A DNA stretch of 64,000 nucleotides. Source: Geothrix sp. PMB-07 (GTDB lineage: Bacteria; Acidobacteriota; Holophagae; Holophagales; Holophagaceae). The DNA is taken from the NCBI RefSeq assembly GCF_030758935.1, contig NZ_CP132333.1, forward strand, positions 2,666,992-2,730,991, written 5' to 3'. Below are positions 1 to 64,000 of this stretch, piece after piece. Under the pieces are notes generated by a model. The model was not told the origin of the DNA. It saw only the letters and a program-made list of their open reading frames with translations, and did no database searches. The first letter of the stretch is position 1; the number at the start of each line of letters is the position of its first letter. A program made the translations under genes and the position numbers.

Positions 1-1490
1 GCCCGGAATCGGGCCTCGCTCGCCCGCAGCGCCTCCTGGGACGCCGCCCATTCGGTGATGTCCTCGACGATGGAAAGGTGGCGGGCCGGCCTTCCCGGGA
101 GGCCCGGCAGCCTCACCATGCTGAGCTGGCCCCAGACCACCTGGCCATCGCGGCGGAGGTAGCGCTTCTCCCGGTGGATCTCGTCGGTCTCACCGCCCAG
201 GAGCTGCTCGACGGAGGCCCTGTCCTCGGCCTGGTGATCGGGGTGGGTGACCTGCATGAAGGTGCGCGTCAGCAGTTCCTCCGGCTCGTAACCCAGGATG
301 CGGCCCATGCGCGGGTTGACCGAGAGGAACCGCCCGGACCCGCTCTCCACGATGGCCATGCCGAAGGGCGCGTGCTCGAAGAGTGCCGTGAAGCGCGCCT
401 CCGTCGCCAGCAGCTCCGCCTCCCGCTCGTCCGCGAGGCGGCGGGCACGCAGCTCGGCCCCCTGGATGGTGACCATCAGGGTGAAGATGAGCAGGCTCCC
501 CGCCAGCCCGCCGACGAGGATCTCCCAGTGGTGGTGCCTGCCAGCCTCGGCATAGAACGCGGCATTGGCCTGCACCGTCGCCGTCCAGGCCCGGCCGGAC
601 GCGGGGAAGGACCGGATGAGGACAGGCCCGAGGAAGGACCTGGCGCGGCCGGGATCGGAATCGAACAGCAGGCCGGCCGGAAGGTTGGCCGGTCCATCCG
701 ACAGGATCAGGTGCGCCGTGCGGAGATCCCTCGCCAGCGCCGCGCTGACGAAATCACCCATCCGCAGGGGGAAGGACACCCACCCCCGCAGGGCCCTGCG
801 CCGCTCCACCACGGTTTCGGGGCGGAGCCCCTGGCGGTAGACCGGAGCGAAGAGCACCGCCCCCACCTGGGGATCGGCGCCCGTTTCCTGGTACAGCGTG
901 ACCGGCCCCGACAGCGTCACCAGGCCCTGATCCCGGGCCCGGAGCATGGCTTCCCGGCGCACCGCCTCCCGCAGCATGTCCCTGCCGAAGGCCCGCTGGT
1001 TCAGGGCATCCATGGGTTCGATGTAGAGGATCGCGCTGCACCCCTCCGGATCCATGGCCAAGGGGCCCCCGGGAAGCAGCTCGTAGTCCGGGAACCCCTC
1101 CTGGCGCACGCGCGCCCGATGGGAGGGCAGCTCCGATGTCGGAATCCATTCCACGAAACTCAGGCCCTGAGCCCCCGGGTAGGTGTCAGGCAGGGCCAGG
1201 CTCGCCACGAAATCGCGCCACTCGGTCCGGCTGGGCAAGGGGCCCCGCCCCAGGAAGCCCGCCGCACTCCGAAGCACCTGCCCCAGCCCGGCCATGCGCT
1301 TTTCCAGGTGCATGGCCATCTCGTTGGCTTGGGTGGTGCGCAGATCCTTGAGGCGGGCATGCTCCGCCCGGAGCACGGTGCGCCAGACCACGAGCGTGAA
1401 CAGCAGCCCGACCGCCAGGCCAAGCCAGGGCCAAGGGGACCACAGGGGTCTCGAAGGCCATGCGGGCCTGGCTCCAGCGAGGGCCACCAT
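1..1490 (-). CDS. CHASE/PAS membrane sensor protein (C-terminus outside window)
   Basis: Membrane sensor cut off by the left edge; about 496 codons are visible. The frame opens at an ATG at 1490 with AGGTGA just upstream. A short N-terminal stretch leads to a transmembrane segment (about residues 20-40, LGLAVGLLFTLVVW). Then comes an extracytoplasmic domain of CHASE type: a fixed-position Phe-Val pair is followed by the pattern GLSFVEWIPTSELPSHRARV and by GFPDYEL. A second membrane segment precedes a PAS domain (ARFTALFEHAPFGMAIVESG, with GYEPEELL) and a PAC-like stretch, and another PAS begins at the window edge. CHASE domains bind small extracellular ligands. The output domain (histidine kinase or GGDEF) lies outside the window, so it cannot be named. 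It is transcribed in the same direction as carB, 89 bases downstream of it, and probably independent of it. Confidence 0.8.
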   Translation of the reverse strand, partial: MVALAGARPAWPSRPLWSPWPWLGLAVGLLFTLVVWRTVLRAEHARLKDLRTTQANEMAMHLEKRMAGLGQVLRSAAGFLGRGPLPSRTEWRDFVASLALPDTYPGAQGLSFVEWIPTSELPSHRARVRQEGFPDYELLPGGPLAMDPEGCSAILYIEPMDALNQRAFGRDMLREAVRREAMLRARDQGLVTLSGPVTLYQETGADPQVGAVLFAPVYRQGLRPETVVERRRALRGWVSFPLRMGDFVSAALARDLRTAHLILSDGPANLPAGLLFDSDPGRARSFLGPVLIRSFPASGRAWTATVQANAAFYAEAGRHHHWEILVGGLAGSLLIFTLMVTIQGAELRARRLADEREAELLATEARFTALFEHAPFGMAIVESGSGRFLSVNPRMGRILGYEPEELLTRTFMQVTHPDHQAEDRASVEQLLGGETDEIHREKRYLRRDGQVVWGQLSMVRLPGLPGRPARHLSIVEDITEWAASQEALRASEARFR

Positions 1491-1579
1491 TCACCTGACC
1501 GGGGCGACGGGCCCCTCCCGATTCTTTACGACGGACGGATGGCGTTCAATAAGTTAAATTCGCGGCCAACCCGAATGAA

Positions 1580-4500
1580 TCAAGCCGGTCCCAGGGACTG
1601 AATGGCCCGCACGGTCATGTCGCCCCGCAGCGTCTCCACCGCTTCGCAGGCGGCCAGGGCCGCGCTGAGGTTGGTGAGGCAGGGGATTTTGAGACGCAGT
1701 GCTTCCCGGCGGATGGCGCTCTCGTCGAAGAAGGCGTCGCGGCCCAGGGGGGTGTTGATGACCCACTGCACCTCGCCGTTCTTGAGCAGATCCACCGCGT
1801 TGGGGCGGCCCTCGTTCACCTTGAAGATCTTGCGGACCTTCAGGCCCACGGCCTCCAGCGCCTTGGCCGTGCCCTCGGTGGCGCAGAGGCCAAAGCCCAG
1901 GGCCACCAGCTTGTGAGCCAGCTCTGGCAGGCGCAATTTGTCTGCGTCGTTCACCGTGAGGAACACCGTGCCCGACAGCGGCAGCGGAATGCCGGCCGCC
2001 AGCAGCGACTTGGCGTAGGCCTCACCGAAGGTCTCGCCGATGCCCATCACTTCACCGGTGCTCTTCATTTCGGGGCCCAGCACCGGATCCACGCCCGGGA
2101 ACTTGCCGAAGGGAAAGACCACGCCCTTCATGGACACCAGGCGGGGCACGCCATCGGTGATGCCCTGCTGCTTCAGGCTCTGGCCCAGGCCGATGCGCGC
2201 GGCAACGCCCGCCCAGTCCACGCCCGTGGCCTTGCTCACGAAGGGCACCGTACGGCTGGCTCGGGGGTTGGCCTCCAGGCAGTAGGCGATGCCATCCTTC
2301 ACGGCGAACTGCAGGTTCATGAGGCCGCGCACACCCAGGTCCAGCGCCAGCTTGCGGGCATAGCCCTTCACCGTCTCCAGGATGGCCTCAGGCACGCCTA
2401 GAGCCGGGATCACGGCGTAGCTGTCGCCGCTGTGGATGCCCGCCTCCTCGATGTGGGCCAGCAGGCCCGCGATGGCCACCTGCTCGCCGTCGCACACCAC
2501 GTCGATATCCAGCTCCTGCGCGCCGTCCAGGAAGCGGTCCAGCAGCACCGGCTGGTCCTCGCTCACGGCCACGGCTTCCCGCATGTACTTCTCCAGGCCC
2601 GCGTCATCGAAGACCACGGCCATGGCCCGGCCGCCCAGCACGAAGCTGGGGCGCACCATCACCGGGTAGCTGAGGCGCTGCGCCACCGCCTTGGCCTGCT
2701 CGAAGCTGGTGGCCATGCCCCACTGGGGCGCGGGGATGTCGAGGCGCTTGAGGGCCTGGCCGAAGCGCTCGCGATCCTCCGCATCCATGATGGTGTTGAG
2801 CGGGGTGCCCAGCAGCTTCACACCCGCCTCGTGCAGGGGCGTGGCCAGCTTCAGGGGCGTCTGCCCGCCGAACTGGGCGAAGACGCCCAGCAGGTTGCCG
2901 CCCTTCCCTTCGCGGTCCACCACGGCCTTCACGTGCTCGTAGGTGAGGGGCTCGAAGTAGAGGCGGTCGGCGGTGTCGAAATCCGTGCTGACGGTCTCGG
3001 GGTTGCAGTTGATGAGAATGGCCTCCACCCCGCTGGCGCGGATGGCCTCCACCGCCTGCACGCAGCAGCAGTCGAACTCGACGCCCTGGCCGATGCGGTT
3101 GGGGCCGCTGCCCAGCACGATGGCCTTGGGGCGGTCCGTGGGTTCGGCCTCGCTCATCTGTTCCCAGGTGCCGTAGAGGTAGGGCGTCTCGGCCTTGAAC
3201 TCGCCCGCGCAGGTGTCCACCCGCTTGTAGGCGGGATGCAGGCCCAACGAGGCCCGTCGCGCAGCGACTTCAGCCTCGGTGCCCGAGCAGAACACGGCGA
3301 TCTGGTTGTCGGCGAAGCCCGCGCGCTTGGCCTTCTCCAGCAGCTCCTCCGGCAGCCGGTCCACGGGGAAGCTGCGCAGGCGACCCTCCAGCACCACGAT
3401 CTCTTCGATCTCGCGCAGGAACCAGGCGGTGATCTTGGTGAGGCGGTGGATCTCCTCCACGCTGTGACCGGCCTTGAGGGCGTGGTAGACCCAGAACAGG
3501 CGCTGCGGGCCGGGGATGAGCAGGTGCTCCTTCAGCCGGTTGAGATCGAGCTTGCCTTCCAGCGCGCCCGATATCCCCTTGTGGCCTTCCTCCAGGGAGC
3601 GCACGGCCTTCTGCAGGGCCTCCTGGAAGCTGCGGCCCAGGCTCATGACCTCGCCCACGCTCTTCATCTGCGTGCCCAGCACCTTGTCGGCCTGGGGGAA
3701 CTTCTCGAAGGTGAAGCGGGGGATCTTCACCACCACGTAGTCGAGCACCGGCTCGAAGGCCGCCTTCGTCATGCGGGTGATGGCGTTGGGCAGCTCCCAC
3801 AGGCGGTAGCCCAGGGCCAGCTTGGTGGCCACCCAGGCGATGGGGAAGCCCGTCGCCTTGGAGGCCAGCGCCGAGCTGCGGCTCACGCGGGGGTTCATCT
3901 CGATGACGATGATGCGGCTGGTCTCGGGCTCCAGCGCGAACTGGATGTTCGACCCGCCCGTCTCCACGCCCACGGCGCGGATGACCGCCAGCGCGGCGTC
4001 GCGCATCTTCTGGTACTCGGGATCGGTGAGCGTCAACGCGGGGGCCACGGTGATGCTGTCGCCCGTGTGGACGCCCATGGGATCGAAGTTCTCGATGGAG
4101 CAGATCACCTCGACGTTGTCGTCCAGGTCGCGCACCACCTCCAGCTCGAACTCCTTCCAGCCCAGGATGCTCTCCTCGATGAGCACCTGCTTGGTGGGGC
4201 TCAGGTCGAGGCCGCGGGCCACGATGGTCTCGAACTCCTCCACGTTGTAGGCGATGCCGCCGCCGCTGCCGCCCAGCGTGAAGCTGGGGCGGATGATGGA
4301 GGGAAAGCCCGTGAGCTTCAGCAGGTCGCGAGCTTCCGCCATGTTGTGGGCGAAGCCGCCGCGGCAGGTCTCCAGGCCCAGGTCGTCCATGAGCGCCTTG
4401 AAGAGCTGGCGATCCTCGCCGCGGTTGATGGCTTCAGGCTGGGCGCCGATGAGCTGCACGCCGGTGCGCTCCAACAGGCCGCTCTCGTGGGCCTCCATGG

Positions 4501-4795
4501 CCAGGTTCAGCGCGGTCTGGCCCCCCACCGTGGGCAGGATGGCATCGGGCTTTTCGGCCTCGATGACCTTCGCCAGCACCGAGAGGGTCAGCGGCTCGAT
4601 GTAGGTGGCATCGGCGCGGCCCGGATCCGTCATGATCGACGCTGGGTTCGAGTTCAGCAGGATGGTGCGAATGCCCTCCTCCCGCAGCGCCTTCAGTGCC
4701 TGGGTGCCCGAGTAGTCGAATTCGCAGGCCTGGCCGATCTGGATGGGGCCAGAGCCCAGCACCAGCACACTCTTCAGATCTGTTCGCTTAGGCAT
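1580..4795 (-). CDS. carB: Carbamoyl-phosphate synthase large subunit
   Basis: Makes carbamoyl phosphate from bicarbonate, ammonia (delivered by CarA) and two ATP, for pyrimidine and arginine synthesis in the cytoplasm. At 1071 residues it is full length for the family. It shows the two homologous halves: each begins with the conserved GSGPIQIGQ / GSGPNRIGQ motif and continues into an ATP-grasp domain ([29 protein letters not shown]). The C-terminal 150 residues form the MGS-like allosteric domain ([16 protein letters not shown] onward), where UMP or ornithine would act in enterobacteria. It lies downstream of carA in the same orientation; the 102-base gap contains a palindromic repeat. The ATG at 4795 starts the standard [17 protein letters not shown] sequence. 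Confidence 0.98.
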
Positions 4796-4812
4796 ATTCA
4801 GAATCCTTTTTT

Positions 4813-4895
4813 ATCCACAGATTTCACAGATTCACACAGATTGAAAAACACAGCCTTTGCAGTTGAATCTGTGTCCATCTGTGGAATCTGTGGAT
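4813..4895. repeat. Palindromic intergenic repeat, family 1, copy 1
   Basis: Inverted repeat filling the gap between carA and carB. The left arm is 4813-4842 and the right arm 4866-4895; the arms are complementary at 27 of 30 positions around a 23-base loop. The arms are built from CACAGATT words. A related copy lies at 41640-41722. In the transcript it would fold into a long hairpin between the two cistrons. Confidence 0.85.
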
Positions 4896-4897
4896 GA

Positions 4898-5977
4898 TCA
4901 TCTTTGATTCTTTCCCATCAACTCAACGAAACGCTGGAAGGCGGGGTGCGCGTCGTGGGGACCGGGCGAGGCTTCGGGATGGTGCTGCAGCGAGAAGATG
5001 GGCAGCCGCGTGTGGCGCAGGCCCTCCACCGTGCCGTCGCTGAGGTGGCGGTGCGTGACCTCCACATCCTTGGGCAGGCTGGCCTCGTCCACCGCGAAGC
5101 CGTGGTTCTGGGCCGTGATCTCGATGCGGCCAGTCATGAGGTCGTGCACGGGCTGGTTGGCGCCGCGGTGGCCGAACTTCAGCTTGAAGGTGCGGCCGCC
5201 GAAGGCCTGGCCCAGCAGCTGGTGGCCCAAGCAGATGCCGAAGATGGGCAGCTGGCCGATGCAGGCTTCGACTTCCTTCTGCATGCCCGGCAGGGCCGCA
5301 GGATCGCCGGGGCCGTTGCTGAGGAAGAGGCCATGGAAGCGCTTGTCGGTGAGCTCCGTGGCGGGCGTGTCCCAGGGGAACACCTCCAGGTGCAGCCCCG
5401 CGCCCACCAGCTGGTTCAGGATGCTCAGCTTGATGCCGCCATCGAGCACCGCCACGCGGAAGGCGCCGCCGGGGTTCAGCTCGTAGCGGTCGCGGCAACT
5501 CACGTCAGCGCAGAGGGCCTGGCCGGTCATGTCGGGCAGGGCCTTGGCCTTGGCGACACCGGCCTCCAGGCTGCCGTCCACCTCGGTCCAGATCAGCGAG
5601 GGCTGCGAGCCCTGGTCGCGCAGGTGCTGGGTGAGGGCGCGAGTATCGAGATCGCTCATGACGGGGATGTGGTGCCGCTTGAGCCAGCTCGGCAGGTCGC
5701 CCTCGCAGCGGTGGTGGTCCGGCGCGAAGCTGAGGCGCCGACAGAGCAGGCCCGTGGCCCAAGGCCGGGTGCCCTCGTTCAGATCGGCGTGGATGCCGTA
5801 GATGCCCTGCTCGGGAAAGGTCATGCAGACCATCTGCCCCGCGAAGCTGGGATCCGTGAGGATCTCCTGGTAGCCGGCCATGGCCGTGGTGAACACGGCC
5901 TCGCCGCCACCCCCGAAGCCCAACGGCGCCCGCCCCCGGAAGATGGTCCCGTCTTTCAGGATCAGGTGCGCGCGCAT
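4898..5977 (-). CDS. carA: Carbamoyl-phosphate synthase small (glutaminase) subunit
   Basis: Hydrolyses glutamine and channels ammonia to CarB. The protein of 359 residues has the N-terminal CPSase_sm domain (LKDGTIFRGRAPLGFGGGGE, TDPSFAGQMVCMTFP) and a C-terminal class I glutamine amidotransferase domain. The nucleophile Cys sits in FGICLGHQLLGQAFGG and the His/Glu of the triad in HHPEASPGP. I chose the ATG at 5977 because GGGAGG lies six bases upstream and the protein then starts at the conserved MRAHLILKDG. The frame is open further upstream (to 6118), but that part overlaps a terminator-like hairpin and matches nothing in the family. It is the first gene of a carA-carB operon. Confidence 0.97.
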   Translation of the reverse strand: MRAHLILKDGTIFRGRAPLGFGGGGEAVFTTAMAGYQEILTDPSFAGQMVCMTFPEQGIYGIHADLNEGTRPWATGLLCRRLSFAPDHHRCEGDLPSWLKRHHIPVMSDLDTRALTQHLRDQGSQPSLIWTEVDGSLEAGVAKAKALPDMTGQALCADVSCRDRYELNPGGAFRVAVLDGGIKLSILNQLVGAGLHLEVFPWDTPATELTDKRFHGLFLSNGPGDPAALPGMQKEVEACIGQLPIFGICLGHQLLGQAFGGRTFKLKFGHRGANQPVHDLMTGRIEITAQNHGFAVDEASLPKDVEVTHRHLSDGTVEGLRHTRLPIFSLQHHPEASPGPHDAHPAFQRFVELMGKNQR

Positions 5978-6098
5978 GTGCCTCCCTCGAAGGTGATCCC
6001 GACCATGGAACCGCTCTGTGGTCGAGGTGGGGGGGGTCCTGGGAGTGGGCTCCATCCAGCCGGACGGAACCTCCCGCGGACCATGACAAAGACTCTGC

Positions 6099-6130
6099 AA
6101 AAACCCCGCGATGGCCAAGCCGTCGCGGGG
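6099..6130 (-). terminator. Intrinsic terminator-like hairpin in the carA leader (possible attenuator)
   Basis: On the minus strand an 8-bp perfect GC-rich stem (6123-6130 pairing with 6104-6111) is followed by five T (6103-6099). It lies about 120 bases upstream of carA in carA orientation. The only gene above it (tadA) runs the other way, so it does not end a neighbouring gene. A leader terminator controlling carA is the simplest reading; no antiterminator or PyrR site was identified. Confidence 0.55.
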
Positions 6131-6325
6131 TCGTGAGAAGGACTCGGTCCAGGCAGGACCAAAGTGAGTGTAGCGACCCGGAAAACCAAGGATCAGCCTT
6201 TTTCTTCAATGAGAAATCGGCCATACTGCTCCTTTGTTTCTGATGGTGCGTGAGGACTTCCGCTGGGGCTCGGTGGTGCTGTTTCCCAGACCGGACATCC
6301 GTCACCGTCCTTTGTTGCCACACTA

Positions 6326-6793
6326 ATGGTCATGTGGAGCGGGGACGACATCTATTTCATGAAGCTCGCCCTCGAAGAGGCCGAGAAGGCGGATCGCCTC
6401 GATGAAGTGCCCGTGGGCGCCGTGCTGGTCTCCGAAGGTGCCCTCCTGGGCCGCGGCCACAACCATCCGGTGAAGCTGCACGATCCCACGGCCCATGCGG
6501 AGGTACTGGCCCTGCGCAGCGCCGGGGCCTGGGCGAAGAACTACCGGCTCACGGGCGCCACGCTGTACGTGACGCTGGAGCCATGCCTCATGTGCTTCGG
6601 CGCCCTCATCCATGCCCGCGTGGGACGCGTGGTGTTCGGCGCCTCGGATCCCAAGGTGGGCGTCAGCCGCTGGCTGGACACCCTGGATGGTGCCGCCCTC
6701 AATCACCGCTTTGAATTCAAGGGGGGCCTGCTGGAACCAGAGTGCCGCGACCAGCTTCAGTCCTTCTTCAAACGCCGTCGATCAAAGGACTGA
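6326..6793 (+). CDS. tadA: tRNA adenosine(34) deaminase
   Basis: Deaminates A34 to inosine in the tRNA-Arg(ACG) wobble position. The 155-residue protein carries the complete zinc-dependent cytidine-deaminase-fold signature: HAE (zinc ligand His and catalytic Glu, in PTAHAEVLALR) and the zinc-binding pair in LEPCLMCFGAL. The N-terminal YFMKLALEEAEKA and PVGAVLV are typical of TadA rather than of cytidine or guanine deaminases. Two in-frame ATGs (6326 and 6332) are possible starts; neither has a clear Shine-Dalgarno sequence. A single base separates its stop from the next gene, so the two are probably co-transcribed. Confidence 0.95.
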   Translation: MVMWSGDDIYFMKLALEEAEKADRLDEVPVGAVLVSEGALLGRGHNHPVKLHDPTAHAEVLALRSAGAWAKNYRLTGATLYVTLEPCLMCFGALIHARVGRVVFGASDPKVGVSRWLDTLDGAALNHRFEFKGGLLEPECRDQLQSFFKRRRSKD

Positions 6794-6794
6794 C

Positions 6795-8618
6795 ATGCTC
6801 CCTTCTTTGATCGTTCCCATGGCGGTGCTTCCGTCACCTCTGGCTCTGGCCACCCACGCTTTCCTGGCAGGCACCCTGGTGGCCCTGGCCCTGTTGGCCA
6901 GCCTCGCCTACCGCCCCCTGCGCGACCAGGCGCTCAGCCAGGCGGGGCTCTTCGGGCTGGTCATTTCTGCGGCCTGGATGGGGGTCAGCAGCATCGCCCC
7001 GACCCTTCTCCCCGCCTCTCTGCTCGGCTACGTGCACCCGGCCTCCCTGATCCTCGCGGGCCTCAGCCTCGTCATCTGGGAACGGGTGACGTCCACCATG
7101 TTGGCCTCCTCGCCAGGGGCCCGGCGCCTGGCCCACATTCGGCGAGGCACGGCTCTGACCACGCTCTGCATCGCTTTGGCGGCCATTCTGCCCTGGCGAC
7201 TGGCCCACACCCTCGCCGAACTCCTGCTGGGGCTGCTGGCCCCCTTCCTCGCCCTGCTGACCCTCTCCGCTGGCCTGCGCGCCCGTCGTGAAGGCCTCCG
7301 AACCGCAGGAGCCCTCATCACGGCCACGGTCGCCATCCTCGTTTGCTGCGCGGCCCTTTGGACGCTCAGCGTCGGTCGCATGACCGCCCTGGTGAGCCTA
7401 TCCCTGCTGCAGTTCGCCCTCGTGGTGCTGGCCATGGCCCTCGGCTGGGCCCTGCTCAGCCGCATGACGGAACTGCGCCTGGCCACGGAGGAAGCGCAGA
7501 ACGCCCAGCTGATCGCCGCGGCCCACCAGGCCCACGACCTGGAAGCCCTGGTGGAGCAGCGCAATGCAGAGTTGTCTGCCCGCCTGCGCGATCTGAACGA
7601 GGCTCGCCGCACCGCGGAGACGGCCAACCAGGCGCTGCAGCGGGCCCTGGACCAGCTGGAGGAAGTGGCCGCCACCGACCGCCTCACGGGGGCCTGGAAC
7701 CGGCGCCGCTTCGAGGAGGCCGTGCTGCCCGAGATCGCCCTGGCCCACCGCCGCCGAGAGCCCCTCTCCCTGCTCATGTTCGACCTGGACCACTTCAAGC
7801 GCGTCAACGACGACCACGGCCACGGGGCCGGGGATGCGGTGCTGGCAGGAACGGCGCAAACGGTGCGCCTGCATCTGCGCGCTTCGGATTCCCTGGTGCG
7901 CTGGGGCGGTGAGGAGTTCCTGGTGATGGCTCCGGCCACGCGACTGGAAGGCGCCATGGGCCTGGCGGAAAAGCTCCGGGCCGCCGTGGCCGCCATCCAC
8001 TACCCCGAAGTGGGCTCGGTGACCATGAGCCTGGGCGTGTCGGAATATGCCCTGGGTGAAAGCCTGGTCGAATGGATCGAGCGGACGGATCAGGCCCTCT
8101 ACACAGCCAAGTCGGAGGGCCGCAACCGCTGCTGCGCGGCGGCGGCCCCGGAGCGCAACGGCATCGAACCGGCCTCTGATCGCTCCCTGCTGGAGGTGAT
8201 CTGGGAAGAGACCTACGAAAGCGGCCACGCCCTCATCGACCGTCAGCACCAGCGCCTCTTCCGCCTGGCCAGCGCCCTCATGGCCGTGCTCACGGAGAAT
8301 CGCCCCCTGCCGGAAGTGGCCCTGCGCCTGGAGACCCTGTTGGCGCACACCGCCCAGCATTTCCACGATGAGGAAGCCCTGCTGCGCGAGGCCCGCTATT
8401 CCGATCTGCCCGAACACGCCGCCATCCACGCCGCGCTCATGTCCCGTGCCCGCAAGCTGCAGGCGGAAGTGCAGGCCGGCCACCTGGATTTCGGTCGGCT
8501 GGTGGCGTTCCTGGCCTTGGACCTGGTGAAGGGGCACATCCTCAGCGAAGACCGCAACTACTTCGGGCACCTGCGAAGGATGGCCTCCCCGGAGGGCATG
8601 CCCCCAGCCGGGGCCTGA
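6795..8618 (+). CDS. Membrane diguanylate cyclase with C-terminal hemerythrin domain
   Basis: Predicted to make cyclic di-GMP under control of oxygen or redox state. The 607-residue protein has about seven hydrophobic segments (residues 10-215), then a coiled coil rich in Glu, Ala and Gln (about 225-290). Next is a GGDEF domain with an intact active site GGEEF (residues 371-375) and an upstream RASD motif fitting the product-inhibition I-site. A bacteriohemerythrin domain (about 466-600) shows iron-ligand spacing GHALIDRQHQ, HFHDEE, HAAIH and HILSED. Bacteriohemerythrins bind O2 at a di-iron site. I start the gene at the ATG at 6795, one base after tadA and preceded by AAAGGA. Confidence 0.9.
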   Translation: MLPSLIVPMAVLPSPLALATHAFLAGTLVALALLASLAYRPLRDQALSQAGLFGLVISAAWMGVSSIAPTLLPASLLGYVHPASLILAGLSLVIWERVTSTMLASSPGARRLAHIRRGTALTTLCIALAAILPWRLAHTLAELLLGLLAPFLALLTLSAGLRARREGLRTAGALITATVAILVCCAALWTLSVGRMTALVSLSLLQFALVVLAMALGWALLSRMTELRLATEEAQNAQLIAAAHQAHDLEALVEQRNAELSARLRDLNEARRTAETANQALQRALDQLEEVAATDRLTGAWNRRRFEEAVLPEIALAHRRREPLSLLMFDLDHFKRVNDDHGHGAGDAVLAGTAQTVRLHLRASDSLVRWGGEEFLVMAPATRLEGAMGLAEKLRAAVAAIHYPEVGSVTMSLGVSEYALGESLVEWIERTDQALYTAKSEGRNRCCAAAAPERNGIEPASDRSLLEVIWEETYESGHALIDRQHQRLFRLASALMAVLTENRPLPEVALRLETLLAHTAQHFHDEEALLREARYSDLPEHAAIHAALMSRARKLQAEVQAGHLDFGRLVAFLALDLVKGHILSEDRNYFGHLRRMASPEGMPPAGA

Positions 8619-9686
8619 CTAGCGTTCCGAAAGCATCCGCACCGCGAAGGTGGCCAGCCAGTGCTCGCCCTCGTAGCTGCCGGAAGCGAGGTGGGGCAGC
8701 GAAGCCCGGGCATGTTGATCCGCCAACCGGATCAAGGCTGCCGCGCGCGGATCGGCGGGGCCCAGGGCGAGGGCGATGCGGCGCAGGGCCCGCGCCCGGC
8801 TCAGGTTGAGGCCATCCAGGTGCACGATCTTGGGGTCGGTGCGGTCCGACACCACCGCAGGCACCAGGCCCTTGGGCAGGCCCGGCAGGAAGCCGCCCAA
8901 CCAGCGGCGATAGGTCGGCGCGGGCAACACGCGCGACATGAGCGCCGCCTCTTCCAAGCAAGGCGACAGAAAGTCCTCGCCGCCGGGCTCCCAGGCCACC
9001 GGGCCCTGGCGATCCCGTCCGAACCAGGTCCTGGCCCGATCAAGGATCAGTGCCTCCAAGGCGGCATCCTTGGCGGCCCGGGCATAATCCAGCGCCAGGT
9101 CCAGGCTGAACGCGGTGTTGGGATGCACGCCGGTGCGGATGGGATAGGTCTGCTTAGGCAGGAAGGCCTTGAACTGCCCGGCCAGGGCTTCCGCCAGGGG
9201 CTGCAGTGCCGCGGCCCAGCGCTGGGCAGAGGGATCGTCCCAAGTGCGCAGCTCCGCGCTCAACTTCAGCAGCCAGGCCCAGCCATAGGTGCGCTCGAAA
9301 CTGCGGCGGTTCTCCTGCCCCAGGTAGGCCACTTCGACGGCCATGCGCTCGGGCGCCAGGTTCTCATCCAGCACCTGCCGGATCTCCGCCGCGCGGACCA
9401 TGCCTGGATGCTCGCGCAGCAGCCGCACCAGCATCCAGTGGCCGTGCACCGAAGAGTGCCAATCGAAGCAGCCGTAGAAGGCCGGGTGCAGGTCCCTCGG
9501 AGATTTCACCTCCCCGCCGCCGTTCATCACGTGATCCAGCTTGTTGGGGTATTCCTGACGCACACAGCGCAGGGCCAGTGCTGCAAAGCGATCCGCCGCC
9601 GCGTCCGTCAGCGCCAACTCCGCCTGCTGGGCCGATAACGCCGCCACAGCGGCCATTCCCAGCAGCGCCGATCGCACCCAACCCAT
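8619..9686 (-). CDS. DUF2891 family secreted protein
   Basis: A 355-residue protein with a cleavable signal peptide (RSALLGMAAVAALSAQQ) and a body matching the DUF2891 family: YPNKLDHVMNG, HPAFYGCFDWHSSVHGHWMLVRLL, and WLAAFAVR-like WLATFAVR at the end. The conserved His/Trp/Asp pattern and helical repeats recall (alpha/alpha) barrel enzymes, but the function is not established. I use the ATG at 9686. The frame extends further upstream, but those codons would be the antisense of tRNA-Ser (the EGFEPPNRFP artefact often seen beside tRNA-Ser genes). It converges with the cyclase gene, with adjacent stop codons. Confidence 0.85.
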   Translation of the reverse strand: MGWVRSALLGMAAVAALSAQQAELALTDAAADRFAALALRCVRQEYPNKLDHVMNGGGEVKSPRDLHPAFYGCFDWHSSVHGHWMLVRLLREHPGMVRAAEIRQVLDENLAPERMAVEVAYLGQENRRSFERTYGWAWLLKLSAELRTWDDPSAQRWAAALQPLAEALAGQFKAFLPKQTYPIRTGVHPNTAFSLDLALDYARAAKDAALEALILDRARTWFGRDRQGPVAWEPGGEDFLSPCLEEAALMSRVLPAPTYRRWLGGFLPGLPKGLVPAVVSDRTDPKIVHLDGLNLSRARALRRIALALGPADPRAAALIRLADQHARASLPHLASGSYEGEHWLATFAVRMLSER

Positions 9687-9739
9687 GACATCCCCCGAAA
9701 GCTGGATTCTACCGGCCACTTTGCTAGAATGATCCTTCC

Positions 9740-9829
9740 GGAGAGATGGCCGAGTGGTTGATGGCACCGCACTCGAAATGCGGAGACGGGGAAACCTGTT
9801 CGGGGGTTCGAATCCCTCTCTCTCCGCCA
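9740..9829 (+). tRNA. tRNA-Ser (anticodon CGA)
   Basis: A 90-base class II tRNA. The acceptor stem GGAGAGA pairs with TCTCTCC; the anticodon loop is CTCGAAA (anticodon CGA); there is a long variable arm, the T-loop GGTTCGAATCC and an encoded CCA. The AT-richer foreign region starts just after its 3' end, consistent with tRNA genes being integration targets. Confidence 0.97.
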
Positions 9830-9945
9830 ACAAGTCTGCTCTCGCAGCAGCAAATCCAGGCCCCTTGAGCAGATGCCCACACGGCGGGGCTCATGGGGCC
9901 TGAGAGTTCACCTGGAGAAGCCCTGTCTCCGCCCCAGAAAGGGCC

Positions 9946-9973
9946 AGGGCCTCCGATTCTCTCCGGAGGCCCT
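9946..9973. other. Stable hairpin after tRNA-Ser
   Basis: A perfect 10-bp stem (9946-9955 with 9964-9973) with an 8-base loop. It lies between tRNA-Ser and the stop of the truncated recombinase, so it could end transcription from either side, but there is no clean T-run. The rest of 9830-9996 shows nothing recognisable. Confidence 0.4.
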
Positions 9974-9996
9974 GAAGGAGGTGGATTCCTGATTGA

Positions 9997-10443
9997 TCAG
10001 GATGCGAGTGCCTTTGGGGCGAACCCGAGCACCCTCCGCTGCTCCGCCCAATCCAGCGGAAGCTTGGCCAGCAATCGCTTGACTGTCAGCGCCTTTGGCT
10101 GACGGCCTTCCAGGATCGCTTCCACGATATCTGGCGCCAGCCAAGCCAGGGGAAGCAGCCGCGCCACATGCTGACCAGAGATCCCATAGGCTTTGGCGAT
10201 ATCTTCTCTGGACTTCGCCTGCCCGGAGAGCAATAGGTCATACCAGTACCGGCCCCGGGCCACGGCCTGGATCAGGGGCTTGTCCACCTGCGCATCCCGT
10301 CCATCACTGTTCGCGCCGGGGATCACGAACCTCAGCCCGCGACCTCCTCGCTTGAAATGAGTGCCTTCGCTCAAGGTGATGGGCTCTGAAGGGTTCTCGG
10401 TCGTCGCCAGTCCCACCAACGATCTCAGAGCCGCCGAGTTCAC
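9997..10443 (-). pseudogene. C-terminal remnant of a large serine recombinase-type protein
   Basis: The open frame of 148 codons has no N-terminal catalytic domain. Its body matches the C-terminal tail of serine-recombinase-family proteins: a lone helix-turn-helix-like segment (SREDIAKAYGISGQHVARLL) is followed by APDIVEAILEGRQPKALTVK and LPLDWAEQRRVLGF. Intact members carry a resolvase domain several hundred residues upstream. Here the frame ends abruptly at 10443, where half an attC site begins, so the 5' part of the gene has been replaced by the cassette array. Position beside tRNA-Ser suggests a decayed integrated element. The nominal start codon is a chance ATG. Confidence 0.7.
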
Positions 10444-10494
10444 CTCCGCTCATCGTCTCGGTGCAGGCGTGGCCGCTTAGCTGCTTTCGTTAGG
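10443..10494 (+). repeat. attC 1 (right half only)
   Basis: The right arm of a class B (about 124 bp) attC: the GTGCAGGCGTGGCCGCTTAGC segment followed by an R' box GTTAGG at 10489-10494. The left arm and R'' are missing, replaced by the recombinase remnant. Confidence 0.85.
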
Positions 10495-10500
10495 GCTCTC

Positions 10501-10809
10501 GTGGATCCTTTCACCCCATTTGAAGTCGAGGCTGCTGCTGGTGCGGCTTCCGATGGTGTCTTATCCATCTGGGGCTGGTTCCAACGTCATGCGAGCTTCC
10601 TTAGCCGAATCGCGAACATATGGGCGGTCCTTCTTTTCTGGGCCTGCAGCCCATTAGCAATCTGGGGCTTCTACCAACTGTTCAGGCACAACAGTTCCAT
10701 CTGGCTTCTTCTAGTTGGTATACCCTTGGCGCAATCCGCCTCAGTTCTTTGCCTTTGGGCTCGACAAACCCAGCAGTTCCTCTCAGTCGGTCGGCATCCC
10801 GTTCGCTGA
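10501..10809 (+). CDS. Cassette 1: small membrane protein
   Basis: An unrecognised 102-residue protein. Two hydrophobic segments (about residues 38-60, WAVLLFWACSPLAIWGFY, and 67-87, IWLLLVGIPLAQSASVLCLW) predict an inner-membrane hairpin. The start is a GTG six bases after the attC 1 R' box, with no separate Shine-Dalgarno sequence. About 50 bases separate its stop from attC 2. The 3' part of this cassette (10727-10759) is identical over 33 bases to cassette 15, and the similarity continues patchily to the attC, so the C-terminal codons may be recombined cassette sequence rather than original gene. Confidence 0.55.
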   Translation: MDPFTPFEVEAAAGAASDGVLSIWGWFQRHASFLSRIANIWAVLLFWACSPLAIWGFYQLFRHNSSIWLLLVGIPLAQSASVLCLWARQTQQFLSVGRHPVR

Positions 10810-10858
10810 ACCTGGTCCGGGCATCTCGAAACCCGGGTGGGTTCCAACGTCATCGGGT

Positions 10859-10967
10859 GCCTAACCTTCCGCTCAACTCGGACCCTATCGCTGCGCGATA
10901 GAGTCCTCAAACAATTCAGCGGCCATGTCCCCGCAGCAATAGGGCCGGTTAGCTTCACTCGTTAGGC
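10859..10967 (+). repeat. attC 2 (class A, 109 bp)
   Basis: R'' GCCTAAC at 10859, R' GTTAGGC at 10961-10967. Inner stem CCCTAT/ATAGGG and an L' box GGTTAGC. Class A is the commonest type in this array. Confidence 0.95.
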
Positions 10968-10972
10968 TACCC

Positions 10973-11275
10973 ATGTCTGATCTCGATAATCCTGAAGAAG
11001 CGATCTACACACTTCACTTCTTGTCAGAGTTATATCCACCCGCTCGAATGGCTGGGCTGAAGCAAATCCGGCAAGAGGAATTCGCTGGGAAGCTCTTTGT
11101 GTCTGAGTGGCTCATTATTAAGCCAGAGTTTCAAAAAATCGAGAAACGGTTGCCTGAATTCAGAGTCAAAATGATGCAGCTACGGATTCACAAGCCTGAC
11201 AATGAAAAGTGGTGCATCGTTGACTGGAAATTGCTCCGTAAGGCCATCGACCACGGTTACGCCGTTGCTGTGTAG
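10973..11275 (+). CDS. Cassette 2: hypothetical protein
   Basis: A 100-residue soluble protein with no signal peptide or membrane segment; I do not recognise the family. It is rich in charged residues (EEAIYTLHFLSELYPP, KIEKRLPEFRVKMMQLRIH) and ends with an aromatic/basic stretch around WCIVDWKLLRKAID. The ATG is only five bases after the R' box of attC 2, so no independent ribosome-binding site fits. The last base of its TAG stop is the first G of attC 3. Codon use is lower in GC than the backbone. Confidence 0.75.
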   Translation: MSDLDNPEEAIYTLHFLSELYPPARMAGLKQIRQEEFAGKLFVSEWLIIKPEFQKIEKRLPEFRVKMMQLRIHKPDNEKWCIVDWKLLRKAIDHGYAVAV

Positions 11276-11399
11276 CCTAACCTCTCGCTCAAGTCGGACC
11301 CCGCCTGCATTGCCTTCCGTTCTCTCTCAACATTTTGCTATCCCAGGCTCCGCTCATCGCCTCGACGCAGGCGTGGCCGCTTAGCTTCACTCGTTAGGC
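11275..11399 (+). repeat. attC 3 (class B, 125 bp)
   Basis: R'' GCCTAAC at 11275, R' GTTAGGC at 11393-11399. The stem includes CCGCCTGC pairing with GCAGGCG near the right arm. Confidence 0.95.
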
Positions 11400-11407
11400 G
11401 CATCTCA

Positions 11408-11860
11408 ATGAGAGTTCAAGTCCAGCATCTCTTCCTTGGATTCTGTCTGCTAATGACTGGATGCAAGCACGAAACAAAGGTTCACGAGCTTAAGGATGTG
11501 TTTGAGTCATTTGGGCGTCATAAACCTGAAACGCAGTTCCCATTTTTCGTTTTAGGTGATGAAGCCAGAAGGAAGCTGGACAAGAACAAACTAGAGCTTT
11601 TCACAAAGGCGCAGACCGACATAGATTTGATCAATTCTCGCCAACAGCCAATTTTCTGCAAACAGGTGATGGTTGTCTCTGATGGGGGCACAACCTCATT
11701 TGAAGGTCCTGAATACAACATCACCAGGCACAGTCATCTCGACCACCTGAACGGCCTGCCATGTATTTGGCGTGGTATTACCATAGAGTTCAAAGTGGCT
11801 AGTCCTGGAAACCAGGAATTGAAAGAGGTTCGACAAACCTGGGTTGAGTTCCTGCCCTGA
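11408..11860 (+). CDS. Cassette 3: putative lipoprotein
   Basis: A 150-residue protein beginning with a short basic n-region and hydrophobic core ending in the lipobox-like LLMTGC (Cys19), so it is probably a membrane-anchored lipoprotein exported by Sec. The mature part (EARRKLDKNKLELFTKAQTD, SDGGTTSFEGPEYNITRHSH) matches no family I recognise. The ATG is eight bases after attC 3. The stop precedes attC 4 by three bases, the usual tight cassette packing. Confidence 0.75.
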   Translation: MRVQVQHLFLGFCLLMTGCKHETKVHELKDVFESFGRHKPETQFPFFVLGDEARRKLDKNKLELFTKAQTDIDLINSRQQPIFCKQVMVVSDGGTTSFEGPEYNITRHSHLDHLNGLPCIWRGITIEFKVASPGNQELKEVRQTWVEFLP

Positions 11861-11863
11861 TGC

Positions 11864-12019
11864 GCCTAACCCTCCGCTGCACTCGGACCCCGCCTGCATT
11901 GTCTTCCGCTCTCTCTCAGCTTCTCGCTATCTCGGCTTCCGCTCAACTCGGACCCTATCGCTGCGCGCTAGTGTCCTCAAACAATTCAGCTGCCAGGTTC
12001 CCGCAGCAATAGGGCCGGT
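11864..12019 (+). repeat. attC 4, left part (hybrid class B/A, interrupted by IS)
   Basis: Begins as a class B attC (R'' at 11864) and switches near 11942 to a class A body (CTCAACTCGGACCCTATCG), continuing to CCGGT at 12019. There the IS200-type element starts. The remaining L' and R' boxes are on the other side at 12675-12695. Confidence 0.85.
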
Positions 12020-12676
12020 AACGATCCCCCGGCAAAGCCGGGGGCCTTATTATGTGAGCCGCTCAAAGCGGCTAAACGGGGTCGCTAACGCGGCCCCGAA
12101 GGTTGGAGCCACCTACTCGGTGGCCTCCTAGCGCCAAAGCTCCAGCTTCTCCAATCGTTCTTCCTCGCGTTCCTGGTTCTGGATGTACTGCCGTATCTGA
12201 TGCTCGTCCTTCCCTACCGTCGACACCAGAAATCCTCTCGCCCAGAAATGCTGACCCGTGAAGTTCCTCTTCGTTTCTCCATATACACGGGCCAGATAAA
12301 TCGCGCTCTTACCCTTCATAAACCCCACTACCTGCGATACGGCATACTTCGGCGGAATCGCCAACAACATATGTACGTGATCTGCCAGCAAGTGCCCTTC
12401 CAGCACTTTGCTTTCTTTCTGCCCAGCCAGCTGCCTGAACACTTCACCCAATCGCTCTCTCACCCTCCCATACATCACCTTCCTTCTTCGTTTTGGCACG
12501 AACACTACGTGATACTTACATTCCCACCTTGTGTGACTTAAACTTTCAAACAAGTCCATCTCAGTTCTCCTCAAGTGTGCTTGGCGGCTCACCTGATCAG
12601 TTCAGCGATGGACTCCCGTAGCTGTCAAACTCCGACTGTCGCCCCCGCATAGCGGGGGGCCTACCTTATGTTTTGG
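12020..12676 (-). mobile_element. IS200-type insertion sequence inside an attC site
   Basis: An element of about 657 bp with a single tnpA on the minus strand and subterminal hairpins at both ends. The left-coordinate end has a stem of five C's and GGC around AAA at 12026-12044; the other end has CCCCCGC/GCGGGGG near 12641-12657. Both are flanked by similar ATAAGG and GGCCCCC-type words. No terminal inverted repeats or target duplication are expected for this family. Extra stems lie between 12058 and 12130. It splits the L' box of attC 4; a GGT shared by both flanks leaves the junction uncertain by three bases. Confidence 0.85.
12128..12559 (-). CDS. tnpA: IS200/IS605-family transposase TnpA (Y1 HUH)
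   Basis: Single-strand transposase that cuts and joins IS ends as ssDNA. The 143-residue protein has the family's hallmarks in order: LSHTRWECKYHVVFVPKRRR at the N-terminus, the HUH metal site in LADHVHMLL, the FMKGKSA motif, and the catalytic Tyr in QIRQYIQNQ. The length fits TnpA of IS200. I start at the ATG at 12559 (MDLFESLSHT); an upstream in-frame ATG at 12592 adds 11 residues with no family support. The gene appears intact, so the copy may still be active. Confidence 0.93.
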   Translation of the reverse strand: MDLFESLSHTRWECKYHVVFVPKRRRKVMYGRVRERLGEVFRQLAGQKESKVLEGHLLADHVHMLLAIPPKYAVSQVVGFMKGKSAIYLARVYGETKRNFTGQHFWARGFLVSTVGKDEHQIRQYIQNQEREEERLEKLELWR

Positions 12677-12695
12677 TTAGCTTCGTTCGTTAGGC
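12675..12695 (+). repeat. attC 4, right part
   Basis: The L' box GGTTAGC and R' box GTTAGGC (12689-12695) that complete attC 4 on the far side of the IS200-type element. Confidence 0.85.
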
Positions 12696-12727
12696 ATCTC
12701 CGAAAACTCTAGCAAAGAGCCGCCACC

Positions 12728-13078
12728 ATGCCCGCACGCGAGATCTCAAAGCTGCTTTTCACGACTGTCTATCCGCTATACGTCCAAAAGGCCGAGCGAA
12801 AGAACCGGACTAGAGACGAGGTGGACACGATTATCTGCTGGTTGACGGGTTACAGCCAAGAACAACTCAACCAGCACAAGGCTGTGAACATTGATTTCCA
12901 GGCCTTTTTCGACCAGGCTCCGACCATTCATCCGAATAGCTCTAAAATTACGGGTGTCGTTTGTGGCGTTCGGGTCGAGGAGATTCAGGATCCAATCACA
13001 CAGAAAATCAGGCACCTCGATAAGCTCATTGATGAACTCGCGAAGGGCAAATCCATCGACAAGATTTTGCGCCAATAG
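12728..13078 (+). CDS. Cassette 4: DUF2200 family protein
   Basis: A 116-residue cytoplasmic protein matching DUF2200 over its whole length: the TTVYPLYVQKAERKNRTRDE start, the IICWLTGYSQ motif, ITGVVCGVRVEEI and the ending HLDKLIDELAKGKSIDKIL. Function is unknown; the family is widespread in bacteria and is seen on mobile DNA. Here it has a normal leader of 32 bases after the attC, unlike most cassettes. It ends 37 bases before attC 5. Confidence 0.88.
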   Translation: MPAREISKLLFTTVYPLYVQKAERKNRTRDEVDTIICWLTGYSQEQLNQHKAVNIDFQAFFDQAPTIHPNSSKITGVVCGVRVEEIQDPITQKIRHLDKLIDELAKGKSIDKILRQ

Positions 13079-13115
13079 GCCGAGGCCAATCGAATGACAT
13101 CCCCAACCAGCATCT

Positions 13116-13182
13116 GCCTAACCGTTCGCTCAAGCGGACCCGTGCGCAGGCGCCCGGTCCGCTTAGCTCATTCCCGTTAGGT
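13116..13182 (+). repeat. attC 5 (class C, 67 bp)
   Basis: R'' GCCTAAC at 13116, R' GTTAGGT at 13176-13182. The arms GCTCAAGCGGACC and GGTCCGCTTAGC pair perfectly except for one extra C in the left arm. That is the extrahelical base typical of attC sites. Confidence 0.95.
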
Positions 13183-13190
13183 CGCCTTTC

Positions 13191-13568
13191 ATGACTGTCG
13201 ATGCAAACCCAAAACGGAATCGCATCTACTGGATCGGTCTGATCATCTACATCAGTTACTCCCTACTAACACTCAGCTATTGGATCTGGGATTGGTTCCA
13301 CAACCATGGAATGAAGCGTTTTTTCCTTGGGACCTGGTGGATCGGCACTGCACCAGCGATGTTGATTCCAACCTTTCCAAGCTCAGTTTCAATCGGGATC
13401 ATTTTCCTTCCCCTTCCTGCATGGCTAGATTCATTCCTGGCAAAGCACAGCTTCGCCTTTATGCTCATGATCTGGCTCTGGCTCGCGCTTGTCGGGTTCA
13501 TTCAATGGTTTATTGTGGTTCCACACATTTGGTCAAAACTGCGGGGCAAACGCGCCCAGGCGGCCTAA
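13191..13568 (+). CDS. Cassette 5: small integral membrane protein
   Basis: A 125-residue protein with three clear hydrophobic segments (about residues 12-34, YWIGLIIYISYSLLTLSYW; 45-75; and 88-110, FMLMIWLWLALVGFIQWFIV) and a basic C-terminus (KLRGKRAQAA). Family not recognised. The ATG lies eight bases after attC 5. The TAA stop is inside the R'' box of attC 6 (GCC TAA), so the last codon and the stop are supplied by the recombination site. Confidence 0.75.
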   Translation: MTVDANPKRNRIYWIGLIIYISYSLLTLSYWIWDWFHNHGMKRFFLGTWWIGTAPAMLIPTFPSSVSIGIIFLPLPAWLDSFLAKHSFAFMLMIWLWLALVGFIQWFIVVPHIWSKLRGKRAQAA

Positions 13569-13689
13569 CCCTGCGCTCAACTCGGACCCAGCCGCGAGCG
13601 GCTGAGTCCTTGCTTCCTGGCAACTCAGACTTCCCTTCTCCGCCAATCGCTTCAGCCGCGGCTGGTCCGGTTAGCTTCTCTCGTTAGGC
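13563..13689 (+). repeat. attC 6 (class D, 127 bp)
   Basis: R'' GCCTAAC at 13563, R' GTTAGGC at 13683-13689. A distinctive stem with CCAGCCGCGAGCGGCTGAG on the left and CAGCCGCGGCTGG on the right. The only one of its type here. Confidence 0.93.
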
Positions 13690-13695
13690 GTTCAT

Positions 13696-14106
13696 GTGAT
13701 CTTGCGGCTCACGAAGAAACAAACTCAAGCAATTCACCTCGCGCTAACGGGGTTTGCCTTCTTCTGCATGATCCAGGCCATGTACTACCCATTCGTTGGC
13801 CATCCAAGGTGGTGGCAAATTCGATTCTTCTCTGACATTGGTTGGTTTATCGGCATTCCGCCGCTGCTACTTGGCCGTTGGCTAATCGAACGCATCCCGG
13901 CGCTAATGAATCAGCCTTTCGCTTGGTCACTCGCACTGGCTTGGGCTCTAATCATTCCATTCCCCATATCGCTGGGGCTGAATCGCCTAACCTCTCGCTC
14001 AACTCGGACCCCGCCTGCATTGCCTGGCGTCCTCTTTCTTGCTCTGGCTATCTCGGCTTCGCTCAGCGCCTCGGTGCAGGCGGGTCCGGTTAGCTTCATC
14101 CGTTAG
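13696..14106 (+). CDS. Cassette 6: small membrane protein reading through attC 7
   Basis: An open frame of 136 codons starting at a GTG six bases after attC 6. Three hydrophobic segments are visible (about residues 13-32, ALTGFAFFCMIQAMYYPFVG; 44-62; 76-95, SLALAWALIIPFPISLGL). No stop occurs before attC 7: from residue 97 the reading frame is attC sequence (NRLTSRSTRTPPALPG) and it stops at a TAG inside the R' box. The gene has probably lost its own stop, or the attC-encoded tail is part of the protein. Family unknown. Confidence 0.6.
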   Translation: MILRLTKKQTQAIHLALTGFAFFCMIQAMYYPFVGHPRWWQIRFFSDIGWFIGIPPLLLGRWLIERIPALMNQPFAWSLALAWALIIPFPISLGLNRLTSRSTRTPPALPGVLFLALAISASLSASVQAGPVSFIR

Positions 14107-14108
14107 GC
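13985..14108 (+). repeat. attC 7 (class B, 124 bp)
   Basis: R'' GCCTAAC at 13985, R' GTTAGGC at 14102-14108. Fully overlapped by the tail of the cassette 6 frame. Confidence 0.95.
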
Positions 14109-14132
14109 CTTCCAATATTCGGGGAGCAATCC

Positions 14133-14354
14133 ATGTGGGACTTCCTCGCAGCAATTCTAGAAATCGCCACAGCAGCGACTCCGATTCGCGTGTTCGTGGC
14201 TCTGATTCCAACTCTTCTCATTGCTAGTCTCGTATATTGGGCTGTTCCTGATAAATCAACAGGCGCCTGGCTATTCGGAGTAATTTTTGTAGTGGGCATC
14301 TCGCTCGGCTTCTGGTGGCACTTCCGAGAGCTAAAATATGATCGTCAAGCCTGA
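14133..14354 (+). CDS. Cassette 7: two-helix membrane protein
   Basis: A 73-residue protein with two hydrophobic segments (about residues 4-36, including PIRVFVALIPTLLIASLVYW, and 46-63, WLFGVIFVVGISLGFWW) and a charged C-terminus (HFRELKYDRQA). A GGGGAG ribosome-binding site lies eight bases before the ATG. Family not recognised. It ends three bases before attC 8. Confidence 0.7.
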   Translation: MWDFLAAILEIATAATPIRVFVALIPTLLIASLVYWAVPDKSTGAWLFGVIFVVGISLGFWWHFRELKYDRQA

Positions 14355-14356
14355 AG

Positions 14357-14465
14357 GCCTAACCTTCCGCTCAACTCGGACCCTATCGCTGCGCGCTAGT
14401 GTCCTCAAACAATTCAGCATCCGGGTCCCCGCAGCAATAGGGCCGGTTAGCTTCTCTCGTTAGGC
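14357..14465 (+). repeat. attC 8 (class A, 109 bp)
   Basis: R'' at 14357, R' at 14459-14465; body nearly identical to attC 2. Confidence 0.95.
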
Positions 14466-14474
14466 AATCCACCG

Positions 14475-14867
14475 ATGGTCGAGATCGTCCTCCAGATCCT
14501 GATTGAGTTTCTAGGCGAACTCCTTCTCATGTTCGGAGTCGAATCGGTTGTCGCCCCATTTCAGCCTGCGAAAGCCACGAATCGAATCCTTGCCTTCTCA
14601 GGACTCTTCATTCTGGCGGTGGCATCCAGTTTGATTTTTTCGCTCTTCGCACCAAACCGTCTTCTTCCACAATTCCGAGTTGCTGGGGTCAGCCTGCTCA
14701 TTTCGCCCATCCTGGTAGGCTCAGTAATGCATATCTTCGGTCAGTGGCGTACCGAGCGCGGGAAACCGATCACTCACCTTGCCACTTTCTGGGGTGGCGC
14801 CTATTACAGTTTCTTCTTCGCACTAACACGGGTCATATTCCTCTATTTCAACACCCCGATTGCCTAA
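14475..14867 (+). CDS. Cassette 8: small integral membrane protein
   Basis: A 130-residue protein with about four hydrophobic segments: VLQILIEFLGELLLMFGV (5-22), ILAFSGLFILAVASSLIFSL (38-57), VAGVSLLISPILVGSVMHIF (69-88) and YYSFFFALTRVIFLYF (110-125). Family not recognised. The ATG is nine bases after the R' box. The Ala codon and TAA stop fall in the R'' box of attC 9. Confidence 0.75.
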   Translation: MVEIVLQILIEFLGELLLMFGVESVVAPFQPAKATNRILAFSGLFILAVASSLIFSLFAPNRLLPQFRVAGVSLLISPILVGSVMHIFGQWRTERGKPITHLATFWGGAYYSFFFALTRVIFLYFNTPIA

Positions 14868-14970
14868 CCCTCCGCTCAACTCGGACCCTATCGCTGCGCG
14901 CTAGTGTCCTCAAACAATTCAACGACTCGGTTCCCGCAGCAATAGGGCCGGTTAGCTTCTCTCGTTAGGC
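14862..14970 (+). repeat. attC 9 (class A, 109 bp)
   Basis: R'' at 14862, R' at 14964-14970. The R'' box supplies the stop codon of cassette 8. Confidence 0.95.
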
Positions 14971-14979
14971 CTCCAACCC

Positions 14980-15234
14980 ATGTCACCCCTCCTTCTCGCT
15001 GCCACGTCGATCCCGCCCATCATTTGGGGGATGAATATCTGGGGCGGGTGGGCTGAGAAGATCGTTGGTCTCCAGATAGATCCCTATTTCTCAGAGTTTT
15101 GGTTGAGAGTATTCCAGATCGAAATCAACAAAGAAAATCGAATCAGATTCATTCGAGCAGCAAGCTTGGTCCTCTCCGTTGTATACCTGATCCTGGTCGG
15201 CGGTTTCCTTCTACTGATAGCACTATGGCCGTAA
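14980..15234 (+). CDS. Cassette 9: small membrane protein
   Basis: An 84-residue protein. There is a moderately hydrophobic N-terminus (LLLAATSIPPIIWGMNIWGGW) and a strong C-terminal membrane segment (about residues 62-82, LVLSVVYLILVGGFLLLIAL), with a basic patch between them (NKENRIRFIRAA). Family not recognised. The start lies nine bases after attC 8's neighbour attC 9, leaving only the R' box as a possible ribosome-binding site. Confidence 0.65.
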   Translation: MSPLLLAATSIPPIIWGMNIWGGWAEKIVGLQIDPYFSEFWLRVFQIEINKENRIRFIRAASLVLSVVYLILVGGFLLLIALWP

Positions 15235-15240
15235 CAGTCG

Positions 15241-15348
15241 GCCTAACCTCTCGCTCAACTCGGACCCTATCGCTGCGCGCTAGTGTCCTCAAACAATTCA
15301 GCCTCCGTGTCCCGCAGCGATAGGGCCGGTTAGCTTCTCTCGTTAGGC
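15241..15348 (+). repeat. attC 10 (class A, 108 bp)
   Basis: R'' at 15241, R' at 15342-15348. Confidence 0.95.
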
Positions 15349-15353
15349 CGCTC

Positions 15354-15704
15354 ATGCCAGACCTGGTAACTCGGCAAGAAATCGTCGAACTGCTGAATTC
15401 CTGGCAGGCAGGAAAACTCAATGCTCAATCTGTTTATGATTGGGCAAACGAACGGTATTCAACTGAACACTGGAATGTCGAAGATGAGATCGTGAACGAG
15501 GTTTTGTCTGAACTTGATATTCTCGACATCAACCTCATCACCACTGACGACATTCCGGTGTTCTTGAAAGTGCTCGCTCTCCCGCCAGCTCAAATTGATT
15601 CAGCCATTGCCATTCTCAAAGCCCATTCTCTGACCTTCAGCATTGAGGCTCGTAAGCAACAATGCCGCAAAGACCCCTTCTATGCCTGGCTTCTCAATGA
15701 ATAA
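15354..15704 (+). CDS. Cassette 10: acidic hypothetical protein
   Basis: A 116-residue soluble, acidic, mostly helical protein (TRQEIVELLNSWQAGKLNAQ, VEDEIVNEVLSELDILDINL, ending KDPFYAWLLNE). No membrane segment or signal peptide. The acidity and small size recall immunity or antitoxin proteins, but I recognise no family and do not assign a function. The ATG is five bases after the R' box. Confidence 0.75.
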   Translation: MPDLVTRQEIVELLNSWQAGKLNAQSVYDWANERYSTEHWNVEDEIVNEVLSELDILDINLITTDDIPVFLKVLALPPAQIDSAIAILKAHSLTFSIEARKQQCRKDPFYAWLLNE

Positions 15705-15715
15705 CACTCCCAGCG

Positions 15716-15839
15716 GCCTAACCCTCCGCTCAAGTCGGACCCCGCCTGCATTGCCTTTCGCTCTCTCTCAGCAGTTCGCTATCTCGGCTCCGTTCACCGT
15801 CTCGGTGCAGGCGTGGCCGCTTAGCTTCATTCGTTAGGC
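15716..15839 (+). repeat. attC 11 (class B, 124 bp)
   Basis: R'' at 15716, R' at 15833-15839. Confidence 0.95.
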
Positions 15840-15843
15840 CCGC

Positions 15844-16056
15844 CTATCTCAGTTGCCCTGTCGGGCCGCTATGACCGTTCGCGCGGCCATTCAACACCGT
15901 TCGCCGTGGCCCACCCAGAAAGGGCCAAACTTCTGCCATCGTCTCGGTAACCTGGGTCCACGACCAGCGTCTAAAGCCTTCAGGTTTCTCGTCCCATCGC
16001 TCTTTCAATCCTTCAAAACCAGGTTTCGCTGCCCGAGTCGCTCTTGTCACCTGCAT
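15844..16056 (-). CDS. Cassette 11: possible reverse-strand ORF
   Basis: This cassette (15840-16064) has no convincing rightward gene. The best candidate is a 70-codon leftward frame from an ATG at 16056, giving a Trp-rich basic peptide (KERWDEKPEGFRRWSWTQV). There is no clear Shine-Dalgarno sequence and I recognise no homologue. The frame remains open upstream into attC 12. It may simply be a non-coding cassette. Confidence 0.25.
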   Translation of the reverse strand: MQVTRATRAAKPGFEGLKERWDEKPEGFRRWSWTQVTETMAEVWPFLGGPRRTVLNGRANGHSGPTGQLR

Positions 16057-16064
16057 CTCGCTCG

Positions 16065-16131
16065 GCCTAACCCTTCGCTCTAGCGGACCCGGGCGCCAGC
16101 GCCCGGTCCGCAAAGCTCACTCTCGTTAGGC
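16065..16131 (+). repeat. attC 12 (class C, 67 bp)
   Basis: R'' at 16065, R' at 16125-16131; the short stem CGGACCCGGGCGCC / GGCGCCCGGTCCG-type pairing resembles attC 5. Confidence 0.93.
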
Positions 16132-16264
16132 CTCGAAAGCAGGTTGGTTTCGGCGGTTCAGGCATTCCGCATTACCCTGTCATCACGAAGCTCGTTCCGT
16201 TCTTTCAAAGGCCTGTCGGTTCTTCCATCGCGCCGGTTCATGCTTCGGCAGAATCAGCGTCTCG
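16132..16264. other. Cassette 12: short cassette without ORF
   Basis: Only 133 bases lie between attC 12 and attC 13. No frame of useful length with a start is visible on either strand. ORF-less cassettes are known in large arrays and may carry promoters or small RNAs; nothing specific is seen here. Confidence 0.6.
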
Positions 16265-16372
16265 GCCTAACCGCTAGCTCAACTCGGACCCTATCGCTGC
16301 GCGCTAGTGTCCTCAAACAATTCAGCAGCCGTGTCCCGCAGCGATAGGGCCGGTTACCTTCCTTCGTTAGGC
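16265..16372 (+). repeat. attC 13 (class A, 108 bp)
   Basis: R'' at 16265, R' at 16366-16372. The L' region reads GGTTACC instead of GGTTAGC. Confidence 0.93.
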
Positions 16373-16373
16373 T

Positions 16374-16658
16374 TCATCTCAACGGCAGGGCACCAAAGGC
16401 CACGAAGGCAAGCACCACAAGCCCAGCTACAACAAAGAAGGCCCCTAGAATTCTCGCTCTTCGGTTTGTATTCGGGCGGTGCACATAAGACTTCAGCGAC
16501 TCGGTTCTTCCAGGAAAAGCCCCTTCAAACGGATCACCGTTTTTTAGATATTTCTTCCAAGTTTTCCAGTAGTGCTTCGGTCAGAGCAACATCCAAAGGC
16601 CAAACCCAAGCGCCATACCTACCCAAGCCACTACAATGGCTAAAACACCAAGCGGCAC
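16374..16658 (-). pseudogene. Cassette 13: leftward membrane-protein gene with an in-frame TGA
   Basis: On the minus strand an AAGGAG site lies seven bases before a GTG at 16658. The frame encodes a hydrophobic N-terminus (VLAIVVAWVGMALGFGLWML), then a TGA at codon 26 (16583-16581). It continues without further interruption for 68 codons (KHYWKTWKKYLKNGDPF, NTNRRARILGAFFVVAGLVV) to a TGA at 16374. Removing the one stop would give a 94-residue protein with two membrane helices. A nonsense mutation is the simplest explanation; a sequencing error or recoding is possible. It is opposite in orientation to the attC sites. Confidence 0.6.
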
Positions 16659-16701
16659 AGCGTCTCCTTTTCATTCAGAGCAATCATGCCATACCCATTC
16701 A

Positions 16702-16810
16702 GCCTAACCTTTCGCTCAACTCGGACCCTATCGCTGCGCGCTAGTGTCCTCAAACAATTCAGCGAGTCGGTCCCCGCAGCAATAGGGCCGGTTAGCTTCT
16801 CTCGTTAGGC
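16702..16810 (+). repeat. attC 14 (class A, 109 bp)
   Basis: R'' at 16702, R' at 16804-16810. Confidence 0.95.
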
Positions 16811-16816
16811 GTTCAC

Positions 16817-17074
16817 ATGGACCACAAGCCCGAAATCGGCGACCAGGTGAAGCTCAGTGCCTTTCTCGGCGACACAATCCCGCCGAAGAACTGCGATCCG
16901 AGCGAGAACTTCTGGAGGCTGATTGGCCAACGTGGCAAGGTCATAGCTGAAATCCCAGGCTCAGATCGTGTTCTCGTTGGGTTTGAATGCTCAATTCAGT
17001 CCTTCGGCCTCCAATGCCACAACCCAGAGCCCAACAGCCTGCGTATCAAATGGGCTGACCTTGAGCGCGCCTAA
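16817..17074 (+). CDS. Cassette 14: hypothetical soluble protein
   Basis: An 85-residue protein, probably a small beta-rich domain (GDQVKLSAFLG, GQRGKVIAEIPGSDRVLVGF, ending NSLRIKWADLERA). It has a Cys in NCDPSENFW and one in LQCHNPEP that could bind metal or pair. Family not recognised. The ATG is six bases after attC 14; the final Ala codon and TAA stop are inside the R'' box of attC 15. Confidence 0.75.
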   Translation: MDHKPEIGDQVKLSAFLGDTIPPKNCDPSENFWRLIGQRGKVIAEIPGSDRVLVGFECSIQSFGLQCHNPEPNSLRIKWADLERA

Positions 17075-17192
17075 CCTCTCGCTGCACTCGGACCCCGCCT
17101 GCATTGTCTTCCGCTCTCTCTCAACTTCTTGCTAACTCGGCTTCGTTCATCGTCTCGGTACAGGCGGGGCCGGTGAGCTTCATTCGTTAGGC
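17069..17192 (+). repeat. attC 15 (class B, 124 bp)
   Basis: R'' at 17069, R' at 17186-17192. Supplies the stop codon of cassette 14. Confidence 0.95.
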
Positions 17193-17554
17193 ACACCCGG
17201 CGCATTCCCATCGTCTTCCGGGTTCGATCCTTCTCAATCGGAGTACGCGGTTCAGCGCCCTGGCTTTACCAATCGCGAATCTCTGCGCCCCGGTAATTCA
17301 AACTCGCCATGAATGGCGGGCTTGCGCTGTCGCGCTGCGCAGTCGTTCTCCGCCACTCCTCCGGTGAATCCAGCCGCTTCTCGTGGCATCCTGGCTCCGC
17401 CGTTCCATCCCTTGCATCACCCCTGGCGCAATCCGCCTCAGTTCTTTGCCTTTGGGTTCGGCACCCCGACCATCCTTCATGTTCGGGCGGCATCCCGCTC
17501 GTTGCACCCACTCCCGACATTTCAACGCACGAGTGGGCTCCAGCTTCATCGGGT
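17193..17554. other. Cassette 15: no convincing gene
   Basis: A 362-base cassette. Overlapping frames exist on both strands, but none has a ribosome-binding site or protein-like composition. The 3' third is shared with cassette 1: 17424-17456 is identical to 10727-10759, and both cassettes end with CATCGGGTGCCTAAC. This looks like a degraded or non-coding cassette related by recombination to cassette 1. Confidence 0.55.
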
Positions 17555-17662
17555 GCCTAACCTTCCGCTCAACTCGGACCCTATCGCTGCGCGATAGAGT
17601 CCTCAAACAATTCAGCGCCCGTGTCCCGCAGCAATACGGCCGGTTAGCTTCTCTCGTTAGGC
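17555..17662 (+). repeat. attC 16 (class A, 108 bp)
   Basis: R'' at 17555, R' at 17656-17662. Like attC 2 it reads GCGCGATAGAG where the others have GCGCGCTAGTG, so the two related cassettes (1 and 15) also share an attC variant. Confidence 0.95.
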
Positions 17663-17668
17663 GTCACA

Positions 17669-18058
17669 GTGAGCCCAGAGCAAGCCCCCGAAATTTCCGA
17701 TTCCGCCCGAGCAGCGATTGCCAGGCGCTACTTCAGCTACATCGGATTCTGGTTTCTCGGTTTCATTGGTTACAGCATCTATGCCGTGAAATCCTCTGGT
17801 ACTACTCGATCATTATTGGGCGGTATATTGGTAGCGCTCATTCTCGCGCCTATGGCTCTGAATAAAAAATATCGGCCCTTCTACCTCTGGTTCCTGATCG
17901 GCGCCTTCATCGCATTCATTGCCTTAATGCAGGCTCAGCCGTATGTTCTGGAATTGAAGCAGAAAAGTGGTGAACGCCTAACTCTCCGCTCAACTCGGAC
18001 CCTATCGCTGCGCGCTAGTGTCCTCAAACAATTCAGCATCCGTGTCCCGCAGCAATAG
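17669..18058 (+). CDS. Cassette 16: small membrane protein with attC-encoded tail
   Basis: A 129-codon frame from a GTG six bases after attC 16. Three hydrophobic segments are visible (about residues 22-40, YFSYIGFWFLGFIGYSIY; 48-64, SLLGGILVALILAPMAL; 71-90, FYLWFLIGAFIAFIALMQ). No stop precedes attC 17. From residue 104 the frame is attC sequence (LTLRSTRTLSLRASVLKQF) and ends at a TAG in the CAATAG of the right arm. Family not recognised; the start and first 100 residues look real. Confidence 0.65.
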   Translation: MSPEQAPEISDSARAAIARRYFSYIGFWFLGFIGYSIYAVKSSGTTRSLLGGILVALILAPMALNKKYRPFYLWFLIGAFIAFIALMQAQPYVLELKQKSGERLTLRSTRTLSLRASVLKQFSIRVPQQ

Positions 18059-18083
18059 GGCCGGTTAGCTTCACTCGTTAGGC
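17976..18083 (+). repeat. attC 17 (class A, 108 bp)
   Basis: R'' at 17976, R' at 18077-18083. Confidence 0.95.
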
Positions 18084-18093
18084 CTCCTCCAAC

Positions 18094-18438
18094 ATGCCAA
18101 TTACCACCTCGGTCAAATCGAAAGCAAATCAAGAACTGGTTGCCTACTGTGCGGCCAAGATTCCTGCTCACGTTCAGGACAAGATCAAGCTGTCGATTAC
18201 TTGGCATGGAAGCAAAGCGACGCTGATTGAACATCGGCCCTATTTCCTTGACTCTTCAAAGTGGATCGACAGCCCGGTCGCTCAACTTCGATTCGATTCT
18301 GCCACTGGCCTCTGGCACCTTTTCTGTCGAGATCGAAACCAGCGCTGGCATTCTTTCCAGCCAATGCCATCCTCTTCAAATCTACACAAGCTCATCGCAG
18401 AAATTGATCGTGATCAAACTGGCATTTTCTGGGGCTAG
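18094..18438 (+). CDS. Cassette 17: DUF3024 family protein
   Basis: A 114-residue cytoplasmic protein matching DUF3024 throughout: CAAKIPAHVQDKIKL, the HRPYFLDSSKW segment, SPVAQLRFDSATGLWHLF, RDRNQRWHSFQ, and the conserved ending EIDRDQTGIFWG. The function of the family is unknown; it is common in proteobacterial cassettes and islands. The ATG is ten bases after attC 17. The stop is five bases before attC 18. Confidence 0.9.
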   Translation: MPITTSVKSKANQELVAYCAAKIPAHVQDKIKLSITWHGSKATLIEHRPYFLDSSKWIDSPVAQLRFDSATGLWHLFCRDRNQRWHSFQPMPSSSNLHKLIAEIDRDQTGIFWG

Positions 18439-18443
18439 GTTCG

Positions 18444-18552
18444 GCCTAACCTTCCGCTCAACTCGGACCCTATCGCTGCGCGCTAGTGTCCTCAAACAAT
18501 TCAACAGCTCCGTCCCCGCAGCAATAGGGCCGGTTAGCTTCCTTCGTTAGGC
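18444..18552 (+). repeat. attC 18 (class A, 109 bp)
   Basis: R'' at 18444, R' at 18546-18552. Confidence 0.95.
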
Positions 18553-18585
18553 CTTGCCCGGTGCATACCGCAGGAGGTTCTATCA

Positions 18586-19104
18586 ATGCGGCGAACTCTG
18601 ATTTCCGTCATTACTTTCTGTTCATTGGCCTGTTCTGGAATTGGTTGGGCCGCTCCACTCAAGGATCCTCTCCTAGAGCGCTTGGTTGGCAATTGGGTGC
18701 TTAGGGGAACGATCGCCAGAAAACAAACCACACACGATGTCGTTACTGAGTGGTTCTTGGATCACCAGTACCTTCGCCTCCATGAGGTATCTCGTGATAA
18801 GGACGACAAAGGGCATCCACTGTATGAAGCAGTTGTGCTCATTGGCTGGGATGAGGTGGCCCTGGAATATCAATGTCTTTGGCTCGACTCCACAGGAGGT
18901 GGTGGCCTTACGGCCCAAGGCATCGCACAAGGCAAACGAAGCGGCGATTCGATTCCCTTCCTTTTTCGAGAGCGCGACGGAACCATTTCCTTCAACAACA
19001 CCTTCTCATATGACAAGACCAACGACTCTTGGTCTTGGCAAATGGATAACGTGAGAAACGGGAAGGCCGTCCCTTTTGGCCGTGTAAAATTAACAAGACA
19101 ATAG
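18586..19104 (+). CDS. Cassette 18: secreted DUF1579-like protein
   Basis: A 172-residue exported protein: signal peptide (ISVITFCSLACSGIGWAAP, cleavage near residue 23) followed by a lipocalin-like beta-barrel pattern. It opens with LLERLVGNWVLRGTI and continues with WFLDHQYLRLHEV and YEAVVLIGWDEVALEYQCLW. The GNW motif and repeated strands fit DUF1579 / THAP4-like ligand-binding folds, but the ligand is unknown. A strong AGGAGG site precedes the ATG, so this cassette brings its own translation start. It is the largest cassette protein in the array. Confidence 0.75.
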   Translation: MRRTLISVITFCSLACSGIGWAAPLKDPLLERLVGNWVLRGTIARKQTTHDVVTEWFLDHQYLRLHEVSRDKDDKGHPLYEAVVLIGWDEVALEYQCLWLDSTGGGGLTAQGIAQGKRSGDSIPFLFRERDGTISFNNTFSYDKTNDSWSWQMDNVRNGKAVPFGRVKLTRQ

Positions 19105-19131
19105 CCAAAACTCCTATGCCTGTCCCGCAAG

Positions 19132-19239
19132 GCCTAACCCTCAACTCAACTCGAACCCTATCGCTGCGCGCTAGTGTCCTCAAACAACTCAGCTCCCGTG
19201 TCCCGCAGCAATAGGGCCGGTTAGCTTCCTTCGTTAGGC
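19132..19239 (+). repeat. attC 19 (class A, 108 bp)
   Basis: R'' at 19132, R' at 19233-19239. Confidence 0.95.
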
Positions 19240-19302
19240 GGCCAATCAACAGGCATTCCCGTTCCTGTCATAATGGGTTCTGAGGTAACCCGGAGATCAC
19301 TA

Positions 19303-19569
19303 ATGCCCATCATCTCCATGTTTTATGGAATCATCATTCGGTTGTACCTACTCGACAACCTGCATCACAACTTGCCCCACATTCACGCCAAATACGCTGA
19401 GTTCGAAGCCTCGATTGGACTCGCTGATGGCGATGTCCTGGCAGGCGAACTCCCTCGCAAACAGCTTCGACTCGTTCAAGCGTGGATTGAACTCCATCGT
19501 GATGAGCTTCTCGCCGATTGGGAATTGGCTGTCAGCGGGGAAAATCCGTACAAAATCGATCCTCTGTGA
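19303..19569 (+). CDS. Cassette 19, gene 1: DUF4160 protein (putative toxin)
   Basis: An 88-residue protein matching DUF4160: the MPIISMFYGIIIRLYLLD start, the HHNLPHIHAKYAEFEASIGL motif, and ELPRKQLRLVQAWIELHRDEL. DUF4160 genes are typically paired with a DUF2442 gene and the pair is annotated as a toxin-antitoxin module; which partner is toxic is not settled by sequence. I start at the ATG at 19303, where GGAG lies upstream; an ATG at 19273 adds ten residues outside the family. The partner starts seven bases downstream. Confidence 0.88.
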   Translation: MPIISMFYGIIIRLYLLDNLHHNLPHIHAKYAEFEASIGLADGDVLAGELPRKQLRLVQAWIELHRDELLADWELAVSGENPYKIDPL

Positions 19570-19576
19570 GGTTGCC

Positions 19577-19825
19577 ATGTATTGGGATGTCACGTCAGTA
19601 AAGCCTCTTCCCGATTATCAGCTCTATCTTGAGATCCAAGATGGCCGTAAAGGGGTCTTCGACCTCAAACCGTACCTTGATAGAGGCGTGTTCCGCGAAC
19701 TCAAAGATGTTAATTACTTCAACCAGGTTGGCATTTTATTCGGCGCTATCACCTGGCCCCATGACCAGGATATTGCGCCAGAAACGCTTCTCGCTGAAAT
19801 GAGGCCAGTGGGCCCGTCCGCCTAA
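19577..19825 (+). CDS. Cassette 19, gene 2: DUF2442 protein (putative antitoxin)
   Basis: An 82-residue protein of DUF2442 type (DVTSVKPLPDYQLYLEIQDG, GVFDLKPYLDRGVFRELKD, the ITWPHDQDIAPETLLAE ending). Directly follows the DUF4160 gene, with GAGG ahead of the ATG. The final Ala codon and TAA stop are within the R'' box of attC 20. As one of only two genes in a two-gene cassette, it supports a toxin-antitoxin role for the pair, which could stabilise the array against loss. Confidence 0.87.
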   Translation: MYWDVTSVKPLPDYQLYLEIQDGRKGVFDLKPYLDRGVFRELKDVNYFNQVGILFGAITWPHDQDIAPETLLAEMRPVGPSA

Positions 19826-19943
19826 CCCTCCGCTCAAGTCGGACCCCGCCTGCACTGCCCTCCGCTCTCTCTCAGCATTTCGCGATCTCGGCTCCGCCTA
19901 TCGTCTCGGTGCAGGCGCGGCCGCTTAGCTTCATTCGTTAGGC
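19820..19943 (+). repeat. attC 20 (class B, 124 bp)
   Basis: R'' at 19820, R' at 19937-19943. Supplies the stop of the DUF2442 gene. Confidence 0.95.
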
Positions 19944-19959
19944 CACAGGAGATAGTGAT

Positions 19960-20379
19960 ATGCCTGTACCATCGGAATATCAACGTGCCACTCAGCACTT
20001 CGAGAAATTCATGCACGATGCCTGTGAAGCCTCAGGTCTAGCGACTTCCCACATGGCTTACAACATGGTCGTTGGTGTTCTCCATACCTTCCGTCGACGC
20101 CTGCCCATTAAAGACGCTCTTCGTTTTGCCAACATACTTCCGCCTGTACTTCGTGCACTCTATGTCGTCGATTGGGACCCGGATGAGGCAATATTGCCCT
20201 TCCAGGATGTCGCAACTATGACGAGGGAAGTAAAGGCCCTTCGGGCAGAACACAATTTCTCTCCCGACACCGCCATTCACGATGTTGCGGTTGCTCTCCG
20301 CCGCAATCTAATCGAATCCGATTTCGACCAACTCCTTTCAACACTTCCCAAGGGCGCTGTTGAGTTCTGGCAGGTATAA
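19960..20379 (+). CDS. Cassette 20: DUF2267 family protein
   Basis: A 139-residue soluble helical protein matching DUF2267: MPVPSEYQRATQHFEKFM, then NMVVGVLHTFRRRLPIKDAL, FANILPPVLRALYVVDWDP and a C-terminal helical repeat (DVAVALRRNLIESDF, LSTLPKGAVEFW). The function is unknown; the family consists of two similar helical halves and is linked by neighbourhood to stress genes elsewhere. An AGGAG site precedes the ATG. This is the last cassette before the array is cut by IS remnants. Confidence 0.88.
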   Translation: MPVPSEYQRATQHFEKFMHDACEASGLATSHMAYNMVVGVLHTFRRRLPIKDALRFANILPPVLRALYVVDWDPDEAILPFQDVATMTREVKALRAEHNFSPDTAIHDVAVALRRNLIESDFDQLLSTLPKGAVEFWQV

Positions 20380-20432
20380 CAGGCGTATCCATGTGATGAA
20401 TAATCATCAACCAAACGCTCATCCTGGCTGCG

Positions 20433-20475
20433 GCCTAACCTTCCGCTCAACTCGGACCCTACCGCTGCGCGCTAG
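20433..20475 (+). repeat. attC 21 (truncated)
   Basis: R'' GCCTAAC at 20433 and the class A left arm up to GCGCGCTAG at 20475. The right arm and R' are missing, cut by the IS5-type end beginning GGTCTGTTTTCAAAG. Confidence 0.88.
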
Positions 20476-20570
20476 GGTCTGTTTTCAAAGTCAAGAAAGG
20501 CAAATGGACGTAAGGGGTTGTACAAATTGCCTAACTGCGGTACCTCATGGGTATGACGTTGAGGTAGAGC

Positions 20571-20855
20571 GTGGCGAGAACTTTTCTGACTGAACGAATG
20601 TGGGCCAGGCTAGAGCCTCTGCTGCCGAGCGAGCAGGGTGGAATGGGGCGCCCTCGCCTGGACAATCGCCCCATCGTTGAAGCGATCCTCTGGAAGCACA
20701 GAACGGGAGCGCCCTGGAGAGATTTGCCTGAATCCTTCGGACCTTGGAACACGGTCTTCACGCGCTTCAATCGGTGGAATCGGAGCGGAGTCTGGCAGCG
20801 GGTCCTCGAAGCCCTTCGAGGTGAAGCGGATTGCGAATGGGTCATGGTCGACGGA
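20571..20855 (+). pseudogene. N-terminal fragment of an IS5-family (IS427-type) transposase
   Basis: About 95 codons encode the DUF4096-type N-terminus of IS5-family transposases (ERMWARLEPLLPSE, GRPRLDNRPIVEAILWKHRT, GAPWRDLPESFGPWNTVFTR, CEWVMVDG). The catalytic DDE part is absent: at about 20855 the sequence changes to an IS481 fragment on the other strand. The IS end is probably at 20476, where attC 21 is cut. Confidence 0.8.
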
Positions 20856-21104
20856 ATGGGCATCGATGGCGATGTGCAAATGCTCCCAGCCAATGCCCCG
20901 CTGGCGGGTGCGACGGTCACCATGGATCCGGTGTCCCGCGCCCTGGGTCCTCCCAAGCTTCTTGATGTCGAGGTGAAGGAGGCCGCCTGGCTCGGCGATC
21001 TCGTAGCGCCTGGGCGGTTCCTTCTTCTCCAGGGCCGACCACCGGGAGAGTCCCTTTCGGCGCAGGATGAGGCCCACGGTGGACCTTGGCATTCCGAGCA
21101 TTCG
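20853..21104 (-). pseudogene. IS481-family transposase fragment
   Basis: Minus-strand frame with the middle part of an IS481-type transposase: the end of the HTH region (MPRSTVGLILRRKGLSRWSA), then RYEIAEPGGLLHLDIKKLGR with the first catalytic Asp, and GIGWEHLHIAIDAHS. Both ends are missing: the left is joined to the IS5 fragment at about 20855, the right to an IS3 fragment near 21110. Confidence 0.8.
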
Positions 21105-21121
21105 ACAGTCCTCTACATGGC

Positions 21122-21380
21122 CGCCGTTTCAGCCAGCCGGACCGCCCACGGAGAACGCCTTCATCGAGAGCTTCAACGGCAGGCTGAGGGATGAGTGCTT
21201 GAACACGGAGATATTCCTCCATGGCAGAAATAAGGGGCAAGCTGGCCGCCTGGCGCTACGACTACAACCACCGCAGGCCCCACAGCGCACTGCGCGATCT
21301 GACACCGGCCCAGTTCGCAGCTCAGAATCCCGCGCCCGCAAGGAGAAGGCCCGCCCCGAGGGGCGGATCTTCTCCTGCCT
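21122..21380 (+). pseudogene. IS3-family transposase (OrfB) C-terminal fragment, frameshifted
   Basis: Carries the conserved end of IS3-family integrases: PTENAFIESFNGRLRDECLN with the catalytic Glu. A frameshift near 21220 moves the rest to another frame (LAAWRYDYNHRRPHSALRDL followed by TPAQFA), ending at a TGA near 21380. The upstream two thirds of the gene are absent. Dead remnant. Confidence 0.82.
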
Positions 21381-21660
21381 GACTCACCCAGCTTGTGTGA
21401 GGGCGTATCCTGATTCGACCAACCCGCTCCCAAGGCCAAAAACACTGGCGAAGGGGCCCCTCTGAGGTCCGATCTTCCATATTGAACCTGCGATAGAAAA
21501 CCGGAGTGGGTCACCACTTCGGGGGACACCTCTCACGAATGATGACCGTTGGGGGCCATGGTCACCACCGTTCAGCGGAATCCATGCCATTCAGTCGCGT
21601 TCTGTTGTTCCATGGGGGACTTCATTCCTCGGGCGAATCTGCGGCAGGAGCACCATCCAC
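21381..21660. other. Non-coding stretch after the IS remnants
   Basis: 280 bases with no convincing gene on either strand. Probably more decayed insertion-sequence or intergenic DNA; no terminal repeat or attC box is recognisable. Confidence 0.4.
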
Positions 21661-22044
21661 ATGGAAAGGCGACTCTACGATTTCAATGGTCAGGCCGTTG
21701 CTTACATCGCCGATGACGGGGAGCGAACCATCTGCCTCTGGAATGGCCTCGCCGTGGCCTACATTGATGACCGCCTCGATTGCTATGGATGGAACGGCCA
21801 TTGCCTTGGATGGGTCGAGGGCGGCGTTCTCTTCGACACTCAGGGCCAGAGCATCGGGATCATTCAGGCGGCCTATTCAACCCGCCTGCGGTCCGAGCCG
21901 GGCAGGCACTCAAAAAGGGTGACATATGCCAAGCACCCAAAATCGCCCCCCTGTTCCAGGCCAATGCACCACACAGGGAACAGCCGCCTGCCGCTTGCGG
22001 ATTATCTATGGGCGGGTTTGATCGAAGCGATGACGGAACGTTGA
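21661..22044 (+). CDS. 4-fold beta-flower-like small protein
   Basis: A 127-residue protein whose first 80 residues are a run of short similar units, each with an aromatic or Asn-Gly turn: YDFNGQAVAYIADDGE, LWNGLAVAYIDDRL, YGWNGHCLGWVEGG, FDTQGQSIGII. This matches the style of the 4-fold beta flower domain, in which four such units make a propeller-like flower. The last 45 residues are basic, Pro-rich and look unrelated, possibly a run-on. Function unknown. It sits between the IS remnants and the AraC gene, so it may belong to the acquired region. Confidence 0.6.
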   Translation: MERRLYDFNGQAVAYIADDGERTICLWNGLAVAYIDDRLDCYGWNGHCLGWVEGGVLFDTQGQSIGIIQAAYSTRLRSEPGRHSKRVTYAKHPKSPPCSRPMHHTGNSRLPLADYLWAGLIEAMTER

Positions 22045-22178
22045 ATTCGACGGCCTCACGTGCCTCTTATTTCAAACCGCATTGCTGCTCGATGAAACCT
22101 CGAACCATTCGGCATCCCACTTCCCAGGGCCACAAGATCAGTGCCAACCCTTCGTTCCCCAGGCTGACCCAGCTTCGT

Positions 22179-23018
22179 TCAGGGCCTTGTCTTCCTCCAG
22201 AGGGTGGGTGACAGCCCCGTTTCCTTGCGGAAGACGCGGGAGAAATAGGAAAGGGAACCGAAGCCCAGTTCCTGGGCGATGTTGGCAACGGGGAGCTGTG
22301 TGTCGGAGAGGAGTTGGCAAGCCCGGGTCATGCGCTGGTTCTGGCGGAAGCGCTGGGGGGGCAGCCCTGACTGCCGCCGGAAGGCCTGCCTGAACCAGGA
22401 GTAGCTGACCCCCAGTTCTTCCGCGATGGTTTCCAGGCCCAGCCGGTCGTGCTCGGGGTCGGCCAGCAGGTTGCGGGCTTCCAGCAGCAGGCGCCGCTGA
22501 CTGCCTGCACCGGCCCCGGAGTGACGCACTGTTTCCAGGCGGGCCATCATGTGGCTCACCACCCCAGACATCAGGCGGGGGGCGCCCATGGGCTGGAGAC
22601 GGGCCAATTCCACCAACGAGCCCACCATGCCCAACAGGATTTCGTCGAAGCCTGGGCGAAGGATGCAGGGGAAGGTCCCAAAGAAACCCGTGCGGGCCCA
22701 GCGTTCCAGCATGGCTCCGGCGCAATCCACCCGGTGGGCCCGCGGCGGACGATGGGGATCCGGAATCAACGCGACGCCCTTCTGCGCATTCAGGATCAAG
22801 AGCTGCCCTGCTTCCAGGCGCTGTTTCCGGCCCTCATGGGCGAGGGTGGCCGCCCCTCGCACGAGGTAGAGCAGGCGCCACCCTTCCTTGGGTGGCCCCA
22901 GTTCAGCCAGCCCTGCCCCGACGCCTGTGACATAGATGCCCCAGGCCATGTCCTCAGGCTCGGGGGTCATCGACCATTGGTTCCGGATGGGTTCACTCAA
23001 AGGCGATCCTTTCCCCAT
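22179..23018 (-). CDS. AraC-family transcriptional regulator
   Basis: A 279-residue regulator. The N-terminal half is a cupin-like sensor region (GWRLLYLVRGAATLAHEGRK, LEAGQLLILN). The C-terminal 100 residues carry the two HTH motifs of AraC proteins (LETIAEELGVSYSWFRQAFR and VANIAQELGFGSLSYFSRVF, followed by RKETGLSPTLWR). It is divergent from the PTS operon with a 197-base AT-richer gap, so it probably regulates that operon in response to sugar. The ATG at 23018 lacks a clear ribosome-binding site; an ATG at 22970 is an alternative. Confidence 0.9.
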   Translation of the reverse strand: MGKGSPLSEPIRNQWSMTPEPEDMAWGIYVTGVGAGLAELGPPKEGWRLLYLVRGAATLAHEGRKQRLEAGQLLILNAQKGVALIPDPHRPPRAHRVDCAGAMLERWARTGFFGTFPCILRPGFDEILLGMVGSLVELARLQPMGAPRLMSGVVSHMMARLETVRHSGAGAGSQRRLLLEARNLLADPEHDRLGLETIAEELGVSYSWFRQAFRRQSGLPPQRFRQNQRMTRACQLLSDTQLPVANIAQELGFGSLSYFSRVFRKETGLSPTLWRKTRP

Positions 23019-23215
23019 AGGTTATGTCAAATTATGCAAATGCACTGATAGATCTTTGGGCTGTCCTTCAGGGGTCGGGTCCTTTAAATTGCAAGAAAGA
23101 GCCCAGGATACGCATGTACACCTGAGGCTCCCAACGGACGGCACTCCCTGACAGACTTGACGCACTTGCCGCCCCAGACCCCTCCCTCTCAACCCGGTTC
23201 CCTCCAGAAGCCCCC

Positions 23216-24253
23216 ATGCCCTCCCCCCTGCGCCAACTGAAGCAGTACCTGCTCTCCGGCGTGTCCCATGTGATTCCCTTCGTGGCCTGTGGGGGCATCC
23301 TCATCGCCGTGGCGGTGGGATTTGCCCCCATGCGGCCCGGCATCGGGCCCGATTTCAGCCAGGCGCCCACCCTCAAACTCCTCATGACCATTGGCGAGGC
23401 CGCCTTCGCGCTGGTGGTACCCGTCTTATCTGGATACATCGCCTTCGGCATGGCAGATCGGCCCGGCCTCGTGCCCGGCTTTGTGGGTGGCGCCATCGCA
23501 CAGACCGTGGGCGCCGGCTTCCTGGGGGGCATCGCGGCGGGGCTGCTGGCCGGCTGGGTGGTTCAGGCCCTCAAGCGCCTGCCCTTGCCTCGCAACCTCC
23601 GCCCCATCATGCCCATCCTCATCATTCCCGTGGTGGCATCCACCCTTGTGGGCGCCTTGCTGCTCCTGGTCCTGGGCCCCCCCATCAAAGGGCTCATGCT
23701 CTGGCTTTCCGAAGTCCTGCACCACCTGGGCAGCGGCCACCGGCTTTGGCTTGGCCTGTTGTTGGGCTCCATGATCGCGTTCGACATGGGGGGCCCCGTG
23801 AACAAGGCGGCCTTCTTCTTCGGCGTGGCCATGATCAAGGAAGGTGACGTGAGTGTGATGGGAGCATGTGCGGCCGCCATCTGCATCCCGCCATTGGGAC
23901 TGGGCCTCGCCACACTCCTCCGGCCCAAGCATTGGAGCGAACAGGAACGGGAGTCCGGTGCGGCTGCCCTGGCCATGGGCGCCATCGGCATCACCGAAGG
24001 CGCCATTCCCTTCGCTGCTGCAGACCCCCTGCGCGTCATCCCCACCATCATGGCTGGTTCCTCCGTGGGCGCCGTCATCGCCTTGCTGTGGGGCGTGGGC
24101 GACCACGCGCCGCATGGGGGGCTCATCGTCCTTCCCGTGATAGACCACCGCGTGGCCTACCTCCTGGCCATCGCCACGGGAACCTTGTTGGTGGCCCTGG
24201 CCATGAATCTGCTTAAGGGCTGGAAACGGCCCGTCACTCCGGAGCCCCCATGA
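23216..24253 (+). CDS. PTS fructose-type transporter subunit IIC
   Basis: Membrane channel of a fructose-type phosphotransferase system. The 345-residue, highly hydrophobic protein has the family features: the N-terminal [17 protein letters not shown], about nine membrane segments, the [15 protein letters not shown] motif and the signature [23 protein letters not shown] here is a separate polypeptide rather than fused to EIIB as in E. coli FruA. Its stop overlaps the EIIB start (ATGA), implying translational coupling. Confidence 0.93.
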
Positions 24254-24552
24254 AGATCGTCGCCGTCACGGCCTGCCCCACGGGCATCGCCCACACCTAC
24301 ATGGCGGCCGAACAGCTCGAGCGCACCGGGGGCAAACTCGGGCACCAGGTGAAGGTGGAAACCCAGGGGGCCATGGGCATCGAGAACGCCTTGACCGCTG
24401 CGGATTTCCAGGATGCCGACGCCGCCATTCTCGCGGCCGATATCCCCGTGATGGGCCGCGACAGGTTCAAGACCATTCCCTTGCTTCTGGAAGTTCCCGT
24501 GCAGCAGGCCATCAAGAATCCCAACGCCATCTTTGAACGTCTCCAGGTCTGA
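24250..24552 (+). CDS. PTS fructose-type subunit IIB
   Basis: Cytoplasmic phosphocarrier that passes phosphate from EIIA to the sugar crossing EIIC. The 100-residue protein has the phosphorylated Cys in the classic [19 protein letters not shown] motif and the [14 protein letters not shown] strand. The start codon overlaps the EIIC stop by four bases. It is followed after ten bases by the HPr-EI-EIIA gene. Confidence 0.95.
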
Positions 24553-24562
24553 AGGTTCATTC

Positions 24563-27073
24563 ATGGTGCTGGAATGTTCTTTCACCTTTCCACTGGTTCG
24601 CGGTCTTCATGCGAGGCCTGCAGCGGCTCTGCGGGAGCGGGCCCAACTGTTCAGGGCCGATTGCCTCCTGCTCAATGAGCGGAACGGTCGCAGCTCGGAT
24701 CTGCGCGACCTCCTCAGCCTCATTGCCACGAATACCGGCTACGGCGACCTCTGCCGCCTTACCGTGCAGGGCCCTGATGCGCCCTCCGCCATGGAGGCGC
24801 TCTCGGTGTTTCTCACTGGAGAGTTCCTGGAAACCGATGGCGAGCCGACGCCGCCGCACAGCGGGGGCATTGGCACCATCATTCCCCAACTGCTGATGAA
24901 GGCTTCCGCCCGCTGGTGGGTGGGCCAGGGCGTCAGCCCCGGACTGGGGGAAGGCCTGGCCGTCATGTCGTCGGGCTTCACCTTGCCCGCCGAAGAACCC
25001 CGGATACGAGTGGCTTCCGCCGAGATGGAAATCAAGGCCTTCACAGCGGCCATGGCCCAGGTGGAAGGCGAACTGGCCGCTGAATCCATCCACGCAGAAC
25101 ACCCCACCCTGCGGGCCATTCTGGAGGCCCACCGGGCCATGCTCCAGGACCGGGCCTGGCGGGGCTCCGTCGCCCTGGGCATCCGCGACCGGAATCTCTC
25201 CGCCCGATCAGCGATCCTGGAGGCGGGCCAGGCCTGGGCGAAAACCCTGGAATCCAGTGACCACGTTCTGCTGAGAGAGCGCGCGGCCGATGTCCGAGGA
25301 TTGTCGGCCCGTTTGGTGCGGGCCCTGGGCGGCTCAGCCCCGGAGGCCCCGCTGCAGACTCCCGCAGAACCGTTTGTGCTGGTGGCTCGTGATCTTCCTC
25401 TGAACCTGTTTCCCAAGCTGGATCGGACCCACCTCCGCGGCCTGCTGCTCACCGACTGTGGTCCCACCTCCCACATCGCCATCCTGGCCCGTACCTTCGG
25501 CATTCCGCTCGTGGTCGGCATCCACGGCCTGCCCTCGACCCTGCCTCCCGGCACCAGGCTCCTGGTGGATGGCCTGCACGGCGCCGTGGTCGAGGACGCG
25601 CCCGCCACGGTGAGCCAGTATTTCGCGGTGGAGGCCGAAGCCCAGAAGACCCATCAGGAACGCCTGAAGCAGGACGTGCATCGGGCACCGGATCCAGGCC
25701 ATGGACAACCTCTGTCCGTTCAGGCCAACCTCGCCCTGGCCGAGGAGGGCCCTGGTGCCTTTGCCCTGGGGGCCGATGGCGTGGGCCTCTTCCGCACGGA
25801 GATGCTGTTTCTGGAGCGAGCCGCCCCCCCCACCGAGGACGAGCAGGTGGAGATCTACCATTCGGTGCTCGCAGCAGCGGGGAATCTGCCGGTCACGCTG
25901 CGCCTGCTGGATGCCGGTGGCGACAAGCCCCTGCCATTCCTCCGCCTGCCCTTCGAGGCCAACCCGTTCCTCGGCCAGCGCGCCGTGCGCTGGTACGCCC
26001 AGCATCCGGAGATCATCCGCACCCAGGTGCGCGCCGCGATCCGCGCCGCCGCCGACGGTGGCAACCTGCGAATCATGATTCCCATGGTGACCGAGCCCGC
26101 CGAGCTCGCTTGGGTGCGCAACCTTGTCCAGGAAGAAGCCCAGAGGCTCGGAAGGCCCGTCCCACCCCTGGGCGCCATGGTGGAGGTCCCTGCCGCAGCC
26201 CTTCACCTGGCGGCCCTGGCAGATCAGGCTGATTTCTTCTGCGTGGGAAGCAACGACCTCGTCCAGTACCTTTTCGCTGCGGACCGCAACCTCCCCTCAG
26301 TGGCCCGGCCGGAGTTCGCCTGGCACCCGGTGACGCTCCGCCTTCTCGAGAGCATCGTCCGTTCCGCCCGTACCGCGGGGCGCCCCCTGAGCCTCTGCGG
26401 TGAAATGGCCGCACGGCCGGAGCTGCTGCCCCTTCTGGTGGGGCTGGGCTTCGACACGGTGAGCGTGGCCCCATCAGCCATTCTCGAGCTCAAGCGGGCA
26501 GCACGTTCGCTCGATGCGGCCTCTTGCAAAGCCATGGCCCACCAGGCCATGGCCTGCAGCAGCGCCGAAGAAGTGGAGGCCTTGTTCCGCCCGCCCCTCA
26601 TCAAGCAGCCCACCTACCCGGTCGTCGAAGCTGAGTTGCTCGAATTGGACACGCCTTGTCTTACCAAGGAGGAGGCCATTAAGCGCCTGGTGGAGCGTGT
26701 CTTCCTGGCCGGGCGCACCGAGGCGCCTGCCATGCTGGAAGAAGCCATCTGGGCGCGGGAGCGCGTGTTCGCCACCGGGGTGGGACACGGGTTCGCAGTG
26801 CCCCACTGCCAGACGAAGGCCATGGCCTGTGCCACTCTGGCCATGCTGCGGTTGGCAGAACCTGTGGATTGGGGGGCCTCGGACGATCCCCCCGTTCGGA
26901 CGGTGCTCTTGCTGGCCCTCCCCGGTGAGGACGTGGGGGAGGAGCACTTGCGCCTCTTCGCCCGCCTGGCACGACGGCTCATGGATGAAGCCTTCCGGCG
27001 GCACCTCGAAGAAACGCCAGACCCGCAGGCCCTTCTGGAAACGCTGCGCACCGAGGTGCTCTCCATCTGGTGA
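24563..27073 (+). CDS. Fused PTS phosphotransferase HPr - enzyme I - EIIA(Fru)
   Basis: One 836-residue polypeptide holding the general and sugar-specific soluble PTS steps. Domain 1 is HPr (1-85) with the phospho-His in RGLHARPAAAL. Domain 2 is enzyme I (about 120-690), with the swivel phospho-His in TDCGPTSHIAILARTFGIP, the PEP-binding regions (GLFRTEMLFL, GSNDLVQYLFAADRN) and the catalytic Cys in SLCGEMA. Domain 3 is EIIA type 2 (about 700-836), with the His in GHGFAVPHCQT. I start at the ATG at 24563 because the HPr fold begins there. Together with EIIB and EIIC it makes a complete PEP-to-sugar relay. No 1-phosphofructokinase follows. Confidence 0.95.
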   Translation: MVLECSFTFPLVRGLHARPAAALRERAQLFRADCLLLNERNGRSSDLRDLLSLIATNTGYGDLCRLTVQGPDAPSAMEALSVFLTGEFLETDGEPTPPHSGGIGTIIPQLLMKASARWWVGQGVSPGLGEGLAVMSSGFTLPAEEPRIRVASAEMEIKAFTAAMAQVEGELAAESIHAEHPTLRAILEAHRAMLQDRAWRGSVALGIRDRNLSARSAILEAGQAWAKTLESSDHVLLRERAADVRGLSARLVRALGGSAPEAPLQTPAEPFVLVARDLPLNLFPKLDRTHLRGLLLTDCGPTSHIAILARTFGIPLVVGIHGLPSTLPPGTRLLVDGLHGAVVEDAPATVSQYFAVEAEAQKTHQERLKQDVHRAPDPGHGQPLSVQANLALAEEGPGAFALGADGVGLFRTEMLFLERAAPPTEDEQVEIYHSVLAAAGNLPVTLRLLDAGGDKPLPFLRLPFEANPFLGQRAVRWYAQHPEIIRTQVRAAIRAAADGGNLRIMIPMVTEPAELAWVRNLVQEEAQRLGRPVPPLGAMVEVPAAALHLAALADQADFFCVGSNDLVQYLFAADRNLPSVARPEFAWHPVTLRLLESIVRSARTAGRPLSLCGEMAARPELLPLLVGLGFDTVSVAPSAILELKRAARSLDAASCKAMAHQAMACSSAEEVEALFRPPLIKQPTYPVVEAELLELDTPCLTKEEAIKRLVERVFLAGRTEAPAMLEEAIWARERVFATGVGHGFAVPHCQTKAMACATLAMLRLAEPVDWGASDDPPVRTVLLLALPGEDVGEEHLRLFARLARRLMDEAFRRHLEETPDPQALLETLRTEVLSIW

Positions 27074-27397
27074 GGCAAATGGGCACTCCCTTATCCCGGG
27101 GCCGAGCCCCGGGCAGCGCATGGGGATGAAGGAGGAGGATTGGTACACATCCATGTCAAAAAGGGAAAATAGACCGATAAAACTTCGGCTACTTCTACGG
27201 GCACATCATTCGTAGAGTTCCAGGATGAACGCCGGTTTCACGCTGCGATTAAGGGGCCACTTCCCTCCTGATGAATGATCCAGCCCAGAACCGAAGTCCG
27301 ACATTCATTGACTCTTGACAATCACGCCCGATCGCAAATTCGAAGCACCTCCTCACCAGACCCCGTCATGCCACCCCCCAACACCCGGAGACCTTCC
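27074..27397 (+). promoter_or_regulatory. Intergenic region upstream of the outer-membrane operon
   Basis: 324 bases without a gene. A GC-only hairpin (27095-27102 with 27106-27113) follows the PTS operon and may end it, though it has no T-run. Further down, a consensus -35 hexamer TTGACA lies at 27315-27320, but a good -10 is not seen. The middle (27150-27260) is AT-rich. Confidence 0.35.
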
Positions 27398-28186
27398 ATG
27401 AACCCAATCCGATTGACGCTACCGGCGGCGCTGGCCCTCGCCTGTGCGGCCCCGATGTTCGCCCAGGGGACCTCCCAGGGCGTGCTGGACAACCTCGATG
27501 CCCGATTCAAATTCCGGGTTGCCGGACAGGCAGCCTCCCTCCAGGACAAGCTGGATGGCCGCGTCTTCGGCATGGGCTTTGAAGTGGGCTACACCCATCC
27601 GCTGGGCCGGTTCAGCGCTGAGCTCGGCTACATGTACAAATCAGGCCAGGAATACCGGGACGATGTGACGGCCATGGCCACGGCCTCCGGTAAGAAGATC
27701 GACCCGCGCTACTCTGCCGACGCCCGCAAGAACAGCCTGGATGGCACGACGCTGCGCCTGGGCTATGAGCGGGATCCCAAGGCCGAGTGGACCTGGGGCG
27801 CGGGCCTGCAGCTGAACTTCTCCCGATTCAAGCATCAGTACGCGGGCACCGTGTCGGACGGCTACAGCAGCCAGAACGATCCCATTCACGACTCGGCGGG
27901 AAATCGCCCTGCGGATGCCATGTCCGCCACCTATATGGATACCTACAACGGCACGCCCACCAAGAGTGCCTTGGGCGTAAGTCCCTATGCGGGATTCCAC
28001 TACCGCATCGACGAATCCTCAGGACTCGAATGCAATGTGCTGCTCCTGAACTACACCTCCACGAACTACGTGCACGTCGCTGGCACGGTGGCAGACACCA
28101 CGGGCGGACATACGGACAGGGACAGCCTGGCCACCAAGTCGCGCTTCACCCCCCACATCGAATTCGCTTACGTATTCCGTTTCTAG
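27398..28186 (+). CDS. Outer-membrane beta-barrel protein
   Basis: A 262-residue exported protein: signal peptide (LTLPAALALACAAPMFAQG) and a body of alternating amphipathic strands (FGMGFEVGYTHPLGRFSAEL, TLRLGYERDPKAEWTWGAGL, SALGVSPYAGFHYRIDESSG) ending in the barrel-assembly signature YVFRF with terminal Phe. Specific family unknown. It is the first gene of an apparent operon with the TonB receptor (28 bases downstream) and another barrel. I use the ATG at 27398; the frame is open further upstream, but only from this ATG does the protein begin with a signal peptide. Confidence 0.75.
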   Translation: MNPIRLTLPAALALACAAPMFAQGTSQGVLDNLDARFKFRVAGQAASLQDKLDGRVFGMGFEVGYTHPLGRFSAELGYMYKSGQEYRDDVTAMATASGKKIDPRYSADARKNSLDGTTLRLGYERDPKAEWTWGAGLQLNFSRFKHQYAGTVSDGYSSQNDPIHDSAGNRPADAMSATYMDTYNGTPTKSALGVSPYAGFHYRIDESSGLECNVLLLNYTSTNYVHVAGTVADTTGGHTDRDSLATKSRFTPHIEFAYVFRF

Positions 28187-28214
28187 CCACGGCCGGATCG
28201 AGGAGGAATCCCGA

Positions 28215-31200
28215 ATGAACCGATTTTCCAGCAGAGTAACCGCGCTTGCCTGTTGCCTGGCCGCCACCGCGGCAGTGGCCCAGCAGGCATCCGCTTCCAT
28301 GAATGGCCTCGTCCGCGATGAGGCGGGCCGTCCCGTGGCCGGGGCCAAGGTGATCCTCACCTCCCCCGCCCTCTTCACCGACCGCACCCTCACGACCGAT
28401 GCCCGCGGCGAGTGGCGGGCCCCCCTGCTTCCCCTCGGCACCTACCGCGTGGTGGTGGTGAAGGAAGGCATGATCTCCGGTGAAATCCAGGGCATCCACC
28501 TGGGCCTCGGCGTGGTGTCCCGCCAGGACTTGACCCTGCGCACCGTGGCCGTGGCCGCTGCGACAGTGGAAGTCGTGAGCGACAGCGTCGCGCTGCCCAA
28601 GACAGACACCAAAGCCGCCAGCAATTTCAGCCAGGAAGAGCTCACCACCATCCCCACTACAGACCACGGCTTCTTCGGGGCGGCGATGCTGACCCCCGGC
28701 GTGGTGAACGACACGACCACCTACCGGCCCACCATCCGCGGCGGCTCCACGAACAACACCATGTACCAGGTGAACGGCGCCATGGTGAAGAACGAGAGCC
28801 GCGGCTACTTCGGCGGCGAAAACTGGTTCGTGGAAGACAACGTCGAAGACGTCCAGGTCATCCTCTCCCCCCTGAACGCCCGGCTGGGACGTGTGCTGGG
28901 TGGCGCCATCAACGTCACCACCAAGACCGGCAGCGATGAATTCCATGGGTCCATCCGCTCCAGCGCCACCCGCCTGAACTGGAAATCCACCCGTCCCCAG
29001 GATGACTACCGCTCCATCAACCAGGACACCATCAGTCCCCACTACGACATCACCCTCAACGGCCCCATCATCCCCGGCCGCTTGCGTTTCGCCTTCGCCA
29101 CCATCCTCGTTCCCGGCGGCACGGACACCGGCACCTTGGCCTGGGGCGTGGACAACAACCGGCCTGTGCGGGTCGCGCAGGTCAGCGGCCCCTCCTGGGC
29201 CAACGCTATCAATGACCTGACCAACACTGATCCCACCACCTTCCTACCCACCACGAATCGCTTCGGCCATTTAGATAGTCTCGTGCCCTCGGGCTACCGC
29301 TTCAGTCGCTTCGACGCCGGCGCCGAAATCGCCCGCAAGAACGACTACAAGTACTACGAAGGCAAGCTCACCTTCGCCATCAACATGGACCACACGGTGG
29401 AAGCCGGCTACCTGAAGGCCGATCAGACCAAGGGACCCACGGACTACTACGACGACCTCTGGAACACCAGCGCCATCGCGGCCCTGGGCCAGAACACCAC
29501 GGCTCAGCGCAACCTCAGCCTGGTCTACCGCGGCATCCTCAGCTCCAACTGGTTCCTGGAAGGCAAATTCAATAAAGCGAAGACCGACCAAACCTATGGC
29601 ACGGGCGATGCGCTCCACGGCGGCACCGGACAGAAGGTCCTCGCCTATGGAACCAATGCCAGCGGATCGCGGGTTTCCGATGGCTGGCCCTTCGGCTACA
29701 TCTCTCCTGGGCTGGACGGCGACCGCAACACGAATGCGAACCTGAATGTGACGGCGAACCTGGAAGGCATGGGCAACCACGAAATCGATTTCGGCGTGGA
29801 CTACTACCAGTCCCAGCGCCTGTCGCCGGGCTCCTGGGGCACCAACCACGCCTTCTTCCGTGCCCCTGGCCTTTTCCTCAACCCAAGCACCCAGGACATT
29901 CTCGTTCCGACCATCCACACGGGTGGCGCCAACTGGACCAGCGTGGGCCAGAGCGGTGCGGGCTACAGTGGTCCCATCCCCTCCGTGCAGACGTTCCTGG
30001 GCGGTGGCGGCACCTACAACAACGACCACCAGGCCCTCTACGTGAACGATCAGTGGACCCTCAACAGCCACTGGAATGTCATGGGCGGCCTCCGCTGGGA
30101 GAAGTTCATCGCGAAGGATGCGGACGGTTCGACGGTGTTCACCACCTCCGATTACTCGCCCCGTCTTCAGGTCCGGTATGACGTGAAAGGCGACAACGCC
30201 AACCTCGTGACCTTCACAGCTGCCCGCCTTCTGGGCTACCTGCCCCAGGCCTTCACCAAGTACCTCACGAAGTCTGAAGAACAAATCGAGGTGGACCGCC
30301 AGTTCACAGGCGTTGCCGGACAGCCCGTGGCGGGTCCCGGCGACATGGTGGGCGGCGTCGATCACTATGGCGTTCGCCTCATCTCCCTCAGCCAGTTCTA
30401 CGATTTGAACAACTACAAAAAAGTTCTGGCCTTCAACGACACCTCCAAGACCACCCGAATCGACGGCACTCTGAAGGTGCCGTACATGGACGAGTTCACC
30501 CTTGGTTTCGCGCACAACTTCAAGAACAACTCCAGCTTCCGGATCACGTACGTGAACCGCAGCTGGCGCCGCGACTGGGCCTTCGCCCAGGACTACGCGC
30601 CCGACCAGATGGTGCTGCTGAAGGATCCTACCAACTCAGGCCTGCCCTCCATGTATTCGCAGGTGACCCGCGTCTTCAACAGCAGCGAGCTGAAGCGCGA
30701 CTATCAGGGCCTGGAACTTGACTTCACCGTGCGCAAGAGCTGGTACACCTTTGGTGGCAACTGGACCTACAGCCGCCTCACGGGTAACAACGAAGGCAGC
30801 GACGTGGCCGGGCAGATGATCGCCGACTATGGTGTGAGCGGGTATTACAACCAGCGCAACTGGCAGGTCGCCAACGGCAAGGCCAACGACTTCGCGCCCT
30901 ACGGCCTGCTTGGGAACGACCAGACCCACCGCATCAACCTCTTCCTCACCACCATGCATCCCGCCGGCGCGGGCCGCATCACCACGGGCTGGTTCCTGCG
31001 CTACGCCACCGGGGCCCACTACGGGTCCAACGTGGATGTGGATTTCAGCCCCAAAATCAGTAACCTTCCCAACGATGCCAACGGCGTGAGCTACCCCGAG
31101 GCACCGACTGGATATCAGAAGTATTTTGGCGGCCGCAACGCCAACACGCAAAACGACCGTTGGTTCCTGAACTGCCAGATCAACTACGAAGTACCCGTCT

Positions 31201-31415
31201 GGGCCAAGCTCCGCATGTTCGGCGAGATCAAGATCGACAACGTGCTGAATCACTTCGTGAACAACTACAACACTTCTTACAAACCCACCGATACCGTAGG
31301 CAACAGCCACCTCATCCTGGATGTGACCAAGTTCGGCACCACCGAGCCTGGCAGCGCGAACAACTACTGGAACGATGGGCGCAAAGTCACCGCCAGCTTC
31401 GGCTTCCGCTTCTGA
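28215..31415 (+). CDS. Oar-like TonB-dependent outer-membrane receptor
   Basis: A 1066-residue receptor for energy-coupled uptake across the outer membrane. In order: signal peptide (1-23); carboxypeptidase-regulatory-like domain (about 28-110, MNGLVRDEAGRPVAGAKVIL); plug domain (about 130-260, including TTYRPTIRGGSTNNTMYQVNGA and VEDVQVILSPLNARLGRVLG followed by GAINVTTKTG); then a large beta-barrel ending in ASFGFRF. This layout is typical of the Oar-like receptors abundant in Acidobacteriota. The substrate cannot be read from sequence. AGGAGG precedes the ATG, and barrel genes flank it closely on both sides. Confidence 0.9.
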   Translation: MNRFSSRVTALACCLAATAAVAQQASASMNGLVRDEAGRPVAGAKVILTSPALFTDRTLTTDARGEWRAPLLPLGTYRVVVVKEGMISGEIQGIHLGLGVVSRQDLTLRTVAVAAATVEVVSDSVALPKTDTKAASNFSQEELTTIPTTDHGFFGAAMLTPGVVNDTTTYRPTIRGGSTNNTMYQVNGAMVKNESRGYFGGENWFVEDNVEDVQVILSPLNARLGRVLGGAINVTTKTGSDEFHGSIRSSATRLNWKSTRPQDDYRSINQDTISPHYDITLNGPIIPGRLRFAFATILVPGGTDTGTLAWGVDNNRPVRVAQVSGPSWANAINDLTNTDPTTFLPTTNRFGHLDSLVPSGYRFSRFDAGAEIARKNDYKYYEGKLTFAINMDHTVEAGYLKADQTKGPTDYYDDLWNTSAIAALGQNTTAQRNLSLVYRGILSSNWFLEGKFNKAKTDQTYGTGDALHGGTGQKVLAYGTNASGSRVSDGWPFGYISPGLDGDRNTNANLNVTANLEGMGNHEIDFGVDYYQSQRLSPGSWGTNHAFFRAPGLFLNPSTQDILVPTIHTGGANWTSVGQSGAGYSGPIPSVQTFLGGGGTYNNDHQALYVNDQWTLNSHWNVMGGLRWEKFIAKDADGSTVFTTSDYSPRLQVRYDVKGDNANLVTFTAARLLGYLPQAFTKYLTKSEEQIEVDRQFTGVAGQPVAGPGDMVGGVDHYGVRLISLSQFYDLNNYKKVLAFNDTSKTTRIDGTLKVPYMDEFTLGFAHNFKNNSSFRITYVNRSWRRDWAFAQDYAPDQMVLLKDPTNSGLPSMYSQVTRVFNSSELKRDYQGLELDFTVRKSWYTFGGNWTYSRLTGNNEGSDVAGQMIADYGVSGYYNQRNWQVANGKANDFAPYGLLGNDQTHRINLFLTTMHPAGAGRITTGWFLRYATGAHYGSNVDVDFSPKISNLPNDANGVSYPEAPTGYQKYFGGRNANTQNDRWFLNCQINYEVPVWAKLRMFGEIKIDNVLNHFVNNYNTSYKPTDTVGNSHLILDVTKFGTTEPGSANNYWNDGRKVTASFGFRF

Positions 31416-31431
31416 TTCCTAGGGAGAACAC

Positions 31432-32097
31432 ATGGCTAGAAAGACACTTCTCGCGGTGCTGGCGCTGGCCGCCATCGGCTCCCCCGGACTGCGTGCGGAG
31501 GATCTCACCGGCCCTTGGTACACGGGGCTTGATCTCAACATCGGCAGCAAATCCATTTCGGGCGATATGCCAGGCGCCAAAGGTTTCACGATCCACGGAG
31601 GCCGCACTTTCTGGACGGGCTTCGCCGGCACCGGCTACCGCCTCACGGCGGAATTCGGAACCCTTTCCGACACCTCCCAGCTCACGAACCGGGACGTCAA
31701 ATACACCCAGGCCCAGCTGGGCGGCGAACTGATCGTGAACACACCGCTTCCAAAGCTGAAGTTCGTCATGGGCGTCAACGTCAACAAGTTGAAGATCTCC
31801 TCCGACTACGACAGCTACACCAGCACGGCCGACAATCAGGTTCACCCGGCCGGGAACACGTCGCACACCATCAACGGCCTGAAGCTGGGCGGCAAGGTGG
31901 GACTGGAGTACTTCGTGGATCGGCACTGGTCCGCGCGCTGCTTCTACCAGATCGTAGAGGCCGGCACGAGCAGTGAGCAGGTGACCATGGACAACCCGCT
32001 CTGGGCCAACAACGGCTCCGTCGGCCACTATCACGATCAGGGCAAGTATTCCATCACGCCTGGCTGGCTGCAGGTGGGCGTGAGCTACCACTTCTGA
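31432..32097 (+). CDS. Outer-membrane beta-barrel protein
   Basis: A 221-residue exported protein with a signal peptide (LAVLALAAIGSPGLRAE) and about eight predicted strands (WYTGLDLNIGSKSIS, GFAGTGYRLTAEFG, YTQAQLGGELIV, LKLGGKVGLEYFVDRHWSAR), ending VGVSYHF with the terminal aromatic typical of barrel proteins. OmpW/opacity-like size. It lies 16 bases after the TonB receptor with GGGAG at its start, so it is the third gene of that operon. A terminator follows it. Confidence 0.75.
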   Translation: MARKTLLAVLALAAIGSPGLRAEDLTGPWYTGLDLNIGSKSISGDMPGAKGFTIHGGRTFWTGFAGTGYRLTAEFGTLSDTSQLTNRDVKYTQAQLGGELIVNTPLPKLKFVMGVNVNKLKISSDYDSYTSTADNQVHPAGNTSHTINGLKLGGKVGLEYFVDRHWSARCFYQIVEAGTSSEQVTMDNPLWANNGSVGHYHDQGKYSITPGWLQVGVSYHF

Positions 32098-32123
32098 GAC
32101 GGAATCACCCGTCGCTATCACCC

Positions 32124-32152
32124 AAAGGGCCGACCCATGTCGGCCCTTTTCA
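32124..32152 (+). terminator. Intrinsic terminator after the outer-membrane operon
   Basis: An 11-bp perfect stem (32124-32134 with 32139-32149), four-base loop and trailing T's, 27 bases after the stop of the second barrel gene. Confidence 0.85.
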
Positions 32153-32165
32153 TTCAGGAGTTCTC

Positions 32166-32576
32166 ATGCAATGGAAGTCAGCCGCCCTGATGGCTTGCCT
32201 GTCCTTTCTTCCTGCCTGGGCCCAGACCCCCATCAAGGGCGAGGCTGAATACCGCACCGCCCTGGCCCGCGCCCAGGCCGAAGGCAAACCGCTCTTCGTC
32301 TTTCTCTGGACGGCCTACAGCCAGCAGTGCCTGTACGTCCAAAAGGAAGTGCTCCCCTCCCCGGATGCCCAGGCGGCCCTGGCAGGCTTCATCCCCATCT
32401 CGGTGCAGCTCCACACCGAGACCAAACTGGAGATCCGGGAGAACCGCCTCCTGGCCCGCCGCTGGAACCTTTCCGTCTTCCCCACGTTTCTCATCCTGGA
32501 CCGTGACGGACGGGAGTTGAAGCGGCGGGAGGAGATCCTCCACACAGGCTCGGACCTGGCGGATTGGGTGAAGTAA
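32166..32576 (+). CDS. Periplasmic thioredoxin-fold protein lacking CXXC
   Basis: A 136-residue exported protein (signal peptide LMACLSFLPAWAQ) with a thioredoxin-like body: KPLFVFLWTAYS, then the cis-Pro loop VFPTFLILDRDGRELKR. The active-site position reads SQQC (residues 52-55), so only the second Cys remains. Disulfide exchange by the usual dithiol route is therefore unlikely. The arrangement recalls thioredoxin_7/DUF255-type proteins with degenerate sites. AGGAG precedes the ATG, 14 bases after the terminator; it is probably expressed separately or by read-through. Confidence 0.7.
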   Translation: MQWKSAALMACLSFLPAWAQTPIKGEAEYRTALARAQAEGKPLFVFLWTAYSQQCLYVQKEVLPSPDAQAALAGFIPISVQLHTETKLEIRENRLLARRWNLSVFPTFLILDRDGRELKRREEILHTGSDLADWVK

Positions 32577-32614
32577 TATCACAGCCACTTCAAATTGAAT
32601 CAGAAAGCGATCCA

Positions 32615-32689
32615 CCATCAAGACGCCAAGGCACCAAGCATCGAAAGAAGAGTGTCTTCCTCTTTCTTGGTGTCTTGGCGCCTTGGCGG
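32615..32689. repeat. Palindromic intergenic repeat, family 2
   Basis: Inverted repeat with arms 32615-32638 and 32666-32689, complementary at about 20 of 24 positions around a 27-base loop. The arms consist of CCAAG words (AAGACGCCAAGGCACCAAG). It sits between the convergent thioredoxin-like and GH92 genes. I recall similar CCAAGACACCAAGG palindromes in unrelated bacteria. Confidence 0.8.
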
Positions 32690-32712
32690 TATTCCTTTGA
32701 GCGCAGGGATGG

Positions 32713-35676
32713 CTACTCGACCACCAGCTCATCCACGAAGAGGAAACTGGGGCCGGGCGTGCCTTTGTGCCAATCCGGGCAGGGGCCGATGGAGCGGGCC
32801 CGCAGGCGGATGTACCGGGCCTGCTGGCCGCCTAGTTCTGCCTTGAAATCATGCAGAACGACGCCTTCCTGTTTCGGGGAGATGGGGTTCTTCACCACCA
32901 CCGCCGGGCCCCAGCTCTGGCCATCCAAGGACAGCTCGAAACTGACTTCGGTGGGCATGAAGATCCACGCGTTCTGATCCTGCAGGCAGCCCAGCGCCAA
33001 GGTGCGGAGGGGCCGCGCCGCGCGCAGGTCCACCACGGCCACGAGGTCGGTCCCCATGAAGCCCTGCCAGCCCCCCAGGCGGAAATCCTGTCCGCCCCGG
33101 ACACCATCCACCAGGGCCTGGGCTCCTCCGGCGGAGTACTGGGGATGGAACGGAGTCTTCAGATCCACGGCCCACGCCACTGGCATGCGCTTGAAGCGGG
33201 TCTCCACCACGGGGCTCACCGGAAGGCCCGCCGCGTAGGCGATGAAGGTCAGGGTGGCACTCTCATGCAAGTCGATGGGCGTCTCATACCGGGGCGAAGC
33301 CGGGGTCGGCGTGCTGCCATCCAGGGTGTAGTGGATGGAGGCCCCCGAAAGGGGGGAGGCCAGGCTCACCTGCGTGCGCTCCTGGAAGACCAGGTCGCCC
33401 TTCGCCACATAAGGCGCGGGCTGGACCAGCTGCTCCCGCACGGCGGTGTGGGGGCGGTCCTCTTCACGCGAGCCCCAGGCGGTGTTGGGATTCACGCCGA
33501 GGGTGAAGGCCAGCACCCCGCCCTTCTGGATGTCGTCGTGGCGCAGGAACCCCCGGGTGGTGGACTGGCCGTTCAGCTTGGTGGACTGCACGTAGGGGCC
33601 GTCCCCCTGGGCCTGGATGACGAAGCGCTTGCCGTTTTCCAGTTTCAGGGTCACCCGCTTGAAGAGGGGTGAGCCGATGACATATTCGCCGCCGCAGGGG
33701 TTCACGGGGTAGAAACCCATGGCGCTCAGGAGGAACCAGGAACTCATCTGGCCACAGTCTTCGTTGCCAATGAGGCCATCGGGGTCCTTGTGGTACATCT
33801 CGTCCATGAGGCGGCGCACCATGGCCTGCGTCTTCCAGGGCTGGCCCGCGAAGTTGTAGAGGTAGGCCATGTGGTGGCTGGGCTCGTTGCCGTGCGCGTA
33901 CTGGCCCACAAGGCCCGTGATGTCCACCTGGTCGCGCCCGTTGGTGCGGCTGCTGGCGGCAAACATCTCGTCCAATTTGGCCGCGTAGCCCGCGGGCCCG
34001 CCCAGGCGGGCCATGTGGCCCGCCACGTCATGGGGCACGAAGAAGCTGTACTGCCAGGCGTTCGCCTCCGTGTAGTTGTGGTCGACCTCAGCGGGGTCGA
34101 AGGGCGTCTTGAACCGGCCATTGGCCTTGGGCCGCATGAGGCCGGTTTCCGGATCCAGCAGGTGCTGGTAGGCCTGGGAGCGCCGCAGGAACGTGGCGTA
34201 GTCCTCCTGCTTGCCGAGGGCCTTGGCCATCTGGGCGATGCACCAATCGTTGTAGGCGTATTCCAGCGTCTTCGACACGCTCTCCACCTCCTGATCGAAG
34301 GGGATGTAGCCGTAGCGGCGATAGGCCGCCAGGCCCAGCCGATCCTGCATCGCGCTTTTCTTCATGGCCTCGAAGGCCTTCTCAGCATCAAAATCCCGGA
34401 TGCCCTTCAGGTAGGCATCCACGATGACCGGGATCGCGTGATTGCCGATCATGCAGCCAGTCTCATTGCCCCAGAGCTCCCACACGGGGAGGAAGCCCCC
34501 CTGATCGGCCTGCGCCAGGAAGGTGCGGATGAAGTCGCGGGTGCGCCGGGTTTCCAGAATCGTGTAGAGGGGGTGGGCGGCGCGGAACGTGTCCCAGAGG
34601 CTGAAAACGGTGTGCTGCGTATAGCCCACCGCCCGGTGGACCTTGAGGTCGCGGCCCAGGTAGCGGCCATCCGCATCGGTGAAAACATTGGGCTGCAGGA
34701 AGCTGTGGTAGAGGGCTGTGTAGAAGATGGCGCGCTGACTCTCCGTGCCGCCCTCCACATCCACCTTGTCCAGCTGCTTGCTCCAGGCGGCCTTGGCGGC
34801 GGCCCTGGTGCGCTCGAAATCCCAGTGGGGGATCTCGCCGTCGAGGTTGCGCCTGGCACCTTCGATGTCGACGCCCGAAAGGCCCACCTTGGCCAGAATG
34901 GTTTCACCGGGTTTCACCTTGAAGCGAAGCACGGCCTTGAGGTTCTTCCCTTCAGCGGACTTGAGCCCGGCCCGCACCTGATCGTCCACGGCCAATTCGG
35001 CCAGGAAGGGCTTGGAGAACCGCGCCACGAAATAGACAGGCTGATCCGCGGCCCAGGCCTTGGAGCGCCGCAGGCCCTGGATGGTGTGATCGTCCACCAC
35101 CTTCAGGGAAGCCGCGATGACCTCGTCGCGGTGCTGCAGGTCCAACAGCACATGGGCGCCCTCGGCGCGCTCGAAGGTGTAGCGGTGGAAGGCCGCCCGC
35201 AGGGTGGAGGTGAGCTCGGCCTTCACGCCATAGTCATCCAGCGATACGGCGTAATAGCCCGCCGAGGCCTTCTCGTGGTCCTTGCGGAAGTGGCTGCCGT
35301 AGCCACTGGCATCGAAGGTGGGCGTCTGCTCACCTTTGGCCCGGTACCCCGTGGTCAGCTTGACGGCGCCCGTGGCGGGAAGCAGCAGCACGTCGCCGTA
35401 GTCGGAAACGCCCACACCCGAGAGGTGCGTGTGGCTGAAACCGTAGATCACCGAGTCGCTGAAATGGTAGGCGCTGCAGCCATCCCAGCCCGTGAGCCGC
35501 GTGTCCGGGCCGGGCTGGATCATGCCGAAGGGCAGGCTTGGGCCGGGGAAGGTGTGTCCATGGCCACCCGTCCCGATAAAGGGATCCACGAGATCGACCG
35601 GCTTGGGTTTGCGGGCTGGCGCCGCCTGGAGAACCACGGCCAGGGCAGCGCAAAGGGCGGCACGAAGAAAAGACAT
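32713..35676 (-). CDS. GH92-family alpha-mannosidase (secreted)
   Basis: A 987-residue exported enzyme predicted to remove alpha-linked mannose from glycans. Signal peptide (LRAALCAALAVVLQAAPA), then the GH92 N-domain (DLVDPFIGTGGHGHTFPGPS, PFGMIQPGPD, GFSHTHLSGVGVSDYGD). The catalytic (alpha/alpha)6 domain follows, with LWDTFRAAHPLYTI and the family signature GNEDCGQMSSWFLLSAMGFY followed by PVNP. The last 230 residues add a chitobiase-type Ig-like segment (SIHYTLDGSTPTP) and an F5/8-type (CBM32-like) domain. I prefer the ATG at 35676 with GGAG eight bases upstream over a TTG at 35682. It ends an operon with the ROK kinase and sugar transporter. Confidence 0.92.
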   Translation of the reverse strand: MSFLRAALCAALAVVLQAAPARKPKPVDLVDPFIGTGGHGHTFPGPSLPFGMIQPGPDTRLTGWDGCSAYHFSDSVIYGFSHTHLSGVGVSDYGDVLLLPATGAVKLTTGYRAKGEQTPTFDASGYGSHFRKDHEKASAGYYAVSLDDYGVKAELTSTLRAAFHRYTFERAEGAHVLLDLQHRDEVIAASLKVVDDHTIQGLRRSKAWAADQPVYFVARFSKPFLAELAVDDQVRAGLKSAEGKNLKAVLRFKVKPGETILAKVGLSGVDIEGARRNLDGEIPHWDFERTRAAAKAAWSKQLDKVDVEGGTESQRAIFYTALYHSFLQPNVFTDADGRYLGRDLKVHRAVGYTQHTVFSLWDTFRAAHPLYTILETRRTRDFIRTFLAQADQGGFLPVWELWGNETGCMIGNHAIPVIVDAYLKGIRDFDAEKAFEAMKKSAMQDRLGLAAYRRYGYIPFDQEVESVSKTLEYAYNDWCIAQMAKALGKQEDYATFLRRSQAYQHLLDPETGLMRPKANGRFKTPFDPAEVDHNYTEANAWQYSFFVPHDVAGHMARLGGPAGYAAKLDEMFAASSRTNGRDQVDITGLVGQYAHGNEPSHHMAYLYNFAGQPWKTQAMVRRLMDEMYHKDPDGLIGNEDCGQMSSWFLLSAMGFYPVNPCGGEYVIGSPLFKRVTLKLENGKRFVIQAQGDGPYVQSTKLNGQSTTRGFLRHDDIQKGGVLAFTLGVNPNTAWGSREEDRPHTAVREQLVQPAPYVAKGDLVFQERTQVSLASPLSGASIHYTLDGSTPTPASPRYETPIDLHESATLTFIAYAAGLPVSPVVETRFKRMPVAWAVDLKTPFHPQYSAGGAQALVDGVRGGQDFRLGGWQGFMGTDLVAVVDLRAARPLRTLALGCLQDQNAWIFMPTEVSFELSLDGQSWGPAVVVKNPISPKQEGVVLHDFKAELGGQQARYIRLRARSIGPCPDWHKGTPGPSFLFVDELVVE

Positions 35677-35693
35677 GGGCAACTCCGGTTTCG

Positions 35694-36800
35694 TTAGTGC
35701 TTGTCCAGTTGGGCCAGGGCGAAGGCGTAGGCCCCGATGGCGGTGGCGCGGGTGGTGCCAAGGCGCGAGAGGCCCACACCGATGCGCTTGAAGGGGTCAT
35801 AAGGAACCAGGCGGGAGGTGCCCGGCACCGGGATCTGGTGGACCTCGGCCTGAAGGAACTCCGTGCGTTCCTGGGCATCCTCCAGGTTGAAGGCCTTTAC
35901 CTCCAGGCGCGGAAACCGTGAGCCCGTGGGCGATTCCAGGCAGCTGTTCAATTCGCCCACCAGCCAGGGCAGGAAGAGGGGCGCGGCGCCAGCCAGGCCG
36001 CCACCAATGACCACGAGGCCATCGAACAGGGTGGTGACGCTGGCCAGGGCATCCCCGGCCACCTCACCCATGCGGCGGAAGGCAGCCCTCGCGGCGGCCA
36101 GGTCTCCTGGCTTCTGGCCCTGGGCGATTTCAAAAATTTCCAAAGGCTCTGGCGCCAGATCCAGCGGCAGGCCGACGCGTGAGGCATAGACGCGGCGCAC
36201 CGCGCGGATGCTCACCCCTTCCTCGGCGGTATAGGTAGGGTCCAGCTTGTTGCGCAGGGTCCAGATTTCACCGGCCGCCGCGTTGTCACCCAGGAACAGC
36301 TGCCCGTTGTGCACCAGACCGCCCCCGAAGCCGGTGCCAAAGGTGGCACCGAACAGGTTGCGAAAGCGCTTGGGGCTGCCCGCTTCCTCCAGCGTGCGGT
36401 TCACCTCGGGCAGCAGTCCGGCGATGGCCTCGCCATAGGCGAAAAGGTCGCCGTCGTTGTTGATGAAAGTGGGAAGCCGGAAATGCTCCTCCAGCATGGG
36501 ACCCAGCGCCACCCCGCCGCGGAAGGCGGGCAGGTTGGCCAGGTTGCCGATGATGCCAGCCGGGTAGTCCGCCGGGCCCGGGAAGGCGAAGCTGATGGCG
36601 CAGGGCGCTTCAGCGAGGCGGCTCTGGATCTCCCGGAAGCCTTCCCGCAAGGTGGCCAGGCAGCGCTCCAGGTCGTGCCCATGGGAGGGCATGACCAGAG
36701 GTTCCACGACTTCCTCGCCACCGCGCATGGCGCCGAAGGCGAAGTTGGTGCCCCCGGCATCGAGGGTGAGAACGGTACGGCGGTCGTTGAACACATTCAT
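35694..36800 (-). CDS. ROK-family sugar kinase
   Basis: A 368-residue cytoplasmic kinase of the ROK/glucokinase superfamily: the phosphate loop LTLDAGGTNFAFGAM, the FAFPGPADYPAGIIGNL region, FINNDGDLFAYGE with the catalytic Asp, and GTGFGGGLVHNGQLF with GDNAAAGEIW. The Cys-rich zinc motif (CXCGXXGC) of most ROK proteins is absent: WTLRNKLDPTYTAEEG stands at that place. It probably phosphorylates the hexose released by the GH92 enzyme and imported by the neighbouring transporter; mannose is inferred from context only. It lies 17 bases before the GH92 gene and one base after the transporter. Confidence 0.88.
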   Translation of the reverse strand: MNVFNDRRTVLTLDAGGTNFAFGAMRGGEEVVEPLVMPSHGHDLERCLATLREGFREIQSRLAEAPCAISFAFPGPADYPAGIIGNLANLPAFRGGVALGPMLEEHFRLPTFINNDGDLFAYGEAIAGLLPEVNRTLEEAGSPKRFRNLFGATFGTGFGGGLVHNGQLFLGDNAAAGEIWTLRNKLDPTYTAEEGVSIRAVRRVYASRVGLPLDLAPEPLEIFEIAQGQKPGDLAAARAAFRRMGEVAGDALASVTTLFDGLVVIGGGLAGAAPLFLPWLVGELNSCLESPTGSRFPRLEVKAFNLEDAQERTEFLQAEVHQIPVPGTSRLVPYDPFKRIGVGLSRLGTTRATAIGAYAFALAQLDKH

Positions 36801-36801
36801 G

Positions 36802-37929
36802 TCAGGCCTCGGCCTTTCTCGAGCCCTTCATGGACAGGATCACCAGATACCCGAAACAAAGCGCGGGCACCACGAAGGCCACCGGCCTCCCGCCTCCCAG
36901 CCGGGCCATGGCCAAGGGCACCAGCGCCCCCCCGCTGATGGCCATGCACATGAGCCCGCTCAGCTCAGAGGCCCGGCCGGGCCGCTCTTCCACGGTGATG
37001 CTGAAGAGCATGGGCCAGATGTTGGCGAAGCCGAGGCCACCCAACACCACACCCAGGATCACGAGGGGCTTGGTGCCCGTCATGATGAACACGAGACCCG
37101 CAAGCCCCAGAATCGCCGAGAGGCGGAAGAAGGCGCGGGCCGACACCTTCAGACCGCCCGCCACCAGACGCCCCACCGTGAGGGTGCCGAAGAAGAGGCT
37201 GGGGCCCGCCAAGGCCGCGGCCTTCGCATTCAGCCCCAAGGTCTCCAGGGTGGGTTTGAGGAAGGCGGCCATGCAGACCTCCGCCCCCACATACACGAAG
37301 ATGCCAAACACCGCCAAGGCGAAGACCGGCTCCTTGAGCAGCGCCAGGGAGTTCGCCACGCTGGGCGGCACTTCGGCCTGGGCTTCCTGCACATGCAACG
37401 TGCTCACCAGCAGCAGCGCCAGGGCCATGAGGACGAAGAAGACAGGAAAGGCGCCCCGCCAACCCATGGCCGCGAAGTAGGCCAGGCCGGTGATGGCGGT
37501 GACGAGAAAGGCCGAGGCGGTGCTGCCCACGCCTTTGATGCCCTGGGCCAGCGCCAGGTTGCGGCTGTAGTCCCCTTCGTTGCTCACATCGCGCATGATG
37601 GGGTTGCCTGCCACCTGGAGGAAGGTGGTGCCCACGCCCAGCAGAAAAATGGCGGCGAGCAGCAAGGGGAAAGGCGGATTCAGGAAGGCGGGCACAGCCA
37701 CGGCCACGGTGCAGAGGGCCAGCCCCAGAAGGAGCAGCTTCTTCTTGCCGATGCGCGCCGCCAGCACGCCGCCCGGCACGCTGAAGAGCGCGAAGGCGAT
37801 GAAGACGAAGAAGGGCATCAGCGCCGCCATGAACGGGTTCGCTGAAACCGCGCTGGAGAGCGGCCCCATGGCGTCGGCCACGCCCATGAGCAGGAAGGCC
37901 AGGAATATGGGCAAGGTCTTGAACTGCAT
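36802..37929 (-). CDS. Sugar transporter, MFS (FucP/GluP type)
   Basis: A 375-residue inner-membrane symporter with about twelve hydrophobic segments. The FucP/GluP-like pattern is visible: FLLMGVADAMGPLSSAVS, FALFSVPGGVLAARIGKKK, GVGTTFLQVAGNPIMRDVS, and GLGFANIWPMLFSITVEERP in the second half. It would import the free hexose. I start at the ATG at 37929 (GGAG upstream); upstream in-frame codons to 38064 are not membrane-protein-like. It is the first gene of the three-gene mannoside operon. Confidence 0.88.
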   Translation of the reverse strand: MQFKTLPIFLAFLLMGVADAMGPLSSAVSANPFMAALMPFFVFIAFALFSVPGGVLAARIGKKKLLLLGLALCTVAVAVPAFLNPPFPLLLAAIFLLGVGTTFLQVAGNPIMRDVSNEGDYSRNLALAQGIKGVGSTASAFLVTAITGLAYFAAMGWRGAFPVFFVLMALALLLVSTLHVQEAQAEVPPSVANSLALLKEPVFALAVFGIFVYVGAEVCMAAFLKPTLETLGLNAKAAALAGPSLFFGTLTVGRLVAGGLKVSARAFFRLSAILGLAGLVFIMTGTKPLVILGVVLGGLGFANIWPMLFSITVEERPGRASELSGLMCMAISGGALVPLAMARLGGGRPVAFVVPALCFGYLVILSMKGSRKAEA

Positions 37930-38138
37930 GATGACTCCAGAGTCTCTTGCCAGATTCAGGCCACCCGTGCCCCAGGAACAAGCGGACATTCCGGAAGGCC
38001 ATTTGCACCATTTGACATTAAAGTCTGCGCCCGCCGGGCCAGGCGGAAGGGGCTTCGCTACCATGGCGCCCAGGGGATCCGCTCAGGTTTCAGGGGCCCC
38101 ATGTGCTTCCGAAGCGGGCACTTCCTTACAGGTCCTCC

Positions 38139-40778
38139 ATGACACGACTCGCCTCCATCCTCTGTCTGGCCTCGGCGGCCCTGCTTGCGGCCCCGGCGCC
38201 TGAAGCCCAGAACCAGGCCCTGGCCCGCGGTCGGGATCGCGCCCTCTCGGGTGTCCTCCGGCAGAAGCTCACCCACGAAGAGCGGGAGGCCCTGCGCTTC
38301 CTCTATGCGGGCATGCCGCTCAGCGACCTGGCGGACTTCGATGGGGCCTTCTTCCTCGAAGCCACCCGGGCCTCCCTGGAAGCCCGTCGGGTGGCGCCCT
38401 GGGGCCACAGCATCCCGGAGGACCTCTTCCGCCATTTCGTGCTGCCGCCCCGGGTGAACAACGAAAACCTGGACGCCTTCAGGGCCCGCTACCACCGCGA
38501 GCTGGCCCAGCGCGTGAAGGGCCTGAGCATGGCCCAGGCGGCCCTGGAGATCAACCACTGGTGCCATGAGAAGGTCACCTACCAGGGCACCGACAGCCGC
38601 ACCAGCGGGCCCCTCTCCACCCTGCGCAGCGCCTTCGGCCGCTGCGGCGAGGAATCCACCTTCACCGTGGCGGCTCTGCGCGCCGTCTGCATTCCGGCGC
38701 GCCAGGTCTACACGCCCCGCTGGGCCCACAGCGACGACAATCACGCCTGGGTGGAAGTCTGGGTGGATGGGCAGTGGCATTTCATGGGGGCCTGCGAACC
38801 AGAGCCGGAATTGGACATGGGTTGGTTCCGTGAGCCCGTGCGCCGGGCCATGCTGGTGCATACGCGCGCCTACGGCCCCTACACGGGCCAGGAGCCCGTG
38901 GTGCGCGGCAGCAGCCGCTACGCCGAACTGAACCTCACGTCTCACTACGCCCCCGTGAAGACCCTCCAGGTGCAGGTGCGGGACCGCGCGGGCCGCCCTG
39001 CCGCTGGGGCCCAGGTGGAATTCCAGATCTACAACTACGGCGAGTTCTATCCCCTGGCCACCCGAGTCGCGGATGCCGAGGGCCGCACCTCGCTGGCGAT
39101 GGGCCTCGGCGATGTGCTCCTCTGGGCGCACCAGGGCGAGGCCTTCGGTCTGCGCAAGGTCAGCGTGGGGAACACGGAACAGGTAGAGCTGACGCTGGAT
39201 GGCGACCCTGCCAGGGAGCAGGTGCTGGAGCTGGACCAGGTGCCGCCCGTGGAGCGCCCCGCCCTGCCCGATTCACCCGCCGCCCGCGAGGCGAACGCCC
39301 GGCGCCTGAAACAGGAAGATGCCTTGCGCGGTGCCTACACCGCCACCTTCATGACGCGGGAGAAGGCCCTGGCCCTGGCGAAGAACCTGGACCTCGATGG
39401 CGAGCGGGTGTGGAAGCAGATCGCACGCAGCGCCGGCAACTGGGAGGCCATCTCCGCCTTCCTCAGCGCCACCGATGCCAGGCAGCGCCCCTGGGCCCTG
39501 CCGCTTCTGGAGTCGATCACCGACAAGGATCTGCGGGATACGCCGACAGCGGTGCTGCAGGATCACCTCGCCCACGGCCTCGCCCTGGCGGAGCGCCTTC
39601 CCGCGCAGGACTTCATCGCAGATGTGCTCTGTCCCAGGGTGGACAACGAGCTGCTGAGCCCCTATCGCGGCTACCTGCAAAAGCATCTTCCGAAGGGCCT
39701 GGTCTCCGCAGCACGACGGAATCCCGCGGCCTTGGTGGATTGGATCAAGACCCACATCACCATCGAGCGCGAGGCCAACCACTACCGCGTGCCGCTGTCG
39801 CCCCGCGGCGTCCTGGACCTGCGGGTCTCCGACGACCATTCCCGCGACCTCTTCTTCGTGGCCTGCTGCCGGGCGCTGGACCTCCCCGCGAGGCTCGATC
39901 CCGCCCTGAGAACGCCTCAGTTCCGGCGGAACGGGCAGTGGGTCACAGCCACCTTCACGGCCAGGAAACCGGCCACTGCAGAGCCTTCGGGCACCCTGAT
40001 CCCCGTTCTTGAGAGCAAGACGGAGAGCAAACCTGAAGGCAAGGCGGGGGGCAAGACAGGGGGGCCAACCGAGCTGAAATACGCCACCCACTTCACCCTC
40101 GCCCGCTTCGAGGGGGGGCGGTACCGCACCTTGGACCTCGACGATGAGCGGCCTCTCAGCCAGCTCACCAAAGGCATGCCGCTGCCAGAGGGGCACTACC
40201 TTGCCGTGACCGGCAACCGGGTGGCGGGAGGCACCGTGCTGGCACGGCTTTCCTTCTTCAACCTCAAGGCGGGGGAAACCACCGAGGTGCCCCTTTCGCT
40301 GCGCCGGACCGAGGTCCAGGCGACCGTGCTGGGCCGTCTGGACCTCTGCCCGCCCCTCACCATCCAGGGCCGGACGGAAAGCATCCTCAGCCTGGCCGGC
40401 GCCAAGGGCGCGCTCTTCATCTGGGCCGACCCCGGCCAGGAACCCACCCGCCACGTCATGGGCGACCTTCGCGCCCTGAAGGAAGCCTTTGAAGGCTGGG
40501 GTGGAAGGATGGTGTTGCTGTTGCCTGAGGGAACGGATACCAAAAACTTGGGTGCCGACTTCGAGCGCCTTCCCGCCCAGGCCACGCTTCTCTCAGAGGG
40601 CAGTGGTAGCCTGCTGCACAGCCTCGCCGAATCCACCGGCCGAAGCCTGGGCTCACGTCTGCCGGTCATCGCCGTGGTGGACCCCTCGGGCAAGGTCATC
40701 CACCTCAGCGAGGGCTACCAGATCGGCGCTGGCGAACAAACCCTGAAGGCCCTGCAACACATCCAGGAGGCGAAGTGA
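38139..40778 (+). CDS. Secreted transglutaminase-like protein
   Basis: An 879-residue exported protein (signal peptide ILCLASAALLAAPAPEA). Residues about 120-250 form a transglutaminase-like core with the Cys in FGRCGEESTFTVAALRAVCI, the His in DDNHAWVEVWVDGQWHFMGA and Asp/Glu following in ACEPEPELDMGW. This fold includes peptidases and amidases as well as cross-linkers. An Ig-like domain follows (VQVRDRAGRPAAGAQVEFQI), a second degenerate transglutaminase-like stretch (about 520-600), and a thioredoxin-like C-terminal end. It is translationally coupled to the next gene (TGATG overlap). The substrate is unknown. Confidence 0.82.
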   Translation: MTRLASILCLASAALLAAPAPEAQNQALARGRDRALSGVLRQKLTHEEREALRFLYAGMPLSDLADFDGAFFLEATRASLEARRVAPWGHSIPEDLFRHFVLPPRVNNENLDAFRARYHRELAQRVKGLSMAQAALEINHWCHEKVTYQGTDSRTSGPLSTLRSAFGRCGEESTFTVAALRAVCIPARQVYTPRWAHSDDNHAWVEVWVDGQWHFMGACEPEPELDMGWFREPVRRAMLVHTRAYGPYTGQEPVVRGSSRYAELNLTSHYAPVKTLQVQVRDRAGRPAAGAQVEFQIYNYGEFYPLATRVADAEGRTSLAMGLGDVLLWAHQGEAFGLRKVSVGNTEQVELTLDGDPAREQVLELDQVPPVERPALPDSPAAREANARRLKQEDALRGAYTATFMTREKALALAKNLDLDGERVWKQIARSAGNWEAISAFLSATDARQRPWALPLLESITDKDLRDTPTAVLQDHLAHGLALAERLPAQDFIADVLCPRVDNELLSPYRGYLQKHLPKGLVSAARRNPAALVDWIKTHITIEREANHYRVPLSPRGVLDLRVSDDHSRDLFFVACCRALDLPARLDPALRTPQFRRNGQWVTATFTARKPATAEPSGTLIPVLESKTESKPEGKAGGKTGGPTELKYATHFTLARFEGGRYRTLDLDDERPLSQLTKGMPLPEGHYLAVTGNRVAGGTVLARLSFFNLKAGETTEVPLSLRRTEVQATVLGRLDLCPPLTIQGRTESILSLAGAKGALFIWADPGQEPTRHVMGDLRALKEAFEGWGGRMVLLLPEGTDTKNLGADFERLPAQATLLSEGSGSLLHSLAESTGRSLGSRLPVIAVVDPSGKVIHLSEGYQIGAGEQTLKALQHIQEAK

Positions 40779-41602
40779 TGGAACGGTACGGCGCGCCCGA
40801 GGAGCTCCTCGCCCACTACACCTGCCTTCGGGCCCCGGAGGCTTTCGCCATCGACGGGAACTTGGACAAGTCGGCCTGGCAGGCCGCCCCGAAATCGCAC
40901 CGCTTCGTGGACATGGTCACCGGGGAGCCCGGATTTTTCGACACACGGATGGCCTGCCTCTGGGACGAGAAGGCCCTTTACGTCGCCTTCTGGATCCAGG
41001 AACCCCAGGTGCGCGCCACGCTCACGGAACGGGATTCCTACATCTGGTTCGACAACGATGTCGAAGTGTTCTTCGGAGGCGAGGACTGCTATTACGAGTT
41101 CGAAGTCAACGCGTTCAACACCATCTACGAAGTGTTCTACATCTACCAGGACGCCCTCAAACGGGGCAGCCGCTTCGACCGTCCAGAGTTCGACCTCTAC
41201 AGCCGCAACGTGGATGTGCTGAGCGGGTACCAGGATGCCTCCCGTCTGGGCAAGCACCACCGCGGCAAGCGCTGGGCCTTCATGGACTGGGACTTCCCCG
41301 GGCTGGAGAGCGCCGTGCAGGTGCAGGGCCGCCTGAATGACCCCCATCATCTCGACCAGGGCTGGACCGTGGAGCTGGCCTTCCCCTGGGAGGGCATGAA
41401 GGCCCTCTTCGCCAACCGCCCCTTCCCGCCCCGGGAAGGCGACACCCTGCGGGCCTCCTTTTCCCGCTTCGAAGCCCTGCGCTACCACGGCAAGACCGTC
41501 ACCGAAAGCCCGGGCTGGGCCCTGAACACCCACGGCGTCTACGACTCCCACATCCCCGAGTGTTTCTCCTACCTGCACTTCAGCGAACAGGTCGCCCGGT
41601 AG
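40778..41602 (+). CDS. CBM9-like carbohydrate-binding protein (no signal peptide)
   Basis: A 274-residue protein of the family-9-like carbohydrate-binding / DOMON-type group: AFAIDGNLDKSAWQAAPKSH, TRMACLWDEKALYVAFWIQE, DSYIWFDNDVEVFFGGEDCY followed by YEFEVNA, and WTVELAFPWEGM. These match the 43174-44259 protein motif for motif. There is no signal peptide, so it should be cytoplasmic, unusual for a polysaccharide binder. AGGAGG precedes the ATG, which overlaps the previous stop by one base. Confidence 0.82.
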   Translation: MERYGAPEELLAHYTCLRAPEAFAIDGNLDKSAWQAAPKSHRFVDMVTGEPGFFDTRMACLWDEKALYVAFWIQEPQVRATLTERDSYIWFDNDVEVFFGGEDCYYEFEVNAFNTIYEVFYIYQDALKRGSRFDRPEFDLYSRNVDVLSGYQDASRLGKHHRGKRWAFMDWDFPGLESAVQVQGRLNDPHHLDQGWTVELAFPWEGMKALFANRPFPPREGDTLRASFSRFEALRYHGKTVTESPGWALNTHGVYDSHIPECFSYLHFSEQVAR

Positions 41603-41639
41603 GTCGACCACGTCGATCTCCTCAAGATCAAAAACCGGT

Positions 41640-41722
41640 TCCACTGATTTCACCGATCACACAGACAGGAGCAAGCCTGTGGCCTGAGCCTTTGATCTGT
41701 GTGAATCGGTGAAATCTGTGGA
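41640..41722. repeat. Palindromic intergenic repeat, family 1, copy 2
   Basis: Arms about 41640-41665 (TCCACTGATTTCACCGATC...) and 41696-41722, complementary apart from one mismatch and one extra base. The same CACAGATTTCAC words and arm order as the carA-carB copy. It lies between two convergent genes. Confidence 0.82.
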
Positions 41723-41739
41723 CCAGCCTTTTTGGAATG

Positions 41740-43086
41740 CTATCGCTGCCTCTCGGCCCAGGCCTGGAGCTGCTTGATGGCCAAGCCGGTGACTCCCGCG
41801 GCGCCGCGGAATTGGCCGGCGCCATGGGGCTTGCCGGCTTGGTCATACCATTCAAAAAAGCCCTGGTCCCGCTTCACGCGCTGAACAAGCAGCAGCAATT
41901 CCTCGTAAGCATCCGCCACATAGCCATGGGCGATCATGGCCTGGATGACGCGCCCGGAAATCCACGGCCAGTCTCCGCCATTGATGTAGATGTGGGGCTG
42001 GTGGTCGGGATTCTGGAAGAACCCCGCAGGGTAGACGGGATGGCAGACCAGGCCTGAGGTCGTGAAGGGTCCATCTTCCCGAGCATTGAGGCGCATGGTG
42101 GCGATGGAGGCCTCCACATCCTCCGGTTCCAGAAGCCCGGCCTGCATGGCCATCGCCGTGCCGCCGGTGAAGTAGATCGCGCCTTCATCGAAGCCTGCCG
42201 GAAAGGGCGAGCCATCCAGGTAAAGGTGCGGGCGGTATTTCTTCCGCGCAGCGTCCCAGAGGTGCTGTCGGATGGACTTGCCCAGGTCCGCCCGGACCCG
42301 CGACCAGCGCGGCGAAGCCTCCTGGCCCATGAGCGGAAGGAATTGATCCAGGGCCAGAGCCAGCATGGCGTTGTTGTACACACCGATGGCCCGGTGCGTC
42401 TCTTTCGTGAGGAAAGTGCCCCAGGGATGTTCGGGCTGCACATCGCCCCAATCGATGGTGGTGGCACCCCAAAGCAGGCCATGCTCCGGCGACCAGCGCT
42501 GAGTTATTAAGTACTCGAGGGCCCCGAGCATCCGCGCCCGCACGCTCTTGCCATCCACTTGCTCATCCAGGAAGGCGGCGTCTCCCGTGCGGCGAACGTA
42601 GGTGCAGACCGACAGGATGAGTGAGCTTTCCTGGTCCGTCACCACCGTGTTCTTGTGGGCCCAGTGTCCGGGCGCGGAGGGGCTGAGGAGCTTCTGATAG
42701 TCCGTGCGACCTTCGCTCTGGGGCGTGAAACCATCGGGGATGTTGCCATCCTGGCCCTGGAAGCGCAGGAACATGCGAAGGGTCTCTTTGATTTCGCCCC
42801 GATCACCACGGTCCAAGGCGACATCCATGAACGTCGCAAAGTCGCGCACCCACGTCTCCGGATAAACCGTGCCCGCGTTGAAGCGGTCCTTGAACAGGTC
42901 CCGCGCCATCTCCAGAACGTCCCCGAAGTCACGATTCTCGCGGATGCGCCGGGCCAGCTCCTGGGGCGGTAGGCCGCGCAGGCGATTCGGCGGGGGAGGG
43001 GCGGCAAAGAGCGCGCAAACGGTGAAGCCCAGGAGGGCCCGCTTCACATGTCGCATCAACTTCTCTGGCCCGGGCTTCCGCCACAT
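41740..43086 (-). CDS. Six-hairpin glycosidase-like secreted protein
   Basis: A 448-residue exported protein (signal peptide ALLGFTVCALFAAP). The body has the alternating helical style of (alpha/alpha)6 glycosidases: VYPETWVRDFATFMDVAL, FQGQDGNIPDGFTPQ, WGATTIDWGDVQPEHPWGTF, GVYNNAMLALALDQF, GGDWPWISGRVIQAMIAHGY. Acidic residues in WVRDF, IDWGD and GDWPW are candidate catalytic groups, but I cannot name the GH family. The start at 43086 is chosen because AGGAGG lies six bases upstream; an ATG at 43056 has no such site. It is the last gene of the 47363-41740 glycan operon. Confidence 0.75.
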   Translation of the reverse strand: MWRKPGPEKLMRHVKRALLGFTVCALFAAPPPPNRLRGLPPQELARRIRENRDFGDVLEMARDLFKDRFNAGTVYPETWVRDFATFMDVALDRGDRGEIKETLRMFLRFQGQDGNIPDGFTPQSEGRTDYQKLLSPSAPGHWAHKNTVVTDQESSLILSVCTYVRRTGDAAFLDEQVDGKSVRARMLGALEYLITQRWSPEHGLLWGATTIDWGDVQPEHPWGTFLTKETHRAIGVYNNAMLALALDQFLPLMGQEASPRWSRVRADLGKSIRQHLWDAARKKYRPHLYLDGSPFPAGFDEGAIYFTGGTAMAMQAGLLEPEDVEASIATMRLNAREDGPFTTSGLVCHPVYPAGFFQNPDHQPHIYINGGDWPWISGRVIQAMIAHGYVADAYEELLLLVQRVKRDQGFFEWYDQAGKPHGAGQFRGAAGVTGLAIKQLQAWAERQR

Positions 43087-43173
43087 ACCGCCTCCTAAGG
43101 GAGCTTCAGATGTATCCCAATCGCCCGGCCAAGGTCAGCCGAAGTTCTGGTCGCGTTTTTGTCGTTTTTGACG

Positions 43174-44259
43174 CTAGGGATTCCGCCGCAAAACACCCAG
43201 GGCATCGATCATCAACCGCGTATTCCCGTTCCGTGCTTCGGCCGCCCAGGTGGCTTCCCCGCCCTCCAGGTGCAGAGTCCAGCCCGCCGGGAGATTGAGA
43301 TCCTCCAGGGCCAATTCCGTCAGGGTGGTGGCATAGCGGTCCGCCTTCGGGCGGTGATTGCGCTGGGCGTAATAGATCCGGCGCAGCGCCCAGCGCACAT
43401 GATCCTCCACGGTCAGCGTGGCAGCCGCCTCAGGTGTGCCCGCAGGCTGGGCGCTGAATTGCACGAAACCCCACATCTCCGGGTAGTGCATGGCGATGAT
43501 GCCCTGGGGGCTCCACACCCAGTTGTCCTCGGGAAGGTCCTTCCCATCGGGGCCTTTGAGCTTCACGTGCCTGGCCCCCTCGACCTTCGTGCGCCACTCC
43601 ACGCGGGAGAAGTTCACCCGCCAGCGGTCGCCCGGATGCGGCGCGCCGCTGCGGCTGGCCACTTCTGTGAGTGAAGCCCAGGGGATGGCCACCTCCACGG
43701 TCCAGCCCCGGTCCCTGTCGCCGGAACGGTTGAGGGTGCCCTGAACGGCCACGCCCCGCTTCAGCCCGTGGTAGTCCCAGCCATTCACCGCCACGCGGCC
43801 TCCCTCGCGGTAGGGGCGCAGGAGCATCAGGTCCCACACGGTGCCCAGGGCGTTCATTTCAAATTCGTAATAGGGGCTGGTGGAGCCATCCGGATCGATG
43901 AAGATCTCGAAATCGTTGTCCTGAAAGATCACGCTATCCCGCGCCTTCAGCGTGGCCCAGACATCCGGTTCTTCCATTTCTGCGGCCACGTAGAAATACG
44001 TGTCGTCCCAGGCCATCTTCGCCCGGGTGCGGAAGCGCGGACGGGGCTTTCCGGGCCCCTCGATGTCCACGAAATCCTCGGTCCACGCGGCCTTCTTCCA
44101 CACCTCGTCATCCAGGCGGCCATCGATCCTCGGCGCTTTCATGGCCCGCTGAGCCACGTAGTGTCGAGGGGCGAAGGGAATCCCCGGGAGAGGCAGGGCT
44201 TCAGGCGCGAACTGCGCACCCAGAAGGGAAGCCGCGAATAGGGGAAGCAGTCGTCGCAT
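43174..44259 (-). CDS. CBM9-like secreted carbohydrate-binding protein
   Basis: A 361-residue exported protein (signal peptide LLPLFAASLLGAQF). The CBM9-like domain covers most of it: APRIDGRLDDEVWKKAAWTE, AKMAWDDTYFYVAAEMEEPD, DSVIFQDNDFEIFIDPDG, YYEFEMNALGTVWDLML, GWTVEVAIPWASL, RWRVNFSRVEW. The C-terminal 80 residues are distinct. It is closely related in plan to the cytoplasmic protein at 40778-41602. A GTG at 44271 overlapping the upstream stop would add four residues; I prefer the ATG at 44259. Coupled to the upstream hydrolase gene. Confidence 0.83.
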   Translation of the reverse strand: MRRLLPLFAASLLGAQFAPEALPLPGIPFAPRHYVAQRAMKAPRIDGRLDDEVWKKAAWTEDFVDIEGPGKPRPRFRTRAKMAWDDTYFYVAAEMEEPDVWATLKARDSVIFQDNDFEIFIDPDGSTSPYYEFEMNALGTVWDLMLLRPYREGGRVAVNGWDYHGLKRGVAVQGTLNRSGDRDRGWTVEVAIPWASLTEVASRSGAPHPGDRWRVNFSRVEWRTKVEGARHVKLKGPDGKDLPEDNWVWSPQGIIAMHYPEMWGFVQFSAQPAGTPEAAATLTVEDHVRWALRRIYYAQRNHRPKADRYATTLTELALEDLNLPAGWTLHLEGGEATWAAEARNGNTRLMIDALGVLRRNP

Positions 44260-44267
44260 GTCCAATC

Positions 44268-47200
44268 TCACTTGGCCCGCAGGGGCTCGCCGGGGGTTTC
44301 AACCAGAATCTTGCCGCTGGCCCGATCCACCAGGGCCAGCCGGGAACGGCCCGCGGGGATGGGCACTTCGAGGGTTCGCGCGCCCACCTTCACCCATCGG
44401 CGCACATCCTGGGCCGACTCATTCAGGCACACCACAAGGCTCGCTTTTTCCGCATCCAGCACGCGCGAGGAGGCGGGGCCACTCCAGCCCGCCAGGGGCA
44501 CGCCCGCGGCCTTCAGAGCGGCGCCCAACAGGCGGGCCAGTGGCTCCTCCTCCCGGGCGAATTCCAAGGGCAGTGGTTCGTGCCAGAGGCGGTCCTTGGG
44601 ATCCTTCAGTTCCGGCGTCAAACTCCGGCGGAGCTTTTCGCCCAGGTTGCCATCGAAAGTGCACCAGCCGCCCCAGGCCGTGGGTTCCCTCAAGCTGAGC
44701 GGCCGGCCCGCATCGACAATCCCCATCTGCCGCAGGGCTTCGGGAACCTTGCCATAGGCATCGCCTTCCACGGCCCCGGTCACCAGCACCAGCGCTCCGC
44801 CGGCCTTCGCCTGGAGCAGGGCCTGGGCCGCAGCTTCGTTCAGCATCTCAGGCACGGGCACCAGGATGAGCTTGGCCTCCTTCAGGCGTGCTGGGCTGAG
44901 GGTCAGATCCGATAAGAGGGTTGGCACGATGCCATGGCGGTCGGCCAGCACGCGCACCATGCGCTTGGCGGCATCGGGCCCGAAGGGCCGTCCCGTGAAG
45001 GTGCGCGTGCTGGGACAAACCACCAGGACCGCATCCGCCGAGTAGTCGCTCAGGTGCGGAGCGGCCTTGGCGAAGAAGTCCGCGAACTGACGGAGCACGC
45101 GGGTTTCCGCCTTGGCGGTGCCATCGGGGCGGAGGAAGCCGATGACCGCCTCGTTCTCCAGGGGCTGATAGGGATTCACATTCCAGGCCCATTCCACGAC
45201 ACCCGTGCCCCGGCTTGCGAAGGCCGCGGCGAATTTGCGTTCCAGCAGGCGGGCGGCGTCTTCCGGGCTGCGCCAGGGCACGCCGTCCATGGTTTCGAGG
45301 CGCATCATGCCTGTCTCCTGCGCCAGCATGGGTTTCTCGGGAACCTTGGCCGCGGCGCCATCCCAGAGCAGGTCATCCGTGGCCCACCAGCTATGGATGG
45401 CCGTGTAGTCCAGCGCGGGCGCCATGAGCTGCTGGGCAGGGCTGGCCAGAAGCCCGGCCTCATCCTGCCCCACGGTCACCAGCACCTGGCCCCCGGCATC
45501 GCGAAGCACCTTGCGCATGGTGTCAGCCCAGTGCGTGAAGACATCCTGCGTGAAGAGCCGGAATTCACCTGTCTTTCGGGGCCGCTTCCCCTCCTTGAAG
45601 GCCACGTAGGCCAGTTCTTCGGGGCGCGGCAGGCCGAACACGTCTTCAGAGCCATCCCGCCACAGGTCACGCAGCACGCTGACGTCTGAACCGTGCCGCG
45701 CCTCGATCCAGCGCTGCCAGGCGCCGGACTCGAACCGGTCCAGATTCGGCCGGTTGGTCCACAGCGCCTCGGCGGGTGCATAGCTGGGTTCGTTGATGAG
45801 ATCGTAATGAACCCATGGGCAGTCCTTGTAGCGCTGCGCGATCAGGGTCAGCAGGCGCTTTTGCCCTTCCAGGGCCCTGGGATCCAGGTAGGGGTTCTCC
45901 CCGCCGAAGGCCGGGGGCAGGAAGGCGAAGAACGTGAAGCAGAGCGGCATGCGGTGTCTGGCCGCCGTGAGCACGAACGCATCAAGGGCGCGGAGCGCGG
46001 CATCGTCGATGGCCCCGGGGTCCAACATGAGGCGATCCCAGGCCGTCCAGAGACCCGTGCGGACAAAGTTCACGCCCTGTTTCTTCATCGCTTCGAAGTC
46101 GCGATCCCACAGGGCGGGGTTGGGTTCAAAGAGGAACTTGCGATGCACGTCAGAGGCCATGTAGGTGGTGCCCACCACGGGAAAGACCTGGCCATCCAGC
46201 CGCAGCCAATCCCGTGAGGCCGCAAGCGTCGGTCCCTCCTGCAGCAGGCGCTCGTCCTTCACCCATATGCCGCTTTCCACGCGCCAATGCCGATCCGCCC
46301 CGCCCCTGCCTGGTACGGTGGCTTCCAGGTGATAGAGGCCCGGTGAAAGGGGCATCGCGGGCTTCAGAATCAGCACGGCACTGCGGATGTCCGCGGGGCC
46401 GGACAGGGCCGCCTCGGCAGATCCCACCTCCCGCCCCGCCGCGTCGCGGAGGAGGCCGCGAACGGTGACTGGCAGGCTTGCTCCGCTGGTGCCAGGGCGG
46501 TGCAGGCTCACTCGGAAGCGGGGCCATTCACCCGCTTCCAGGCAGGCGCTGATGGGTCGCACATCCAAGTCGGAGGGCCCCTCCATGGCCCGCAGGAGAC
46601 AGGCCCGCAAGGCCGCCGCATCAAGCACGGCATCCGATGGCGCCAGCACCCAGCGCCCGCCGGTGCCCGGCCCCCTCAGGCGGTCGATTTCCAGCAGGGG
46701 ACAGGCACGGGGAACGCCATCGGCATCCGTCAGGTGCACCAGAGGCCGCAGAATGGCTTCCCGGTACCCGGCGCTGCCATCCTCCCGCGGCTGGTCCTTT
46801 CGGGTGGCAAAACGGACCGTGAGGGCGAAGGTCTTCGAGGGTTTCGGCAAGGCCATCGTCCACCCGGAAGCCACTGCGGGCTTGGGCGCCCCCAGGCCCT
46901 CGATGGACAGTTCTTCCGCGGGGCCGAGGAGCAATTCACGGGCGAAGGTGGGTTGCCTCGAGCCCAGAACCCAATGCCCACGGGGCTTTCCATCCTGGGT
47001 CTCAGTCTGCCAAAGGACGGGCTGATGGAAAGGGGCACCTCCGAAAAGGACCAGGCCGCCGCCCCGTTCAAGGTGGCCTCGAATGGCCTCCCAGGCCGCC
47101 AAGGGAAAGGCACTGCCATAGGGGAGCACCAACACGCCCGTGCCCGCCCGAAGGCGCTGCGACAGGGTTTCCGGCCGGTCGGCCACCTCGTAGGGAAGGC

Positions 47201-47363
47201 CTTGCAGGGCCTCCTTCAACACCTCCGGCGAGGCTCCGCCATCCACGGAAGGGAAGCCTTCACACTGGAACACAGTCACCTTGGGCCGTGTTTCCTCAGC
47301 GCACAGCCCCGCGGCCATCAGCAACGTCAGGCTGAGAAATGCGTCTCGAAACAGAATGCGCAC
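44268..47363 (-). CDS. Secreted GH42/GH5-like glycoside hydrolase, multidomain
   Basis: A protein of about 1031 residues with signal peptide (LSLTLLMAAGLCAEE). An N-terminal glutaminase-like domain (RAGTGVLVLPYGSAFPLAAW, GGGLVLFGG) and an Ig-like part precede a TIM-barrel catalytic region: FPVVGTTYMASDVHRKFLFE, FEAMKKQGVNFVRTGLW, then YDLINEPSYAP, whose NEP supplies the acid/base Glu of clan GH-A. AQETGMMR is a candidate for the nucleophile. A second glutaminase-like domain (VPVPEMLNEAAAQALLQAKA) recalls the GH42 trimer domain. The substrate is unknown. I prefer a GTG start at 47363, preceded by AGAGGTGA; a TTG at 47369 is also possible. Confidence 0.78.
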   Translation of the reverse strand: MRILFRDAFLSLTLLMAAGLCAEETRPKVTVFQCEGFPSVDGGASPEVLKEALQGLPYEVADRPETLSQRLRAGTGVLVLPYGSAFPLAAWEAIRGHLERGGGLVLFGGAPFHQPVLWQTETQDGKPRGHWVLGSRQPTFARELLLGPAEELSIEGLGAPKPAVASGWTMALPKPSKTFALTVRFATRKDQPREDGSAGYREAILRPLVHLTDADGVPRACPLLEIDRLRGPGTGGRWVLAPSDAVLDAAALRACLLRAMEGPSDLDVRPISACLEAGEWPRFRVSLHRPGTSGASLPVTVRGLLRDAAGREVGSAEAALSGPADIRSAVLILKPAMPLSPGLYHLEATVPGRGGADRHWRVESGIWVKDERLLQEGPTLAASRDWLRLDGQVFPVVGTTYMASDVHRKFLFEPNPALWDRDFEAMKKQGVNFVRTGLWTAWDRLMLDPGAIDDAALRALDAFVLTAARHRMPLCFTFFAFLPPAFGGENPYLDPRALEGQKRLLTLIAQRYKDCPWVHYDLINEPSYAPAEALWTNRPNLDRFESGAWQRWIEARHGSDVSVLRDLWRDGSEDVFGLPRPEELAYVAFKEGKRPRKTGEFRLFTQDVFTHWADTMRKVLRDAGGQVLVTVGQDEAGLLASPAQQLMAPALDYTAIHSWWATDDLLWDGAAAKVPEKPMLAQETGMMRLETMDGVPWRSPEDAARLLERKFAAAFASRGTGVVEWAWNVNPYQPLENEAVIGFLRPDGTAKAETRVLRQFADFFAKAAPHLSDYSADAVLVVCPSTRTFTGRPFGPDAAKRMVRVLADRHGIVPTLLSDLTLSPARLKEAKLILVPVPEMLNEAAAQALLQAKAGGALVLVTGAVEGDAYGKVPEALRQMGIVDAGRPLSLREPTAWGGWCTFDGNLGEKLRRSLTPELKDPKDRLWHEPLPLEFAREEEPLARLLGAALKAAGVPLAGWSGPASSRVLDAEKASLVVCLNESAQDVRRWVKVGARTLEVPIPAGRSRLALVDRASGKILVETPGEPLRAK

Positions 47364-47522
47364 GATCAATCACCTCTCCATCGAGCCTAGCGCAGCGCGG
47401 TCCTTTCGCCATTGCCGGAACTCATCCCGATGGACATCCCATCCAAAACAGCGAGAGGCGAACATCCCAAGCGGAGCCCTGTGCGGGTTCCCTGGGGTTG
47501 ATCCCCAGCGAGTGACTTGCCA

Positions 47523-47696
47523 CTAGGCTGACTTGGCGACCTTCTGAAGGCCCCTGGCGATTCGCACCGTGTTTTCCAGGATGGCGCGATCAGAAGGCGT
47601 GAGCTGGTTCTCCCGGAGCACCACCAGGACCGCTTCCTCCAACTTGATGGCGTGAATCGCTTCCTGGCCCAAGTCACGGTAGTTGTCATGCGTCAT
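47523..47696 (-). CDS. Small conserved-type helical protein
   Basis: A 57-residue protein (MTHDNYRDLGQEAIHAI start, then EEAVLVVLRENQLTPSDRAI and ARGLQKVAKSA) with two or three amphipathic helices and no membrane segment. GAGGG lies six bases before the ATG at 47696, which supports this start rather than one at 47744. Function unknown. The 126 bases between its end and the hydrolase gene hold nothing recognisable. Confidence 0.6.
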   Translation of the reverse strand: MTHDNYRDLGQEAIHAIKLEEAVLVVLRENQLTPSDRAILENTVRIARGLQKVAKSA

Positions 47697-47783
47697 AGAA
47701 CCCTCACCCCCTTCTTCATCGGCCGCAGGGCCTGGGCGGTTCAATTCTGCGAACCCCGAGGCAACCCAGGCGGCTCCAAGGCT

Positions 47784-47954
47784 TCATCCCAGACGACCGA
47801 ACCCGGTCCAGGGTTCCAAGCCTGGCAGGGGCACGGCCCCAGCCAGTGCGGCCGGGTGGGCCATGGACTTTGCTGGAGGCTGCGAGCGAGCCAAAGGGGC
47901 GGCTGCTGAAGGCTGCTGGGATGGCGTTTCAGGGGCTGGGCTCATCGGGTTCAT
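47784..47954 (-). CDS. Doubtful small Ala/Pro-rich ORF
   Basis: In the 332-base gap 47697-48028 the only candidate is a 56-codon leftward frame from an ATG at 47954, rich in Ala and Pro (SQQPSAAAPLARSQPPAKS). The ribosome-binding site is weak and there is no recognisable family. The rest of the gap shows nothing. Confidence 0.25.
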   Translation of the reverse strand: MNPMSPAPETPSQQPSAAAPLARSQPPAKSMAHPAALAGAVPLPGLEPWTGFGRLG

Positions 47955-48028
47955 GGGACCAACCTTACGTCGGACCATTGGACAGAAATTGGCGCATCCT
48001 CCACTGGACGCGGGGGATGACTCCCGTT

Positions 48029-49045
48029 TCATTCGAGCGGGCCAAGGAGGCGGCCCAAAAGGCCCGGGCCGGGACGCAGCTCGCCTCGGGTGATTGAGTG
48101 AACCGCCGCCACGATGGCCGCGTTGGTCCTGGTCTCCACACCGAACCGCCGGCCCAGGTCCACCACATAGCCATTGATGAAATCAATCTCGGTGGCTCGG
48201 CCCCGCTCGAAATCCTGCAACATGGATGGCTTCAGGTCACCGTAGGCCGAGAGGATCTGGCCGATCCAGGCTTCGTGGGCGGTTCCAGGCATGCTTTGTC
48301 CCGCCCAGCCCGGCGGCACCGGATCTGCGAACATCCGCTCCGGGCGGGCACCGCTGGCCAGGGCCACGGCGAGGGCCTCGTCGTAGGCCCGGTCGAAGAG
48401 GGCGCGCCCCTCTGGAAGCCCGATGTAATCCCGCATGGTCCGGCCCGCGACAGCGCCGATGGTGGTGACCGAACAATTCACCAGCAGCTTCGACCAGGCG
48501 GCTCCCCGCATGTTGGCCGTCACCCTCACGTCCACGGCCTGGCCCAACCACGTGCGAACCCGCTCGGCCCGCCCCTGCCCGTCACCCGCCAGCTCGCCGA
48601 TCAGCAGATGACCGGCGTTGCGCTGTTCATAGCAGCCCGGCGACGACATGGTGGCACCGAGGTTGGAAAGGCCGCCGAGCACACGATCCGAGCCATGGCG
48701 CTCAGCGAGGATCTGGGAGACGCCGCCGTTCTGGATGGGCAGCAGCGTGCCACCGGGCGCGAGCAGCGACACCAGCCGCGGCGCAGCTTCCATGGCATCC
48801 TGGGCCTTGGTGGCCAGGACGATCAAATCGAAGGATTCGCCTCCGGAGTAATCCTCCAGCGCGGCCACTTCCGGCGAACGAGCCGAGGCATCACCCCCCA
48901 CGCCTGTCACACGAAGGCCCGAGGTTCTCAGGTGCGCCGCCGATTCAGCGTTGCGCGCCGCCAGCCAGACAGGCGCACCGGCCACCTGCAATCGCGCCGC
49001 GATCAGTCCACCCAGCGCTCCGATGCCGACGATCAAGGTTCTCAT
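48029..49045 (-). CDS. 2-dehydropantoate 2-reductase (ApbA/PanE family)
   Basis: NADPH-dependent ketopantoate reductase of pantothenate (CoA) synthesis, or a family relative acting on another 2-oxo acid. The 338-residue protein has the N-terminal nucleotide-binding GIGALGGLIAARL motif, FDLIVLATKAQD, PIQNGGVSQ, and the C-terminal ApbA_C domain (WSKLLVNCSVTTIGAVAG followed by RTMRDYIG; the Lys is the expected catalytic residue; also EIDFINGYVVDLG). GGGAGG lies just before the ATG at 49045. No other pantothenate genes are adjacent, so the panE symbol is not assigned. Confidence 0.88.
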   Translation of the reverse strand: MRTLIVGIGALGGLIAARLQVAGAPVWLAARNAESAAHLRTSGLRVTGVGGDASARSPEVAALEDYSGGESFDLIVLATKAQDAMEAAPRLVSLLAPGGTLLPIQNGGVSQILAERHGSDRVLGGLSNLGATMSSPGCYEQRNAGHLLIGELAGDGQGRAERVRTWLGQAVDVRVTANMRGAAWSKLLVNCSVTTIGAVAGRTMRDYIGLPEGRALFDRAYDEALAVALASGARPERMFADPVPPGWAGQSMPGTAHEAWIGQILSAYGDLKPSMLQDFERGRATEIDFINGYVVDLGRRFGVETRTNAAIVAAVHSITRGELRPGPGLLGRLLGPLE

Positions 49046-49266
49046 GCGACCTCCCGTCCTGCGGAAGGACTCTACTGGCAGGTGCGCCATGATTGGGGTC
49101 GGAACAGGCATGGTGGTCTGCACCGCGTGACCAAGGCGGAGAGAAGCAGCAGGATCTCCGGCACGGAGAATTCACGACCCTGGAGTCGCTCAGAACCCAG
49201 CAGGGGAAACCCCTGTGTGGCCTGCCTCCCGGGCAGAAAGCACTGCGTTGTTGCCGCAGACCGCGC

Positions 49267-50346
49267 TCAGGGGCAGCGGTAGACCATGGCATTGATGTTC
49301 ATGCCCGCACCCACCGACGCAAACACCACCCGATCACCGCTGGCCAGGGACTGGCCTTCCAACTCGCCGCGCGTGACCAGATCCAGAAGGGTGGGCACCG
49401 TGGCCACGGAACTGTTGCCCAGCCAGGAGACGGTCATGGGCATGATGCCCTCGGGAATCTCCGACAGGCCATAGAGCTTGAAGAGGCGCTTGAGGATGGC
49501 TTCGTCCATCTTGCCGTTGGCCTGGTGGATGAGCACCTTGTTCACGTCGCTCAGGCTGAGGCCCGCTTTTTCCAAACTCTGACGAACCACGCCGGGCACG
49601 GTGGCCAGGGCATATTCGTAGAGCTTCCGCCCCTTCATCTTGAGGGTGAGCTGGTCATCGCCCTCTGGATTGAAGGAGGGATCCATCCACAGCAGCCCCG
49701 AGTGCTCCAGGGTGTCGGAGCGCACCGCGTGAGAGAGGATGCCCACAGCCTCATCATGAACTTGGGCCTCCATAACCACGGCACCAGCCCCATCGGCGTA
49801 GATGAGGCTGTCGCGGTCGGCGGGATCGCATACGCGGGAGAGGGTTTCCGCGCCGATGACCAGGGCGCGCGTGGCGTCACCCGAGCGCAGGAAGTAATCC
49901 GCCTGGATCACCGCCTGCAGCCAGCCTGGACAGCCGAAGGGGAGATCGTAAGCCACGCAGAAGGGATTGGCGATGCGCAGCCGTGCCTTCACCCGCGCGG
50001 CCAGCGTGGGCACGAAGTCCGAGCGGCGGTTGCCCGCTTTCACATCTCCGAAATTGTGGGCCACGATGACGTAGTCCAGCGTCTCCGGGTCAATGTCAGC
50101 AGATTCCAACGCCCGCCTGCCCGCCTCGTAGGCCAGGTCCGAGGCCACCAGATCATCCGTGACATAGCGTCGTTCGGCGATGCCCGTGATCTCTTCGAAC
50201 TTCTCGACGATCCGCTGGGTGCCGCCCTCGGGGTAGGGCTGACCGCGATCCTCGAAGAACCTCCGATCCAGAAAGGCTGCATTGGGAATCTTCCGGAGGG
50301 GGATACAGCTTCCCGTTCCAGTGATGACGCTTCGCGACTGAGCCAT
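49267..50346 (-). CDS. 3-oxoacyl-[ACP] synthase III-type enzyme
   Basis: A FabH-type condensing enzyme of 359 residues. It shows the Cys nucleophile in PFGCPGWLQAVIQA, the His in VLIHQANGKMDEAI and the Asn in SWLGNSSVATVPTL, the complete Cys-His-Asn triad of KAS III; YADGAGAVVMEAQ is the conserved glycine region. It could start fatty acid synthesis from acetyl-CoA, or act in a specialised pathway. It stands alone rather than in a fab cluster, which leaves the role open. GGAGG precedes the ATG at 50346. Confidence 0.87.
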   Translation of the reverse strand: MAQSRSVITGTGSCIPLRKIPNAAFLDRRFFEDRGQPYPEGGTQRIVEKFEEITGIAERRYVTDDLVASDLAYEAGRRALESADIDPETLDYVIVAHNFGDVKAGNRRSDFVPTLAARVKARLRIANPFCVAYDLPFGCPGWLQAVIQADYFLRSGDATRALVIGAETLSRVCDPADRDSLIYADGAGAVVMEAQVHDEAVGILSHAVRSDTLEHSGLLWMDPSFNPEGDDQLTLKMKGRKLYEYALATVPGVVRQSLEKAGLSLSDVNKVLIHQANGKMDEAILKRLFKLYGLSEIPEGIMPMTVSWLGNSSVATVPTLLDLVTRGELEGQSLASGDRVVFASVGAGMNINAMVYRCP

Positions 50347-50579
50347 CCATTCCTCCAGCGGCGGGCGATCCGCCTCCACCGCATGAAATTATTCTACGCA
50401 CACCGGGCCCGCGGATCTTGAAGGATCCGGACGACCTGCGCTGCATTCTTGGTATCGTTCATTCATCTCCCCCTCTGTTCACCCCAACGCTGATGGGGAC
50501 GGCAGGTCTTTATCAAACGCCAACACGCAGCCCGACTTTGGAACCTGACGCCCCGCCCGGCCCCTGTCATGGTGATCGC

Positions 50580-52394
50580 ATGAGCGCCCCCAATCCCAAG
50601 CCGAAGCCCAAGGTGGACACGGCGCGTGCCTGGCGCGAAGCGCGGGCGCTGTTGCGCCAGCATCGCGCTTCGCTGGGTCTGGGCCTGTTCCTCATGCTCA
50701 TCAGCCGCCTGGCGGGGCTGGTGCTGCCCGCCAGCACGAAGTACCTCATCGACGAAGTCATCGGCAGGCACAACGGCCACCTCCTGCTGCCCCTGGCCCT
50801 GGGGGCTGGCGCAGCCACCCTGCTGCAGGCGATCACCAGCTACGCCAACTCCCAGGTGGTGAGCGTGGCGGCCCAGCGGGCCATCATGACCATGCGCCAG
50901 CGCGTGCAGGACCACATCCTGCGCCTGCCCATCCGCTACTTCGACAGCACCAAGAGCGGTGTCGTGATCTCGCGCGTGATGAACGACGCCGAGGGCATCC
51001 GCAACCTGGTGGGCACCGGCATCATCCAGCTCGTGGGCGGCGTGCTGACCGCCGCCATCTCCCTGGCGGTGCTCTTCTGGCTGAACTGGAAGCTCACCCT
51101 GGCCACGATCCTCTTCCTGTCGGCCTTCGGCGGCGCCATGGCCCTGGCCTTCCGCAAGCTGCGCCCCCTCTTCCGCCAGCGCAGCGAGATCACCGCCGAC
51201 ATCACCGGCCGCCTCACGGAATCCGTGGGCGGCATCCGCATCCTGAAGGTCTACGTGGCCGAAGCCCGCGAGCGGAAGATCTTCGCCGAAGGCTCGGAGC
51301 GCCTGTTCAAGAACATCGCCGGAACCCTCACGGGCACCAGCGCCATCACGGCCTTCGGCACGGCCATCGTGGGGGCCCTGGGCGTGCTCATCATGGTCAT
51401 CGGCGGCCGGGCCATCCTCGCAGGTGCGATGACGCTGGGCGACCTCATCATGTACACCTTCTTCGTGGGCCTCATGGCCGCTCCGGTGGTGCAGATCGCC
51501 AACATCGGCACCCAGGTGAGCGAGGCCTTCGCGGGCCTCGACCGTGTACGGGAGATCCTCGACATGCCCACGGAGGATCAGGAGGACGCGGCCCGGGAGC
51601 CCCTGCCCACCGTGGAGGGTGCCGTGGCTTTCCGGGATGTGCACTTCGCCTACGAGGAAGGCAGCCCGGTGCTGAAGGGCATCAGCTTCGAGGTGCCCGC
51701 GGGCAGCACCGTGGCGCTCGTGGGCTCCAGCGGCTCAGGCAAGAGCACCATCATCTCCCTGGTGATGGCCTTCAACCATCCCCAACAGGGGCAGGTGCTC
51801 GTGGATGGCAAGAACATTGAACACCTGCGCCTGCGGGAATACCGCGCCAAGCTGGGCGTGGTCATGCAGGACAACTTCCTCTTCGATGGCACCGTGGCCG
51901 ACAACATCGGCTTCGCCAAGCCCGGCGCCACACGGGAAGAGATCGAAGCCGTGGGCCGCATCGCCCACGTGCACGAATTTGTCGACCGCTTCGAGCAGGG
52001 CTACGACACCGTGGTGGGCGAGCGGGGCGTGAAGCTCTCCGGCGGCCAGCGCCAGCGCGTGGCCATCGCCCGCGCCATCCTGGCGGACCCCCGCATCCTG
52101 CTGCTGGACGAGGCCACCTCCAGCCTCGACAGCGAGAGCGAGGCCCTCATCCGCGATGGCCTCCGCAAGCTGCGGGCGGGCCGCACCACCTTCGTCATCG
52201 CCCACCGCCTCAGCACCATCGAGAGCGCCGACCAGATCCTGGTGGTGGAACAAGGTGGCATTCTCGAGCGCGGCACCCACCGGGAACTGCTGGCCTTGAA
52301 TGGCCGCTACAAGAAGTTGCACGACCGCCAGCAGGGCGTTGAAATGGATCAATTCATCAATCCCGGCGAGGATTTTACGGCACCGAGCGCTTGA
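50580..52394 (+). CDS. MsbA-like ABC exporter (fused membrane and ATPase domains)
   Basis: A 604-residue half-transporter that works as a homodimer. Six membrane helices (about residues 35-330, starting LGLGLFLMLISRLAGLVLPA) with the coupling segment PIRYFDSTKSGVVISRVMND. The ATPase domain follows: Walker A GSSGSGKST, Q-loop VMQDNFLFDGTV, signature LSGGQRQRVAIARAIL, Walker B ILLLDEATSSLDSE and the switch His in IAHRLSTI. MsbA-type exporters flip lipids or pump drugs; the substrate is not indicated by the neighbours. I start at the ATG at 50580; in-frame upstream codons do not look like protein. A terminator follows. Confidence 0.9.
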   Translation: MSAPNPKPKPKVDTARAWREARALLRQHRASLGLGLFLMLISRLAGLVLPASTKYLIDEVIGRHNGHLLLPLALGAGAATLLQAITSYANSQVVSVAAQRAIMTMRQRVQDHILRLPIRYFDSTKSGVVISRVMNDAEGIRNLVGTGIIQLVGGVLTAAISLAVLFWLNWKLTLATILFLSAFGGAMALAFRKLRPLFRQRSEITADITGRLTESVGGIRILKVYVAEARERKIFAEGSERLFKNIAGTLTGTSAITAFGTAIVGALGVLIMVIGGRAILAGAMTLGDLIMYTFFVGLMAAPVVQIANIGTQVSEAFAGLDRVREILDMPTEDQEDAAREPLPTVEGAVAFRDVHFAYEEGSPVLKGISFEVPAGSTVALVGSSGSGKSTIISLVMAFNHPQQGQVLVDGKNIEHLRLREYRAKLGVVMQDNFLFDGTVADNIGFAKPGATREEIEAVGRIAHVHEFVDRFEQGYDTVVGERGVKLSGGQRQRVAIARAILADPRILLLDEATSSLDSESEALIRDGLRKLRAGRTTFVIAHRLSTIESADQILVVEQGGILERGTHRELLALNGRYKKLHDRQQGVEMDQFINPGEDFTAPSA

Positions 52395-52399
52395 AAGAA

Positions 52400-52438
52400 G
52401 GAGGCCATCCGACCTGAGCCAGATGGCCTCCTGTTTCT
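52400..52438. terminator. Bidirectional terminator between convergent genes
   Basis: A 10-bp perfect stem (52400-52409 with 52422-52431) followed by TGTTTCT on the plus strand and TTCTTTC on the minus strand, between the ABC exporter and the secreted-protein operon. Confidence 0.8.
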
Positions 52439-52448
52439 AGAGATTGGA

Positions 52449-53177
52449 TTAATCCAGTTCCTTGGCGCTGGCGGAAAGCAGAGCCTTGTCCTTGATCTTC
52501 TCCGGGGCCAGATCCGCGGCCAGGCTCACCTTCTCGGCCTTGGCGATGTCACCCACGATGCTGCGCACGGCGGTGAAGGACTTGGTCTGCTGGGGGATCT
52601 GCTGCACCACGGCGGTGAGCAGGGCGACCTGCGCGCTCACCTGGGCCGCCTTGCCCGCCTGCAAGGGATTGCTGGCCAGGCTCTTGCTGGCTTCCTGCAA
52701 GGTGGAAAGAGTCTTCGGCGCGGCCGAGGCCGCGATGGCGTCGGCACCGAGCATGAGGCCCAGGCGCGTGTTCGCCTTGGCCACGACGCCGGCCTTTTCC
52801 TTCTTGTAGGACTTCCAGTCGTTCTTGAGGGCGGCCATCTCATCGCCCGCGGCGCTGGCCAGCTTCAGCTGTTCGGCGTCGATGTTGCCGTCCTTGCGCT
52901 TGGTGGTGAGCTCGGAATACTTGGCGCTCAGCTCCTTGACCTTGGCCACCTTCTCCGCCGGGAAGACATCGAGCATGGTGTTCACGGCCTTCATGCCCTG
53001 GTCGGTGGCGACGGTCACGAAGCCGATCATCTCCGCGCCGGAGGCGAGGGCGGCGCCCACATCCACCTTGGAGGCGGAAGCGGCGGGGGCCTCGGGTTTC
53101 TTCAGCAGGCCACCCAGACCCTGGGCGGGCAGCACGGCGGCACAGGCGAGCAGAAGGAGGGTGTGGCGGGCGTTCAT
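52449..53177 (-). CDS. Secreted helical protein, gene 3 of an uncharacterised operon
   Basis: A 242-residue exported protein (signal peptide LLLLACAAVLPAQG) rich in Ala, Lys and Leu, mostly helical (VFPAEKVAKVKELSAKYSEL, NDWKSYKKEKAGVVAKANTR, LLTAVVQQIPQQTKSFTAVR). No motif or family recognised. Its start overlaps the end of the 53174 gene by four bases, so it is translationally coupled as the last member of a three-gene operon of exported proteins. Its length and composition suggest a periplasmic scaffold or a partner of the other two; this is inference. Confidence 0.75.
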   Translation of the reverse strand: MNARHTLLLLACAAVLPAQGLGGLLKKPEAPAASASKVDVGAALASGAEMIGFVTVATDQGMKAVNTMLDVFPAEKVAKVKELSAKYSELTTKRKDGNIDAEQLKLASAAGDEMAALKNDWKSYKKEKAGVVAKANTRLGLMLGADAIAASAAPKTLSTLQEASKSLASNPLQAGKAAQVSAQVALLTAVVQQIPQQTKSFTAVRSIVGDIAKAEKVSLAADLAPEKIKDKALLSASAKELD

Positions 53178-55216
53178 CGGGACTCCTGTTGGGCGGCCAG
53201 CACGGCCTGGTTGAGGTTCTTTTTGGTGGCGCTTTCCGCCAGGCGGCGGAGGGTGTCGCGCAGGTAATCCATGGCCCAGGCGCCCGTATCCAGGGGGCGG
53301 AGGGCCTGGGCCGGATTCTCCAGTTTCTGCGCGTGATCGGTCTGCAGGCCGAATTTCAGCAGGGGTTCGGGATCATTCCCGGCCTGAAGGCGGACCCGCC
53401 ACTGCCCTGTGAAGGTGGTGGTATCCCCGGCCGTGGTGGAGGCGAGGGCGGTGGCGTGCAGCGCCATGCGCAGCGCACTGCCCGGCTCCTCCACCAGCAA
53501 GAACCGGCACCCACCGGGCCCCATGAGGGCCTGGGCCGCCATGGGAGCCAGCCAGCGGCCCTCGGGCAGCCAGCTCGGCGGGTTCTCCACCAGGGGTGGC
53601 GCCAAGGCCAGCAGTGGCTCCGGCGCGGGACTGCCGCTGAAGCGCAGCACATCGCCCGGCACCGTCTTCTCAGCGGCCAGGCAGGCCAGGTTCAGGAAAC
53701 CCTTGGAGGGCGCCTGCGGGAGCAGCAAGGGGCCCAATGAACGCCCGGCGCTGTCCTTGAGTTCGCCCGCAGGGCGGAACCACTGCAGGGGCGTGAAGCG
53801 GGCCGGGGCGGGGCCTTTCCAGCGGGGCTGGCGCTGGGCGTCGATGCCGCCTTCCTGGCCAGCCAAGTCGCCTGCGGGAATGGCCAGGAGATCGGCCTGC
53901 ACCTTGGCGGCCAGGCGGATCACCGCATTGCGGCAGACCGTGAACCAGGCTGCGTGGGCATCCAATTCGCGGATGCCCGCCTGCTCCACCTGGGCCAGTT
54001 CCTCGGTGTGTTCCAGGAAGGCGCGCAGGGGATAGCAGGTGCCGTCGCCCTCGCCCACCCGGGGGAAGATGGCCGCGCCCAGGTGGATGCGGTAGTAGTG
54101 TTCCAGGCTGCCGTCGGCCTTCTTCCGGGTGCCGTGATAGGCGCCGAGAACGCCGAGATCCACCCGACGGTCTGGCGCCTCCAGCGCGGCCTGGGCGGTT
54201 TCCCGCTGCTCGAGGCTGAGGAAGTTGGCCTGGGTGAGCTGCGAGTGGCGGGCGATGTGATCATGCAGGCGCTGCAACTGGGCCTTGGCGGCGGGACGCC
54301 GCGGATCTCCAGGAAGGAGACGCAGCCCCCCGGCCTGGGACAGGTAGTTCCCCAGCAGGCCCAGAAAGGCGTCGGCATCGAGGGTGCGCAGGTTGGAACC
54401 CTGGGGCGGCCGGGGTGGCGCCCCGCGCCAGGCCAGGGCCACCGTGGGTTCAGGACGCTCCGCGGGCTTGTCCACCACGGTGAGCGTGTAGCGTTCGCCC
54501 GCGGGCAGCTTGCGGCTGGAATCCGCCACATCCTGGAGCAGCGCGTATTTGGGCGTGACATCGCTGACCTTGGCGAAATGCCCCTGTCCGCGCAGGATGG
54601 TGCCCCGCTTCACGCCGCGGTCCCGGCCGAAGGGCCAGATGCCGCCCTTGAGGCCTGCGGCGGGCGAACCCAGGGTGCCGCCCTCCAGCACAAAGGGCGC
54701 CGCCTGGGTTTTGAGCTGCGCCAGACAGGCCTCCAGCCAACGGGCCACGGCGGCGTCGAAGGCCTGGGCCAGCAGCTCCTCCCGCCGGGAAGCCTGGCTG
54801 CGGCCCAGGTCCACACCCACCGCGACCATGCGGGTGGCGGAGAACAGGTTGGCGTTGGTCCAGGGGTCCAGCAGCGAGAGATCCCCCACCACCACGGCCT
54901 CGTACCGGTCGATGACGCCGGCGGTGACCTCCCGCGTGAGCCGCGCGGCACGCAGGGTGGGCACCAGAACCAGCACGCGCTCATCGGGCGAAATCATGTC
55001 GTCGGCGGACAGGCGCATCAGCTGGCCCGGGAAAGTTTCAGCGGCCCTCTTCTCGAAGGCCTCGCGCAGGCGCGGCTCCGCAGGCAGGCGCGGGTCCGCC
55101 GCGGAGTCGCTCACCAGCAGCTCCGGGGCCAGGGTGAGCCGCACGGGCGTCTGGGCACGCAGCGGCAAAGCCAGGAGCGAAACCAGCAGGCCCGCAGCGA
55201 AGGAACTGAAACGCAT
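53174..55216 (-). CDS. Large secreted protein, gene 2 of an uncharacterised operon
   Basis: A 680-residue exported protein (signal peptide FAAGLLVSLLALPLRAQ). The first 170 residues look alpha/beta (ERVLVLVPTLRAARLTREVT, RYEAVVVGDLSLLDPWTNAN), suggesting a nucleotide- or ligand-binding-like fold. The middle has a beta-rich segment (GTILRGQGHFAKVSDVTPKY) and then helical parts. No family is recognised. Start and stop overlap both neighbours (TGATG at 55216, ATGA at 53174), a strong sign that the three products act together. Confidence 0.78.
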   Translation of the reverse strand: MRFSSFAAGLLVSLLALPLRAQTPVRLTLAPELLVSDSAADPRLPAEPRLREAFEKRAAETFPGQLMRLSADDMISPDERVLVLVPTLRAARLTREVTAGVIDRYEAVVVGDLSLLDPWTNANLFSATRMVAVGVDLGRSQASRREELLAQAFDAAVARWLEACLAQLKTQAAPFVLEGGTLGSPAAGLKGGIWPFGRDRGVKRGTILRGQGHFAKVSDVTPKYALLQDVADSSRKLPAGERYTLTVVDKPAERPEPTVALAWRGAPPRPPQGSNLRTLDADAFLGLLGNYLSQAGGLRLLPGDPRRPAAKAQLQRLHDHIARHSQLTQANFLSLEQRETAQAALEAPDRRVDLGVLGAYHGTRKKADGSLEHYYRIHLGAAIFPRVGEGDGTCYPLRAFLEHTEELAQVEQAGIRELDAHAAWFTVCRNAVIRLAAKVQADLLAIPAGDLAGQEGGIDAQRQPRWKGPAPARFTPLQWFRPAGELKDSAGRSLGPLLLPQAPSKGFLNLACLAAEKTVPGDVLRFSGSPAPEPLLALAPPLVENPPSWLPEGRWLAPMAAQALMGPGGCRFLLVEEPGSALRMALHATALASTTAGDTTTFTGQWRVRLQAGNDPEPLLKFGLQTDHAQKLENPAQALRPLDTGAWAMDYLRDTLRRLAESATKKNLNQAVLAAQQESR

Positions 55217-56802
55217 CACTTCCCCTTGAGGATGGTGCTGCGCTCGTCCATGGTGTCCACGTCGTAGGCGCCCAGGTGGGGCTCGATGAGGGCCATCACG
55301 TCAGAGCCGCTCTTGCCATTCAGGGCCACCTGGATGGTCTCGCTCCTGGCTTCACCGCGGAACTGGGGCGTCACCGTGAAGCCCGCATTGCGCAGCGCCT
55401 GCTTGAGGGCCGTGGTGGCCGCAGGGCTCTTGATGTTGTCCACGCGGATCACGTACGTGGTGGCTGCGGCGGCGTTGTTGCGGGCCTCGGCGCGGGTGGT
55501 CTTGCGCAGGGCGGCGCGCAGCTCTTCCGGCAGCATGCTGTCGGCCTTGCGGATGGCCAGCTTGGTGGCGCTGGCGCGGCCCAGATCGTCGGACACCTGG
55601 TCGCCGCTGTCGCCAGTCACCACCTTGTCGGGCAGCAGGGTGTCGCCATCCTTGATGCGGATGACACGGTAGACCACCTGCGAGGTGTAGCGGTGCTGGT
55701 TGTTCACGGGCGTCACGCGGTTCAGGGCGACGGCCACGTAATCGCTGGTGGCGATGTCGGGGTTCTTCTTCAGGTTCTCGCGGATGGTGAGGTAGAGGTC
55801 GTCCTCGGTCTCGAAGGTGCGGCCCATCAGATCCATGTCCACGAACCGCGTGTTCAATCCCGACTTCTCGAGGACTTCGCCCAGGGCTGCGCGCACCTCG
55901 TTGGTGGCCCCGGCGCCCTTCTTGGTGGGGTCGGCGTAGATGGTGAGGCGATGGTACTGGCTGCTGCGGTCGCTGAAGGCCGAGCCCGATGCCGCGCTCT
56001 GCTGGTAGGAGGAACTGGCCTTGGTGCTGCGCGCATCCACACTGGCGGCGGCCCGGTTGTCCCATTCCTTGGAGGCCGCCACGTCGCGGCTGGCGCTCAG
56101 CTGGGCTGAGGAGGCGCTGGCATCCGACACGCGATCCCGAGAGGCATCGATGCGGGTGCTGCCCTGGTAGGCGGCGTTGCCCTTGCTGCTGGCGCTGGCC
56201 GCGGCCTGCACCGAGGACTGGCTGGACGAGGCGGCGCCGCTGGCGCTGCGGGCGGCAAAGCTCGCGGACTGCACATCGGTGCGGTTATCCGTCACTTCTT
56301 CGCGCAGCACCACGGGCTTGGCGCGGTTGGCATCCTGCCCCTCCACCGTGTAGGAGAGGACGATGACCTTGAACTTGCCTTCGGCCTCCTGGGCCAGCGA
56401 CAGGTTGAGGCTGTTCTCCAGGAAGGCCCGGAAGGCCTTGCCGTCCACCTTGACGGCCAGTTCCACCATGGCCTTCCCGTTATCCACGTTGGAAGCCCGC
56501 ACATCGCTGCCCAGCACCAGGGTGGCCTTGTGGTTCACCACGTCGCGCAGCACGCGGTCGTGATCTGTTCCCAGCTTGGCGCGGTTGCCATAGACACTGT
56601 AGAGCGCCTGCGCCAGCGCATCCTCCAGGGCCAGCGCCTCGGCCCGCTCCAGGGCCTTCTGGTTGGCCTCGGCGGCGTTCCACTTCTTCTCCACCGCCAC
56701 CTCGCCCCGGCCCGCCACGGTGAGGACATCCGAGGCGCGCAGAGAGGGCGCTGCGATGAGTGCAGGCAGCAAAACAAGCGAAGAGAACCTTGAGCGCGCC
56801 AT
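55216..56802 (-). CDS. Secreted protein with Ser/Ala-rich centre, gene 1 of an uncharacterised operon
   Basis: A 528-residue exported protein (signal peptide LVLLPALIAAPSLRA). Residues about 25-175 resemble the FlgT/LPP20-type N-terminal fold (LTVAGRGEVAVEKKWNAAEA, LERAEALALEDALAQALYSV). Residues 179-282 are a low-complexity Ser/Ala/Asp/Arg-rich linker. The C-terminal half contains FlgT-middle-like alpha/beta segments (HRLTIYADPTKKGAGATNEV, LMGRTFETEDDLYLTIREN) and a last domain with ALKQALRNAGFTVTPQFRGE. GGAGG precedes the ATG at 56802. The FlgT resemblance is weak pattern matching; no flagellar genes are near. Confidence 0.75.
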   Translation of the reverse strand: MARSRFSSLVLLPALIAAPSLRASDVLTVAGRGEVAVEKKWNAAEANQKALERAEALALEDALAQALYSVYGNRAKLGTDHDRVLRDVVNHKATLVLGSDVRASNVDNGKAMVELAVKVDGKAFRAFLENSLNLSLAQEAEGKFKVIVLSYTVEGQDANRAKPVVLREEVTDNRTDVQSASFAARSASGAASSSQSSVQAAASASSKGNAAYQGSTRIDASRDRVSDASASSAQLSASRDVAASKEWDNRAAASVDARSTKASSSYQQSAASGSAFSDRSSQYHRLTIYADPTKKGAGATNEVRAALGEVLEKSGLNTRFVDMDLMGRTFETEDDLYLTIRENLKKNPDIATSDYVAVALNRVTPVNNQHRYTSQVVYRVIRIKDGDTLLPDKVVTGDSGDQVSDDLGRASATKLAIRKADSMLPEELRAALRKTTRAEARNNAAAATTYVIRVDNIKSPAATTALKQALRNAGFTVTPQFRGEARSETIQVALNGKSGSDVMALIEPHLGAYDVDTMDERSTILKGK

Positions 56803-56891
56803 GCGGTGCCTCCAGTGGGGATCAACCGGGGTGAGAGGAATTTCCAACGTCGGGGGAAGCGTGGAAAGGGATGATTCTACCAGAGCCGCAT

Positions 56892-59927
<3,036 letters not shown>

Positions 59928-60122
59928 TGAGGCAAACAGGATATTTCCGTCAATGATTCCATGATCGGCCGGGCGAGTGCATTTCTTCGATTATGGAGCG
60001 GTCTATCCCTGATCTGGCACTCTCATCGTGATGCATGTCACGCCTGCTCCGCGGGGCCCCCGGTACCCTGATGCCGTGGCCCCACCCCCCTGCTGCGGGC
60101 CGACGACCTTTTGGGAGGCCCT

Positions 60123-61571
60123 GTGAACGCCCTGCTTGAAACCCTCGAACCCAAGACCTTCTGGTCCTACTTCCTGGAATTGTCCAACATTCCCCGGGGT
60201 TCCAAGAATGAGGCCGCCGCCGCCGACTGGGTTGCCGAACAGGGCAAGGCCCTGGGCTGCGAGGTGGAACGCGATGCCGTGGGTAACGTGATCATCCGCA
60301 AGAAGGCCACCCCCGGCAAGGAAGGCCGCCCCACCACCTGCCTCCAGGCCCACGTGGACATGGTTTGCGAGAAGAACGAGGGCACCGACCACGACTTCCT
60401 CAAGGACCCCATCCAGGTCTGGCGTGATGGGGACCTGCTGCGGGCCAAGGGCACCACCCTCGGCGCCGACAACGGCATCGGTGTGGCGGGCGCGCTGGCC
60501 GTGCTGGCCAGCAAGGACATCGCCCACGGTCCCATCGAAGTGCTCATCACCATCGATGAGGAGACCGGCCTCACCGGCGCCAACGGCCTGCAGCCCGGCC
60601 GCCTCAACGCCAAGTACCTGCTCAACCTGGACAGCGAGGAAGAGGGCTTCCTCACCATCGGCTGCGCCGGTGGCGAAGACACCATCGTCACCCGCAAGCT
60701 CACCCGCAGCCCCGCTCCGGCGGGTACCAAGGCCTACCGCCTGAAGGTGTTCGGCCTCAAGGGCGGCCACTCCGGCATCGACATCAATGCGGGCCGCGGC
60801 AACGCCATCCGCATCCTCGCCCAGGTGTTGGGCGCCCTGAAGCCCACCTTCAGCTTCGGCCTCTCGGCCATCAAGGGCGGCAACAAGCGCAACGCCATCC
60901 CCCGCGAGGCCTCCGCCTACATCCTGCTGGACCCCAAGCAGGAGCAGGCCTTCCGCGACGCCCTCGCGGGCCACGAAGCCCACTGGCGCGCCGCCCTGGG
61001 CGCCCATGACCCCGGCCTGCACCTGGCCCTGGAAGCGGGCGAGGCGACCACCGTTCTGTCCGCCGCGGATACCGATGCCCTGCTCCGCCTGCTGCTGGCC
61101 CTGCCCCACGGCGTCGAGGCCATGAGCCCCGACATCCCGGGCCTGGTGCAGACCTCCACCAACATGGGCGTCATCGACACCCGTGAAGATGAAGTGGAAG
61201 TGAACCTGCTCACCCGCAGCTCCATCAACGCCTCCAAGACCGCCCTCTCCGAGCGCATCGCCGCCACCTGCGCCCTGGGCGGCTTCCAGTCCCACGTCAC
61301 CGGCGGCTACCCCGGCTGGAAGCCCGAGCCCAAGGCCTCCCTCGTCCAGATCGTGAATGACACCAATGAGAAGGTGTTCGGCAAGAAGCTGGAGATCATG
61401 GCCATCCACGCCGGTCTGGAATGCGGTCTCATCGGCGAGAAATACACCGCCATGGAGATGGTCTCCTTCGGCCCCAACATGTGGGATGTGCACACCCCCG
61501 ACGAGCACGTGAGCGTCCCCTCGGTTTCCAATTTCTGGAAGCTCCTGGTGGCCGTCCTCGAGGCCGTGTAG
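60123..61571 (+). CDS. pepD: Aminoacyl-histidine (Xaa-His) dipeptidase, M20 family
   Basis: A cytosolic metallopeptidase hydrolysing dipeptides such as carnosine. The 482-residue protein has the M20C layout: SNIPRGSKNE near the start, the metal ligands in LQAHVDMVCEK and LGADNGIGVAGAL, the catalytic Glu and ligand in ITIDEETGLTGANGL, FGLKGGHSGIDINAGRGNAI, and the last His region in VHTPDEHVSV. The GTG at 60123 is chosen as start because GGGAGG lies five bases upstream. It is single, followed by tRNA-Ser. Confidence 0.93.
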   Translation: MNALLETLEPKTFWSYFLELSNIPRGSKNEAAAADWVAEQGKALGCEVERDAVGNVIIRKKATPGKEGRPTTCLQAHVDMVCEKNEGTDHDFLKDPIQVWRDGDLLRAKGTTLGADNGIGVAGALAVLASKDIAHGPIEVLITIDEETGLTGANGLQPGRLNAKYLLNLDSEEEGFLTIGCAGGEDTIVTRKLTRSPAPAGTKAYRLKVFGLKGGHSGIDINAGRGNAIRILAQVLGALKPTFSFGLSAIKGGNKRNAIPREASAYILLDPKQEQAFRDALAGHEAHWRAALGAHDPGLHLALEAGEATTVLSAADTDALLRLLLALPHGVEAMSPDIPGLVQTSTNMGVIDTREDEVEVNLLTRSSINASKTALSERIAATCALGGFQSHVTGGYPGWKPEPKASLVQIVNDTNEKVFGKKLEIMAIHAGLECGLIGEKYTAMEMVSFGPNMWDVHTPDEHVSVPSVSNFWKLLVAVLEAV

Positions 61572-61648
61572 GCCCCGCCCATCCCGGCCCTTGGCGCAAG
61601 CCAGGGGCCGTGATAGCCTTGTTGCTTCCGCCTGAGCGCGGGAACCCT

Positions 61649-61739
61649 GGAGAGTTGTCCGAGTGGTTTAAGGAGCACGCCTGGAAAGTGTGTGTAGGTC
61701 AAAAGCTTACCGGGGGTTCGAATCCCCCACTCTCCGCCA
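61649..61739 (+). tRNA. tRNA-Ser (anticodon GGA)
   Basis: A 91-base class II tRNA: acceptor GGAGAGT with ACTCTCC, anticodon loop CTGGAAA (anticodon GGA), long variable arm, T-loop GGTTCGAATCC and encoded CCA. Its last 20 bases (61720-61739) are the start of a downstream tandem repeat. Confidence 0.97.
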
Positions 61740-62400
61740 GATCGAAGCCGCCGCAAGGCGGCTTCTTTCATGTGGCGCGGGGAGCGGGGGATTCGAAATC
61801 ACAGAATCCCGGCTTTCGTTTTGGCCCGAGAGAGACAGCCCAGTGGGCTGTCGAACCGGGACAGAAAGCCGATGGATTCGTGCGGCCGGAGCGTCATGCG
61901 CAGCGTGACGCGGAGGGAATCCCCCACTCTCCGCCAGATCGAAGCCGCCGCAAGGCGGCTTCTTTCATGTGGCTCGGGGAGTGGAGGATTCGAAATCACA
62001 GAATCCCGGCTTTCGTTTTGGCCCGAGAGAGACAGCCCAGTGGGCTGTCGAACCGGGACAGAAAGCCGATGGATTCGTGCGGCCGGAGCGTCATGCGCAG
62101 CGTGACGCGGAGGGAATCCCCCACTCTCCGCCAGATCGAAGCCGCCGCAAGGCGGCTTCTTTCATGTGGCTCGGGGAGTGGGGGATTCGAAATCACAGAA
62201 TCCCGGCTTTCGTTTTGGCCCGAGAGAGACAGCCCAGTGGGCTGTCGAACCGGGACAGAAAGCCGATGGATTCGTGCGGCCGGAGCGTCATGCGCAGCGT
62301 GACGCGGAGGGAATCCCCCACTCTCCGCCAGATCGAAGCCGCCGCAAGGCGGCTTCTTTCATGTGGCTCGGGGAGTGGGGGATTCGAAGTCGCAGAATCA
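61720..62400 (+). repeat. 197-bp tandem repeat carrying the tRNA-Ser 3' end, about 3.5 copies
   Basis: Units begin at 61720, 61917, 62114 and 62311, exactly 197 bases apart and nearly identical (a few substitutions, for example in the GGGGAGYGGRGG region). The fourth copy ends near 62400. Each starts with the final 20 bases of tRNA-Ser(GGA) including CCA. Then come a terminator-like hairpin, an inverted copy of the T-arm region (GGAGTGGGGGATTCGAA), a GACAGCCCAGTGGGCTGTC palindrome and a GC-rich end. 197 is not a multiple of three, so a translated frame would shift in each unit. Confidence 0.95.
61744..61769 (+). terminator. tRNA-Ser terminator, repeated in every tandem unit
   Basis: A perfect 9-bp stem (61744-61752 with 61757-61765), four-base loop and CTTTC tail, five bases after the tRNA CCA. 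Identical copies lie 197, 394 and 591 bases downstream (61941, 62138, 62335). Confidence 0.85.
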
Positions 62401-62533
62401 CCGACAGTCCGGCGCAGGTGGACCAAAGTCACAGAATGGCCGACAAACCTTGCCCGGGAACCCATTCTGAAGCGGGGCATGGCATGCTCCACTTAAAACC
62501 CCTTCGAAGCGCAGTCCCCCGTCAAGGCCGCTC

Positions 62534-62941
62534 ATGCCCTATGCATTCACCGATCTTGGCAGCCACTACCTGATCGTCCTCTCTGGAGTGTTCACAGACC
62601 GGGATGTGCGGGACTTGGCCCTGACCGTCAAAGCGGCGGAAGAGGCGGCTCCGGTCACCCTCGACCGGTTGGTGGATGGCACCCAGATCGAGTCCTTCAA
62701 GATCGGCTTTTCGATTCTTTCGATCTTCGCCGAGCGGAGAAAGGCCTTCCCGGTGAAAAACCCCATCAAGACGGCCCTTCTGGTACGGGGAAAGGTCGCC
62801 TTCGGCTTGGCCCGGATGTTCCAGATGCTCAACAACGCGCCTGGGGTGGACATCCGGATCGTGGCCAGCCGGGAGGAAGCCCTGACCTGGTTTGAGGGGG
62901 GCGTGCCCAGCCACACCGGCGACCCCACCCTGTTCAGGTAA
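62534..62941 (+). CDS. STAS/SpoIIAA-like small protein
   Basis: A 135-residue soluble protein with alternating strand and helix pattern (SHYLIVLSGVFTDRDVRDLA, VTLDRLVDGTQIESFKIGFS, TALLVRGKVAFGLARMFQML, DIRIVASREEALTWFEGG) and an acidic loop at the place STAS-like proteins have it. This matches the style of STAS/SpoIIAA-like proteins that often accompany signalling genes. No conserved phosphorylatable Ser can be pointed to with confidence. It lies 123 bases before the response-regulator/kinase gene and may be part of the same signalling unit. Confidence 0.6.
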   Translation: MPYAFTDLGSHYLIVLSGVFTDRDVRDLALTVKAAEEAAPVTLDRLVDGTQIESFKIGFSILSIFAERRKAFPVKNPIKTALLVRGKVAFGLARMFQMLNNAPGVDIRIVASREEALTWFEGGVPSHTGDPTLFR

Positions 62942-63064
62942 TCCGGAGGGCAGCCCGCGACCGGGCTTGAGAAGCCGCCCGCGGCGGAACTCACACCGCA
63001 CACAGGACGGACCGAAGAGTGGATCACCTCGCCATCCACCTGCCGGAGCCTGAGGAGGGACCCT

Positions 63065-64000
63065 GTGCCAGCCCCCATGCCCAGTCCACCTGTCTTCCGA
63101 CGGCGTGACCACGGGGCCCATGTCCTCGTGGTGGAAGACAATCCCGTCACCCTGCACTTCCTCCAGACGGCCTTGGAGAGCAACCACTACCGCCTGACCC
63201 TGACCAGTCAGGCTGCCGAGGCCATGGCCGCCCTCGACCAGGGGCTTCCCGATCTGGTGATCCTCGACCTGCACCTGCCGGACATCTACGGCCTGGAAGT
63301 TTGCCGCCATCTGCGGCGCTGTTTGGGTGGAGACGACATCCCTGTGCTGGTCGTCACGGTCGAAGATGGCCCCGACGGCCATGCGGAAGCCGTGCGCGCA
63401 GGCGTGGATGATTTCCTCCGGAAGCCCATCCTGCCGGTGGAGCTCCGCACCCGGGCCCGGAGCCTCATCCGCCTCCGTCAATTGCGTCAGGAACTGCGTG
63501 CAGAGCGTGAATCCCTTCTGGACATGCACGCCCAGAAGGAGAACCTGCTCCAGTATGTGGCCCACGATTTGAAGAACCTGCTCAGCGCCGCCCAGGCCAC
63601 GCTGGAGATGATGGGCACTGAGGAGGCTCCCGCCCAGACGCTGCGCTACCAGGACCGCATGGGCGCCTCGCTGCGGGCCATGCTCGCCATGGTCACCGAC
63701 CTGCTCGATCTTTCCATCAACGACCGGGCGGAACTGGTGGCGGAGCGGGAACTGTTCGAGCTCAGCCCCTGGCTCGAACGGGTGATCCACGAATTCGAGC
63801 CCCTGGCCGCCCGCTGCAGACGGAGCATCGAGCTGGAGGTCCCTCCGGGTTTGATGGTCGATGCGGACCCCCACCTGCTGCGGCGAGTCATCTCCAACCT
63901 GCTGGAGAACGCCATCCGCTTCGCGCCCGAGGGAACCCTGATTCAGGTTTCGGCGTGCGAGAGCCAAGATTCATGCGGCCCCAGGATCATGGTGAGCGAT
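63065..64000 (+). CDS. Response regulator-histidine kinase hybrid (C-terminus outside window)
   Basis: Partial; 312 codons are visible. An N-terminal receiver domain (about residues 18-140) shows the acidic pocket in VLVVEDNPVTLHFL, the phospho-Asp in LVILDLHLPDIYGLEV and the Lys in DDFLRKPILP. A coiled linker (LRQELRAERESLLDMHAQKE) leads to a HisKA domain with the phospho-His in QYVAHDLKNLLSAAQATLEM and the start of a HATPase domain (VISNLLENAIRFAPEGT, the N box). It is cytosolic, so it is probably driven by phosphorylation of its receiver. The GTG at 63065 has GAGGAGG upstream; an ATG at 63077 is an alternative. Confidence 0.88.
   Translation, partial: MPAPMPSPPVFRRRDHGAHVLVVEDNPVTLHFLQTALESNHYRLTLTSQAAEAMAALDQGLPDLVILDLHLPDIYGLEVCRHLRRCLGGDDIPVLVVTVEDGPDGHAEAVRAGVDDFLRKPILPVELRTRARSLIRLRQLRQELRAERESLLDMHAQKENLLQYVAHDLKNLLSAAQATLEMMGTEEAPAQTLRYQDRMGASLRAMLAMVTDLLDLSINDRAELVAERELFELSPWLERVIHEFEPLAARCRRSIELEVPPGLMVDADPHLLRRVISNLLENAIRFAPEGTLIQVSACESQDSCGPRIMVSD

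Follow-up and report, generated by a model that had tools for sequence, protein, structure and literature searches.

An integrase-less cassette array beside tRNA-Ser in Geothrix as a probable satellite of a distributed chromosomal integron

An integron cassette array of 20 genes without an integrase of its own, its attC sites recognized by direct reading and motif scan, lies beside a tRNA-Ser gene in Geothrix sp. PMB-07 (G000, a single contig of 4.24 Mb), at positions 10444-20479 of the window, the 64,000-nucleotide stretch of its chromosome analysed here. It is quite probable that this array is a CALIN acting as a satellite of a distributed chromosomal integron, with IntI serving it in trans. 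Such an integron would comprise one headed array (693-719 kb) and two headless ones (1195-1217 kb and the window array), built of the same attC types. The IntI from 719 kb, or that of a solitary intI at 166 kb, would cut out cassettes at the folded bottom strands of attC and could reinsert each at an attC site in any of the arrays, which would keep both cassettes and attC types circulating among them; the window array was presumably seeded beside tRNA-Ser. CALINs are often taken as debris, whereas the single-contig genomes considered here give footprints of cassette copying over ~1 Mb or more between headed and headless arrays, and such footprints suggest that a headless array can serve the system it belongs to as live storage.

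attC sites and borders of the array

The sequence-only reading had described 21 attC sites next to tRNA-Ser, and this description holds, with 18 intact sites, one that is both chimeric and split by an IS, and two that are truncated. GCCTAAC was found 20 times and GTTAGGC 18 times within the array, while an additional (21st) GCCTAAC at 20529 lies inside the IS bordering it. The intact sites, all on the plus strand and recognized by both motif scan and folding, fall into three size classes of 67, 108-109, and 124-127 nt, and the uniformity previously ascribed to them therefore exists within the classes, not across the whole array. The 109-type sites lie at 10859-10967, 14357-14465, 14862-14970, 15241-15348, 16265-16372, 16702-16810, 17555-17662, 17976-18083, 18444-18552, and 19132-19239; the 124-type sites at 11275-11399 (125 nt), 13985-14108, 15716-15839, 17069-17192, and 19820-19943, along with one site of 127 nt (13563-13689); and the 67-type sites at 13116-13182 and 16065-16131. 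The plus strand also carries the right half of a truncated 124-type site at the left array end (10444-10495), a chimeric site that joins a 124-type left part to a 109-type and contains an IS200-like element (11864-12695), and a left half cut by an IS (20433-20479).

When folded as single-stranded DNA, the bottom strand was more stable than the top in all 18 intact window sites, the R box being paired in 18 and the L box in 17 of them. Over the three arrays of G000, the bottom strand was the stabler in 78 of 78 uninterrupted sites, and 77 of the 78 had at least two extrahelical bases. The array thus has what defines a CALIN, namely at least two attC sites with R and L boxes and a foldable bottom strand, in a cluster without an adjoining integron integrase. 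It is not a headed integron with intI and attI in cis, as there is no intI in the window. Neither PF00589 nor TIGR02249 had a match within the window, in agreement with the earlier view that no IntI-type recombinase is present there; all 13 PF00589 matches of G000 lie elsewhere. At the Rfam gathering threshold, the window yielded two tRNAs only, and loci L019 and L022 yielded nothing.

The surroundings had been regarded as backbone genes, but the array instead opens a variable interval of 52 kb between tRNA-Ser(cga) (9740-9829, plus strand) and tRNA-Ser(gga) (61649-61739, plus strand). This interval measures 1.7-16 kb in 10 of the 15 relatives examined; in the remaining five, the second tRNA-Ser falls outside the fetched stretch. 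A 148-aa ORF on the minus strand (9997-10443) with a weak partial ParB-like match below the cut-off separates the tRNA from the array. The nearest relative examined (G019) also has a CALIN at this tRNA-Ser, its cassettes all differing from those of the window, and since the tRNA-to-array stretch is not homologous between the two genomes, the two CALINs may have separate origins. On the right, the array is bordered by IS remnants (20473-21465, plus strand) whose first ORF matches PF13340 (IS4/5-type). With a 986-bp query from this IS, eight further copies of its first 377 bp were found in the genome, seven at 100% identity and one at 99%.

Cassette contents

The cassette proteins had been expected to be mostly uncharacterised, which is borne out: Pfam matches were obtained for 5 of 17 scanned proteins, all to domains of unknown function. 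Annotated cassette genes, all on the plus strand, encode DUF2200 (12728-13078), DUF3024 (18094-18438, PADLOC candidate PDC-S43), and DUF2267 (19960-20379), and a two-gene cassette encodes DUF4160 and DUF2442 (19273-19825). The cassette with DUF2200 is, over its whole length, 92% identical to a counterpart in the 1.2 Mb array, the closest cross-array match of the window.

In addition, a gene-less cassette (17187-17554, plus strand) belongs to a multi-copy 369-bp family that is present in all three G000 arrays; one member adjoins attI in the 719-kb integron, and window and other-array copies are up to 90% identical. A coding role for this cassette was rejected as far as tested: none of the frames stays open throughout the ten copies of its 208-nt main block (a single minus frame does so in six), the variable sites fall evenly on the codon positions (28, 26, and 24), and single-base gaps occur. 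In the two short end blocks, some frames are uninterrupted in every copy. Conserved RNA structure received no support on the sense strand, the only one analysed, two-sided changes affecting 2 of 91 predicted pairs and the covariation term being +1.58. No sigma-70-like promoter was found in the cassette, a weak negative because, according to the available text of PMC11014356, promoters of such cassettes cannot be found in silico.

Integrases, other arrays and a shared attC pool

The integrase that built the array had been proposed to be either lost or located elsewhere. Loss is rejected, as G000 contains two full-length intI genes, both above the curated cut-off. One of them (C1:719309-720253, in chromosome coordinates) heads a 26-kb array with ~36 attC sites at 693-719 kb, in which the first cassette on the attI side is present, and its product matches the solved integrase 2a3v ('IntI4') with an E-value of 3.3e-80; the other (C1:166045-166989) is solitary. 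A search of the genome with a 27-base attC pattern at up to three mismatches, of the kind that the sequence-only reading had recommended, gave 82 matches (attC left halves) in three clusters and none with the reversed pattern; at least one match occurs in 52 of 77 genomes of the family. The third cluster is a second integrase-less array at 1195-1217 kb, and the two headless arrays have 19 and 30 paired attC sites. The only near-identical stretch common to this array and the headed one is 1444 bp long and 99.8% identical; it falls within two long cassette intervals and may be an IS. By eye, the 1.2 Mb array adjoins genes of conjugation-like look that had no family match in searches.

Which attC type dominates depends on the genome: the 109-type prevails in G000 (25 of 33, 17 of 27, and 10 of 18 sites across the three arrays), and the 124-type in each of six fetched arrays of two sister genomes, G011 and G018. 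Within G000, 109-type sites were not grouped by array (same-array nearest neighbour 0.349 versus 0.361 shuffled; 1137 of 2000 shuffles reached the value). The 124-type sites were grouped by species over G000, G011, and G018 (0 of 1000 shuffles; 0, 1, and 0 of 1000 for the three pairs) and not by array (206, 811, and 534 of 1000 shuffles, respectively). In these comparisons, attC types intermix among the G000 arrays and separate by species, in line with the previous proposal that the sites belong to one integrase system.

Footprints of cassette traffic in sister genomes

Maintenance in trans, as had been suggested for the array, is supported by footprints in the two sister genomes. Cassettes 99.8-100% identical between the headed array and a CALIN were found twice in G011 and five times in G018, and the CALINs with such cassettes lie ~1 Mb or more from the integrase array. 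Six of these seven matches stop at the attC R' box, and three pairs are free of mismatches from one R' box to the next. Among ten near-identical pairs whose borders were examined, nine end at or no more than four bases after the GTTAGG box and one ends inside attC; in five, the left edge extends into a similar upstream attC. These borders support integrase-mediated transfer in trans in G011 and G018. Homologous recombination between attC repeats or gene conversion could also produce identical cassettes, but the sharp R' borders argue against them, and repeat misassembly in the single-contig G011 and G018 assemblies may be a further source. As the window has no near-identical cassette in common with another G000 array (the closest being the DUF2200 and gene-less cassettes), we infer, rather than see, recent exchange reaching the window array.

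An IS200-like element in attC

The element inside the chimeric attC (12017-12674, minus strand, its ends deduced from the empty attC) encodes a Y1 HUH transposase, TnpA (12128-12592; PF01797, E 6.9e-37), and belongs to the IS200/IS605 family. It sits 3' of a TAACC on the bottom strand of the attC, and its flanks rejoin as an unbroken attC with nothing gained or lost, as expected of this family; G+C-rich inverted repeats near both ends were noted by eye. Six full copies and one derivative (in G009) sit after TAACC, and the same attC box was struck five times in G000. A family-wide search for attC/IS junctions gave exact matches only in G000 (five) and G009 (one), and one-mismatch matches in G000 (one) and G013 (one); at two mismatches, matches were about as numerous as with the reversed control. 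Relatives of the IS with visible flanks (G035, G070, G042, G069, G072, G013, and others) lie outside attC by eye, G009 being the exception.

These insertions can be explained without homing to hairpins as such: TAACC is scarce in a genome sample (27 in 136 kb, counting both strands) and abundant in the arrays (193 in 55 kb), and the element has inserted on the strand serving as lagging template. A preference for the L box beyond TAACC is at most suggestive (p ~0.003 when compared with all TAACC inside the arrays, 0.22 when compared with those on the bottom strand). With an IS that hits attC, two systems based on single-stranded DNA meet at one site. An IS200/605 element adjoining a CALIN has been reported in Halorhodospira halochloris, and the association of IS1111 with attC has a literature of its own, both as far as the available texts describe them.

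Origin of the array

The array might instead be a defunct relic, split off from the headed integron by IS-mediated rearrangement and no longer recombining, an origin that we regard as unlikely. Both outermost attC sites of the window are truncated and another is split by an IS, but 18 of 21 are intact and foldable. The lack of a near-identical cassette linking the window to the other G000 arrays would fit a relic, and the available text of PMC9024848 (IntegronFinder 2.0) notes the proposal that CALINs are integrons in a degraded state; against this, attC sites do not cluster by array, and CALINs of the sister genomes have near-identical cassettes in common with headed arrays. A near-identical copy of the right-border IS also flanks the 693-719 kb array, as displacement would predict, yet the 377-bp stretch has nine genome matches at 99-100%, the window's included, and the presence of the IS at two array ends may therefore be chance.

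Arrival with a mobile element at tRNA-Ser, with cassettes built by a foreign integrase, is highly improbable. It would account for the length of the tRNA-Ser interval, 52 kb here versus 1.7-16 kb in the ten relatives with both tRNAs seen, and the conjugation-like genes near the 1.2 Mb array, noted by eye without a family match, point the same way. However, the attC types of the window are those of the other two arrays, intermixed with them, the window is without a tyrosine recombinase, a 109-type query had no match in a plasmid collection at E 1e-5, and the 124-type sites of the window do not group with another species in the comparison with G011 and G018. The satellite reading can be extended to a genus-wide distributed integron with one integrase, one headed and several large headless arrays, and one attC pool, in which lagging-template orientation would favour high cassette turnover over storage and would be exploited by an IS200-like transposon that targets the TAACC core of the attC boxes on the same strand; we hold this broader picture to be evenly poised.

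Comparison with known integron systems

The attC sites of Vibrio superintegrons are of a near-uniform type, a likeness to the G000 arrays. Vibrio sedentary integrons also have a divergent intI and array, and the available texts describe gene-less cassettes (PMC11014356) and embedded IS (PMC11023631) in them. The similarity to Vibrio that had been proposed holds only in part, as the attC types are Holophagaceae's own and the orientation to replication is the opposite of that described in PMC5371416. According to the available text of PMC8352920, Acidobacteria attC are already known as a taxon; in the literature available on Geothrix and integrons, sewage work was the only subject.

Like CALINs in general, the window array is a cluster of cassette-bearing attC sites, at least two in number, that lies away from any intI. 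A CALIN holds on average almost 6 attC sites, as given in PMC9024848, versus 21 in the window, and the window's also differs in that its genome contains full-length intI genes, together with a headed array whose attC sites are of the same types, and in that sister genomes bear traffic footprints. The available text of PMC9229058 describes attC far from intI in Shewanella genomes with intI (CALINs and SALINs, single sites included), but Shewanella CALINs hold 2-6 attC, compared to the 19 and 30 paired sites of the G000 headless arrays. CALINs can be mobilised in trans by a functional IntI, as stated in PMC12444791, where Xanthomonas CALINs away from ilvD are likewise headless arrays that recur at certain chromosomal loci, in genomes where a headed integron may persist. 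Relative to the Xanthomonas arrays as described there, those of the present genomes are large and have shared, intermixed attC types, and headed arrays are linked to headless ones by near-identical cassettes.

The recombinogenic attC strand is the lagging-strand template in all three G000 arrays, several arrays being alike in this, whereas most sedentary integrons, including those of Vibrio, are reported in the available text of PMC5371416 to have the opposite orientation to replication. Up to 22 cassettes are reported there for the lagging-template orientation in a set of 30 sedentary integrons, a maximum exceeded by the headed array of G000 with ~36. Lagging-template arrays with many cassettes offer a natural test of whether replication direction sets storage versus turnover.

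Structure of the array beside tRNA-Ser

The window occupies positions 2,666,992-2,730,991 of a genome that consists of a single 4.24 Mb contig (C1). By direct reading and a motif scan, 18 attC sites at window positions 10,444-20,479 are intact and two are truncated; a further, chimeric site is interrupted by an insertion sequence (IS). Most cassette genes lie on the + strand, each located between a GTTAGGC box and the following GCCTAAC, and a few cassettes carry no clear gene. The attC sites fall into classes by length: 109-type sites have a mean column identity of 94% (n = 10) and 124-127 nt (124-type) sites one of 84% (n = 6), while 67-nt sites number two. The chimeric site (11864-12016) joins a 124-type left part to a 109-type site without R box, the junction being a short stretch common to both parts. 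Pfam domains were detected in five of the 17 scanned cassette proteins, all of unknown function (DUF2200, DUF3024, DUF4160, DUF2442, and DUF2267), and a PADLOC scan of 10 of the 17 returned one match, assigning the DUF3024 protein to candidate family PDC-S43.

Folding was predicted for these sites and for those of two further arrays of the genome. The bottom strands of five tested sites were more stable than dinucleotide shuffles (z from -3.0 to -4.35), with a weaker effect for the three top strands tested (z from -2.4 to -2.8). Among the 78 uninterrupted attC sites of the three arrays, the bottom strand was more stable than the top in all 78, the R box was paired at no fewer than six of seven positions in 69, the L box was paired in 76, and at least two extrahelical bases were present in 77. 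The window array is an authentic CALIN (a cluster of attC sites without an adjacent integrase gene).

Integrases and related arrays

The sequence-only reading had described an array without an IntI-type integrase, and a profile search of the window indeed found no intI. Its alternative, an integrase elsewhere in the genome, is borne out by two full-length intI genes at C1:166045-166989 (L017) and C1:719309-720253, which score 458.8 and 453.4 bits against TIGR02249 (cut-off 265 bits) and are 68% identical to each other. The latter protein could be aligned to the solved integrase 2a3v, the Vibrio cholerae enzyme, over residues 25-334 of 336, and its gene is divergent from an attC array at 692.8-719.0 kb (the headed array). 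No GCCTAAC was present in the 40 kb fetched around the solitary intI at C1:166045-166989. The genome search for more attC sites of these types, suggested by the same reading, revealed the headed array and a second headless array at 1,195.4-1,217.5 kb. A script paired 34, 30, and 19 attC sites in the three arrays (83 in total), leaving a few ends unpaired. Genes neighbouring the 1.2 Mb array (locus L023, 10478-12843) appeared conjugation-like on visual inspection and gave no family match; they are cut short at the array border.

Within the family, intI above the cut-off was found in 46 of 77 genomes and at least one attC-pattern match in 52 of 77. The attC signature was also found in a Geothrix terrae contig, a Holophagaceae MAG, an Acidobacteria groundwater MAG, and a Prochlorococcus-labelled contig (L036), the last carrying the Holophagaceae signature perhaps through contamination. 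These matches suggest that the source genome belongs to Holophagaceae, probably to Geothrix.

Cassette sharing between arrays

The window CALIN is most plausibly a satellite of a distributed integron. Across the three arrays, 109-type sites show no sorting by array, and 124-type sites sort by species, not by array, in each of three genomes (the source genome and two relatives, G011 and G018); the prevailing type is common to the arrays of a genome, the source genome being unlike G011 and G018. In G011, two cassettes are 100% identical between the headed array (0.56-0.58 Mb) and a headless array (1.53-1.55 Mb). In G018, the headed array (0.70-0.71 Mb) has five cassettes in common with headless ones (2.17 and 2.60 Mb), four at 100% and one at 99.8% identity, and one more near-identical cassette links two headless arrays. 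Between species, none of the cassette pairs listed exceeds about 92%, and therefore the within-genome identity is not mere conservation. Misassembly could in principle also produce such near-identical cassettes. Borders were inspected for 10 near-identical pairs, of which G011 and G018 contributed nine: the match ends at the GTTAGG box or up to four bases past it in nine pairs and inside attC in one. Its start likewise falls at the box or up to four bases past it in five pairs, the remaining five extending into similar upstream attC. One cassette gene is 99.8% identical between G018 calin2 5725-6172 and sci 9276-9723 (L274 and L272, oriented coordinates), and the attC sites of this pair diverge part-way. 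In the source genome, a 1444-bp stretch of 99.8% identity, which may be an IS, lies within long cassette intervals of the two arrays outside the window, arr1 (21939-24220) and arr2 (12773-14638; oriented coordinates).

For the window, the best cross-array identities are lower: the DUF2200 cassette matches one of the array at 1.2 Mb at 92% over the full length, and a gene-less cassette (17187-17554) shows 81-90% identity to counterparts in the other two arrays. Any exchange is therefore older than that in the two relatives. The gene-less cassette belongs to a family of 367-370 bp (also L126-L133, and a partial copy at 10722-10858) with 11 full copies over the three arrays, the attI-proximal position among them, and a substitution pattern that is not coding. 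It has matches in four of the 77 genomes including its own, with partial relatives (75-77%) in G006, G012, and G049.

The tRNA-Ser locus and the IS200-like element

In the source genome, 52 kb separate tRNA-Ser(cga) from tRNA-Ser(gga) (9829-61649), versus 1.7-16 kb in 10 of 15 relatives, the second tRNA falling outside the 20 kb fetched per relative in the other five. This interval is likely an integration hotspot. Among the 15, G019 alone has attC directly past tRNA-Ser(cga), with three full-length and one truncated site oriented as in the window; its neighbour gene is the most similar one (90%). No cassettes are common to this site and the window, and only intI fragments with stop codons were found in G019. 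In G021, 12 attC left halves start 6.6 kb past the second tRNA-Ser.

Six full copies of an IS200-like element are present in the source genome (window 12017-12674; C1:701428, 1199802, 1205542, 1215415, and 2979311), five identical and one differing at a single base. Five interrupt the attC sites of different cassettes, always at the same position, 3′ of TAACC in the bottom-strand L box, and the other target is a palindrome elsewhere with TAACC. A derivative in G009 is also inside an attC. By position and strand, all six targets are on the lagging-strand template, a preference known for this IS family (PMC7923331).

Orientation to replication and comparison with known integrons

In the source genome, dnaA is at C1:4,235,849-4,237,270 (+), and the sign of the GC skew switches between 2.05 and 2.10 Mb (positive in 11 of the 14 samples taken before this point and in 4 of the 21 beyond it). 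All 82 attC-pattern matches put the cassettes on the - strand at 0.69-1.22 Mb and on the + strand at 2.68 Mb; in each of the three arrays, the bottom strand of attC is therefore the template for lagging-strand synthesis. G011 and G018 have dnaA at the contig start on the + strand and noisier skew (positive in 7/10 and 9/10 samples in the first half, 1/10 and 4/10 in the second). The bottom strand is on the lagging template for 63 of 64 matches in G011 and 59 of 72 in G018, the latter including a 1.97 Mb array of uncertain side of the terminus; headless arrays of G018 at 2.55, 2.60, and 3.58 Mb have the reverse orientation. In all three genomes the headed array is found at a similar distance from the origin; a single event probably gave rise to them, and therefore they are not three independent cases of orientation.

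According to Loot et al., the bottom strand is on the leading template in 25 of 30 sedentary integrons, and arrays of the opposite orientation never exceed 22 cassettes (PMC5371416), whereas the headed array of the source genome has about 36 sites. Mobilisation of CALINs in trans has been stated in print (PMC12444791), and no prior report of identical cassettes linking headed to headless arrays was found among the open-access papers listed. The mechanism is known in broad terms; what is less usual is the arrangement, together with its footprints.

What the first reader, a model, noticed from the sequence alone, without database searches (positions are those of the whole stretch)
11864..12695. 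IS200-type element inserted into the L' box of an attC
IS200/IS605 elements move as single-stranded DNA, and attC sites act as folded single strands. Here an apparently intact IS200-type element sits precisely between CCGGT and TAGCTTC of attC 4, splitting the L' box. This is reminiscent of IS1111-attC elements that target attC, but in a different IS family. It inactivates the site, locking cassettes 3 and 4 together.
Basis: partly seen in the sequence, partly recalled or inferred. Interest (0 to 1): 0.65.

Follow-up and report, generated by a model that had tools for sequence, protein, structure and literature searches.

The report
IS200 element aimed at integron sites
A tiny jumping gene that moves as single-stranded DNA has inserted at least five separate times at the same base of integron recombination sites, because its built-in 4-letter DNA guide matches a word found in most of those sites.

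Summary
A 658-bp IS200-group element (window 12018-12675, tnpA on the minus strand) sits inside the L' box of an attC (11864-12695). The genome holds six identical copies. Five lie in five different attC sites, at the same base and orientation, with unrelated cassettes around them. The sixth is outside attC but shares the target TAAC|C. A diverged relative in another species of the genus, and an old derivative in this genome, also abut attC at that position. The target is therefore a word, not attC itself: the guides obey the IS608 pairing rule (left TAGG with TAAC, right AAGG with TTAC), and 9 of 9 distinct guide/target combinations fit among relatives aimed at TTAC, TTAT, CTAG and CTAA. All six copies have the active strand on the lagging-strand template. 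TAACC is rare here (about 1,350 sites), and about 60 are attC L' boxes on the correct strand. That explains much of the enrichment; against non-coding lagging-strand sites P is about 0.006, so an extra attC preference is possible but unproven. 'Inactivates the site' is not shown. New variant of a known kind: an IS200/IS605 analogue of IS1111-attC elements and group IIC-attC introns.

The parts
12018..12675 (-). whole IS200-group element, 658 bp, ends placed by the IS608 cut rule (3-nt ambiguity)
   Evidence: six identical copies with different flanks; end placement from relatives and PMC5934647
12128..12592 (-). tnpA, 154 aa (GTG start at 12592; alternative ATG start at 12559 after GAGGAG)
12676..12679 (-). 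left cleavage site / target TAAC (kept in the attC flank)
   Evidence: TAAC|C in all six copies and in relatives B and C
12660..12663 (-). left guide TAGG
   Evidence: pairs with TAAC by the IS608 rule
12642..12658 (-). left-end subterminal hairpin CCCCCGC-TAT-GCGGGGG
12026..12044 (-). right-end subterminal hairpin CCCCCGGC-TTT-GCCGGGGG
12045..12048 (-). right guide AAGG
   Evidence: pairs with TTAC by the IS608 rule
12018..12021 (-). right cleavage site TTAC, 3' end of the element
11864..12017 (+). attC part 1: R'', L'', variable region and the first bases of L' (GGGCCG); composite of two attC types
12676..12695 (+). attC part 2: rest of L' (GTTAGC), spacer and R' (GTTAGGC)
10859..19943 (+). 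array of attC-bordered cassettes (18 intact attC found plus the interrupted one); no integrase gene in the window

Best explanation
This is an IS200-group 'peel and paste' element. Its TnpA cuts and joins single-stranded DNA on the lagging-strand template. The target is chosen by base pairing between a 4-nt DNA guide 5' of the left hairpin (TAGG) and the word TAAC, followed by C. In this genus the bottom strand of most attC sites carries GCTAACC in the L' box, and the arrays of this genome face so that this strand is the lagging-strand template. These boxes are therefore the largest single set of exact, dispensable targets, and the element lands there repeatedly, always with tnpA opposite to the cassette order. 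Shown: anatomy, identical copies, target word, guide/target covariation, strand bias. Inferred: the ssDNA reaction, and that attC needs no further recognition.
For: Six identical copies, all at TAAC|C; five in different attC sites. Guides obey the IS608 rule (guide 1 with target 2, guide 2 with target 1, guide 4 with target 4): 27 of 27 pairs in 9 distinct combinations against a shuffled mean of 15.7, 1 of 20,000 shuffles reaching it (IS608 guides, cleavage sites and +1 C preference from PMC5934647). TAAC-guided members form one clade (97/96) while TnpAs 69-75% identical aim at TTAC, TTAT, CTAG or CTAA. All copies have the target on the lagging-strand template: dnaA near 4.24 Mb, skew flips at about 2.0 Mb, copies + at 0.70-1.22 Mb and - at 2.68-2.98 Mb; the five G032 copies agree. 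About 60 attC L' TAACC sites on that strand of about 530 in the genome. A relative in G006 (both ends kept, tnpA deleted inside) sits in a different attC type at the same base.
Against: Against the strictest whole-genome null (non-coding lagging-strand TAACC) 5 of 6 still gives P about 0.006, so availability may not be the whole story; local hopping could also cluster copies. The single copy in G010 is not in attC although that genome has 48 such sites. The guide register is inferred from covariation, not measured. No transposition was observed.
Confidence: 0.78

Rival explanations
1. The clade has a true attC preference beyond TAAC|C: TnpA or the ends exploit the folded attC or the single-stranded DNA it exposes during replication.
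For: 5 of 6 in attC exceeds the strict null (P about 0.006); the association recurs in a diverged relative in another species and in an old derivative at 3.276 Mb whose right flank is attC L'.
Against: No conserved base outside TAAC|C when the non-attC copies are included. In the folded bottom strand TAAC is paired inside the L stem, which should hinder guide pairing. Among lagging-strand TAACC inside the arrays 60 of 81 are L' boxes, so 5 of 5 there is not unusual (0.22). The G010 copy is not in attC.
Confidence: 0.25
2. A single insertion was copied into other attC sites by cassette movement or by homologous recombination between attC sites.
For: All copies are 100% identical in tnpA and attC sites are near-identical repeats.
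Against: Flanks share only the attC itself; cassettes on both sides differ and the attC halves differ (GAGAG, GAGTG, GAGGG, GAACG; 109-bp type and composite); a different element in G006 hits another attC type.
Confidence: 0.05
3. Coincidence: a weakly specific IS200 landing at random.
For: IS200 targets are only 4-5 bases (general knowledge; PMC5934647).
Against: P about 1e-6 over all TAACC and 1e-4 over lagging-strand TAACC; opposite-strand TAACC at R'' (about 76 sites in the arrays) was never hit.
Confidence: 0.03

Closest known systems
IS608 / IS200-IS605 family, IS200 group (nearest named hit among plasmid records: ISMex34, 73% TnpA identity over 86%)
   Same: Y1 HUH transposase, subterminal hairpins, guide/target tetranucleotide pairing, pyrimidine at +1, lagging-strand bias, no target duplication
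   Different: guide TAGG aims it at TAAC, which lies in attC L' boxes; no tnpB (IS608 has one)
IS1111-attC group (ISKpn4, ISPst6)
   Same: insertion at a fixed base of attC sites in cassette arrays
   Different: different transposase chemistry (DEDD) and an RNA (seekRNA) rather than a DNA guide
Group IIC-attC introns
   Same: use the attC bottom strand, opposite to the cassettes
   Different: retroelement using the hairpin and TTGT/T near R''; here no RT and the site is in the L' box
ISHahl1 beside the Halorhodospira halochloris CALIN (PMC7923331)
   Same: IS200/IS605 family next to attC sites
   Different: IS605 group with tnpB, downstream of the last attC and not inside one

Membership tests
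IS200/IS605 family, IS200 group | Y1 HUH TnpA of about 150 aa | tested here: met
IS200/IS605 family, IS200 group | no tnpB | tested here: met
   658-bp element holds only tnpA
IS200/IS605 family, IS200 group | subterminal hairpins, no terminal inverted repeats, no target duplication | tested here: met
   flanks joined give GCTAACCGGCC as in intact attC
IS200/IS605 family, IS200 group | guide tetranucleotides complementary to cleavage sites | tested here: met
IS200/IS605 family, IS200 group | lagging-strand template bias | tested here: met
   6 of 6 copies here, 5 of 5 in G032
IS200/IS605 family, IS200 group | single-stranded circular intermediate | not testable with these tools
   needs a transposition assay
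IS1111-attC group | DEDD transposase with noncoding seekRNA region | tested here: not met
   transposase is Y1 HUH
IS1111-attC group | attC as the specific target | tested here: inconclusive
   5 of 6 in attC, one outside; the word TAAC|C may suffice
Group IIC-attC intron | group II ribozyme and reverse transcriptase | tested here: not met
   only tnpA in the element; no Rfam intron hit

The most novel reading that the evidence does not exclude
A clade of IS200 elements has specialised as integron parasites: a guide change re-aimed it from TTAC-like words to TAAC in the attC L' box, and it uses attC or integron replication polarity beyond the four-base word, so that it shapes or freezes cassette arrays.
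Probability: 0.25. Interest if true: 0.72.

Novelty: new variant of a known kind. Interest (0 to 1): 0.55.

Why it matters
Two systems that both depend on single-stranded DNA of the lagging-strand template meet at one base of attC. It gives a third, independent kind of mobile element recurrently found in attC, with a DNA-guide explanation that can be tested by changing four bases. The relatives also give a natural set of guide/target pairs supporting the IS608 pairing code outside the laboratory.

Tried and rejected
An alternative guide register with GTAG as left guide fitted our element but failed for the CTAG and CTAA relatives; TAGG with the 1-2, 2-1, 4-4 rule fits all. A reading with the cut after TAACC was dropped because IS608 prefers C at +1 and the tetranucleotide cut fits the relatives. 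I saw no complementarity by eye between the 3' side of the left hairpin and the attC sequence upstream of TAAC (extended targeting as engineered in IS608). A scan of 122 loci of relatives for attC halves on both sides recovered the attC copies of this genome and G006 and no other convincing case (a first version with an L-box filter missed the positive controls, and was discarded). One G030 pattern hit was a chance match in apparent coding sequence. Literature searches found no report of an IS200/IS605 element inside attC, within an open-licence library only.

Full report
What is there. The window region 11864-12695 is an attC split by an IS200-group element. The element is 658 bp (12018-12675), encodes one intact TnpA on the minus strand, and has a hairpin near each end. 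Joining the flanks gives the L' sequence of neighbouring intact attC sites, with no target duplication. Because GGT stands on both sides in the plus strand, the cut is ambiguous by three bases; the family rule places it after TAAC on the tnpA strand.

Other copies. The genome (4.24 Mb, one contig) holds six identical TnpA copies and one diverged fragment. Five of the six lie in attC sites, at the same base and in the same orientation; the sixth lies upstream of an RHS-like gene. Flank comparison shows that the five share only attC-type sequence, with different cassettes, so they are separate insertions. All six share TAAC|C and nothing more. In G006, a species of the same genus, a relative with both ends but an internally deleted tnpA sits in a different attC type at the same base. 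An old derivative at 3.276 Mb has attC L' sequence on its right and unrelated sequence on its left. The one copy in G010 has the same target outside attC.

How it picks its target. In IS608 the cleavage sites are read by guide tetranucleotides 5' of the hairpins, with a preference for C at +1 (PMC5934647). The published IS608 pairs (AAAG with TTAC, GAAT with TCAA) fit the rule guide 1 with target 2, guide 2 with target 1, guide 4 with target 4. Our element (TAGG with TAAC, AAGG with TTAC) and its relatives (AAAG/TTAC, AAAA/TTAT, AGAC/CTAG, AGAT/CTAA, AAAC/TTAG, AAGC/TTAG, AAGA/TTAT) all fit, 27 of 27 pairs; 1 of 20,000 shuffles did as well. The guide 4 / target 4 pair shows all four Watson-Crick types. 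The rule was read off these data and IS608 together, so it is a fit rather than a blind prediction. The TAAC-guided members form one clade within a set whose other members are aimed elsewhere (many forks elsewhere in that tree are unresolved).

Why attC. GCTAACC in the L' box is a genus-wide feature: 35 of 47 genomes have such sites. In this genome the word CTAACC occurs only 335 times against 1,760 for its reversed control. Three arrays carry about 60 L' TAACC sites, all on the strand that is the lagging-strand template given dnaA near 4.24 Mb and a skew flip near 2.0 Mb. IS200/IS605 elements use that strand (PMC6006769), and attC bottom strands in chromosomal integrons are mostly on it too (PMC8946536). 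Five of six in attC L' has P about 1e-6 over all TAACC, 1e-4 over lagging-strand sites and 0.006 over non-coding lagging-strand sites, and is unremarkable (0.22 for 5 of 5) among lagging-strand TAACC within the arrays. The counts outside the arrays come from a 400-kb sample with a crude ORF caller, and the insertions are treated as independent, so these values are rough. Word, strand and dispensability explain much; a further attC preference is not excluded.

Effect on the attC. In the folded bottom strand TAAC is paired in the L stem. The cut leaves R' and six to seven of nine L' bases together and puts the element on the terminal-loop side. A fold of the whole interrupted site does not show the R and L arms paired, but a minimum-energy fold of 832 nt is no test of integrase activity. 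Inactivation is thus plausible and unproven.

Relation to known systems. By structure it is an IS200-group member. By behaviour it resembles IS1111-attC elements and group IIC-attC introns, from which it differs in enzyme, guide and position. No report of an IS200/IS605 element inside attC was found in the open-licence library.

Noticed in passing
11864-12017: The interrupted attC is a composite: the 5' part of the ~124-bp attC type runs into a nearly whole 109-bp type near 11930-11950, with about 10 bases (CTTCCGCTCA) that could have served as microhomology.
   Followed up: partly
12057-12128: Three tandem hairpins between the tnpA stop and the right end, conserved in sequence in relatives from several phyla; function unknown (terminator or regulatory RNA?).
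   Followed up: no
12559-12642: Leader between the left hairpin and tnpA (GTTTGACA ... GTGAGCCGCCAAGCACAC) looks conserved across distant relatives, more than expected of an untranslated leader.
   Followed up: no
G000:C1:166039-167016 and 719303-720256 (L120, L121): Two integron integrase genes: one with an open frame and no attC of this type in the 60 kb around it, one beside the 0.70-0.72 Mb array with an in-frame TGA. The window array and the 1.2 Mb array have none (CALIN-like).
   Followed up: partly
L201 (G000 3.276 Mb) and L103 (3.290 Mb): Decayed relatives of the element; the first, near IS5-like transposase sequence, keeps both ends without tnpA, with attC sequence on the right only.
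   Followed up: partly
L132 about 2534-2854 minus (G006): Non-autonomous, internally deleted element with both ends intact in an attC; it could be mobilised in trans.
   Followed up: yes
whole genome G000: CTAACC is about five-fold rarer than its reversed control, so the attC L' boxes are a large share of all copies of this word.
   Followed up: yes
9740-9826: A tRNA gene lies just upstream of the cassette array in the window.
   Followed up: no
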